Source: an uncultured Bdellovibrionales bacterium
GTDB taxonomy: Bacteria > Bdellovibrionota > Bdellovibrionia > Bdellovibrionales > UBA1609
Length of the DNA: 35,201 nt
Assembly: GCA_938001965.1 (NCBI GenBank)
Contig: CALLBC010000223.1
Coordinates: 1 to 35,201 of the forward strand
Reading direction: 5' to 3'
Position numbers and translations under genes: made by a program. The stretch's first letter is position 1. Each line of letters opens with the position of its first letter. The notes under the pieces are model-generated. The model was not told where the DNA came from. It saw only the letters and a program-made list of their open reading frames with translations, and made no database searches. Of the stretch, positions 1 through 35,201 are shown one piece after another.

Positions 1-9
1 CGGGCTAAC
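1..9. repeat. Tail of a dispersed palindromic repeat at the window edge
   Basis: The first nine bases, CGGGCTAAC, equal the right flank of the hairpin repeat at 23185-23193. The last bases of the window are the left and central part of another copy of that hairpin. I infer that the window begins inside a copy of a multi-copy repeat. Confidence 0.6.
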
Positions 10-20
10 AATTAATTGAC

Positions 21-50
21 TTGACAATAACGCGATGCGCATATTATAAA
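21..50 (+). promoter_or_regulatory. Sigma70-type promoter of the first lipoprotein gene
   Basis: A perfect -35 TTGACA at 21-26 is followed after 18 bases by TATAAA at 45-50, a 5/6 match to the -10 consensus. TATTAT at 42-47 is an alternative -10 with 15-base spacing. A Shine-Dalgarno GGAGG lies at 64-68, so the leader is short. The promoter starts about ten bases after the repeat end. Confidence 0.75.
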
Positions 51-74
51 AGGGGTTCACCGTGGAGGCTCTAT

Positions 75-917
75 ATGAAGCTGATTTTAGTATTAATATT
101 ATCTCTTGCAATGATTTCTTGTTCATCTGATGGCAAGGGCAAAACGGCAGCCAATGCTTTATGCAGTAAAAGCACATTAAACCTTAGTAGCTACAAACCT
201 AAACGTGCAAAAACTATTAGTCTTCCATCTAACCCAAATAAAAGTGATGATGACGAAGTTGCTAAAGATGGCATTTATATTTTAAAAAGCTCTACTGTTC
301 ATGTTCATGACTTAGGACAACCCGTTCCTGATGAGTTTGAAACCAAGGGCCCTGAGTTCTTACAGTTTTCAATTATTTATAGAGCTGCTTCTCAAAGTAG
401 CGCTGATAAAGAAAGTAACACTGCAAGCTTTAATGGATCAGTAAACTGCCTATCTGGCTTAATGCCTGGTCATGCTGGTAATATTAGCTATACTTCTAAT
501 GTTCCAACTTCAATTGAAGTAAAAGATCTCGGCACTAATTTTATTTCTAAAACAGTTAGTGCTATTGAGTTTGGTTACCAGAAAGATCGCTCAATGAAAA
601 TAACTTCTAGTCCAATTACTGATAAAAGTTCTGTAGATAAAATTGAAAAAATTAATACATCAGACAATGAGGTGATTACAAATATATACAGAAGTAGTCC
701 TACTGCTGAGGTATACCAACTACAAAGCAGAGTTACTCAAGGCGATGTCATTTTAACGGTAATTAATGAGTACACTCGTTGTGTCGATCCAAACGAAGAA
801 GATACAACAGACGAAATCAAAGAAAAACGCAAAGACCGCACTCAAGAAGAAACTGATAAGCTTGAAGAAGAATATAAGCTTTGTATGAGCCGCGTGATTA
901 ACCTTAAGAGCAAATAA
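75..917 (+). CDS. Putative lipoprotein of unknown function
   Basis: Encodes 280 residues. The start at 75 is chosen because GGAGG (64-68) sits six bases upstream and because it gives a lipoprotein signal peptide, MKLILVLILSLAMISCSS, with the lipobox MISC. The open frame extends upstream to 21 but would spoil the signal peptide. The mature part is rich in Ser, Thr, Asn and Lys. Its last third is very acidic and basic with repeated Glu/Lys runs, probably a helical or coiled region, and it carries a few further cysteines. I recognise no domain. It is monocistronic behind its own promoter. Confidence 0.8.
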   Translation: MKLILVLILSLAMISCSSDGKGKTAANALCSKSTLNLSSYKPKRAKTISLPSNPNKSDDDEVAKDGIYILKSSTVHVHDLGQPVPDEFETKGPEFLQFSIIYRAASQSSADKESNTASFNGSVNCLSGLMPGHAGNISYTSNVPTSIEVKDLGTNFISKTVSAIEFGYQKDRSMKITSSPITDKSSVDKIEKINTSDNEVITNIYRSSPTAEVYQLQSRVTQGDVILTVINEYTRCVDPNEEDTTDEIKEKRKDRTQEETDKLEEEYKLCMSRVINLKSK

Positions 918-1044
918 TATTTAAGACCGAAAGCTTCATTGACAAGGGTGTAGAATTTTCAGTAACTCCACCCTCAAATCCTCATAGATTCGAGCTCATA
1001 TGGAATGCATCTTGTAATACAAATAAGTATTAAAAGAGGTTTAT

Positions 1045-1959
1045 ATGGCAATTAATAATGAAAATGGATCTGTTAAAAGCAGTGTTAGTTTATCAATCAC
1101 CATTCATGTGATTATTGTGGGTTTATTATTATTCTCTCCGCAAATAAAAGAGCTTCCGCTCATCAAGGACCTAATTGGAGCAAGAACATCAACTGATATG
1201 AATCTTGAAGCTGCAATTGGCTCCAGTGAAGAGGTCACTGTTGCTTATGTTAAGCCTGAAAAAAATAACATTAAACAAATAAATTCAGCTAAAGATTCTA
1301 TTGAAGTTAAAGAAGATACACCTTCTAAAATTGAAAAAAATGAGGTTCCTAGTATTCCTGAAAAACAAATTAGTAAATCAAAAGTCAAAAAGATGTTTGC
1401 TAAATCTAATATTGAGCCAAGCGATCTAAAAGAACCTAAAAAAGATAATCTTGAAAAGGATGACATCGATTTAGAGAAAGAATTAGATAACCGCTTAGAT
1501 GACATAGCAGACGAAGATAAAAAAATAGACGATGAAGAACAATTAGCAGAACAGTCTCCTAAGCTGTTTAAAAACCCTAACCCAGGGCCTGAGGTTGACC
1601 ACACTCTTGGCTCTACAAATGGATTCAAAGATCGTACTGAGTTTGTTCGAGACGGCAGAAAATTAAAGCAAGTTGCTGGCAACCCAATACCAGTTTACCC
1701 TAGCAGCGCCCGCTTAACTAAAAACCAAGGAACTGTATTATTAAAATATTTAGTGACTGATAGTGGATCTGTTACAGACATAAGAGTTATTCAATCTTCA
1801 GGATCTCCTGAACTTGATAATGAAGCAGTAAATAAAATTCAACGTTGGAAATTTCAACCAGGACAGGCTGGAGAAACTACTCACCCAGTTACATTTAAAC
1901 TAAATGGGCCTAGTGAGCAGCTACCTTCAAGGCTTAGAACAACCTCAAAGAATGGGTAA
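1045..1959 (+). CDS. TonB-family protein (energy-transducer C-terminal domain)
   Basis: Encodes 304 residues. One membrane helix near residues 15-32 follows a short cytoplasmic N-terminus. A long charged Lys/Glu/Asp-rich periplasmic linker of about 150 residues comes next. The C-terminal part, from PVYPSSARLTKNQGTV through AVNKIQRWKFQPG, matches the TonB C-terminal fold, which contacts outer-membrane receptors. TonB proteins carry inner-membrane proton-motive energy to outer-membrane transporters. No ExbB/ExbD genes are adjacent, so this may be a stand-alone TonB-like or AgmX/GltJ-type protein. AAGAGG lies just upstream of the ATG. The gene converges on the small minus-strand gene with a 2-base gap. 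Confidence 0.85.
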   Translation: MAINNENGSVKSSVSLSITIHVIIVGLLLFSPQIKELPLIKDLIGARTSTDMNLEAAIGSSEEVTVAYVKPEKNNIKQINSAKDSIEVKEDTPSKIEKNEVPSIPEKQISKSKVKKMFAKSNIEPSDLKEPKKDNLEKDDIDLEKELDNRLDDIADEDKKIDDEEQLAEQSPKLFKNPNPGPEVDHTLGSTNGFKDRTEFVRDGRKLKQVAGNPIPVYPSSARLTKNQGTVLLKYLVTDSGSVTDIRVIQSSGSPELDNEAVNKIQRWKFQPGQAGETTHPVTFKLNGPSEQLPSRLRTTSKNG

Positions 1960-1961
1960 TA

Positions 1962-2096
1962 TTACTTATTATCACCAAATAATTCAGCTTTAGACTTAGT
2001 TGTTCCGTTTTCACGGTTAGCAGTTTTACGCTTTTTACCCATACGAGATAATTTGCGCTTACGGATTAGTTTTAATTTACGAGTTGCTGAAGCCAT
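1962..2096 (-). CDS. Small highly basic protein, 44 residues
   Basis: The frame begins MASATRKLKLIRKRKLSR and ends with GTTKSKAELFGDNK. Its N-terminal 30 residues are mostly Lys and Arg, as in nucleic-acid- or ribosome-binding peptides. GGAGAG lies a few bases upstream of the ATG, a good ribosome-binding site. The codons read cleanly to a TAA that nearly abuts the tonB-like stop. I recall similar short basic proteins ending in a conserved GTTKS...LFG-like tail in related bacteria but cannot name the family. A role on the ribosome or rRNA is a guess from composition. Confidence 0.8.
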   Translation of the reverse strand: MASATRKLKLIRKRKLSRMGKKRKTANRENGTTKSKAELFGDNK

Positions 2097-2106
2097 AATG
2101 CTCTCC

Positions 2107-2130
2107 AAAAAATTTGCCTTATTTTAAGGC
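2107..2130 (-). terminator. Rho-independent terminator for the outer-membrane protein gene
   Basis: On the minus strand GCCTTA pairs with TAAGGC across a 3-base loop (2116-2130). It is followed by AAA and six T (2107-2115). It lies 23 bases past the stop at 2153 and before the small basic gene. The stem is only 6 bp, so strength is uncertain. Confidence 0.6.
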
Positions 2131-2152
2131 TCTATTCAAAACATGTTAGTTA

Positions 2153-3055
2153 TCAAAGGGGCACCCTAAAGTCAACGCTATGCATGCCTCCTCGGCGGTA
2201 AGTGTCTTTTTGCTGATATGAGTAATCAATTCTAAACTTTGGGCCATTAAAACCAAGGCCAATAGTGTAGTATTTATAGCCACTTAGGTCATTCTTGTTC
2301 CACCCCAGTCGAAAAGCACCAAATTGCCCAATTATACTCTCAAGACCAAGCATATACTTACCTCTCCAGCCCTTGAACTCATCATCATAGGCCACCACAT
2401 CAGCCTTAAGCTTCAAGAATTTATCAAATAAGTAAGTTAATCCGCCCCCCACATTAAGAGGCTCTTTTAAGTATGATGGTATTGAGCTGGAAGGTTCTAT
2501 TAAATTTTGTGCAACTAAGGCCAGGCCCATACTGCTGTTTGGATTATACATTAAACCCAACTGCCCATTCCACTGCTGGTGACTGTCGTTATTATGTTTT
2601 TGTCGCAAGTAAGTTAAGGCCAGGCCTACAGACAAATGCTTCATTACAAAACTGCCGACTGTTGCTTGTACAAACATTTCTTTAACAGATCCCACAGAAG
2701 AAAAATGTCTTTTGCGATCTAGGTAAGTAATACCACCAGGAAAAACTGAGCCTTTATGATTATCTATAATTGAACCACCATAAACTCTTTCATGAAGATC
2801 TTGAGACCAGTAACCATCTGTAAAAAATAATGCCGAACTAAACTCTGGAGCATGAACAATAGTTGCAGGGTTTAACAAAATAGTTTCACCCACTTCTGTT
2901 GCGGCTCTCCCCGCACCACCTGTTGCCGAAGTAACAGGTCCAGTGAATACTTCTCCAAAACAATAACTACTTGTAAGTATTATAATCGCATAATACGATA
3001 TTAGTTGCATTGCAGCTAAGGTGATTTTTTTTATGTATTTAAAATTTATATTCAT
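2153..3055 (-). CDS. Outer-membrane beta-barrel protein (FadL/PorV-like signature)
   Basis: Encodes 300 residues. The start at 3055 is supported by GGAGAG seven bases upstream and by an N-terminal signal peptide (NFKYIKK followed by a hydrophobic run to CFG). The mature N-terminus, TGPVTSATGGAGRAA followed by ETILLNPATI, resembles the start of FadL/OmpP1 and PorV/PorQ-like barrels (GGAGxA...NPA). The rest alternates aromatic and polar residues like barrel strands, and the protein ends in VDFRVPL. The substrate is unknown. Its 5' end overlaps the divergent M23 peptidase gene by 23 bases. Confidence 0.75.
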   Translation of the reverse strand: MNINFKYIKKITLAAMQLISYYAIIILTSSYCFGEVFTGPVTSATGGAGRAATEVGETILLNPATIVHAPEFSSALFFTDGYWSQDLHERVYGGSIIDNHKGSVFPGGITYLDRKRHFSSVGSVKEMFVQATVGSFVMKHLSVGLALTYLRQKHNNDSHQQWNGQLGLMYNPNSSMGLALVAQNLIEPSSSIPSYLKEPLNVGGGLTYLFDKFLKLKADVVAYDDEFKGWRGKYMLGLESIIGQFGAFRLGWNKNDLSGYKYYTIGLGFNGPKFRIDYSYQQKDTYRRGGMHSVDFRVPL

Positions 3056-4139
3056 AATTATACTCTCCACTTATTTTACAACCTACGCCAAAACACCCTC
3101 TGCGCCTAATATACTAAAACATAAAACCGTACAAAAGGGTGATAGTTTATATAAAATACTTCATAAAAATCATATTTCACGAAAAATCACTAATAAACTT
3201 TTATCAAAGTATCCACACCTAAAAAAAGTTACTTTATCGCCCGGTCAAATTTATAGCATTCGCAAAACAAAAGACCAAAACTCAGTATCAATATACACAG
3301 AAATGGGTAAAAAACTATTATTTTGGCATAATCATAAAAAAAATAGCTCTGGTGTTAAAAGAGTTAACGACGAACTAACAACTAAGCCACAAACTGTTCA
3401 AGGTAAAATCCACGGCTCATTGTTTGGAAGTATAAGTAAACATATTTCTAACCCGCTTGTCCCTTATAAATTCCAAGATGCATTTTTGCTCCATTTTAAC
3501 TTAAACCGTGACATACTTCCTGGTGCTAAATTTAAGTTTACTATCGAGAAAAAATATCACAAAAATAAGTTTATAAAGTATGGAAATATTCTATCCGCAG
3601 AGCTTGAATTAAAAGGTAAAATGGTAAAAAGAACACTGGTTCGTCATGTAAATGGTTTTAGTTTTGCTGGCTCGATCAATGAAGCTAATCGTCCTTTTTA
3701 CTCTCCCGTTGATTACTTACACTTCGCTAGTTTATACAAGCGAAGACGCTTTCACCCAGTAAAAAAGCGATATATGGCCCACCAGGGTATTGATTTTGCC
3801 CTTCCTGAAGGCCGGCCAATTTATTCAGTTCTAAGTGGAAAAGTAAATTCTGTTGGCTACAACCGTAGTGCTGGCAAATATATATCTGTTAAGCATCCAA
3901 ATGGCTATATTTCTTATTACAACCATTTATCTCGACATTTTAAAGGTTTAAAAAAAGGGCGCTATATTAAGGCTGGCCAAACTATTGGTTGGATTGGCTG
4001 TACTGGATCTTGCACAAAGGCTCACCTCCACTTCGCCATAAAAAAAGGAAATCACTTTATAAACCCAATAAAGTTAATAAAAAGCTACCCTTATAAAGCA
4101 AAGAAAAAGGTTCGAACTTTTATAGCTAAAAACCGTTAA
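3033..4139 (+). CDS. Secreted LysM/M23-family peptidoglycan endopeptidase
   Basis: Encodes 368 residues. The start at 3033 has AAGGTG nine bases upstream and gives a signal peptide MYLKFIFIIILSTYF ending near TYAK. A LysM/OapA-like segment (VQKGDSLYKILHKN...LSPGQIYSI) lies at about residues 30-85. The C-terminal M23 (lysostaphin/DD-endopeptidase) domain has the zinc motif HQGID (His250, Asp254) and HLHF (His331, His333). The family cuts peptide cross-bridges of peptidoglycan. In a predator it could remodel its own or prey wall, which is inference. A cysteine pair (GCTGSC) sits just before the HLH motif. Confidence 0.88.
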   Translation: MYLKFIFIIILSTYFTTYAKTPSAPNILKHKTVQKGDSLYKILHKNHISRKITNKLLSKYPHLKKVTLSPGQIYSIRKTKDQNSVSIYTEMGKKLLFWHNHKKNSSGVKRVNDELTTKPQTVQGKIHGSLFGSISKHISNPLVPYKFQDAFLLHFNLNRDILPGAKFKFTIEKKYHKNKFIKYGNILSAELELKGKMVKRTLVRHVNGFSFAGSINEANRPFYSPVDYLHFASLYKRRRFHPVKKRYMAHQGIDFALPEGRPIYSVLSGKVNSVGYNRSAGKYISVKHPNGYISYYNHLSRHFKGLKKGRYIKAGQTIGWIGCTGSCTKAHLHFAIKKGNHFINPIKLIKSYPYKAKKKVRTFIAKNR

Positions 4140-4151
4140 ATACTTTAACTA

Positions 4152-4179
4152 TTGACCTTTCAAGCAGCTATGCTACTTT
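4152..4179 (+). promoter_or_regulatory. Candidate promoter giving a near-leaderless transcript
   Basis: TTGACC (4152-4157), a 16-base spacer, then TGCTACTTT with an extended -10 TG and hexamer TACTTT (4174-4179). The -10 ends eight bases before the ATG at 4188, and no Shine-Dalgarno is present between them. Confidence 0.4.
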
Positions 4180-4187
4180 TATGTAGT

Positions 4188-4949
4188 ATGAAAGCTTTAA
4201 GTGTAATTTTACTATCAATTTTACTTAGTTCTTGTGCCCTATTTAATGATGGGCAAATTACACCACAAGAAAAACGAAAAGCTGCCCTTCATCTTAAAAT
4301 TGGTACTGCTCATTATGGCAATGGCAAATATCACAGCGCCTTAAAAGAGTTTATGACGGCCAATGAAGTAAGCCCCAACGACCCATTAATATTGAATAAC
4401 CTGGGGATTGGGTATTTTGCCCTCAATCGACTTCCTTTATCTGAAAAGTATATTAATAAAGCTTTATCTATTAACCCAAAGTATACTGACGCTCGCATTA
4501 ACCTTGCCAAGGTTCAAATTGAACTTGGCCTATATGGTGAAGCCCTGCGGAATTTAAAACTTGCTGAAAATGACCTAACTTACTCTGCTGTGGATAATAT
4601 CCATTATCATACTGGATTAGCCCTTTTTAAAATGAAACAGTTTCAGCCTGCCGAAGAAAGATTTAAGCTAGCCTTAAATAAAAATCCTAACCACTGTTAC
4701 GCCATGTTTTTTTACGGACGATCTCTGTTTGAAAAACGTGATTACCGTGCTGCCTCAGAAAGCTTAGATAATTCAATTGGACTTTGTGAAAAGTTTAAAG
4801 TGGATGGCGCACATTTTTATAGTGCTTTAAGCCACTACAAAATAAACAATTTAAATACCTCTTCATCGCGCCTACAAGAATTACTCGAACTTTATCCTAA
4901 AACCCATTTTGCTAAAGACGCAAAAGAAATGCTGAAGATGTTAAAATGA
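4188..4949 (+). CDS. TPR-repeat lipoprotein, PilF/PilW-like
   Basis: Encodes 253 residues. The start at 4188 gives a lipoprotein signal MKALSVILLSILLSSCALF with lipobox LSSC. About five to six tetratricopeptide repeats follow, for example NNLGIGYFALNRLPLSEKYI and the ALSINP and ALNKNP turns. PilF/PilW-type lipoproteins are pilotins for type IVa pilus secretins. In many bacteria pilF is followed by rodZ, as here, where the stop overlaps the next start (ATGA). It could instead be a generic TPR scaffold. No Shine-Dalgarno is seen. A promoter -10 ends eight bases upstream, so the message may be leaderless. Confidence 0.8.
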   Translation: MKALSVILLSILLSSCALFNDGQITPQEKRKAALHLKIGTAHYGNGKYHSALKEFMTANEVSPNDPLILNNLGIGYFALNRLPLSEKYINKALSINPKYTDARINLAKVQIELGLYGEALRNLKLAENDLTYSAVDNIHYHTGLALFKMKQFQPAEERFKLALNKNPNHCYAMFFYGRSLFEKRDYRAASESLDNSIGLCEKFKVDGAHFYSALSHYKINNLNTSSSRLQELLELYPKTHFAKDAKEMLKMLK

Positions 4950-5755
4950 AAATAGTTGGGGATTACTTAAAAAAACATCGAGAAATAAAAAATATTTCAC
5001 TCGAGCAAGCTGCACTAGTTACTAAAATTAGTGCTGGCACACTTAGAGCAATTGAAGAAGCAAACCTTAAGAAACTCCCGTCCAAGTCTTACCTTAGGGG
5101 CTTTGTGTTTTCTTATGGACAATTTTTAGATGTTGATAAAAATGAGCTTGAAAAACTCTTTGCTGAAGAAATGGGAAGCACAAACCCAAAAGTACATCAA
5201 GAAATCATTCAAAAGCAAACATGGCAAACTATTCCTTTAATTAATAAAATCAAAATTAATGCCAAAACATTTATTGTGGCCGGGCTTGTTGGCTTACTAT
5301 TTCTTGCCATAACAGCACAAAGTATAATTAAAAAATACCAAAATGAAAAAGTCATTACTCCTAATGTGGCCATTGTTGAAACTAAAAAAATTCTTCATCC
5401 AGAACCCATCGCAAAGCCCATAGAAAAAAAGGCTATTGAAGAGACAAAGGCTAAAGACGAGGCAATACCAGCCGTTAAAACTGCTACACAAATTACTCAA
5501 GACACCATATATCAAGACTCTAAAGAGTTTAAAGAGCTTATTATCCAGGCCAAGGACGATACTACTGTAACAATTAAAATTGGCGACAAAGAAAAAAGAA
5601 ATATTAAATTACTTAGTGGGGATTTCCACACCATTAAAGCTAAATCTAAGTTAATCTTTCAAGCTCCAGATCCTAAATCTATTAAATTAATATATAACGG
5701 AGTATTACAAACTAAGTTTGAAAATAATGACAACCCGATTACAGTCACTTACTAA
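4946..5755 (+). CDS. RodZ-like membrane protein with N-terminal HTH
   Basis: Encodes 269 residues. Residues 1-70 form an Xre-type helix-turn-helix of the HTH_25 kind (GDYLKKHREIKNISLEQAAL...SKSYLRGFVFSYGQFL), the usual RodZ N-terminus. One transmembrane helix lies at about 108-128. A charged Lys/Glu linker follows, and then a DUF4115-like C-terminal domain (about 200-265, IIQAKDDTTVTIKIGDK). RodZ anchors MreB and supports rod shape. The ATGA overlap with the TPR lipoprotein gene implies translational coupling. The coding sequence also contains a chance sigma54-like string (see rejected items). Confidence 0.85.
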   Translation: MKIVGDYLKKHREIKNISLEQAALVTKISAGTLRAIEEANLKKLPSKSYLRGFVFSYGQFLDVDKNELEKLFAEEMGSTNPKVHQEIIQKQTWQTIPLINKIKINAKTFIVAGLVGLLFLAITAQSIIKKYQNEKVITPNVAIVETKKILHPEPIAKPIEKKAIEETKAKDEAIPAVKTATQITQDTIYQDSKEFKELIIQAKDDTTVTIKIGDKEKRNIKLLSGDFHTIKAKSKLIFQAPDPKSIKLIYNGVLQTKFENNDNPITVTY

Positions 5756-5774
5756 TTAAAGGCTGAGTTTTATT

Positions 5775-6977
5775 TTGACCAAAATAATATATGCAACAAT
5801 ATATATCTTTATCGGATACCTTATATTTGGTTTGTACATTAGCAACCAAGATATAAAAGTTATTGAACCCACAATTCAATCAAAGAATGCGTCTGATTTT
5901 TATGATTACAAAGGAGCCATTAATGTTCATTCTCATCTTAGTACTGGCACCGGCACACTACCAGAAATATTTAACTCGGCAGTAAAAGCCAAGTTAGATT
6001 TTATTGTTACAACTGACTTGAACACCTTCCCTTTACCCCTATCTAATAATAACTACTACAATAAAGTATTAGTTATGATAAATTCTGAATTTAGCTACTT
6101 GGATTCCAAACTTATATACATAAAAAATAAATCAAATGAACTGATAAATAATTTAGGACAAGCCAGTGCTGTATTATCTGAGCATCTTAGTGACCCACAA
6201 ACTAAAAGTGATTCATTATTAATTTGGGCTCACCCTACTAAAAAAGGTTCCAAATGGACTGGCGATATCCCTTTGGGACTTGATGGCCTTGAAATAATTA
6301 ATTTGAAATCTTTATGGCAAGACTCATGGTTAAATAAAAAAATTACTTTTATTTGGTCTTTCTTGATTTATCCATTTAACCCTGAGCTTGCATTCTTAAG
6401 ACTCTTCCAAAGAGCTGAAAAGGAAATTCAATTATGGGAAGAGCTCAATAAAGGTCGCCTTCGCATTGCCTTTGCTGGCACAGACGCTGAGTCTCGCTTT
6501 AACTTTTTTAAAACACCACTTAAGTTTCCGTCATATGAAACTCTATTTAAAATTGTTAGTAATCATATTTTAATCCGCTCTGAACTCACGGGCGACTACA
6601 GCAAAGATCAACCGAAAGTTTTTAATGCCTTAAAAGGAGGCCAGTTCTACTTAAGCCTTGATATGATTGGCGACCCAAAGGGGTTTTTGTTTTACTTACA
6701 AACTCCAAGAAAAAAAGAATATATGGGATCAACTATAAAATTAAAAGCTGGGAGTAAACTAAAAATTACTCTTCCAGAAAACATTAAGGTTCCCACAAAA
6801 ATTAAAATTTATAGAGACAATAAAGAGCAAACCAGTTTAGTTAATAAAGAGAACTCTTATGAAATAAAAAAGCCCGGTATTTACCGAGCTGTTGTTTTTA
6901 CAAAAATCAGTTTACCATTCCCCGAAGGGAGAAAGTGGTTCCCATGGATCTTTACCAATTCAATTAAAATCGATTAG
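5775..6977 (+). CDS. Membrane-anchored PHP-domain protein
   Basis: Encodes 400 residues from a TTG start. No in-frame ATG gives the N-terminal helix, which spans residues 4-22. The extracytoplasmic part begins GAINVHSHLSTGTGTLPEI (His52, His54) and continues AKLDFIVTTDLN, IWAHPTKKG and FAGTDAESRF. This is the order of metal-ligand motifs in PHP phosphoesterases, although the classic D/E before HxH is Asn-Val here. About 100 residues after the domain look like a beta-rich domain. PHP proteins are metal-dependent hydrolases of phosphate esters. An anchored extracytoplasmic one is less common and its substrate is unknown. Its stop overlaps the convergent small secreted gene by four bases. Confidence 0.75.
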   Translation: MTKIIYATIYIFIGYLIFGLYISNQDIKVIEPTIQSKNASDFYDYKGAINVHSHLSTGTGTLPEIFNSAVKAKLDFIVTTDLNTFPLPLSNNNYYNKVLVMINSEFSYLDSKLIYIKNKSNELINNLGQASAVLSEHLSDPQTKSDSLLIWAHPTKKGSKWTGDIPLGLDGLEIINLKSLWQDSWLNKKITFIWSFLIYPFNPELAFLRLFQRAEKEIQLWEELNKGRLRIAFAGTDAESRFNFFKTPLKFPSYETLFKIVSNHILIRSELTGDYSKDQPKVFNALKGGQFYLSLDMIGDPKGFLFYLQTPRKKEYMGSTIKLKAGSKLKITLPENIKVPTKIKIYRDNKEQTSLVNKENSYEIKKPGIYRAVVFTKISLPFPEGRKWFPWIFTNSIKID

Positions 6978-7255
6978 TTTCCACCGCTTCCTGTACCATT
7001 ACTGCCGCTACCATTAATACTAGGTGGCTCAATACCTTGTCCAACTCCACTCGTGTTCGTATGGCGTTCAGTATTACAATGTGGGCAGTTTGTCTGAATT
7101 ATTCCCGTCTCAATAGTCATATTACCCGCCTCAAGATCGCTACTGGCCACCATAGTTCCATCACCCAAGTTTATATCCTCTGTATTATAATTAGCCTTGG
7201 CATGTGCCACGGCTGAAAAACCTATAAATGTTAAAATAATAATAAATAGCTTCAT
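6974..7255 (-). CDS. Small secreted protein, candidate hit-locus (Bd0108-like) protein
   Basis: Encodes 93 residues. A clean Sec signal peptide ends at AVAHA (residue 19). The mature protein is 74 residues with a CPHC motif (Cys57, Cys60) and a Gly/Ser/Asn-rich tail. AGGAGA sits upstream of the ATG. It lies nine bases downstream of the RHS/YD gene, which follows the Tad operon. In Bdellovibrio bacteriovorus the host-interaction gene bd0108 encodes a small secreted protein beside bd0109 and the Tad genes, and mutations there allow prey-independent growth. The assignment is by position and type only. The tail is coded by an imperfect 15-base repeat that could slip. Confidence 0.7.
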   Translation of the reverse strand: MKLFIIILTFIGFSAVAHAKANYNTEDINLGDGTMVASSDLEAGNMTIETGIIQTNCPHCNTERHTNTSGVGQGIEPPSINGSGSNGTGSGGN

Positions 7256-7264
7256 ATCAATCTC

Positions 7265-8941
7265 CTAAATTCCTAATTCTGATGTTGCAGGTGAAATCAC
7301 CTCAAGTAAGTTACTAAAAATTCCAGCAACTTGGCTAGCCACTATTGGCCCCTCTTTACTATCAACTTTCTTGATCTTGCCACCTGGGTTATAGCTAACA
7401 CGAATTGACCCAATACCTGGCCTAGTTATTAGCTTTGGCTTACCCACTTTATTATCGTATTTAATATGCACAACCTTTTTAGCCTGGTCTATAATTGAAG
7501 CAATTCGACCATTTTTATCATACTTTAATTTTATTTTTTGTCCTGTTGAATTTATAGCCGAATATAAATTACACTTTGGGGCTTTGTATGAAAAGTCAGT
7601 ATTTACAGTTTTAAATAACTTTTTCGACTTCGGAGATCTTGATGCTGTTTTTCTATCAAACCTATAAAACTTACTAATTACTTTTGAAACTTTTAAACAT
7701 TTATTTTGATAAAAGAATGTTGAAGTTTTAAATGGCTCTGTTTTGGTTTTTATTTCTCCACTGTCATAATATGTAAACTTGGTTACGGCATTTCCAGCCG
7801 TTATATTTACAGCCTTACCATATTTAGGATGGTAAGTTGTTTCTGATTTTTTTCCATTTATTTCAGCGGTGGTCCTAGCTAAATACCTCGAACCATCAGC
7901 TCTTTTTTTATGTATAAATTCATATTTACTATTATTTGTTACCTTTGCCCCACACTTTTTCTGAACGGTTGATGAATAATGATTTAAAGGGTCTTTTCTA
8001 TTGCTGGTATAGTTATAAGTCTCGATACAATTGCTTCTATCTTTAAATGAAAGCACCCAATCTTTATTTTTGTCATATGTTAACTTTTTATCAGTTTTAT
8101 CGGGGTAAGTGACTCTTATTAAGTTATGTAAGTCATCATAAGTGTAGGTATAAACATTTTTCCAGGCATTTTTAGCATATATTAAGTCTTCACCTTTATA
8201 CTTAAAAACTAAATTCATATCTTTGGGCCCCTTAATATTTGAAACCTTATTTGATTTTTTATCTAGTTTAAAGCTCAAGCTTCGGCCATTGTTATCTGTC
8301 ACTTTACTAACAAAACCATCTTTATATGATATTTTTAAAAAGTTATTATTTTTATCATACATATAAATTAATTGACCTTTTATATTATATTTTTCATGGC
8401 TGCCATCGGCTAAAGTTCTTTTAAATTGATTATTTGATAATACAATGCTCTCTTTCTTTCTGCCAAAAGCAAGATATTTAATGCCGGATTTTACATCTCT
8501 TTTAATATTAAATTTCTTTGCGTACTTTTCTCTCTCCCAAACATCAATTTGAAGTCTATTTTTTATTGTTTTTAAATTTTGTTTTGTGTATTTTTTTGTT
8601 GCCTTAAGGTTATTCATAATTCTTGCAATTGTTTTTTTAATTGAAGAGCTCGATCCTGATGAAACATATTCAACTTCGTTACCACCACCACAAACTACAA
8701 TTTTAATATTTCCCTCTGGAGTTACTTTTAATTTACTTTCATAATCAGAACACCAGCCAAAACCAAATAATCCATTATGTAATGATCTACTATTATATGT
8801 TCTTTTTAACTGTAAATTATATCCTGTACCGTCCAAAGAGATATCAGTCCAAGTGTGAGAGTAGTTCGCATTTTTCATATCTACAAAGGCATATGAATTA
8901 AGTGAGAAGATGAGTAAACCTAAGAGCAATATATATTTCAT
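7265..8941 (-). CDS. Secreted RHS/YD-repeat protein, candidate Bd0109-like
   Basis: Encodes 558 residues with a signal peptide ending near SYAF. Residues about 20-95 (YNLQLKRTYNSRSLHNGLFG, then FGWCSDYE) match the DUF6531 entry domain of RHS proteins. Many short YD-type strands follow (YDKNNNFLKISYKDG, YTYDDLHNLIRVTYPD, LKYDKNGRIASI, VSYNPGGKI). It is far shorter than toxin-bearing RHS proteins and lacks the RHS core and a toxin C-terminus. The Bdellovibrio gene bd0109, next to bd0108 and the Tad cluster, was described as a cell-wall-associated (wapA-like) protein, which fits. It probably acts with the next gene in sensing prey contact or pilus state (inference). Confidence 0.8.
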   Translation of the reverse strand: MKYILLLGLLIFSLNSYAFVDMKNANYSHTWTDISLDGTGYNLQLKRTYNSRSLHNGLFGFGWCSDYESKLKVTPEGNIKIVVCGGGNEVEYVSSGSSSSIKKTIARIMNNLKATKKYTKQNLKTIKNRLQIDVWEREKYAKKFNIKRDVKSGIKYLAFGRKKESIVLSNNQFKRTLADGSHEKYNIKGQLIYMYDKNNNFLKISYKDGFVSKVTDNNGRSLSFKLDKKSNKVSNIKGPKDMNLVFKYKGEDLIYAKNAWKNVYTYTYDDLHNLIRVTYPDKTDKKLTYDKNKDWVLSFKDRSNCIETYNYTSNRKDPLNHYSSTVQKKCGAKVTNNSKYEFIHKKRADGSRYLARTTAEINGKKSETTYHPKYGKAVNITAGNAVTKFTYYDSGEIKTKTEPFKTSTFFYQNKCLKVSKVISKFYRFDRKTASRSPKSKKLFKTVNTDFSYKAPKCNLYSAINSTGQKIKLKYDKNGRIASIIDQAKKVVHIKYDNKVGKPKLITRPGIGSIRVSYNPGGKIKKVDSKEGPIVASQVAGIFSNLLEVISPATSELGI

Positions 8942-9015
8942 ATAACAACAGTCCTTGTCAGTTAATTTTGTCTATACATTATCTCACTAAGCAGAGTTAA
9001 AGGTCTATTCAGAAG

Positions 9016-9072
9016 GTTTTTGGTCACAATTATCTACACTTAAGGGAAGCCAAAAACATAAAGACCAAAAAC
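9016..9072. repeat. Inverted repeat in the gap between tadB and the RHS gene
   Basis: GTTTTTGGTC (9016-9025) and GACCAAAAAC (9063-9072) are perfect 10-bp inverted arms 37 bases apart. They lie in the 222-base gap upstream of the RHS/hit-like genes and could be an operator or a weak transcript structure. Confidence 0.45.
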
Positions 9073-9163
9073 TAGCTTATTAGGTTTAAATAGCCAAAGG
9101 TCTAGTACATATAACAACAGCGCAGCTTTATCATAATTTATCAATTACGACAGGTTCGCTTAC

Positions 9164-10042
9164 CTATACTTTTATTGTTATTATTTTTTTGATCATGACT
9201 CCACCAATAATTTGAAGACCAACAACCATAGTTAGAGCTATCCAGCCTATGAAAGTATTGAATAATGGAGCAATATAACCGGGATCAATAATGGCAAAGA
9301 CTCCAAGTAAAACAAAAGGCACGCAAGTCATAATGAACCCCTGCATAATTCCTTGTGCTGTCATTGCTTCAATCTTTTTTTCAATTTTTTGACGATCTCT
9401 GATAGTGGCCACAATTGTTTCAAAAGTTTCCCCTAAGTTACCACCAGTCTCTTTTAGGATATTAACAGATGTTACAAGCATCTGAACATCTTGACGCGGA
9501 ATCCTTTCTCCAAACTCAGAAAGCCCCTCTTCTAAACTCATACCTAACTGCATTTTATTTAATATTAATTTGAACTCTTCTGGCAATGGTCCATTCATGT
9601 TGGCAACTACGCGATCTAGAGTTTGGGCAACGCCTAAACCAGATCTAATACCATTTCCCATTATTGTTAAGCCATCCACCATTTGGGCAACCACTTGATT
9701 ACACCTTCTTTCCCATAAGTAATTCATTACAAGCTTGGGAAGTGACCAACCAAAGATAGTAACTCCCGAGCCAAATATAATGCCAGCCACTAAATTTGGC
9801 CAAAATAATAAAAATACTACAAAGCCTACACCAAAACTAATTAATAGCATTGCCAGAGTTATTTTCTTTTTGTCTGATGTGATTAGCATCTTTTCCATTA
9901 TCTCAATTACTTCTTTTCGCGAACCAAGACTTCGTTTATATAAAAAATTTAAAATTTTGTCAGACATTAAATAAGAAAATAAAAATACACAAATCCCAAA
10001 AACAGGAATTAAAAAATATGTATTGCTTAGTAAGCCACTCAC
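9164..10042 (-). CDS. tadB: Tad pilus inner-membrane platform protein TadB
   Basis: Encodes 292 residues from a GTG start. The stop of the upstream ATPase gene (TAG) shares a base with this start, and GGGAGG lies seven bases upstream, so translation is coupled. It has membrane segments near residues 8-27, 60-100 and 230-285 and a type II secretion F (T2SF) cytoplasmic domain (VDGLTIMGNGIRSGLGVAQTL, then LKETGGNLGETFETI). The glycine-rich ETGGN motif is typical of TadB/TadC. The family forms the platform that the CpaF ATPase drives. It ends the operon, and no second platform gene (TadC) follows. Confidence 0.9.
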   Translation of the reverse strand: MSGLLSNTYFLIPVFGICVFLFSYLMSDKILNFLYKRSLGSRKEVIEIMEKMLITSDKKKITLAMLLISFGVGFVVFLLFWPNLVAGIIFGSGVTIFGWSLPKLVMNYLWERRCNQVVAQMVDGLTIMGNGIRSGLGVAQTLDRVVANMNGPLPEEFKLILNKMQLGMSLEEGLSEFGERIPRQDVQMLVTSVNILKETGGNLGETFETIVATIRDRQKIEKKIEAMTAQGIMQGFIMTCVPFVLLGVFAIIDPGYIAPLFNTFIGWIALTMVVGLQIIGGVMIKKIITIKV

Positions 10043-12270
10043 TATTTACCTCCCACTTTTTTCTTTTTAACCATTACTCTTGGTCTAACTACTTTTGATT
10101 TCTTGATTGGAGTTGGGCCACCAGGTTTAGGTTTATTTGTTGACGATGATGTTGTGAATAAACTTCTTGGTATTTTAATTCCTCTTTTTTCAAACTCTTC
10201 AATAAAAGTTGGAATTAAACCCATTGCCTGAAATTGCCCAATTATTTTTCTATTCTTATCAAATCCTTCTTCTTTAAATCTAAATATTTCTTGTAAAGTA
10301 ATTGTGTCACCTTGAGTTCCAACCACTTCTGTAATGCTTTTTATTTTACGACTTCCATCACTAAGTCTTCCAATTTGAATAATTAAATGTACTGCGCCAC
10401 CAATTTGATCTCTAATTGATTTTACTGGTAAGTCCATGCCTGACATCAAACATAAGGTTTCAAGCCTAGCCACAGCTTCCCTTGGGTTATTTGCATGCAC
10501 TGTTGTCATAGATCCATCGTGACCTGTATTCATGGCCGATAGCATATCTAAGGCTGCACCATCACGACACTCCCCTACAATCACGCGATCAGGTCTCATA
10601 CGTAATGAATTCTTAATTAAGTCTCGAATAGTTACTTCACCGGTCCCTTCCATATTGGCTGGACGTGTTTCAAGGCGCACCACATGCTCTTGACTAAGTT
10701 GCAGCTCGGCCGCATCCTCAACAGTAATAATGCGCTCATTAGACTGAACAAAACTTGAGATCACATTTAATAAAGTTGTTTTACCTGATCCGGTACCACC
10801 AGAAATAATTATATTTAGATGTTGCTCCACACAAATTTTTAAAAAGTCTGCCATGGCTTGAGTCATCGACCCAAATTGATCAACTAAATGCCCTATAGTA
10901 ATGGTTTCCTCAGGGAATTTTCTAATTGTCAAAGAAGGGCCATCAATGGCTAGCGGCTCAATCACTGCATTTACACGACTACCATCAGCCAAACGAGCAT
11001 CCACGTACGGCATTTTCTCATCAATACGACGCCCCAGTGGAGTCACTATTCTTTCAATTACATTTCTTAATTGTAAATTTGAGGTAAACTTTACTTTTGA
11101 CAATACAAGTTTACCACCTCTTTCAGCATAGATCTGATTTGCACCATTCACCATTATTTCAGATACTTTTTTATCTTCTAATAACTCTTCTAAAGGGCCT
11201 AAACCTAAGGACTCATCTAAAACTTGTTTAATAATTTGTGATCGCTCTTCTCGGCTAATGCCTTTGGCAAGTCTATCTGTTAAGTTGGAAATTACTTGTT
11301 GGGTTTTGTTTCTTAACTCTTTCTCTTTAGACTTATCACCTTTCATGTTTGTTAAGTCTTTTTTTAGATCCATTTCCTTAATTAGTTGTGAATGAATCTG
11401 TAGCTTTAATAATGTCATTGCATCGGGACGACCTTTCCCATCGTCTACCACATCAAAATTATCTACTGAAGAACTGCTAGCCTCAGTAGTGCGCTTGGGA
11501 CGCGATACTGATTTCAGCTTTTGCAGCAGGCCTCCAGTTAAATTTCTTGCTACGTCATTATAAGCACCAGATATTGGCGCTTTTGGTTGTGATAAAACAA
11601 AAGGCACCGCTCTTTGTAAAGCGCCAAAGGCTGACACATCATCCTGTGGAATTGCACCAATAACATTTCTTTTTAAGTTGTTCATGATGGCCTGAGGACT
11701 TATCGCCGCTCTTGATGCCTTATTAACAACAATATGAATCATATTACTAGGTATTGTAAACCTAGATAACTGACTAATCATTTTTCTAGTTTGATTTAAA
11801 ACTAAAACCTCTGGGCTTGTTACGACCATAACAATGTTACAGTGATCTAATATTGAAAGTTGTAAATCATTAATCTCTGTTCCCAGATCAACAACAATGT
11901 ATTTATAATAATGACTAATAGAATAGAGCTGTTTTTTAAATACTTCTGCCGAGGCATCAAGGGTTTGATCAGGGCTTGTCACTGCTGGCAAAAATGATAA
12001 GCCAGAGTTATGTTTACTAATGAATTGCTTAATGTTTTCTTCAGTCATTGCTGCTGTTGAAGTGCATAGATCATTAATACCTTTTTGAGGGCGCAATCCT
12101 AAAATTACATTTTGATCACCACAGCTATTACTATCAAGATCTATAAGTAATGTTTGCTGACGCATTTCTCGCAACAGAGTTAAAGATAGGTTTGCTGCAA
12201 ATACACTTTTACCTACGCCGCCTTTACCGCCAACAATAGCAATCACATTACAATTCGGGTGAATAGACAA
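10042..12270 (-). CDS. CpaE-CpaF fusion: MinD-like ATPase joined to the Tad secretion ATPase
   Basis: Encodes 742 residues. I choose the TTG at 12270 because GGAGGAG lies six bases upstream. A TTG five codons earlier (12285) would put that site inside the gene. Residues 1-250 are a ParA/MinD-type ATPase with the deviant Walker [10 protein letters not shown] (14-22) and IDLDSN, corresponding to CpaE/TadZ without its receiver-like domain. From about residue 280 it is a CpaF/TadA-type secretion ATPase with Walker [10 protein letters not shown] (491-499), an acidic [11 protein letters not shown] segment, [16 protein letters not shown] and TVHANNP. The first half localises the machine and the second powers pilus assembly. 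The two are normally separate genes. A Lys-rich tail ends the protein. Confidence 0.92.
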
Positions 12271-12390
12271 ACTATACTCCTCCAAAGGTTTATCAAGTAC
12301 TTATCGACTAAATTGACCTATTTCTATACACGACGAATGTCTAAAGCTGGCGGGTATATTGAGTAATTGACTGGGCCTACAGACTAAAGC

Positions 12391-13050
12391 CTACCTTACT
12401 AGATACCTAATGTTTTTTGTAATGCCATTTCTATTTAAACCTAAATTTATGATAGAGCTTTTTTTAAACTGGTCTAACAATTTCATTACAGAACTTATAC
12501 TGTCCAGAGGAATATTATTAACATTCAATAACTGATCACCAACTTTTAAACCTAAGCCATTATCAAATACTCCATTTTTTTTAATGTATGTAATTTCAAA
12601 CCCTTTTATACTTCCACTATCATCTTTTATAATTTTTGTTCCTGCATCATTTAGAAACTCTGATAAATTACCAGTAACTTTATCGATTAATTTACGATTA
12701 ACATGATATTCTTTTTTTTCATTTTTATATATATCTTGCTTGTTTACAGATCTATCTTTTAAAAATTTACCTGTCGTAATATATTCAATTGAGTTATTTA
12801 TTTTATTTTTAATATAAACTTTTAACCTTGATATCTTAACAACTTCTGCCTGGTCAGAAATAGTTTCACTAGTGCGATAAGATCCACTGTTAATTGAAGC
12901 AATGCTTTTCTTGTTGTCAGAATATACAATAGTTCCAACCAACCTTAGGTTTAATTTACTTTTGGGTGATTTTAAATAAATTTTGTCATTAGCAAAAGCA
13001 CTAGAGGAAACAAGGGAGATTAAAAAGAACTTCCCAATTTTTTTTACCAT
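12391..13050 (-). CDS. GspC-like PDZ-domain protein in the Tad operon
   Basis: Encodes 219 residues. Residues 1-20 are a signal peptide ending at SSAFA. Residues 30-100 (LNLRLVGTIVYSDNKKSIAS and on) resemble the homology region of type II secretion GspC, which contacts the secretin. The C-terminal 75 residues (GFEITYIKKNGVFDNGLGLK, then VGDQLLNVNNIPL) form a GspC-type PDZ domain. GspC joins the inner-membrane platform to the outer-membrane secretin. Here the gene overlaps the CpaC secretin gene by one base. Unlike true GspC it seems to have a cleavable signal rather than a long membrane anchor. I do not know this as a usual Tad component. Confidence 0.75.
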   Translation of the reverse strand: MVKKIGKFFLISLVSSSAFANDKIYLKSPKSKLNLRLVGTIVYSDNKKSIASINSGSYRTSETISDQAEVVKISRLKVYIKNKINNSIEYITTGKFLKDRSVNKQDIYKNEKKEYHVNRKLIDKVTGNLSEFLNDAGTKIIKDDSGSIKGFEITYIKKNGVFDNGLGLKVGDQLLNVNNIPLDSISSVMKLLDQFKKSSIINLGLNRNGITKNIRYLVR

Positions 13051-14540
13051 TAGTTTTTAAGCCTAAATTTCCGTTTAATTTGCTCTGCACCAGCGCTGGC
13101 AGAACTTTTTATAATAGGAGTTATAAAAACAACAAACTGACTTTGTTTTCTTTGGAAGTCTTTTGAGGCCATTAATGAAATTATTGGATTGTTACCCGGA
13201 GGAGCCTTATTATAACCCGTTGAGGTTGTGCTACTAATTAGTCCACCAATAGCAGCACTTTGACCACTACGAACAACCAATGTTGTATTAATCTCTTTAT
13301 CATTCACTAGTGGCGCGCCGCCAGCATAGCCCGTTAAAGCCTTCACACTAAATTTAGTTTGTAATTTAATACTATCAGAACGCTCTCCTAAGACTTCAGG
13401 AGTAATTGCGGTGTTAATTCCAGTGTCGGCAAATTCAGTTTTAGGCCCTTCTTTCGTAGCTGTAATATACGGGATTTTTGATGTTGATTTTAAAGTTCCA
13501 AGCTTTCCATCTTGTACAATAATACTGGCACTTTGCAGCTCCCTAGCATGGCCATGAGACTTTGCCCAATTTAACTTCGGCAATAAATTTGTTATTACAC
13601 CTGTGATCGTTGAAGCAATACTACTTGGCCCTCGGCTACCGGTAGAAAAACCAATCTTAGACTGATCCCCTGACCCTAAACCTGGTGTCCACTGAAAGTT
13701 AAAACCTTTTTGGTAATCTTTGTTTAATTCAACAAAGTGAACCACAATTTGTATAATTTTTTTGGGTGCAGCAGCTGGCGCGGCCTTCACATTCACTAAA
13801 TTTATAATTTTTGCTTTTTCTGCCTTTTTAGTTCTTTTTGCAGAGTCTGACTCTTTATTTACTTCATCTGGCAAATAGGCTTGAGCTAAAATATAAGCTC
13901 TGTCTTTTTCGTCTTTACTATTGGCAAATCCTTCAAGTAAAAATACACCATTCACTGCTTTAACACTTATTTCTGGATTATTAATCGCCCTTTCCATGTA
14001 CCTAGCAATTTTAACTTGGGCCATAGGACTAAGCCTTACTAAAGAGGACGCTTCATTACCGTACTGATTAACAACAGAGAAAATTCTAGATATATCACTT
14101 GGCAAAATAACTTCACCATCAACCACTACACGGCCGTTTAATATTTTAACCTTAATCCCTTCAATATCTCTTAATAGACCTTGAATTTCTTTAGCTGTTT
14201 TTGCAACATTTGTTTTTTTAACATCTAATCTGAATTCATATAAAATATTACCTGTTCTTTTATCACTAATAAATAGTGAACAATCATTTACCCTTGTTGG
14301 GTTTATGCGTAAAATTTTCTCTTTTGGGTTAAATTGTAACTTAGCACACTTTTTATAGGTCCCTGTTCGACCAAACTTAACTGGTGCAGCGGGAATTTTA
14401 ATATCTTGATATAAACCAACAAACAACGAAACATGCTTAACTGGATGTCTTCTTTTTTTGGCGTGCAGATCCGCTGTATTTACAATCAATACCAACGCAC
14501 AAAAAATTAAACATATATTATTAAATATATTCATATTCAT
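13050..14540 (-). CDS. cpaC: Tad pilus outer-membrane secretin CpaC (RcpA)
   Basis: Encodes 496 residues with a signal peptide ending near LHAKK. A pilus/secretin N-domain is at about 25-110, a BON-like segment at about 115-220 and the secretin domain at about 265-480. The latter ends in the typical VVRSGQSAAIGGLI and FVVFITPIIKS motifs. The family forms the outer-membrane ring through which Flp pili emerge. An AAGGGA site precedes the ATG. It sits seven bases after the CpaB gene and overlaps the GspC-like gene by one base, so these are co-translated. Confidence 0.92.
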   Translation of the reverse strand: MNMNIFNNICLIFCALVLIVNTADLHAKKRRHPVKHVSLFVGLYQDIKIPAAPVKFGRTGTYKKCAKLQFNPKEKILRINPTRVNDCSLFISDKRTGNILYEFRLDVKKTNVAKTAKEIQGLLRDIEGIKVKILNGRVVVDGEVILPSDISRIFSVVNQYGNEASSLVRLSPMAQVKIARYMERAINNPEISVKAVNGVFLLEGFANSKDEKDRAYILAQAYLPDEVNKESDSAKRTKKAEKAKIINLVNVKAAPAAAPKKIIQIVVHFVELNKDYQKGFNFQWTPGLGSGDQSKIGFSTGSRGPSSIASTITGVITNLLPKLNWAKSHGHARELQSASIIVQDGKLGTLKSTSKIPYITATKEGPKTEFADTGINTAITPEVLGERSDSIKLQTKFSVKALTGYAGGAPLVNDKEINTTLVVRSGQSAAIGGLISSTTSTGYNKAPPGNNPIISLMASKDFQRKQSQFVVFITPIIKSSASAGAEQIKRKFRLKN

Positions 14541-14547
14541 ATATCCC

Positions 14548-15438
14548 TTAATCTATATCCTCGAATGGGCCAGATTTCTTTTTTCTTCGTTTTTTAGGTT
14601 TAGGCTTAATAATCGTAGCTGCTGGTATTCTGGGTGCAACATATTGTATTTTTGGTTTCTTAGGCCTTACTTTTTTAATGATATTGGTAATTGAGGTTGG
14701 ACCATTCTTTTTACGTATTTCCTGATCACTTGGATGCCTCAGGGTGTAGTAAATAGATCCCGGCGATGCATCTAGAATATAAACCAACTGCTCTGCTTCT
14801 TGGGGGCTTACTTCCACTAAGATTGTGGAGTAGTCTGTGTCTTCTCTTAAGTTATTTACAATATAACCCTTTCCATCTTTTTCAAATAGTCTTGGCAGCT
14901 CATTAATAATTTTCATTCCTGTGGCTAACACAGTAATATTTTGTAAAATCGTTTTTACTTTTTTAGATTTTTGTGGCCCAGAGCCAACAGTCACTGCTAC
15001 CAATACATCAATACGGTCTCCCGGTTTTAGTAGCTTTGCCACACCACGAGTGGAGTCTATGGGCAGTGCCATACCACGTTTTGTAGGTGCCACTTGCGAG
15101 GATGGGTTAATCCCAGGACCAGGTTGCCTAATTTTACTTTCTAAAACTTGCTCGCCAACATTAATGGGAGCTAAGGCCACTTGGCCCACTGCAATTTCTG
15201 GGTCCGTTAATGAGCCGGGCTCAGAAAAGTCTACTGGACGTTCTTGCACTTGCAACATCGTCTCATCAATAGTTTGCATTTCTTTGATTTCGGTTTTAGC
15301 CACTACCACCCTCTTTTTTGCCCCAAACTTCTTAGTTAATTCAGCACTTTTTTCTTGCGTATAACTATACAATAAGAATACAGCAAAAATGGCTGCTGCT
15401 ACAGAAATCCATAGTGTTCGTGTCTCATTCTGGTTCAT
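14548..15438 (-). CDS. cpaB: Tad pilus assembly protein CpaB (RcpC)
   Basis: Encodes 296 residues. The start at 15438 is chosen because AAGGTGG lies five bases upstream. A GTG three codons earlier is part of that site. A membrane helix is at about 8-25. A SAF domain (VVVAKTEIKEMQTIDETML to GQVLA-like VGEQVLESKI) is at about 45-105. The RcpC domain follows (MALPIDSTRGVAKLLKPGDR, then IDVLVAV and ILQNITVLATG). The family is a periplasmic partner of the CpaC secretin and may bind peptidoglycan. The tail is very Lys/Arg/Pro-rich (KPKPKKRRKKK). Confidence 0.9.
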   Translation of the reverse strand: MNQNETRTLWISVAAAIFAVFLLYSYTQEKSAELTKKFGAKKRVVVAKTEIKEMQTIDETMLQVQERPVDFSEPGSLTDPEIAVGQVALAPINVGEQVLESKIRQPGPGINPSSQVAPTKRGMALPIDSTRGVAKLLKPGDRIDVLVAVTVGSGPQKSKKVKTILQNITVLATGMKIINELPRLFEKDGKGYIVNNLREDTDYSTILVEVSPQEAEQLVYILDASPGSIYYTLRHPSDQEIRKKNGPTSITNIIKKVRPKKPKIQYVAPRIPAATIIKPKPKKRRKKKSGPFEDID

Positions 15439-15504
15439 AATTGCCACCTTTTTTTACGAAATTGCTTTAATTTCGATTTCATTTTAGGACGGTTCCGCTT
15501 AACC

Positions 15505-16065
15505 TTACTCACAATTCACATCCAAACAGTATCCATAACCAATTTGTATCCATATTGGATTCACTCCATCTTTGGGCCCAACCACACTACTGGGGCCTCT
15601 ATCAGCATTAGGGTCAGTAATTGCACTATGCATTGCACTTGTGGGGTCTTCTAATTCACCACGATCTCTCGTTTGAAAATTTGAAAAAGAAATATTCATT
15701 CTTGGTGCAACAAAGTCTTGAAAAGTTCCATCATTGATTGCATGAAACCTAAAGGATCGATCCTCATAAGTTAAACCAGGCACTGACTCTCGAAATTGTT
15801 TTAAATTACTTCTATTTCTGAATGTTTCAAAGGCGTAAGTTCTTGCTGCAATAGAATTTAAAATACTGGCGTGAATAGTTCCCCAAAATCCCATTGCGTA
15901 GGTCATTAAAACCATGAAAACAACTAATAAGGGTATGGTCTCAAGCACTGCCATACCCTTTTCATTATTTAAAACTTTATTTTTTTTAAAAATAGGTAAA
16001 CTATTAAACTTTTCGTTTAAAAATTTGAGAGTTTGAATAAGGGTTTTAGCTTTAAAAATAAACAT
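15505..16065 (-). CDS. TadE-like minor pseudopilin
   Basis: Encodes 186 residues. A long 38-residue leader ends in NNEKG, followed by MAVLETIPLLVVFMVL: the class III prepilin pattern Gly then Glu at +5 and a hydrophobic helix. TadE/TadF proteins are minor pseudopilins processed by the prepilin peptidase and needed for Flp pilus assembly. The globular part has two cysteines at the extreme C-terminus (YCLDVNCE), possibly a disulfide. It starts three bases after the previous gene. GAGG lies only one base from the ATG, so the exact start is uncertain. Confidence 0.8.
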   Translation of the reverse strand: MFIFKAKTLIQTLKFLNEKFNSLPIFKKNKVLNNEKGMAVLETIPLLVVFMVLMTYAMGFWGTIHASILNSIAARTYAFETFRNRSNLKQFRESVPGLTYEDRSFRFHAINDGTFQDFVAPRMNISFSNFQTRDRGELEDPTSAMHSAITDPNADRGPSSVVGPKDGVNPIWIQIGYGYCLDVNCE

Positions 16066-16068
16066 ACC

Positions 16069-16674
16069 TCAACATCCATTATCGGTAATATTTTTATAAT
16101 TCTGTAAATTATTTCGTAAATCTGGATGGTTATACCCTCGCTCATTAATCAACCACTCTAGACGTTTGCCAGAAAAGATCTGGCACTCCTCAGTACTAGG
16201 CTCTCGTCCTAAAAAGGTATGAATGTTTGTACTAAAGCCCTGACCATCATTTTTTGTGCTCGTAGATCCGTAAAATGGAATTTTAATATCTAGCATTTTT
16301 GCATTCATACCCACGGACACACCATAAAATGTATTTCTGCTTGGGTTTGTGGGCTGATAAATATTTGTTAAGTCTCCATACTCTGGTTCACTAAGTACAA
16401 ACCACTTGGTTTTATCAAACATGGACCTTACTCTTGGGTCAGTGTATAGTTGACTAAATTTTTCTTTGGCATTTTCAATTGATTTAGCCTCATTCACATT
16501 GGCCACAGAATACACTCTTGCTGAGGAGAAGGTCATATATTGAACAACATCAACCATAGTTAAGGTCATACTCAACGAAAATAAAATAACCATAAACCCC
16601 ATAGCCAAAACAATGGCAAATAAATAGTCAACAGTGAGAATACCATCTGAATTTTTTAAGATATTTTTTTTCAT
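16069..16674 (-). CDS. TadE/TadG-like pseudopilin with Asp at +5
   Basis: Encodes 201 residues. The N-terminus KNSDG followed by ILTVDYLFAIVLAMGFMVIL matches the class III prepilin layout, but the residue at +5 is Asp where Glu is usual. The rest is a periplasmic globular domain with two distant cysteines (ECQIF and a final Cys). It overlaps the upstream gene by ATGA and is followed after two bases by the TadE-like gene, so the three pseudopilins are probably made together. Confidence 0.72.
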   Translation of the reverse strand: MKKNILKNSDGILTVDYLFAIVLAMGFMVILFSLSMTLTMVDVVQYMTFSSARVYSVANVNEAKSIENAKEKFSQLYTDPRVRSMFDKTKWFVLSEPEYGDLTNIYQPTNPSRNTFYGVSVGMNAKMLDIKIPFYGSTSTKNDGQGFSTNIHTFLGREPSTEECQIFSGKRLEWLINERGYNHPDLRNNLQNYKNITDNGC

Positions 16675-16922
16675 TTATCTGTACTCACATGACGGTCATT
16701 CTGATTGGGGTGTTCGGCCTTTCCAGCCTCAGCCTCCTTCCATACGCCGTTTTGAATCATTCCATCTAAACGCTCCCAGGGTCCAGAAACTAACTGAGTA
16801 AGTAACTGATTATCTTTAAATTGCTTAGATACAGTGAGTGCTATAGTTACAAAAACTACCAATAAGAGAACACCTTCAACCATTGTTTGGCCCTTGTTAT
16901 TCTTGATAAATTTATTTTTCAT
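16671..16922 (-). CDS. Small Tad pseudopilin
   Basis: Encodes 83 residues. The leader MKNKFIKNNKG is followed by QTMVEGVLLLVVFVTIALTV, the prepilin pattern with Glu at +5. A short hydrophilic tail of about 50 residues follows. By size it lies between Flp pilins and TadE proteins. It lies two bases downstream of the prepilin peptidase gene and overlaps the next pseudopilin gene by four bases. Confidence 0.78.
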   Translation of the reverse strand: MKNKFIKNNKGQTMVEGVLLLVVFVTIALTVSKQFKDNQLLTQLVSGPWERLDGMIQNGVWKEAEAGKAEHPNQNDRHVSTDK

Positions 16923-16924
16923 AA

Positions 16925-17506
16925 CTAAATAAAACTAAACCCCTGTAATGATAAGTTGGTTAACCACCCTAAAAGCAATGCCACTGTATAGGGTATTGAA
17001 TGTAAGTTTTCTGCCTCTGGTTTTTTAAAAGACAAAATATTTAATGTATTTTTGATAAAGTCTTTGGATTGCCTTTTAACAATAATCATGACTAAACCTA
17101 AAATTAGCCCCCAAAATAATGAATACACAAAGGTGCTAATAAGTGCTGATAAGGTGATATTTAAGCCAAAAACCACCAGTAGCTTTAAGTCTCCACCACC
17201 AAGCATTTTAGTTATAAAAAGTGGGACCATAAAACAAAAAGCAAGTAGGGCTGATAAAAGGCCATACTTTAAACTTTCAAAACCTTGTAAAAATAGGAAA
17301 TGATTTGCTATGGATGCTAGTAAGAAAATTATAATGAGTTTGTTGTAGACTTTTCTACGATACAAGTCACTGACTACACTGACTAGTAGAATTAGAGTTG
17401 GTACAATATAAATGGTTTCAAATAATCTTGCGATAACTACTCCGTCTTTTAGAGTAGTCCTATTGCCAAGCCTTATTATCACTATCGCGTATAAATTGGT
17501 GCCCAA
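16925..17506 (-). CDS. cpaA: Prepilin peptidase CpaA (TadV), A24 family
   Basis: Encodes up to 193 residues. Aspartate-protease prepilin peptidases use two membrane-proximal Asp residues: here Asp47 in VSDLYRRKVYN and Asp106 in the GxGD motif LGGGDLKLL. Five to six membrane helices span the protein. It would cut the leaders of the Flp pilin and pseudopilins in this operon. The start is uncertain. TTG at 17506 overlaps the upstream gene by 47 bases. A GTG eight codons in is another candidate. GACGGAG lies further down, ahead of a frame with no standard start codon, and the first helix starts only near residue 31. Confidence 0.88.
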   Translation of the reverse strand: MGTNLYAIVIIRLGNRTTLKDGVVIARLFETIYIVPTLILLVSVVSDLYRRKVYNKLIIIFLLASIANHFLFLQGFESLKYGLLSALLAFCFMVPLFITKMLGGGDLKLLVVFGLNITLSALISTFVYSLFWGLILGLVMIIVKRQSKDFIKNTLNILSFKKPEAENLHSIPYTVALLLGWLTNLSLQGFSFI

Positions 17507-17645
17507 TAGAAATACTCCTTTCTATTTTAGCACCTAAACGCGGTCCTGCCTCCTTAAATGTATTAATTGGACCATTGTCTCCAAAATACACCCCAAGGAT
17601 AATAATAACGGATAAAAAAAGTATTAAAACGGCTTCGGTGGTCAT
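17460..17645 (-). CDS. Short single-helix pilin-like protein of the Tad operon
   Basis: Encodes 61 residues, beginning MTTEAVLILFLSVIIILGVY. This resembles the mature start of a class III pilin (Glu near position 4 then a hydrophobic helix) but has no positively charged leader or cleavage glycine. A 40-residue hydrophilic tail follows. It overlaps flp by ATGA and the prepilin peptidase frame by 47 bases. It could be an assembly factor that inserts without processing. I recognise no family. Confidence 0.65.
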   Translation of the reverse strand: MTTEAVLILFLSVIIILGVYFGDNGPINTFKEAGPRLGAKIERSISIGHQFIRDSDNKAWQ

Positions 17646-17830
17646 TCGCCGCTAAAAGAACCTATTTGTGATTCAATATCACCCATTTTATCTTTAATTG
17701 CAGTGATTATTGGATCCTTAAAAGCAGCAACCGCGGCAATAACCACAACGATTAGAAGAATATACTCTGTAGCGCCCTGTCCACTTTCATCATTCCAGAT
17801 ATCTTTAAGTAATTGTTTCGCTTTTTTCAT
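17642..17830 (-). CDS. flp: Flp/Fap pilin, major Tad pilus subunit
   Basis: Encodes 62 residues. The leader ends SG (Gly17), followed by QGATEYILLIVVVIAAVAAF, with the diagnostic Glu-Tyr at +5/+6 of Flp pilins and a single hydrophobic helix. The length is typical for Flp. AGGAGA precedes the ATG. It is the first gene of an eleven-gene minus-strand operon ending at tadB. The 276-base AT-rich region upstream separates it from a divergent Flp-like gene and should hold the promoter. Confidence 0.93.
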   Translation of the reverse strand: MKKAKQLLKDIWNDESGQGATEYILLIVVVIAAVAAFKDPIITAIKDKMGDIESQIGSFSGE

Positions 17831-18106
17831 AAAAATCTCCTGTTTTTATATACCTTAATATTTCGGCAAGATCCCCATTAAGACTTTAGCCTTTTTAAAA
17901 CAACTAGACTAAAATATGTAAGGTCTAAAAATTTTAAAAAATATATATCAGTTATAGAATAAACTAAGTTTTATATTTTCATTATTTTTTTTAGATTTTA
18001 TAGACCTAGGTTATGTAAATTCTTTGAAGTTCAATAATAAATATTTATTTTTTAAGGCTTTTTCTTAATTTTTTATTTAGTTTTGTCGATATCAATATGA
18101 AACATT
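17831..18106. promoter_or_regulatory. Divergent AT-rich promoter region between flp and the Flp-like gene
   Basis: This 276-base gap has no credible gene. It is extremely AT-rich with long A and T tracts. A near-inverted pair, AAGGTCTAAAA at about 17920 and TTTTATAGACCTA at about 17996, lies near its centre. TAAT, 15 bases, then GTCGATAT (18066-18092) resembles a FliA-type promoter pointing at 18107. Exact promoters are not certain. Confidence 0.5.
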
Positions 18107-18967
18107 ATGAACTTTTTTAATAAAATTAAACAATCAAAGATAATTGCTAATGAACAAGGGCAAGGTGCTCTTGAGTACATTCTTTTACTCACCGTTGTTG
18201 TCGCCATAATTGTTGGTTTAATTTTTCAATTTAATAAAAACTTTGGTGAGTACGCAGAAAATTACTTTGGCTCCTATTTAAAATGTTTAATTCAAAATGG
18301 TGAACTTCCAAGCCTTGGCTCAGAAGACGCTGGCGTAACAGTCAATACTTGCAGTCAGGCCTTTAAGCCCTTCACAATGGCAGAAGGACGACCACCTAAT
18401 GACTCTAATAAAAACAATCAAGGTGATAGCAATAAGACCTCAGATGGCAAAGGTAAAAAAACTAGCCCCAATCGATTTAGCTCTAATGGTGGGTCCCGTG
18501 GTGGGCCTTCAGGTAGAGGGGGCCGTGCTGGAGGGTCTGGCAACGTTTCAGGGTCATCATTTGCAGCCAAAGGAACAAATAATAATGTTAAAAAAGATAA
18601 AATATTTGTTGGCGGAGGTGGGTTAGGCACAATTAAAAAGTCAAAAAGTGGAAAAAATGATGATTCGGCAAATGGCCGTAACAGTAAAGGAAAACGAGTT
18701 GGCACCGTTAATGTTTATGACCCAGATAAGGATAAAAAGGGCAGCGGTAAAATTAAAGTGCGTAAAGACAAGCAAAATGATGAGCAGTCAAAAAAGTCTA
18801 AATCCTTTCGTCAGGCGGCCTCCATTAAAAAGAATGTGAGTCCAGAGGTTGAAGTTGAATTATCCTTTGGGGACTACATAAGATACTTAATCATTGCAGC
18901 TATATTAATCGTTTTATTATTCGTTGTGGGTGGGCAAATTTTTCAAGCCAGCAAAGGCTCAGAATAA
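18107..18967 (+). CDS. Flp-like protein with long basic Gly-rich tail and C-terminal membrane helix
   Basis: Encodes 286 residues. The N-terminus ends the leader at Gly18 and continues QGALEYILLLTVVVAIIVG, a canonical Flp class III motif with Glu-Tyr at +5/+6. Unlike pilins it carries a long tail. A short domain with two cysteines (Cys near 59 and 83) comes first, then about 150 residues very rich in Gly, Ser, Lys and Asn, and a second hydrophobic helix at 260-279. It is divergent from flp. It may be a membrane-retained pilus-associated protein. No close family is known to me. There is no clear Shine-Dalgarno before the ATG. Confidence 0.8.
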   Translation: MNFFNKIKQSKIIANEQGQGALEYILLLTVVVAIIVGLIFQFNKNFGEYAENYFGSYLKCLIQNGELPSLGSEDAGVTVNTCSQAFKPFTMAEGRPPNDSNKNNQGDSNKTSDGKGKKTSPNRFSSNGGSRGGPSGRGGRAGGSGNVSGSSFAAKGTNNNVKKDKIFVGGGGLGTIKKSKSGKNDDSANGRNSKGKRVGTVNVYDPDKDKKGSGKIKVRKDKQNDEQSKKSKSFRQAASIKKNVSPEVEVELSFGDYIRYLIIAAILIVLLFVVGGQIFQASKGSE

Positions 18968-19264
18968 TTACATATCTTTACCTATAATATCTTCAATTAA
19001 AATCTTAAATTTAATATGATACATTTCTTAAAAAAGCTTATACAGAGTTGAAATAATTATTAACCCCTAAAATTAATACCCTTACCAATTTACACCATAT
19101 CAATGAAATCATAATAATTGCTACATCCTTAACCATGATTCTTAATTTACATGTTGTTTCATGTGATACACATAACTATCTCTTATGGACAAAATTTAAG
19201 ATTTTAGATCATTTCATTTTCCAATAAATACAAAAATAAACATTTACAACTGAGGCCAATTTCA
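18968..19264. other. AT-rich gap with no recognised feature
   Basis: This is 297 bases of AT-rich sequence with stops in all frames. No tRNA, strong hairpin with T-run or consensus promoter was seen. Imperfect repeats of ATTTCATG/ACATGTTG type are present but weak. Confidence 0.5.
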
Positions 19265-19315
19265 TTGTTTAAAACATTTGTACGGATATACTTAATTCAT
19301 CGTTCGGGGGGACAA

Positions 19316-19696
19316 TTGGATCAAGCTATACCTAATGTAGTAAGTATAAACAGTAAAACAGTTTTTTCATTAGCAGAAACTAACGACCTACTTTTTGTTG
19401 TAAATAAAATTACACTTAAATATCAAGAGCGCCTTAATATGACTCTTACTCGTATTGAGCAAGAGGGGAATCACAACACCAAAGCTCATTTAAAAATGGA
19501 AGCTCAAACTATTATTGATGAATGGAATAAAAAAATAAAAAAATTAGGAGCAAAGCCCAGCGGTGTATGGAATGCTGACTTTGATTTTGGTGAAGGCTAT
19601 TATTGCTGGAAATTTCCTGAAAAAACTATTAGCCATTGGCACGGCTATACTGAAGGCTTTAGTAATAGAAAGCCTGTGCCTACATACTTAAACTAG
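19316..19696 (+). CDS. DUF2203 family protein
   Basis: Encodes 126 residues from the TTG at 19316, which follows a GGGGGGAC run by three bases. An alternative TTG at 19265 with GAGG upstream would add 17 residues outside the usual family start. The N-terminal segment TVFSLAETNDLLFVVNKIT and the C-terminal block DFDFGEGYYCWKFPEKTISHW followed by GYTEGFSNRKP match DUF2203 (FtleeAn... and LCW..GE..i..WH....Gf..R.P). The function of the family is unknown. The stop abuts the stop of the convergent MipA gene with no spacer. Confidence 0.78.
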   Translation: MDQAIPNVVSINSKTVFSLAETNDLLFVVNKITLKYQERLNMTLTRIEQEGNHNTKAHLKMEAQTIIDEWNKKIKKLGAKPSGVWNADFDFGEGYYCWKFPEKTISHWHGYTEGFSNRKPVPTYLN

Positions 19697-20584
19697 TTAC
19701 TCTTTCACCTTTTCATCTGAATAAATTAAGGTGTACTTAAAACCTATCACTCCTTTTCCATTAATATTTTCTCTGAAAAGGGGGCTTCTTGAGTTTACAT
19801 GCCCGTCTAAAAAAGACAATCCTGCACCCAGGAATAAACTAAACTCTTTTGAAAAATCTTTTGCATAACCAATTAAAAAGTTAGTGCCTAAATACCCTGA
19901 TCTCGAATGATATTCACTTCTATTAGCGGTTACATCTTTTGCACTAACATCATAAAAGTATTTGTGTAATTCATAGGATGCAACACTGGTATAAAGTAGC
20001 AAGAACAACTCATGACTGCCCCATTTTTGCCTATAGTTCACCCCAATATCACCAGTTAATCCCACACCTCGCCAAGCGCGCCATGAACTACCAATAGCAA
20101 AGCCAGTTCTTGCTGCAATATCAAAATAAATTTTTAAGTCTTTTTCGTTTTTCAAAAAATACATTAGCCTTGGACCGGCTTGGATAATCTGCCCCAGTGT
20201 CCCCATGCCTAGACGAGCATTATTGTCTTTAGATTTTACAGGAAAGTTACCACCAAAGCTCATTGAGAATTCATAATTTTTTTTATTTAAAAGCCTAGCC
20301 CGCGTCCCATCACTGTCACTTCTAAAAAAGTCTCCTCGGTACACAATAGTGGGCACCACAATGGGGCGAAACTGACCTTGTGAAGAGCCCGGGTAATCTG
20401 GGGTCCATGAATTTATAGAAGCAGCACCAAGCTCGTACAAGGGAAGCTCTTTTAAATTTTCACCCTCAAGGTTTTCATTGATTTTAGGCTTTGTTCTATC
20501 AACTAAATTATCAGTCAATGACTCAGCATTTACCACTGAAGACAAAAATAATATTAAAATTATAAGACTTTTAAGATGCAGCAA
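19697..20584 (-). CDS. MipA/OmpV-family outer-membrane protein
   Basis: Encodes 295 residues with a signal peptide ending near SVVNAES. The segment PLYELGAASINSWTPDYPGS and the following FRPIVVPTIVYRGDFFRSD match the N-terminal signature of MipA/OmpV barrels (G.g....PdYpGS......lP...YrG). Later glycine/aromatic strands (FDIAARTGFAIGSSW, LGTNFLIGYAKDF) fit a 12-strand barrel. MipA has been linked to murein-synthesis scaffolding in E. coli and OmpV to surface adhesion. The role here is unknown. It is divergent from nadE with about 95 bases between starts. Confidence 0.85.
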   Translation of the reverse strand: MLHLKSLIILILFLSSVVNAESLTDNLVDRTKPKINENLEGENLKELPLYELGAASINSWTPDYPGSSQGQFRPIVVPTIVYRGDFFRSDSDGTRARLLNKKNYEFSMSFGGNFPVKSKDNNARLGMGTLGQIIQAGPRLMYFLKNEKDLKIYFDIAARTGFAIGSSWRAWRGVGLTGDIGVNYRQKWGSHELFLLLYTSVASYELHKYFYDVSAKDVTANRSEYHSRSGYLGTNFLIGYAKDFSKEFSLFLGAGLSFLDGHVNSRSPLFRENINGKGVIGFKYTLIYSDEKVKE

Positions 20585-20679
20585 ATTATACTTCCTTGTA
20601 ATGCATTTTATCGTATACCTAAGATCAAGAAATTGCTATGTTATATCCGTTAAACTTGACCTCCAAGGACCAATTTTTT

Positions 20680-22293
20680 ATGCGAATAGCAATGGCACAA
20701 ATTAATAATACTATTGGAGACTTTAAAACTAACTCTGCAACCATTCTTAAGCAATGTCATGAAGCCCTCAAGTTTGGCGCTGACTTAATTGTATTCCCAG
20801 AGTGTGCAATTTTTGGCTACACTCCCGCTGACCTTTTAGAACGCGATTCAATTATAAAAGCACAAACAAAATTTATTAATCAACTAATAAAAAAGTTACC
20901 AAAAGATCTTTATGTCCTGTTTGGCGCTATTACAGATAATAAGAAGGCTGGAAAACGATATAATAATTCCGCTTTATTAGTTAAAAAAAATAAAGTTATT
21001 CGTAGTTTCTCAAAAGAATTATTACCAAATTATGATGTATTCGACGAAGAAAGACATTTCGAATCTGGTAAGCTTGCAGACAATTTAGTGACTATTAAAG
21101 GTAAAAAGTTTCTTGTTGCCATTTGTGAAGACATTTGGGGCTGGAAAGACCTTAACCCCTTTCAACACGACCACAATCCGCTCGTTAAGTTTAATAAAAA
21201 AATTGATGCCATGTTGGTGCTTAATGCTTCCCCCTATAGTTTACAAAAAAGTAGTACTCGCCTTGAAGTTGCAAAAAAATGTGCCAAACAAGTAAAGGCT
21301 CCTTTAATTTATGTAAACATGGTTGGTGGGCAAGATGAACTTATTTTTGATGGTGGTAGTTTTGCAATTAATAAATCTGGAAAGTTATTAGCTCAGTCTC
21401 TTTATTTTCAAGAAGATTTAACATTGGTTAATATTGATAAATCTAAAACCCTTATTAACCCACAACCAAATGTGGAACCTTATGAGGAGCTCAGACAAGC
21501 TTTAGTACTCGGGCTTAAAGATTTTGTTTATAAAATTGGAATTAAAAAAGTTCATTTTGGATTGAGTGGAGGAATAGACTCCGCTCTCATCGCTTGCCTT
21601 GCTGTTGAAGCCCTTGGGCCAAACAATGTTACAGCCTTAGCCTTGCCTGGGCCATATAGCTCAAAGCTAAGTTTTGACTTAGCAAAAAAATTAGCTAGCA
21701 ACTTATCAATAGATTTTAAAAAAGTAGATTTCAATAGCACATATAAAGCCATGGTTAAGGATTTTGAAAAAACTTTTGGTAAAATTAAGTTTGGCCTTGT
21801 CCATGAAAATTTTCAAGCACGTATTCGTGGCGATATATTGATGGGGTTTTCAAACTTAAATAACAGCTTACTTATAAACACCTCAAATAAAAGCGAACTA
21901 ACTGTTGGCTATAGCACCTTATATGGCGATCTCTGCGGAGGAATATCTCCTATTGGTGATTTAACAAAAAAACAAGTTTTTGGTTTGTGTGAACACTATA
22001 ACAAAAGTCATGAACTTATTCCTAAAAAAATAATTACTCGCCCGCCAACAGCAGAACTCAAACCAAACCAAAAAGATAGTGACTCCTTACCTCCCTACCA
22101 TTTACTAGATAAGTCCGTTGAAAAATTAGTTGTTCATAAAAAAGCGGCAACCACTGCTGTTGATAAGCGTGTTTTGAAAATGATGATGAGAAGCGAATTT
22201 AAAAGATGGCAAGCCCCACCAATATTAAGAGTTTCAACACATGCTTTTGGCCAAGGGCGCAGAATGCCCATTGCCCATAATGCCATATATTAG
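20680..22293 (+). CDS. nadE: Glutamine-dependent NAD+ synthetase
   Basis: Encodes 537 residues, the family length. The start at 20680 has AAGGA ten bases upstream and gives the standard MRIAMAQIN start. An ATG fourteen codons earlier lacks support. The N-terminal nitrilase-type amidotransferase has Glu41 (VFPECA), Lys112 (FSKELLPNYDVFDE) and Cys149 (AICEDIWG). The C-terminal synthetase has the PP-loop SGGIDS (296-301) and the SNKSELTVGYSTLYGD and RPPTAELKPNQKDSDSLPPY blocks. It makes NAD+ from deamido-NAD+, ATP and glutamine in the cytoplasm. Confidence 0.97.
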   Translation: MRIAMAQINNTIGDFKTNSATILKQCHEALKFGADLIVFPECAIFGYTPADLLERDSIIKAQTKFINQLIKKLPKDLYVLFGAITDNKKAGKRYNNSALLVKKNKVIRSFSKELLPNYDVFDEERHFESGKLADNLVTIKGKKFLVAICEDIWGWKDLNPFQHDHNPLVKFNKKIDAMLVLNASPYSLQKSSTRLEVAKKCAKQVKAPLIYVNMVGGQDELIFDGGSFAINKSGKLLAQSLYFQEDLTLVNIDKSKTLINPQPNVEPYEELRQALVLGLKDFVYKIGIKKVHFGLSGGIDSALIACLAVEALGPNNVTALALPGPYSSKLSFDLAKKLASNLSIDFKKVDFNSTYKAMVKDFEKTFGKIKFGLVHENFQARIRGDILMGFSNLNNSLLINTSNKSELTVGYSTLYGDLCGGISPIGDLTKKQVFGLCEHYNKSHELIPKKIITRPPTAELKPNQKDSDSLPPYHLLDKSVEKLVVHKKAATTAVDKRVLKMMMRSEFKRWQAPPILRVSTHAFGQGRRMPIAHNAIY

Positions 22294-22375
22294 GTTCACT
22301 TTGCTAATTTAATTTCATATTGAGACATAAATGCATTTTATTTATAAAGTGTTGTTTTTAGTCCGATAGCCTATC

Positions 22376-22948
22376 ATGCGATTACTACTTCTCATTTTTA
22401 TATTACTTAATATCAACTGTGCAAATAAGACCATTTACCACATTGAGTTAGCTCCACAAGTTGAACAATATAATTATTTTAGTGAAACTGGTCTCGATGC
22501 ATTTGGGTCTCCAGTATATTCCGAAAATGAAAACCAAGGTGTTGGCTGGAACTTAGGCCTTATTGAAACATCGGGCTACCTATTTGCAAAAATCAATTTA
22601 TCTCAAGTTAAATATACACAACTGCATTCTGACGGCCTAGGCGGAACCTTTGAAGTTGATACTGACTTCACCAACTTTGACCTTGCTTTTGGACTCAGTC
22701 TTGATTTTTTAAAAACTTATTTTATATCCTCCTCAAGAGTTTATTCTGGTGCAGATGAAACCGAACGTTTTTTTGGTGCGGGTCTGAGGGCAGAATTACC
22801 AATTACGGAAAGCATAAAATTTTCTCTGGATTACAATTTTAAAAGTCGATTATATCGCGACGTTAATTACACAGGCCCTGAAGATCAAGTGCAAACATTA
22901 TACTTTGGCATAATGCTTGGAGGTTGGGAACTTCGTCATAAAAAATAA
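22376..22948 (+). CDS. Putative lipoprotein with beta-barrel-like sequence
   Basis: Encodes 190 residues. The N-terminus MRLLLLIFILLNINCANK has a lipobox-like INC. The rest has alternating aromatic/polar strands (GWNLGLIETSGYLFAKINLS, LAFGLSLDF, FGAGLRAELP, TLYFGIMLGGWELRHKK), suggesting an eight-strand barrel or an outer-membrane-associated fold. No family is recognised and no clear Shine-Dalgarno precedes the ATG. The gene ends twelve bases before the 100-bp tandem array. Confidence 0.7.
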   Translation: MRLLLLIFILLNINCANKTIYHIELAPQVEQYNYFSETGLDAFGSPVYSENENQGVGWNLGLIETSGYLFAKINLSQVKYTQLHSDGLGGTFEVDTDFTNFDLAFGLSLDFLKTYFISSSRVYSGADETERFFGAGLRAELPITESIKFSLDYNFKSRLYRDVNYTGPEDQVQTLYFGIMLGGWELRHKK

Positions 22949-22960
22949 TTTATTTATATC

Positions 22961-23188
22961 GCCCTTACATGCACTTTGTGCATACGGGGAAAAGGTACTT
23001 CCACTAATATCGCATCGTCCAATATGGACGAAGCGCTATGAGCGGAAAGCTTTTTGTATCGCCCTTACATGCACTTTGTGCATACGGGGAAAAGGTACTT
23101 CCACTAATATCGCATCGTCCAATATGGACGAAGCGCTATGAGCGGAAAGCTTTTTGTATCGCCCTTACATGCACTTTGTGCATACGGG
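22961..23188. repeat. 100-bp tandem repeat array with conserved hairpins
   Basis: Two identical 100-base units (22961-23060, 23061-23160) and a 28-base partial third (23161-23188). Each unit starts with a hairpin in which ATGCAC pairs with GTGCAT and CCC with GGG. Each also holds a longer imperfect hairpin at unit positions 47-79 (stem core CGTCCA/TGGACG, with further pairs and two mismatches). The partial copy ends in GGGCTAAC, which includes the stop codon of the exonuclease gene. The same short hairpin ends the window at 35174-35201. Confidence 0.9.
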
Positions 23189-23800
23189 CTAACCAAATAA
23201 GTCTAATTGTTTCGGCTGCGCAATAATTTGAGGGAACTCAAGTTTAGGTTTTCCAGTTAAGGCAATTAAATTTTCAATTTGCGGCTGCTCAGAATGACCG
23301 TAAACTTTATTAATTAGCTTCACAAACAATTGCCCACAATAAGAGGCATCTTCTTCTGCTCTATGAAAACCGGCTGCAGGAATACCTAAATGTTGCACTA
23401 ATGTTCCTAGTCGATAGTTTGCCAATCCAGGAATTATTTTTCTGGCTAAAGACAGTGTATCTATAATTACACCTTTCGGGGCTGGAGATTCATGTTTTTT
23501 AATATCTGCAGTTAAAAAACTGGCATCAAAAGAAGCATTATGCGCAACAATAATATCTTCACCACAAAATTCAGCAAATGAAGGCAAAAGATCTTCCACA
23601 AAAGGCTTTCCTTTTAACATATCATTCGTGATGCCATTCACTCTTGATGCCCCCTCTGGCATTGGTATGCGCGGGTCAACTAAGGTTGAATAAACGGCCT
23701 CTACTTTTCCATCAATAAACCTAACGGCACCTATCTCAACAATCCTATCCACTCCTGGAAGAGTGCCTGTGGTCTCTAAATCAAATGCTATAAATCTCAT
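23189..23800 (-). CDS. DEDDh 3'-5' exonuclease (DnaQ-like) with clamp-binding tail
   Basis: Encodes 203 residues. The motifs are Exo I FDLETTG (Asp7, Glu9), Exo II AHNASFD (Asp92) and Exo III FHRAEEDA (His146, Asp151). These identify the DEDDh family, the epsilon proofreading subunit and its relatives. The final residues, QLDLF at 198-202 plus Gly, fit the beta-clamp-binding pentapeptide QL(S/D)LF. It could be the replicative epsilon subunit or a clamp-associated repair exonuclease. The TAG stop lies within the right flank of the adjacent repeat. A TATAAT on the minus strand (23824-23829) is a candidate -10. Confidence 0.92.
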   Translation of the reverse strand: MRFIAFDLETTGTLPGVDRIVEIGAVRFIDGKVEAVYSTLVDPRIPMPEGASRVNGITNDMLKGKPFVEDLLPSFAEFCGEDIIVAHNASFDASFLTADIKKHESPAPKGVIIDTLSLARKIIPGLANYRLGTLVQHLGIPAAGFHRAEEDASYCGQLFVKLINKVYGHSEQPQIENLIALTGKPKLEFPQIIAQPKQLDLFG

Positions 23801-23943
23801 GAAAAGTAGCTTAGTAAACTATTATTATAAACTCTAGTCTTTTAATTACTCTTTTTCAGAAAGCCAATCTATGGGGTTATACAGTTGCTGCCTCGCACAA
23901 GCTTTGATCTCTATTTTTATTCGTTATAGTTTAAATACTGAAT

Positions 23944-24216
23944 ATGATTAAATTTAATAATAAAGATGAATTTAAGCTCTCGCCTGAAAAAAGCCTCCTT
24001 CAGTTGGCTATTGATAATGATATTCCTTTAAATCATTCATGCGGAGGGTTTGGCACTTGTGGCACCTGCCGTGTCCTTGTTGATAACCATGTGGACTTAC
24101 CTGCACGCAACCCTATTGAACAAGAGATGGCCAAGGATCGTGGCTTTCAAGACAACGAACGCCTCGCCTGCCAAACAAAATGCGACCGCCCAATCACCAC
24201 CACAATTCCCAATTAA
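23944..24216 (+). CDS. [2Fe-2S] plant-type ferredoxin
   Basis: Encodes 90 residues. The cluster ligands follow the plant/vertebrate-type pattern C-x5-C-x2-C: Cys33, Cys39, Cys42, with the fourth ligand at Cys76 in ERLACQTKC. The fold begins with a beta hairpin (IKFNNKDEFKLSPEKSLLQL). It is a small cytoplasmic electron carrier. No partner reductase is adjacent. No clear Shine-Dalgarno is seen, and TATAGT (23925-23930) with TTGATC 15 bases upstream is a weak promoter. Confidence 0.92.
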   Translation: MIKFNNKDEFKLSPEKSLLQLAIDNDIPLNHSCGGFGTCGTCRVLVDNHVDLPARNPIEQEMAKDRGFQDNERLACQTKCDRPITTTIPN

Positions 24217-24238
24217 AACACACCCTAACTAGTTAGCT

Positions 24239-24335
24239 TTAAAACTCCAGGGCGAATTCAGTTATTTCGCACGGAGTTCAGCCCGAAGGGATGCTGTTTG
24301 AGTACGAGATAACTGAATTCGCCCTGGAGTTTTAA
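24239..24335. repeat. 97-bp palindromic element with perfect 27-bp inverted arms
   Basis: Bases 24239-24265 are the exact reverse complement of 24309-24335. The pairing continues inward with mismatches. The 43-base centre contains a second hairpin in which CAGC pairs with GCTG and CC with GG around a GAAG loop. There is no open frame and no T-run on the immediate 3' side. It resembles a MITE-like or structured repeat rather than a simple terminator, and it could also end ferredoxin transcription. Confidence 0.85.
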
Positions 24336-24475
24336 TCGCTTTTACAAGTGTCTACTTTTGAGACAGTAACATTATTTGTCCCCTCTCTGTCTCACCAATC
24401 GACAAATGCTTATACACCCAATATGCTAAGTTATTGAAATTACATGTTATGAAGGCCTAGTTTACTGTCTAACCT

Positions 24476-24491
24476 TGGCACACTTATAGCT
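24476..24491 (+). promoter_or_regulatory. Sigma54 (-24/-12) promoter
   Basis: TGGCACACTTATAGCT matches the RpoN consensus TGGCACGNNNNTTGCW. The TGGCAC is complete, the GG and GC pairs are ten bases apart as required, and only G7 and T13 differ. It lies 45 bases upstream of the ATG at 24537, predicting a transcript start near 24502 and a leader containing GGGGAGA. Confidence 0.65.
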
Positions 24492-24536
24492 ATAGTAATT
24501 GGTATATAGATTAACAAATTACTGGGGAGAATATCT

Positions 24537-24758
24537 ATGAAACAACTTATACTAATCTTATCATTAACTTTAATGGCTGGAGTTGCGAACGCTGGAACTG
24601 GAATGAGCAATAATGACTGCCCATATGCAGACAAGTCTAACGCTTCTTCTTTATTTTCTAAAACAGCGGCATACACTCCACATAGTACTCTTAAAGAGCT
24701 TTCAAAGAAAAATGCAGCCCAAGGCAAAAGACGTGGCAACGCAAAAGCTGCTAACTAA
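24537..24758 (+). CDS. Small secreted protein under a sigma54-type promoter
   Basis: Encodes 73 residues. A Sec signal peptide ends at GVANA (about residue 19). The 54-residue mature protein has one cysteine (NDCPYAD) and a basic tail (KKNAAQGKRRGNAKAAN). GGGGAGA lies a few bases upstream of the ATG and a strong terminator follows 22 bases after the stop, so this is a single-gene unit. No family is recognised. The basic, lone-cysteine mature peptide could bind nucleic acid or membranes, which is inference. Confidence 0.8.
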   Translation: MKQLILILSLTLMAGVANAGTGMSNNDCPYADKSNASSLFSKTAAYTPHSTLKELSKKNAAQGKRRGNAKAAN

Positions 24759-24780
24759 TATATTAATTTAAACTTTAAAC

Positions 24781-24812
24781 AAAAAAAGCTCACTATTAGG
24801 TGAGCTTTTTTT
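24781..24812 (+). terminator. Rho-independent terminator after the small secreted protein
   Basis: GCTCAC pairs with GTGAGC around TATTAG. The stem is flanked by seven A on the left (24781-24787) and seven T on the right (24806-24812). The A-tract lets it work on both strands. Confidence 0.92.
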
Positions 24813-24835
24813 ATACCAAAAGGTACTCTGCCTAG

Positions 24836-24907
24836 TTCAATTTGCATCACTACAACAACAGCCACTGTTTAAATTAGTACTTTAAATACAAAAATAAATT
24901 CCTTCAC
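24836..24907 (-). pseudogene. Decayed 5' fragment of a duplicate of the gene at 25880-26164
   Basis: These 72 bases align without gaps to 26093-26164, the start of the intact gene, with 63 identical positions by hand count. Read on the minus strand the fragment gives KEFIFVFKVLI, a TAA stop, then TVAVVVVMQIE. The ATG has become GTG. Just beyond it CCAAAAGGTAC (24816-24826) repeats one arm of the palindrome found past the 3' end of the intact gene. The simplest reading is a duplicated gene with its middle deleted. Confidence 0.85.
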
Positions 24908-25148
24908 AAGTTCATCATCAAGGCGAGCAAGTACTCGCACTCAGAGTGTTTCTTACTGGTCTTGAACTATATAGCCCTAACAAGAAACCTGCTGGCTTAA
25001 TAAGCATGGATTGTGAGCTTGGCACTTAACACGTATATAAACACTTCAATGGCTTGAACCTAGTATAGAATTGATCTTTAGAGATTGAAGTATTACAATT
25101 TCTGACCTAAATTTTGAATAAATTAAATTACTTTTATTAGGGGGCCTC
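24908..25148. other. Gap without a gene
   Basis: No supportable frame was found. Small palindromes occur: GCGAG/CTCGC at 24923-24938 and CACTCAGAGTG at 24939-24949. Together with the decayed fragment upstream this looks like a zone of gene decay. AGGGGG before 25149 is the ribosome-binding site of the next gene. Confidence 0.5.
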
Positions 25149-25781
25149 ATGAAGTCTATTTTATTTTTAATTTTTATATTTTCTTTACCAACTTTTGCTA
25201 ACAGTTCTATGGATTGCAATTTGAATAAATCAATAGAGTTACCAAGTTCAAATTTATTTGATCTATGGCCCAAGGGCTCTGACATTAGTAAGAAAGTAAT
25301 TATCAAAACATTTGATGAAAACGGGCAACATGACTGGTTAGAAATCAGTGTATTTAATGAAAACAGAGAGTCTGATAATACATGGGGATCCCCTGGTCAG
25401 CCGTCAGATTATATTTATGCTATGTGGGGAACTATTTCAGGTGTAAAACCAAACCCAGCATTTATTAAGTTCCCTGGTGAGCGTGTTAATAATTACTTTA
25501 CTCCATCAGAATATATCAAAGACATTCATTTTGCAGGAGAAAATACTCATTATAAGTTAGGTAACCGCTCCAAGTATGTTTGCAGAGACAGTCAGTGTAT
25601 TCTTGGTGATCATTTACAATATCTGAATATAAATATGACGAAAAATAGAATAAATTCTATTGAATTAGTTCAAAGCTATATTCATGAAGTGAATGGTCAT
25701 GTTGTTTGGAAAGAGCATAAATATTGTGTTCAAAATGCCATTTTAAGTGAAATTACTGAGTGGCAGTATAACAAAAAGTAA
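25149..25781 (+). CDS. Secreted protein of unknown function
   Basis: Encodes 210 residues with a Sec signal peptide ending near PTFANSS. A GGGGG run lies upstream of the ATG. The mature part has cysteines in MDCNL, YVCRDSQCI and KYCVQ, likely two disulfides. It is rich in aromatic residues and looks beta-rich. No domain is recognised. It converges with the 94-residue gene, with a palindrome in between. Confidence 0.72.
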   Translation: MKSILFLIFIFSLPTFANSSMDCNLNKSIELPSSNLFDLWPKGSDISKKVIIKTFDENGQHDWLEISVFNENRESDNTWGSPGQPSDYIYAMWGTISGVKPNPAFIKFPGERVNNYFTPSEYIKDIHFAGENTHYKLGNRSKYVCRDSQCILGDHLQYLNINMTKNRINSIELVQSYIHEVNGHVVWKEHKYCVQNAILSEITEWQYNKK

Positions 25782-25851
25782 TAGCTTAGTTATGGTCATG
25801 AATTAAAAAAGAGCTTGATGTTGCCATACTACGATTCTCTATTTTTCCATG

Positions 25852-25876
25852 CCAAAAGGTACACCGTACCTTTTGG
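25852..25876. repeat. Perfect 11-bp palindrome between convergent genes
   Basis: CCAAAAGGTAC and GTACCTTTTGG are exact inverted arms around ACC. It lies between the stops of the genes ending at 25781 and 25880 and may act as a bidirectional transcription end, though no good T-run follows. One arm recurs at 24816-24826 beside the decayed duplicate. Confidence 0.7.
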
Positions 25877-25879
25877 TGA

Positions 25880-26164
25880 TTAATTTTCGAAGTCTATTTC
25901 TGAAACTTCATTTAGTTCTTGAGCTTTCTCTGTCACTTCTTTCAAAGGGATTTTAGTATCTATTTTTTTAACCTTACTAAATTGTTTATTAAACTTATCC
26001 TTAGCTATATTACTTTGCTTGCGTATCCAAGGGATTGTCTCTGAGCTACCAAACAACAAGCTGGCTCTTTGCTCTAAGCTTTGGCCCTTAAATTCAATTT
26101 GCATCACTACAACTACAGCCACAGTTAAAACTAATACTTTAAATACAAAGAAAAATTCTTTCAT
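25880..26164 (-). CDS. Single-pass membrane protein of unknown function
   Basis: Encodes 94 residues. A membrane helix or uncleaved signal is at 6-22 (VFKVLVLTVAVVVVMQI). The soluble part is rich in Lys, Glu, Ser and Gln and is probably helical (KFNKQFSKVKKIDTKIPLKE). It starts ten bases after the end of the CheY-like gene on the same strand and may share its transcript. A decayed copy of its first 24 codons lies 1.2 kb away. Confidence 0.7.
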   Translation of the reverse strand: MKEFFFVFKVLVLTVAVVVVMQIEFKGQSLEQRASLLFGSSETIPWIRKQSNIAKDKFNKQFSKVKKIDTKIPLKEVTEKAQELNEVSEIDFEN

Positions 26165-26174
26165 ACATTGCCTT

Positions 26175-26546
26175 TTAAAATTCTTTACCTAAAACCTTTT
26201 CTAAACTTTTAATTAAATCATTACGGTTAAATGGTTTAATAATATAATCACAACATCCAGCACCTAGAGCTTTTTCCTTCATAAATTCATCATCTAGGGT
26301 AGAAACAGCTATTATTTTTGTCTCCGGCAGCTCTGCCAATATTTCTTTTGTGGCATCTACACCATTTTTATTTGGCATCACCATATCCATAAATATGGCA
26401 TCTGGCTTTAGCTCTAAAGCTTTTTTAACCGCATCTTCGCCATCTATGGCCTCGCCCACAACTTCAATTTGGCGGCTCTCAATAAGAGACTTAGTCACTT
26501 GAATAATAAATGGCGCGTCATCAGCGATTAACAGTTTTATCGACAT
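26175..26546 (-). CDS. CheY-like single-domain response regulator
   Basis: Encodes 123 residues from the ATG at 26546. A longer frame upstream lacks family support. It has the acidic pair Asp9/Asp10, the phospho-acceptor Asp54 (FMDMVMPNKNG), Ser82 and Lys104 (IIKPF), so it is a complete receiver. There is no output domain, so it acts by protein contact, for example in chemotaxis or motility. A -10 TATACT ends seven bases before the ATG, suggesting a leaderless message. No kinase is nearby. Confidence 0.93.
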   Translation of the reverse strand: MSIKLLIADDAPFIIQVTKSLIESRQIEVVGEAIDGEDAVKKALELKPDAIFMDMVMPNKNGVDATKEILAELPETKIIAVSTLDDEFMKEKALGAGCCDYIIKPFNRNDLIKSLEKVLGKEF

Positions 26547-26553
26547 AGCTAAT

Positions 26554-26582
26554 AGTATAGGGTCAAATTGTAATTTTCCCAA
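26554..26582 (-). promoter_or_regulatory. Promoter of the CheY-like gene, probably leaderless
   Basis: On the minus strand TTGGGA (26582-26577), a 17-base spacer, then TATACT (26559-26554). The ATG begins eight bases after the -10, where transcription would start. No Shine-Dalgarno is present. Confidence 0.5.
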
Positions 26583-26602
26583 ATAAAATTGGTAATATAA
26601 GT

Positions 26603-27265
26603 ATGAGCGCATCACCATTTCAAGCAATTATAAGTTGTTTAAGTAGCAAGTCAGCACTTATTGGCTGCTTTGCAAGCTTTAGTGGCTTTGGCGCCTATGC
26701 TGTCATTGGCGGAGTTCTTTTTGCTTGTGGCCTTGGCTTACCAATTCCTGAAGACATAACTATCATTGCCTCTGGTATTTTAGTGGCTCTAGGTAAAATA
26801 TCCATGGTTGGGGCTTTTATCGTCTGTATGGCTGGTGTGCTTGTGGGCGATTCATTTATGTTTTTTTTAGGGCGCCGACTTGGCGATAACGCCTTTAAAC
26901 TGCCAGTTATTCGCAAATTTATGACTGAAAAAAGAATTAAACTGGCTAAAGAAAGCGTAGTTAACAACTCCCAATTTATTTGTTTTATTGCAAGGTTTTT
27001 ACCTGGGTTAAGATCACCTACTTTTTTAACTGCCGGAGCCATGGGCGTTAAGCCAATGACTTTTTTATTATTAGATGGGTTTGCGGCTTTAATTAGTGTG
27101 CCTGTTTGGATATATGTTGGTTGGTGGCTTGGTGATAATTGGGATGAAAACTTAGCCATTGTTAAAAAGTTACATGTTTACCTTATCTTTATTGTACTAG
27201 GCTTAGGTATTATTTATTTCATGACCAAGAAGTATTTTATTAAGAAAACTATTAAAAGCGAATAA
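26603..27265 (+). CDS. DedA-family membrane protein
   Basis: Encodes 220 residues with about five hydrophobic segments. The family motifs are present: GLPIPEDITIIASGIL near residues 45-60, GDSFMFFLGRRLGD near 83-96, and FIARFLPGLRSPTFLTAGAMG near 128-148, which carries the conserved Arg and Pro-Gly. DedA proteins are linked to undecaprenyl-phosphate or lipid flipping and to membrane homeostasis. It is divergent from the CheY-like gene with 56 bases between the starts. Confidence 0.92.
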   Translation: MSASPFQAIISCLSSKSALIGCFASFSGFGAYAVIGGVLFACGLGLPIPEDITIIASGILVALGKISMVGAFIVCMAGVLVGDSFMFFLGRRLGDNAFKLPVIRKFMTEKRIKLAKESVVNNSQFICFIARFLPGLRSPTFLTAGAMGVKPMTFLLLDGFAALISVPVWIYVGWWLGDNWDENLAIVKKLHVYLIFIVLGLGIIYFMTKKYFIKKTIKSE

Positions 27266-27332
27266 CTTCCCTAAAAAATACCTATTCTAAGAACTATTTT
27301 CCGGCACTTTAGTGACAAAAAATAGGCTATTA

Positions 27333-27362
27333 TTGACCCCATCAACACATACCCTTTAAAAT
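27333..27362 (+). promoter_or_regulatory. Sigma70-type promoter giving a near-leaderless transcript
   Basis: TTGACC (27333-27338) and TAAAAT (27357-27362) are 18 bases apart, each 5/6 to consensus. The ATG at 27371 is nine bases after the -10, about where transcription should begin. There is no Shine-Dalgarno. Confidence 0.6.
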
Positions 27363-27370
27363 GTAAACAT

Positions 27371-28918
27371 ATGAAATGTTTTAAATTTTTAGTTTTTGCA
27401 ATATTGTTTTCATTTACATCTGTTCACGCTAAAAAAAATGTGAAGTCGGATAATTATTATAAAAGTGATGTGGATCAATTATTAACAGTTAAGTCCATCG
27501 CCGTACTACCGTTTACAGATAACACCAAAGGTATTTATTCAAAACCATTTGAAGCTTTTGTTAAAAATTGGGTTGAAGAAAATCCAAAATGGAATCTTGG
27601 CAAAATACAAACTCTAGGTCGCACTCCCACACTGACTGATTTAGAGAATAACCCTGAACAAATTAGGAAGTATGCTCGCAATTCCAATTCAGATGCTTTT
27701 ATAGCTGGTAAGGCTATTCGCTCCGATAGCGGACTAAATATTTATTTAGGGTTATTTTTAGCTAAAGACGGTTTATTGATTGCAAAAGAAGATATAAAAA
27801 ATATTAGCCAAGCTGATTTCAAAGGCCTGAACTCTCCATTTAAAAATATTTTAAATAAGCTTTTAAAACATTTACCTTATGATGGAATGATCCTTAGTAG
27901 AAAAGATAAACTTGTCACTTTAAACTTATCTAAAGCTGATGGAATTATGAACGGGCAAGACCTAACAGTGGCATCTATTATTCATATGGAGAGGCACCCA
28001 AAATTTAATTTTATAATTAGTAATGAAAAAACTATCCTTGGAAAACTGCGTGTTAAAAAAGTTGATGACAGCCTTACATTTGCAGAAATTGTTGTGGAAA
28101 AAGAGCAAGGAAGCATTCAAAAAGATTCAAAGATCGTTGGTGCAAACTTTGTGGCTTACGGCAGCCAAATGATGTCAAACTATAACCCAAATGCAACTGG
28201 GACTAGCGCTGGAAGTGGTAATACAACCCGCGGGCAACGATGGCGACCAACCATGCCTCCAACATTTGGTAAAGCTGAAGTTACTTTTGGACTTGGCTTA
28301 TTAAAAGCCACCAATGGTAATAGCTTTTCAGAAAACAATATTTATCCTTCTGTCACTTTTGATGGCGAAGTATGGATTAATGATTTTTGGTCAGCCCATG
28401 CCCTCACCAAACAAGGGATCGCCACCTTAGCTGACCCTAATGGAGGAACGGATATTTCCGTTCATACTTCTTCATATGAGCTTTTAGGCGGTTATAACTA
28501 CAGAATGGGGGGCGCCTATGGAACAAAGATTGAGGTCTTAGCTGGCTACGCTCAATATAGTACTAAGGTTGATGGAGCAAACCCTAACCGCTTTACTTCG
28601 GCTAAATACTCTGGGTTAAAAGTTGGAGCAGATATCCAAACTCCAATCACTGATGGTAACGATATTCTTGCTGGCGCCAGTGTTTTCTTATTTTTAAAGC
28701 CTCGATTAAAGGAATCGCCAAGCCCAAGTGGGACTTCAAGCGATAGCTCTATTACAATGTTTAAAGCCTACGGCTTAAAAAAATTTAGAGAAAACCTATA
28801 TATTTTAGGCGCACTGAATTATGACCTATATTCCACCTCTTTTGCTCATCGAATCACTGCATCTAGTGCCAGCCAAAGAGATCTCACTTTTAACTTAGGC
28901 ATTAACTACTTCTTTTAG
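27371..28918 (+). CDS. TolB/CsgG-like domain protein with outer-membrane barrel-like C-terminal half
   Basis: Encodes 515 residues. A signal peptide ends at SVHAKK. Residues about 40-160 (VKSIAVLPFTDNTKG to DAFIAGKAI) resemble the TolB-N/CsgG-type fold (xIAVLPF...). A middle beta domain follows to about 265. From about 300 to the end, strand-like segments such as GKAEVTFGLGLLKATNG, KIEVLAGYAQYST, LKVGADIQTPI and DLTFNLGINYFF end in Phe, as in BAM-assembled barrels. It may be an outer-membrane protein with a periplasmic sensor or curli-pore-like part. The function is unknown. Confidence 0.7.
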   Translation: MKCFKFLVFAILFSFTSVHAKKNVKSDNYYKSDVDQLLTVKSIAVLPFTDNTKGIYSKPFEAFVKNWVEENPKWNLGKIQTLGRTPTLTDLENNPEQIRKYARNSNSDAFIAGKAIRSDSGLNIYLGLFLAKDGLLIAKEDIKNISQADFKGLNSPFKNILNKLLKHLPYDGMILSRKDKLVTLNLSKADGIMNGQDLTVASIIHMERHPKFNFIISNEKTILGKLRVKKVDDSLTFAEIVVEKEQGSIQKDSKIVGANFVAYGSQMMSNYNPNATGTSAGSGNTTRGQRWRPTMPPTFGKAEVTFGLGLLKATNGNSFSENNIYPSVTFDGEVWINDFWSAHALTKQGIATLADPNGGTDISVHTSSYELLGGYNYRMGGAYGTKIEVLAGYAQYSTKVDGANPNRFTSAKYSGLKVGADIQTPITDGNDILAGASVFLFLKPRLKESPSPSGTSSDSSITMFKAYGLKKFRENLYILGALNYDLYSTSFAHRITASSASQRDLTFNLGINYFF

Positions 28919-29064
28919 TGCCTATTTTTTAACCTGAACACTCTCGTTCAATTTTTTTAATTCCTACTTGCCAAGCTATGCTTATTTCATAACAATTAAT
29001 GCAGATTTAAACATAAACAACTTGGTAGAGCTTGCTTTACCTTAACAACAATAAAGAGGTAGAT

Positions 29065-29520
29065 ATGAAATCAATAAAAATGATCGTAGTAACTGCTGCT
29101 ATTTCACTATTTGGAGCTACATCATTTGCAGCTGCATACGGAACAGCAGGTTGTGGACTTGGTGCCATGATTTTTAAAGACAAGCCTGGTAAAATTCAAA
29201 TATTATCTGGTTACTTAAATATGCTAGGAGCACAAACTTTTGCAATCACTTCAGGTACATCACAATGTGGTGATTCTGGTGTTCACTCAGCTTCAAACTA
29301 CATCAAAGTTAATCACGCTGCTCTTCAAACTGATATTGCTCGTGGAAACGGAGAAGCTCTTGCTGGTTTAGCAAAGTTATACAATTGCTCTAACACTGCT
29401 GAGTTTTCACAAACTTTAAAAAACAACTTTGAGCAAATTTATAATGGCTCAGAAGTTTTTGAAAATATTCAAGGCGTAGTTAGAAGTGACAACAATTTAT
29501 CAAAAAGCTGTTCTATTTAA
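29065..29520 (+). CDS. DUF3015 family secreted protein, first paralogue
   Basis: Encodes 151 residues. The start at 29065 has AAAGAGG upstream and gives a signal peptide ending at SFAAA. The mature N-terminus YGTAGCGLGAMIF and the later FAITSGTSQCGD are the DUF3015 hallmarks (AGCGLGS and TSGTSxC). The fold is a small periplasmic protein with conserved cysteines. The function is unknown. It is followed 32 bases later by a paralogue and then by a DUF4105 gene. Confidence 0.92.
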   Translation: MKSIKMIVVTAAISLFGATSFAAAYGTAGCGLGAMIFKDKPGKIQILSGYLNMLGAQTFAITSGTSQCGDSGVHSASNYIKVNHAALQTDIARGNGEALAGLAKLYNCSNTAEFSQTLKNNFEQIYNGSEVFENIQGVVRSDNNLSKSCSI

Positions 29521-29552
29521 GAAATAGCTATTTAGCATTGGAGAATTAAAAT

Positions 29553-30050
29553 ATGAAAAAATTAGTATATGTAATTACATTATTAGCTGCTATTTCATTT
29601 GCTAGCCTTAGTGCAAACGCAATGGAGCGCATGTATGGTGAAGCTGGATGCGGACTAGGTAGTCTTGCAATGGGCGCGGACGGAAACCAAATTTCTGCTG
29701 CCACAACTAACGGACTAGGTTATAACCAGTTGTTCGCGATCACTTCAGGTACAATGAACTGTATTGATAGTGCTTCAGCTTCTACAGCTAGTAACGTTGA
29801 TAACTTTATTCGTGGTAACCAAGTTGCTTTAGCTACTGATATCGCACGTGGACAAGGTGAAACTCTTGCTGCATTAGGCGATGTTATTGGTTGTTCAAAT
29901 AAAGCTGCATTAGGTCAAAAGCTACAAAAGAACTACAACAAAATCTTTACTAAAACATCTACAATGAAGATGACTGATTCTTTAATCACTATCATTCAAA
30001 AAGATGATAACTTAAAGTCTCAGTGTTCAGCAGTTACTAACCTAATCTAA
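29553..30050 (+). CDS. DUF3015 family secreted protein, second paralogue
   Basis: Encodes 165 residues with a signal peptide ending near SANAM. It carries YGEAGCGLGSLAMG, TTNGLGYNQLFAITSGTMNC and a later GCSNKAALGQKL, the same order as its upstream neighbour and closer to the family consensus. GGAG precedes the ATG. The pair reflects a tandem duplication. The terminator hairpin 24 bases after the stop overlaps the start of the next gene. Confidence 0.92.
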   Translation: MKKLVYVITLLAAISFASLSANAMERMYGEAGCGLGSLAMGADGNQISAATTNGLGYNQLFAITSGTMNCIDSASASTASNVDNFIRGNQVALATDIARGQGETLAALGDVIGCSNKAALGQKLQKNYNKIFTKTSTMKMTDSLITIIQKDDNLKSQCSAVTNLI

Positions 30051-30074
30051 TTGCCAACCAAACATTCTTAAGTT

Positions 30075-30109
30075 AAAAATGGTGCCTATGAATAGGCACC
30101 ATTTTTTTT
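30075..30109 (+). terminator. Rho-independent terminator that contains the start codons of the next gene
   Basis: AAAAATGGTGCCTA (30075-30088) pairs with TAGGCACCATTTTT (30093-30106) around TGAA, and eight T run from 30102 to 30109. Both possible ATGs of the DUF4105 gene (30079 and 30088) lie in the stem. It should end DUF3015 transcription unless bypassed. Confidence 0.9.
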
Positions 30110-32040
30110 ATCTACTAATATTTACCTTCCTCTCTTTTTCGCCACAGGACATCCTTTCACAAGAGGCGGGAATTGATTTAAATACAGCATTACAAAAAAT
30201 TGAGTCTAAGAAACTATGGGAACATAAGGTTTGGCTTCGCCTTGGCTATTACAGCAAAAAAACTTTTGGTGGCTATGAAAGCCTTGTGGACTCCGGTTTA
30301 TTTTTTAACTCTAAAAATGGTAAGTTTGATCCACGTGCTGAACTTATTAACAATATTACTGGGTTCTATTCCAGTACAATTAGCTCAAAAGAAAATCCCA
30401 ATTCACAATGTAAATTTCCTGCACGCCTAAAGTGGATACAATCTGAAGTAGGAAAATTAAATATTCCAAACATAAAATGTGAATACCAAACTAAGTTTAA
30501 AAACAAAATCAAAGCTCAGTCTGTGTCTATTGTTTTTTCCTCTTACTATATGAATAACCCGGGCTCCACATTTGGTCATACTTTTTTAAGATTCAATAAA
30601 TCAAAACAATCTGAAGTTAAAGATGGCGAAAGTCGCAATGAACTACTCGACATGGCCTTTAGTTATGCCGCTAACATTCCTCCAAATGCTCCTGGCTACC
30701 TTATGCTGGGCGGTCTTGTTGGATTACTTCCTGGCAGCCTGAGCGCTCTCCCCTATTACTTTAAAGTGCGTGAGTATAATGACTTTGAAGATCGTGACCT
30801 ATGGTCATATGAATTAAATTTAAGTGAAGATGAAGTCCATCAGCTTGTTAATGTTCTTTGGGAACTTAGTTTAGCTGGAACGGAATATTATTTTTTTGAT
30901 GACAACTGCGCCTATATTATTCTTGCAGCTATTGAAACTGCAGCTCCACATTTAAATATTACTGAGCGCTTGAGACCTTGGGTTATACCTGCTGACACAA
31001 TTAAGGTGGTCGCTAAATACCCTGGCTTAGTTACAGACATTAAGTATCGCCCTTCTGTACGCAAACACTTATTTAAACGAATCAAAAATCTGAGTCCCCA
31101 TTCTAAAAAAATATTTGATTCTCTAACTGATGACAAGGGGCAAAGTGATATTAATATTTTTCTTGATCAGGCAAAAAGCACTGAGGGAAAAGTTAAAATC
31201 CTTGATACATTAACGGATTATATTAGCTTTTTGTATCCCAAGGAAGTTCAAGTCCAAAAAACAAAAAGCTATAAATGGAAAAATAAAGTTTTAATGGCAA
31301 GAGCTGCTCTTCCGGTGTCATCACCAACACTACACATTAAACCTCTTACTATAGAACGCCCTGACCTTGGCCACGAATCCATGCGCTTTGGACTATTGGG
31401 TGGCCAGCACGAAGACCGAGACGAAACTATTATTCAAGGAGAGTTGCGCTTTGCAATTCATGATGAGCTTGATGGTGAGCTTGGTTTTCCAAAAAACTCA
31501 CAGGTTGAATTTTTTAATGTTAAAGCAAGATATAGTGAAAGTGAAAAATTTAAATTACTCGACTGGGCTCTCCTGCGCGTAGCCAGTTACACCCCACAGG
31601 ACTTTATTAAAACAACAAGCTCATCAAGAATGGAAACAGGCATCCGACGAATTTTTGATCAAAACTGTGATGATGATTATTGTGTTGGTGGTTATTTTGA
31701 AATTGGCAAAGGTTACAGCATTAAACCTTTCACTAACGGGCCACTCGTCACTTATTTTTTTGTTGATTTTGAAATGATGTACTCACAAGAGTTTTTAAAA
31801 AATTCTTTTCGTGTTGGCTTAGGGCCTAGAGCTGGAATAATTTACAATGCCTCTCGTGACCTTAAGTTTCACTTAAATGGCTTTTACCATTACTTACCAT
31901 GGACTGAATATGAAAACTATAGTGAGGCACAACTGCGTGGCCGATGGTCGCAAAACACGCACCTTGCTTGGGACATAAGTGTTAGCCACAGATACAAGTA
32001 CGGCACCGAAGGTCTGTTAGGTCTATATGTTTATTTTTAA
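30088..32040 (+). CDS. DUF4105 (Lnb-type) periplasmic domain with barrel-like C-terminal half
   Basis: Encodes 650 residues from the ATG at 30088. An in-frame ATG at 30079 is an alternative, and both sit in a terminator hairpin with no Shine-Dalgarno. A signal peptide covers residues 1-24. The DUF4105/Lnb_N domain is at about 105-300, with the conserved STFGHTFLRF (His164) and FDDNCAY (Cys274). Lnb proteins with this domain act in lipoprotein N-acylation, as I recall from Bdellovibrio. Residues about 420-650 are amphipathic strands ending LLGLYVYF, an outer-membrane barrel signature, instead of inner-membrane helices. The last 14 bases overlap the next gene. Confidence 0.85.
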   Translation: MNRHHFFYLLIFTFLSFSPQDILSQEAGIDLNTALQKIESKKLWEHKVWLRLGYYSKKTFGGYESLVDSGLFFNSKNGKFDPRAELINNITGFYSSTISSKENPNSQCKFPARLKWIQSEVGKLNIPNIKCEYQTKFKNKIKAQSVSIVFSSYYMNNPGSTFGHTFLRFNKSKQSEVKDGESRNELLDMAFSYAANIPPNAPGYLMLGGLVGLLPGSLSALPYYFKVREYNDFEDRDLWSYELNLSEDEVHQLVNVLWELSLAGTEYYFFDDNCAYIILAAIETAAPHLNITERLRPWVIPADTIKVVAKYPGLVTDIKYRPSVRKHLFKRIKNLSPHSKKIFDSLTDDKGQSDINIFLDQAKSTEGKVKILDTLTDYISFLYPKEVQVQKTKSYKWKNKVLMARAALPVSSPTLHIKPLTIERPDLGHESMRFGLLGGQHEDRDETIIQGELRFAIHDELDGELGFPKNSQVEFFNVKARYSESEKFKLLDWALLRVASYTPQDFIKTTSSSRMETGIRRIFDQNCDDDYCVGGYFEIGKGYSIKPFTNGPLVTYFFVDFEMMYSQEFLKNSFRVGLGPRAGIIYNASRDLKFHLNGFYHYLPWTEYENYSEAQLRGRWSQNTHLAWDISVSHRYKYGTEGLLGLYVYF

Positions 32041-32863
32041 TAAAATTATTTTTATATTTATTTTAATCTCTTCAGTCGGGTGCAGCTCCTTATTGTATCA
32101 ACCAGTAAATCAACAAATTCATTCCCCTCAACAAATGGGATTAACTTATGACGAAACAAAAATAACTACTTCTGATGGGGAAAAACTAAACGCATGGTAT
32201 TTTAAAGCTGAAAAACCGAAGGGTTTAATTATATTTTTTCATGGTAATGCTCAGAACATCTCTACACACTTTGCTTCTCTCGGATGGATTGTTAGAGAGG
32301 GTTATAGCTTTATGATTTTTGATTATAGGGGGTATTGGAAATCAACGGGTGAAACCACACCTAAGGGAACAGTTCTTGACGGTAAAGCTGCTTTAAAGTG
32401 GGGACAAAAAGAGTCAACAAGCCTAGGGGTTCCACTTATTGTTTTTGGACAAAGCCTAGGAGGAGCAATTTCATTGCGATCTGTTGCAGAAGTCTCTCCT
32501 GAAATTACTCCACAGCTATTAGTGGTAGAGTCCACTTTTAAATCTTATAAAAGTGCAGCTAACTCCGTTTTATCCAACGCTTCATGGATTACTTGGCCAT
32601 TCCAGTGGCTTGCTTATTTAGTTATCGGTGATAAATGGGCTCCAAAAAATCATTTGCAAAAAATTAGCCCTACTCCTCTTGTGGTTATACATGGAACTAA
32701 TGATAAAGTTATTGAATATGATTTAGGCCAAGAGTTATATAACTCTGCTCCAAACCCAAAAGAGCTTTGGACCGTAGAAAATGGCGGACATATTAATTCC
32801 TTTTGGCTTGCAAAAGGAAAGTGGAGAAAAAAGTTTTTAGAAAAACTAAATAATTTACTTTAA
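32027..32863 (+). CDS. Alpha/beta-hydrolase lipoprotein
   Basis: Encodes 278 residues. The lipoprotein signal has the lipobox SVGC (Cys19). The alpha/beta-hydrolase fold shows an oxyanion-loop motif FFHGNAQN, the nucleophile elbow GQSLGG (Ser143), HGTNDKVI (Asp226) and GGHIN (His255), a complete triad. It resembles the YqiA/BEM46-type serine hydrolases (DYRGYWKSTGE). The substrate is unknown, perhaps a lipid or peptide in the periplasm. It overlaps the DUF4105 gene by 14 bases, so the two are co-transcribed and may share an envelope-lipid role (inference). Confidence 0.9.
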   Translation: MFIFNKIIFIFILISSVGCSSLLYQPVNQQIHSPQQMGLTYDETKITTSDGEKLNAWYFKAEKPKGLIIFFHGNAQNISTHFASLGWIVREGYSFMIFDYRGYWKSTGETTPKGTVLDGKAALKWGQKESTSLGVPLIVFGQSLGGAISLRSVAEVSPEITPQLLVVESTFKSYKSAANSVLSNASWITWPFQWLAYLVIGDKWAPKNHLQKISPTPLVVIHGTNDKVIEYDLGQELYNSAPNPKELWTVENGGHINSFWLAKGKWRKKFLEKLNNLL

Positions 32864-32897
32864 GACTCCTCTTGTTCGGTATAGTCTAGACCTACTT

Positions 32898-32903
32898 TAT
32901 AAT
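32898..32903 (+). promoter_or_regulatory. Consensus -10 element upstream of the six-cysteine gene
   Basis: A perfect TATAAT lies 29 bases before the ATG at 32933. No good -35 sits at 17 bases; TTGTTC at 32872-32877 is 20 bases away. AAGGA near 32918 is the ribosome-binding site. Confidence 0.45.
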
Positions 32904-32932
32904 AACGTTTTAAACTATAAGGACGAGATAAT

Positions 32933-33355
32933 ATGAATAATACTTTAAAATGGATTCTAATCGCTGTTGTTATTTTAGGTGGCTTAGCTTTTGCTGGTTA
33001 TAAAATGATTGCTGGATCTGGCATATTAGATGCCGTTAACCCTGCTGCAATTGAAAAAATGCAATCTGATGTTGCTGCCCTGAAAGCACAAAATGCAGAC
33101 TTTAAAGCCTGTGCAAAAGCATACACTGGCAGTATAGACGATATGGCTGGGGTTATGAAGTTTACAATGTGGACCACAACTTGCTCTTCAGAAATACCAC
33201 CAAGTGCTGAAACCTGTGCTTTAGTGCCGAGTGGATCTGAGTTAGAGGCTGTGAACACATGGGCCAAAAGTTTTTGTACTGAAATTGCCTCATCAAATGT
33301 AGAGCACTGTGCTGCAACACTTGCTAAGGTCGGGCCGAAAGCTTGTAATAAGTAA
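32933..33355 (+). CDS. Membrane-anchored six-cysteine protein, paralogue 1
   Basis: Encodes 140 residues. The N-terminal helix (WILIAVVILGGLAFAGYKMI) anchors a periplasmic domain with six cysteines (FKAC, TTTC, ETC, SFC, EHC, KAC), probably three disulfides. A short coiled stretch (AIEKMQSDVAALKAQNADFK) follows the membrane. No family is recognised. A strong terminator follows and the next gene is a paralogue. Confidence 0.78.
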   Translation: MNNTLKWILIAVVILGGLAFAGYKMIAGSGILDAVNPAAIEKMQSDVAALKAQNADFKACAKAYTGSIDDMAGVMKFTMWTTTCSSEIPPSAETCALVPSGSELEAVNTWAKSFCTEIASSNVEHCAATLAKVGPKACNK

Positions 33356-33383
33356 TAATGATCAAAATTAAGTTATAACTTTT

Positions 33384-33413
33384 AAAAGCCTCAGAATATT
33401 CTGAGGCTTTTTT
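33384..33413 (+). terminator. Rho-independent terminator after paralogue 1
   Basis: AAAAGCCTCAGAAT (33384-33397) is perfectly complementary to ATTCTGAGGCTTTT (33398-33411), with the T-run reaching 33413. It separates the two paralogous genes into independent units. Confidence 0.92.
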
Positions 33414-33431
33414 ACTGCCTAACTCGCGCAC

Positions 33432-33459
33432 TTGCATAATATATTTAAATTTATATACT
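33432..33459 (+). promoter_or_regulatory. Promoter of paralogue 2
   Basis: TTGCAT (33432-33437), a 16-base AT-only spacer, then TATACT (33454-33459). The ATG is at 33497, with AGGAAA as ribosome-binding site. The preceding terminator means this gene needs its own promoter. Confidence 0.6.
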
Positions 33460-33496
33460 ACTCCTACCTACAAAACATGTTCAGGAAAAGTGACAT

Positions 33497-33925
33497 ATGA
33501 ACAATACACTCAAATGGATTTTAATTGCTCTTGCAGTCATTGCTTGCTTAGCTTTTGGCGCCTATAAAATGATTTCTTATTCAGGAATACTTGACCCAGT
33601 TAACCCAGAAGAGATTAATCAAGTTAGAAAAGAAGTTCAGTCTCTAAAAAATCAAAATGCAGACTTTAAAACCTGTACCAAATCTTACAAAGGTGAACTC
33701 CAAGGACTAAAAGGTGTTATGAGCTTTACAATGTGGGCTATGAGTTGCGCTCAAGAAATACCACTAAGCACTGAAACTTGTGCACTAGTTCCTAAAAAAG
33801 AACTTACTAGCTCCTTTGCTCTTAAAGAATGGGCAATAAAGTTTTGTACTGAACTTGAAATTACTAATGTTGATACTTGTGGTACAGCCATGTCTAAAAT
33901 TGGGCCTCGTGTTTGCCCTAAATAA
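33497..33925 (+). CDS. Membrane-anchored six-cysteine protein, paralogue 2
   Basis: Encodes 142 residues. The first eleven residues (MNNTLKWILIA) are identical to paralogue 1, and the six periplasmic cysteines keep the same order (FKTC, AMSC, ETC, KFC, DTC, RVC). By eye about half of the residues are shared, including SGILD, QNADFK, FTMW and ETCALVP. An extra cysteine lies in the membrane helix. It arose by tandem duplication. The function is unknown. Confidence 0.78.
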   Translation: MNNTLKWILIALAVIACLAFGAYKMISYSGILDPVNPEEINQVRKEVQSLKNQNADFKTCTKSYKGELQGLKGVMSFTMWAMSCAQEIPLSTETCALVPKKELTSSFALKEWAIKFCTELEITNVDTCGTAMSKIGPRVCPK

Positions 33926-33941
33926 ATTATAATTTAACTGT

Positions 33942-34943
33942 TTATAATTCTTCTAAGGAAACATCACGAACCAATATGTGAACATCTTTCGGTGGAGACC
34001 AAGCCGCGCTATTACCACCGTGAAAGGATGACAACCATAATTTATCCACTTCTGGCTCTTTACCTGTCATCCATAATACATTATCAAGGCTAGCCTCTAA
34101 CTTACCATTAACATAACCTCTAAATATTCCATCTGTTTTATTTGGAGAATTTAAAAGAACTTCAAAAGTTATTTCATATTCTTTTTCTGGAACAAACTTT
34201 GTTTTTGTAAGCAATGTATGTCCATATGCGGGGTTATTGCCGGCCACCAAGTATGGCCTATTCGCATAGTAAAGGTAGAACCTAATCTCATCTCTCGTCC
34301 AAGAGGGCCTAACACTCCAGCCATCGGTACCTATCTTGCCACCAGACTGTGATGTCCCACCAGCTAACGAAAACCCTAATTTTCCACTTTGTTTTGTTCC
34401 ACCAGAAGACCATCCCGCTTTGAACATTAATGTTTGTTTAAGCCTGTATCCTTTTGTTGATCGAGGTATTTCAGAGTTCATTATTATTCTCTCCGTTCCT
34501 GCAGAGCTTCTCTTATGACGAAGTTGCAGCCACCACTTATCATGATAATTCACAACAGACTTTAAGCCTGGGTTTACAGAGTATAAAAATTTAAAGTTAG
34601 TAATCTTTTCCCAAACTTCTTTATTGAAAGATCCCTCACTAATATTATGGCTTGGTATTTTTAAATAGTGAATATTTTCATTCTCGGGATCTGGCTCTAC
34701 CTCTGGCACCTCAACTACGGGCTCTTCTTTATCTGGATCTTCCTCGGGAACCTCCTCCACAACAGGCTCCTCTTCTATAGGAGGCTTTTCAGGAGGTGCA
34801 ATAATATCAATTGGCTCAGAGCTCAATTCCTCAGCCTCTTGTTGTGCTACAAAAATACTTGAACTTTCAAAATTTGAACAGTTCTGAAAGAAAACTATAA
34901 GAATACAAATTGATACAAAAGAATAGAAATACTTAAGCTTCAT
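33942..34943 (-). CDS. Lipoprotein with polysaccharide-lyase-14-like domain
   Basis: Encodes 333 residues. The signal ends FFQNC, an unusual but plausible lipobox. Residues about 35-90 are a low-complexity Glu/Pro/Val linker (EEEPVVEEVPEEDPDKEEP), a spacer lifting the domain from the membrane. From about 95 a beta-jelly-roll-like domain shows GWSSGGTKQSGKLGFSLAGG, then GGKIGTDGWSVRPSWTRD and FYLYYANRP. This resembles the PL14 alginate/glucuronan lyase fold (GGKxGxGxxGG...GWSxRxxWR...YxY). Whether it is catalytic or only binds sugar is not clear. Confidence 0.7.
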   Translation of the reverse strand: MKLKYFYSFVSICILIVFFQNCSNFESSSIFVAQQEAEELSSEPIDIIAPPEKPPIEEEPVVEEVPEEDPDKEEPVVEVPEVEPDPENENIHYLKIPSHNISEGSFNKEVWEKITNFKFLYSVNPGLKSVVNYHDKWWLQLRHKRSSAGTERIIMNSEIPRSTKGYRLKQTLMFKAGWSSGGTKQSGKLGFSLAGGTSQSGGKIGTDGWSVRPSWTRDEIRFYLYYANRPYLVAGNNPAYGHTLLTKTKFVPEKEYEITFEVLLNSPNKTDGIFRGYVNGKLEASLDNVLWMTGKEPEVDKLWLSSFHGGNSAAWSPPKDVHILVRDVSLEEL

Positions 34944-35023
34944 GTAGATAGTTTATTGCAATTTACTCGCCAGTAAAATGTCTTATTTTAAGACAGTACA
35001 TAACAAAAATTAAGGATTTACAT

Positions 35024-35074
35024 ATGAAGAACTTGTCTATTTTTTTACACTGTTTAGTAGATCATCAGTTTTAA
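35024..35074 (+). CDS. Possible 16-residue leader peptide
   Basis: MKNLSIFLHCLVDHQF is encoded after an AAGGA ribosome-binding site, downstream of a GTCTTA/TAAGAC hairpin (34980-34994) and upstream of a terminator-like hairpin at 35118. It may be a leader peptide, a small membrane peptide or the remains of a larger gene. Only the ribosome-binding site supports it. Confidence 0.25.
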   Translation: MKNLSIFLHCLVDHQF

Positions 35075-35117
35075 AATATAAGCCTACTACACCTCTAACT
35101 TTTTAATGAGGTTATAA

Positions 35118-35148
35118 AAAAAAGGCCACAGAGATTCTGTAGCCTTTT
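35118..35148. terminator. Bidirectional terminator-like hairpin
   Basis: AAAAGGC and GCCTTTT, plus ACAGA and TCTGT, pair around GAT with one opposed mismatch. A-runs on the left and T-runs on the right allow use on either strand. It lies after the possible leader peptide near the window end. Confidence 0.7.
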
Positions 35149-35173
35149 AGTTAATTTTGTTATTGAGCTGTTA

Positions 35174-35201
35174 GCCCTTACATGCGCTGAAGCGCATACG
35201 G
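35174..35201. repeat. Copy of the dispersed hairpin repeat at the window end
   Basis: This stretch starts GCCCTTACATGC and ends GCATACGG, as at 22961, 23061 and 23161. The stem tip differs in a compensatory way: ATGCGC/GCGCAT here against ATGCAC/GTGCAT there, with loops TGAA and TTT. The left flank GTTAGCCC mirrors the right flank GGGCTAAC seen at 23186 and at bases 2-9. Confidence 0.85.

Follow-up and report, generated by a model that had tools for sequence, protein, structure and literature searches.

The 35,201-nucleotide stretch of DNA analysed here (the window), from an uncultured Bdellovibrionales bacterium, contains a locus that is best explained, with a probability of roughly 0.7, as a divergent form of the host-interaction (hit) locus of Bdellovibrio bacteriovorus, in which a Tad pilus operon is joined to the genes of a secreted RHS shell protein and a small secreted protein (S1), a second small secreted protein (S2) is encoded separately under a sigma-54-type promoter, and the occupancy of the shell would gate the pilus. 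A sequence-only reading of this DNA had already proposed the same locus in a divergent relative; the orthology to Bd0109 and the synteny bear this out, but identity to Bd0108 at the sequence level could not be found. The third component, S2, is newly found, as is the overlap of a published "sRNA" of strain HD100 with a conserved gene for a small secreted protein that has its own sigma-54 promoter.

In B. bacteriovorus, Bd0108 and Bd0109 interact in vitro, and the loss of Bd0108, a disordered protein, leaves few pili and permits prey-independent growth (PMC3818213, PMC4267844). NMR showed C56 and C59 of Bd0108 to be oxidised, and its encapsulation has been proposed (PMC4267844). bd0108 has been called unique to Bdellovibrio (PMC3818213), and some strains have been described as lacking it (PMC5941755). 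The general synteny has been partly reported before (PMC10469934, PMC4267844). The earlier claim that bd0108 and bd0109 control the growth switch in Bdellovibrio agrees with this literature for bd0108; bd0109 proved not to be deletable in B. bacteriovorus (PMC3818213).

Organization of the Tad operon

Eleven minus-strand ORFs, from Flp (17642-17830) through TadB (9164-10042), appear in the ORF list of the window, followed after a 222-base gap by a 558-aa ORF and, nine bases further, by a 93-aa ORF; all the coordinates that the sequence-only reading had given for them are correct. The first gene of the operon encodes Flp, the major pilin of 62 aa, which was identified in the ORF list and whose syntenic position is matched in most of the loci that extend far enough upstream. 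Next in order are a 61-aa membrane protein (17460-17645), the prepilin peptidase CpaA (16925-17506; Peptidase_A24), a small pilin-like protein of 83 aa (16671-16922) and two minor pilin-like proteins at the TadE/F positions (16069-16674 and 15505-16065), the last two having no Pfam match and being assigned, like the 61-aa and 83-aa proteins, from the ORF list and synteny. RcpC/CpaB (14548-15447) contains RcpC and SAF domains and exceeds the TIGR03177 cut-off with 131 bits, and the RcpA secretin (13050-14540) combines Secretin and BON domains. Next come a GspC-like protein with a PDZ domain (12391-13050), recognised by Pfam and below the curated cut-offs, and a TadZ-TadA fusion (10042-12285), in which Pfam and curated models place a ParA/MinD-type domain and the T2SSE domain of the TadA ATPase; the same fusion is present in 143 of 149 loci. 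TadB, identified by its T2SSF domain, closes the series. TadA, TadB, RcpA, RcpC, CpaA and Flp thus lie within one operon, which identifies it as a Tad pilus locus. A search for TadC showed a single T2SSF gene in the window's Tad operon; in HD100, tadC is located elsewhere, as bd0470 (PMC3818213).

At the other end, the locus meets a convergent gene on the plus strand (5775-6977), found in the ORF list and coding for a 400-aa protein with a weak CehA/McbA-type metallohydrolase match in the domain search. This gene overlaps the S1 stop by four bases and fills the site that S2 occupies in most relatives.

The shell protein

The 558-aa protein (7265-8941, minus strand) has two Pfam matches, one to DUF6531 (43.4 bits) and one to RHS_repeat (36 bits). 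It aligns with HD100 Bd0109 over its full length (residues 1-556) at 48% identity and 503 bits, a comparison that supports its proposed identity as the Bd0109 orthologue. A counterpart was found in 59/59 relatives, in 137 of 144 genomes of the class and likewise in 137/144 genomes drawn from the phylum. The shell gene follows TadB directly and on the same strand in 150 of the 154 phylum loci with enough upstream sequence, an arrangement far beyond chance, although here as in all our locus counts the loci are related and the numbers overstate their independence. Of the four exceptions, three are additional copies in a single genus that lie away from the Tad genes. The adjacency to TadB, together with an S1 gene at 110/113 loci of the order, supports the suggestion that the pilus operon and the secreted pair form one conserved module.

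Four cysteines (64, 84, 305 and 330) are invariant in all 55 shell sequences compared. The AF2 model (pLDDT 87.7) comprises an N-terminal domain, a helical insertion, a β-spiral and a C-terminal helix (532-556), and a Foldseek search with it retrieved T6SS Rhs cores (E 1e-22), teneurins and ABC-toxin shells. The predicted structure shares the β-spiral, YD-repeat shell of the Rhs cocoons found in T6SS Rhs effectors and ABC-toxin BC components, but the window protein has about half their length (558 versus about 1000 aa) and is predicted to be Sec-secreted. Neither an autoprotease nor a toxin region was detected by Pfam, curated models or AF2, and the C-terminus is a conserved helix, features that set the protein apart from T6SS Rhs effectors and ABC toxins. 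For the shell as for S1 and S2, secretion is predicted from the hydrophobic N-terminus alone, by hydropathy.

Close similarity to the shell beyond the phylum was limited to two alphaproteobacterial records (L258 and L265), where the homologue lies behind a gene of about 905 aa, and no Tad genes or small neighbour were found within 3 kb around it. Plasmids gave weak and partial shell matches only.

S1, the positional counterpart of Bd0108

S1 (6974-7255, minus strand) is a 93-aa secreted protein, predicted to be disordered, whose CPHC cysteines are residues 57 and 60. It appears to be the last gene of the operon, because it ends four bases into the convergent gene and is followed by a terminator-like hairpin (6890-6871), 84 bases past its stop and inside that gene. 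BLASTP against Bd0108 found no sequence similarity (11 bits), a profile built from the Bdellovibrio copies failed as well, and the cut-off of NF053838 (hit_Bd0108), a model that matches 24/144 genomes and two of 69 genera, was reached neither by the 93-aa protein nor anywhere in its own genome. The earlier equation of this protein with Bd0108 is therefore not supported by sequence; it stands by position and architecture, S1 lying directly after the Bd0109 gene and having a hydrophobic signal peptide, a length within 70-125 aa, a mid-protein cysteine pair and predicted disorder. We accordingly regard S1 as the positional counterpart of Bd0108.

The same arrangement recurs widely. Of the 113 loci in the order that could be evaluated, 110 have a small ORF with a hydrophobic start immediately after the shell gene, as do 38/42 outside the order; some loci were assigned by eye where the automatic rule missed them. 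Within the order this ORF starts at a median of 14 bases past the shell stop. No S1 was found at three loci of one family (f5) despite the presence of the shell gene. Of the 110 S1 proteins of the order, 103 carry two or more cysteines beyond residue 20, and the nearest spacing is six or less in 91/103 (70/79 after dereplication, against 22.1, sd 3.5, in shuffles). The CPHC pair had been singled out as worth testing across homologues, and what proved to be conserved is a cysteine pair of variable spacing: CPHC itself was rejected as a conserved motif, with spacings running from CC to CX5C and congeners lacking CPHC. An [TSL]EA motif is enriched in S1 (30/85 versus 8.5 in shuffles). Charge-hydropathy predicts disorder in 74 of 85 S1 proteins, AF2 gives the window S1 no structure beyond the signal helix, and the S1 sequences match no Pfam family.

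Mature S1 proteins have an identity of 0.94 where the shells are at least 95% identical and of 0.36 at a shell identity of 75-80%, compared with a shuffled baseline of 0.32, and S1 similarity sinks to the shuffled background once shell identity is below about 75-80%. Sequence searches for Bd0108 fail because S1 decays to this baseline and the window shell is just 48% identical. A Bdellovibrio S1 profile nevertheless finds some members outside the genus, and even congeners share no recognisable S1 sequence. Close Bdellovibrio pairs with measurable dS give a dN/dS of about 0.03-0.08, and the S1 sequence is thus constrained yet drifting, with purifying selection between close relatives.

S2, a third component of the locus

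At most loci a second small secreted ORF, S2, is found 350-950 bases past the shell gene. Genome G061 is treated as HD100, since its bd0109 and bd0108 lie exactly at the published site of the HD100 hit locus: the reported sRNA (96436-96822) adjoins Bd0108 (96873-97178), and the primers from the literature map where they should. In HD100, S2 lies at 96483-96683 on the minus strand and encodes 66 aa with a single cysteine, C26. The "small non-coding RNA" described at 96436-96822, with its core at 96455-96716, rises in bd0108 mutants (PMC3818213), and the published RT-PCR primers map to 96555-96652, within the S2 ORF. The strand of that RNA is probably that of S2, and the RefSeq gene BD_RS00505, placed between bd0108 and bd0103 (PMC5941755), probably corresponds to the S2 ORF. 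A terminator-like hairpin (96835-96808) lies between bd0108 and S2. The differences at codon positions 1/2/3 number 2/1/15 between HD100 and G048 and 0/0/15 between L046 and L093, a pattern of substitution between close relatives that is that of a protein, and a ribosome-binding site precedes S2 in nearly all Bdellovibrionaceae copies.

Alignment of the gap between bd0108 and S2 across Bdellovibrio revealed an invariant TGGCA[CT]-N5-TGCA block with GG-N10-GC spacing. A sigma-54 box matching at least 10 of 12 consensus positions was found before 61 of 82 S2 genes, in 0.6% of shuffles and upstream of S1 in 2/82 cases; the organism's own genome encodes the sigma-54 DNA-binding domain, as do 55/59 genomes. 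A joint rule, requiring a sigma-54 box and a small secreted ORF within 120 bases, picked out an S2 after 86 of the 148 shell genes; the same rule gave 3 cases when applied to the opposite strand and 1.5 when applied to shuffles. The ORF rule alone gave a weak antisense control (36/126), and the box is needed for a clean separation. Exactly one cysteine is present in 84 of the 86 S2 proteins so defined, which the rule did not require. Bdellovibrionaceae follow the joint rule at 40/48 loci and a further family, probably the Bacteriovorax group (f18), at 16/17; within the window's own family (f1), S2 is beside S1 in about one third. A TN motif after the cysteine, shared by S1 and S2, might point to a common origin of the two, but it is enriched just weakly in S1.

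Short secretory gene arrays near Bd0103/Bd0109 homologues, small secreted genes of the same kind, have already been seen in activated-sludge Bdellovibrionales, including the family UBA1609 (PMC10469934), to which a relative in the window's family (f1) very probably belongs. In the available text of that report, weak Bd0108/Bd0103 similarity is all that is noted; a rule for cysteines, a sigma-54 promoter, a test for coding and a connection with the sRNA do not appear there.

Relocation of S2 in the window

No S2 is found beside S1 in the window, where the convergent gene leaves no room. A promoter scan of the whole window yielded a single box at 11/12 consensus positions, the only one of that quality (TGGCACACTTATAGCT, 24476-24491, plus strand, GG-N10-GC); a looser sigma-54 pattern also matches at 5035, inside a gene. 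The box led to S2 before any look at the ORF itself, which encodes a predicted secreted protein of 73 aa with one cysteine (CPYADKSNASSLFSKTAA; 24537-24758, plus strand), detached from S1 by about 17 kb. A profile trained solely on Bdellovibrionaceae S2 ranks this protein first among 129 ORFs (E 3e-5), with S1 second (E 0.0018), partly via its signal peptide. A terminator-like hairpin read from the sequence, AAAAAAAGCTCAC-TATTAG-GTGAGCTTTTTTT (24781-24812, plus strand), follows the gene. Convergent to S2, as in HD100, is a 94-aa protein (25880-26164, minus strand) equivalent to the 86-aa HD100 ORF beside S2, probably Bd0103, and next to it a CheY-like response regulator, the probable Bd0102 equivalent (26175-26627, minus strand). 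The region 24476-24758 thus combines a small secreted protein with one cysteine, a sigma-54 box and Bd0103/CheY-type neighbours, and the congener L272 has the same S2 block, sigma-54 box included. In the window's genus, S2 is relocated by about 17 kb together with its CheY/Bd0103-like neighbours. The component at 24537-24758 was absent from the sequence-only reading.

Compared with the B. bacteriovorus hit locus, where bd0108-bd0109 end the Tad operon bd0109-bd0119, the window has the same gene order and strand logic, a 48% identical Bd0109, a small disordered protein after it with a comparable cysteine pair (C57/C60 here, C56/C59 in Bd0108) and the convergent S2-Bd0103-CheY block. It differs in that its S1 has no detectable Bd0108 sequence and in the distance of about 17 kb between S2 and S1.

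A possible mechanism and its alternatives

In the mechanism that we propose, the shell, S1 and S2 would all be exported by Sec, and the half Rhs shell would hold or present S1, as Bd0109 binds Bd0108 in vitro. The S1 cysteines may form a local disulfide, like C56-C59 of Bd0108. Occupancy of the shell would gate the extension and retraction of the co-expressed pilus machinery; S1 would be supplied with the pilus operon and S2, as a second client or competitor, through a separate sigma-54 input, their balance setting pilus behaviour. The rise of the HD100 S2 transcript when bd0108 is broken suggests that S2 may signal a lack of S1 or make up for it. The checkpoint may, in Bdellovibrio, be coupled to the choice of growing exclusively within prey, and by analogy a growth-switch role is conceivable in the window's organism.

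Some observations count against this explanation. The published bd0108 phenotypes concern type IVa pili, though the locus is linked to Tad genes. In addition, S1 has no sequence similarity to Bd0108, S1 is missing from three f5 loci, and S2 lies beside S1 in just about a third of the window's family.

The main rival is a delivery role, in which the half Rhs cocoon carries S1 (and S2) as cargo, the Tad machinery delivers it to prey or competitors, and S1 is an effector and not a regulator. The Rhs fold seen by Foldseek, the encapsulation proposed earlier for Bd0108 (PMC4267844) and the very fast divergence of S1 would suit such a device; we consider it unlikely, however, for a shell that has no autoprotease or toxin region and ends in a conserved helix, that has no immunity gene and whose supposed cargo is disordered, without a Pfam family and under purifying selection (dN/dS about 0.03-0.08 in close Bdellovibrio pairs). 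It also seems improbable that S1 is not one family but the outcome of repeated recruitment of unrelated small secreted ORFs, in which case the window protein would be no evolutionary counterpart of Bd0108. The smooth decay of S1 similarity with distance, the unchanging position, the cysteine pair, the EA motif, the disorder and the detection of members beyond the genus by the Bdellovibrio profile argue for a single family, against the lack of pairwise similarity between S1 and Bd0108, the restriction of the Bd0108 model to 2/69 genera and the congeners without recognisable shared S1 sequence, all of which repeated recruitment would explain.

The transcript downstream of bd0108 could, finally, be a regulatory or antisense RNA as published, its ORF being incidental. 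RNA-seq and RT-PCR label it non-coding in the available text of PMC3818213, and two RT-PCR primers leave the strand unsettled. A purely RNA role is nonetheless very improbable in view of the third-position substitutions in S2, the ribosome-binding sites in nearly all Bdellovibrionaceae copies, the one conserved cysteine and predicted signal peptide across the phylum, the sigma-54 box on the strand of the ORF and the RefSeq gene BD_RS00505 annotated between bd0108 and bd0103 (PMC5941755).

Returning to the shell-gated pilus, its wider form is a proposition on which we are evenly divided: the hit locus would be a phylum-wide, three-part periplasmic Tad checkpoint made of an RHS shell, a fast-evolving disordered client with two cysteines and a sigma-54-driven client with one, the HD100 "sRNA" would be the S2 messenger, and the switch may run on the balance of two clients and not on an RNA.

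By these data, almost all genomes of the order and most of the phylum have a counterpart of Bd0108, which went unseen because its sequence decays too fast. It follows that the module is not predator-specific: it is a core accessory of the Tad system, which Bdellovibrio has linked to its decision on growth. The findings bear on an old question, namely how mutations in bd0108 set free prey-independent growth, for which the overlap of the sRNA with S2 offers a concrete gene, a promoter and residues (C56/C59 of Bd0108 and C26 of S2).

Shell gene copies and the Tad operon

The shell gene, encoding the Bd0109-type secreted RHS protein (7265-8941, minus strand, downstream of TadB in the window), also occurs away from Tad loci. 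Second, divergent copies that do not lie beside Tad genes were found in genus g33 (L086, L134 and L135), and each of them is followed by a small secreted ORF with one or two cysteines. Locus L086 (genome G042) fits B. exovorus as that species has been described (PMC4267844). Beyond the phylum, shell-gene relatives are present in Roseovarius aestuarii (L265) and in an alphaproteobacterial MAG (L258), in both cases immediately preceded by a gene of ~905 aa, and no Tad genes surround them within the 3 kb of DNA examined. The presence of these two relatives looks like lateral transfer.

In the Tad operon itself, the TadZ-like and TadA domains are joined in a single fused protein (10042-12285), an arrangement found in 143 of the 149 loci, nearly phylum-wide. 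Divergent from the flp operon, a 286-aa protein (18107-18967, plus strand) resembles a pilin at its N-terminus, has an extended low-complexity central region and carries a membrane segment at the C-terminal end.

Small secreted ORFs

S2, the small secreted one-cysteine ORF behind a sigma-54-type box (ORF 24537-24758, plus strand; box 24476-24491), has its promoter closely preceded on the 5' side by a 97-base imperfect inverted repeat (24239-24335; 77% self-complementary), of which one partial second copy exists in the genome (G000:C7:48433-48486). A short minus-strand ORF at 24755-24865, starting MAVVVVMQIEL, resembles the N-terminal start of the Bd0103-like protein (25880-26164, minus strand) and may be the leftover of a duplicated copy adjoining S2. 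Some Bdellovibrio genomes (L096, L099, L100) carry a third small secreted one-cysteine ORF downstream of S2, at about +860 to +930; the 174-bp 'insertion' reported in strain SKB1291214 (PMC5941755) may be a copy of this kind. Elsewhere in the window, two tandem gene pairs (29032-29520 with 29553-30050, and 32933-33355 with 33497-33925) encode small proteins that are related, contain several cysteines and are either secreted or membrane-located.

S1, the small secreted cysteine-pair ORF after the shell gene (6974-7255, minus strand) and positional counterpart of Bd0108, has no recognisable equivalent at three loci of family f5 that retain the shell gene (L079, L084 and L087), the sole such cases among the order's evaluable loci. 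In the Bdellovibrio locus L102 (genome G062), the bd0108 gene directly 3' of the shell gene is disrupted by a frameshift upstream of its CPEC. Prey-independent isolates typically carry bd0108 mutations of this kind. If G062 is strain W, the frameshift would explain why Bd0108 of that strain was reported to lack the CXXC motif and the C-terminus (PMC4267844).
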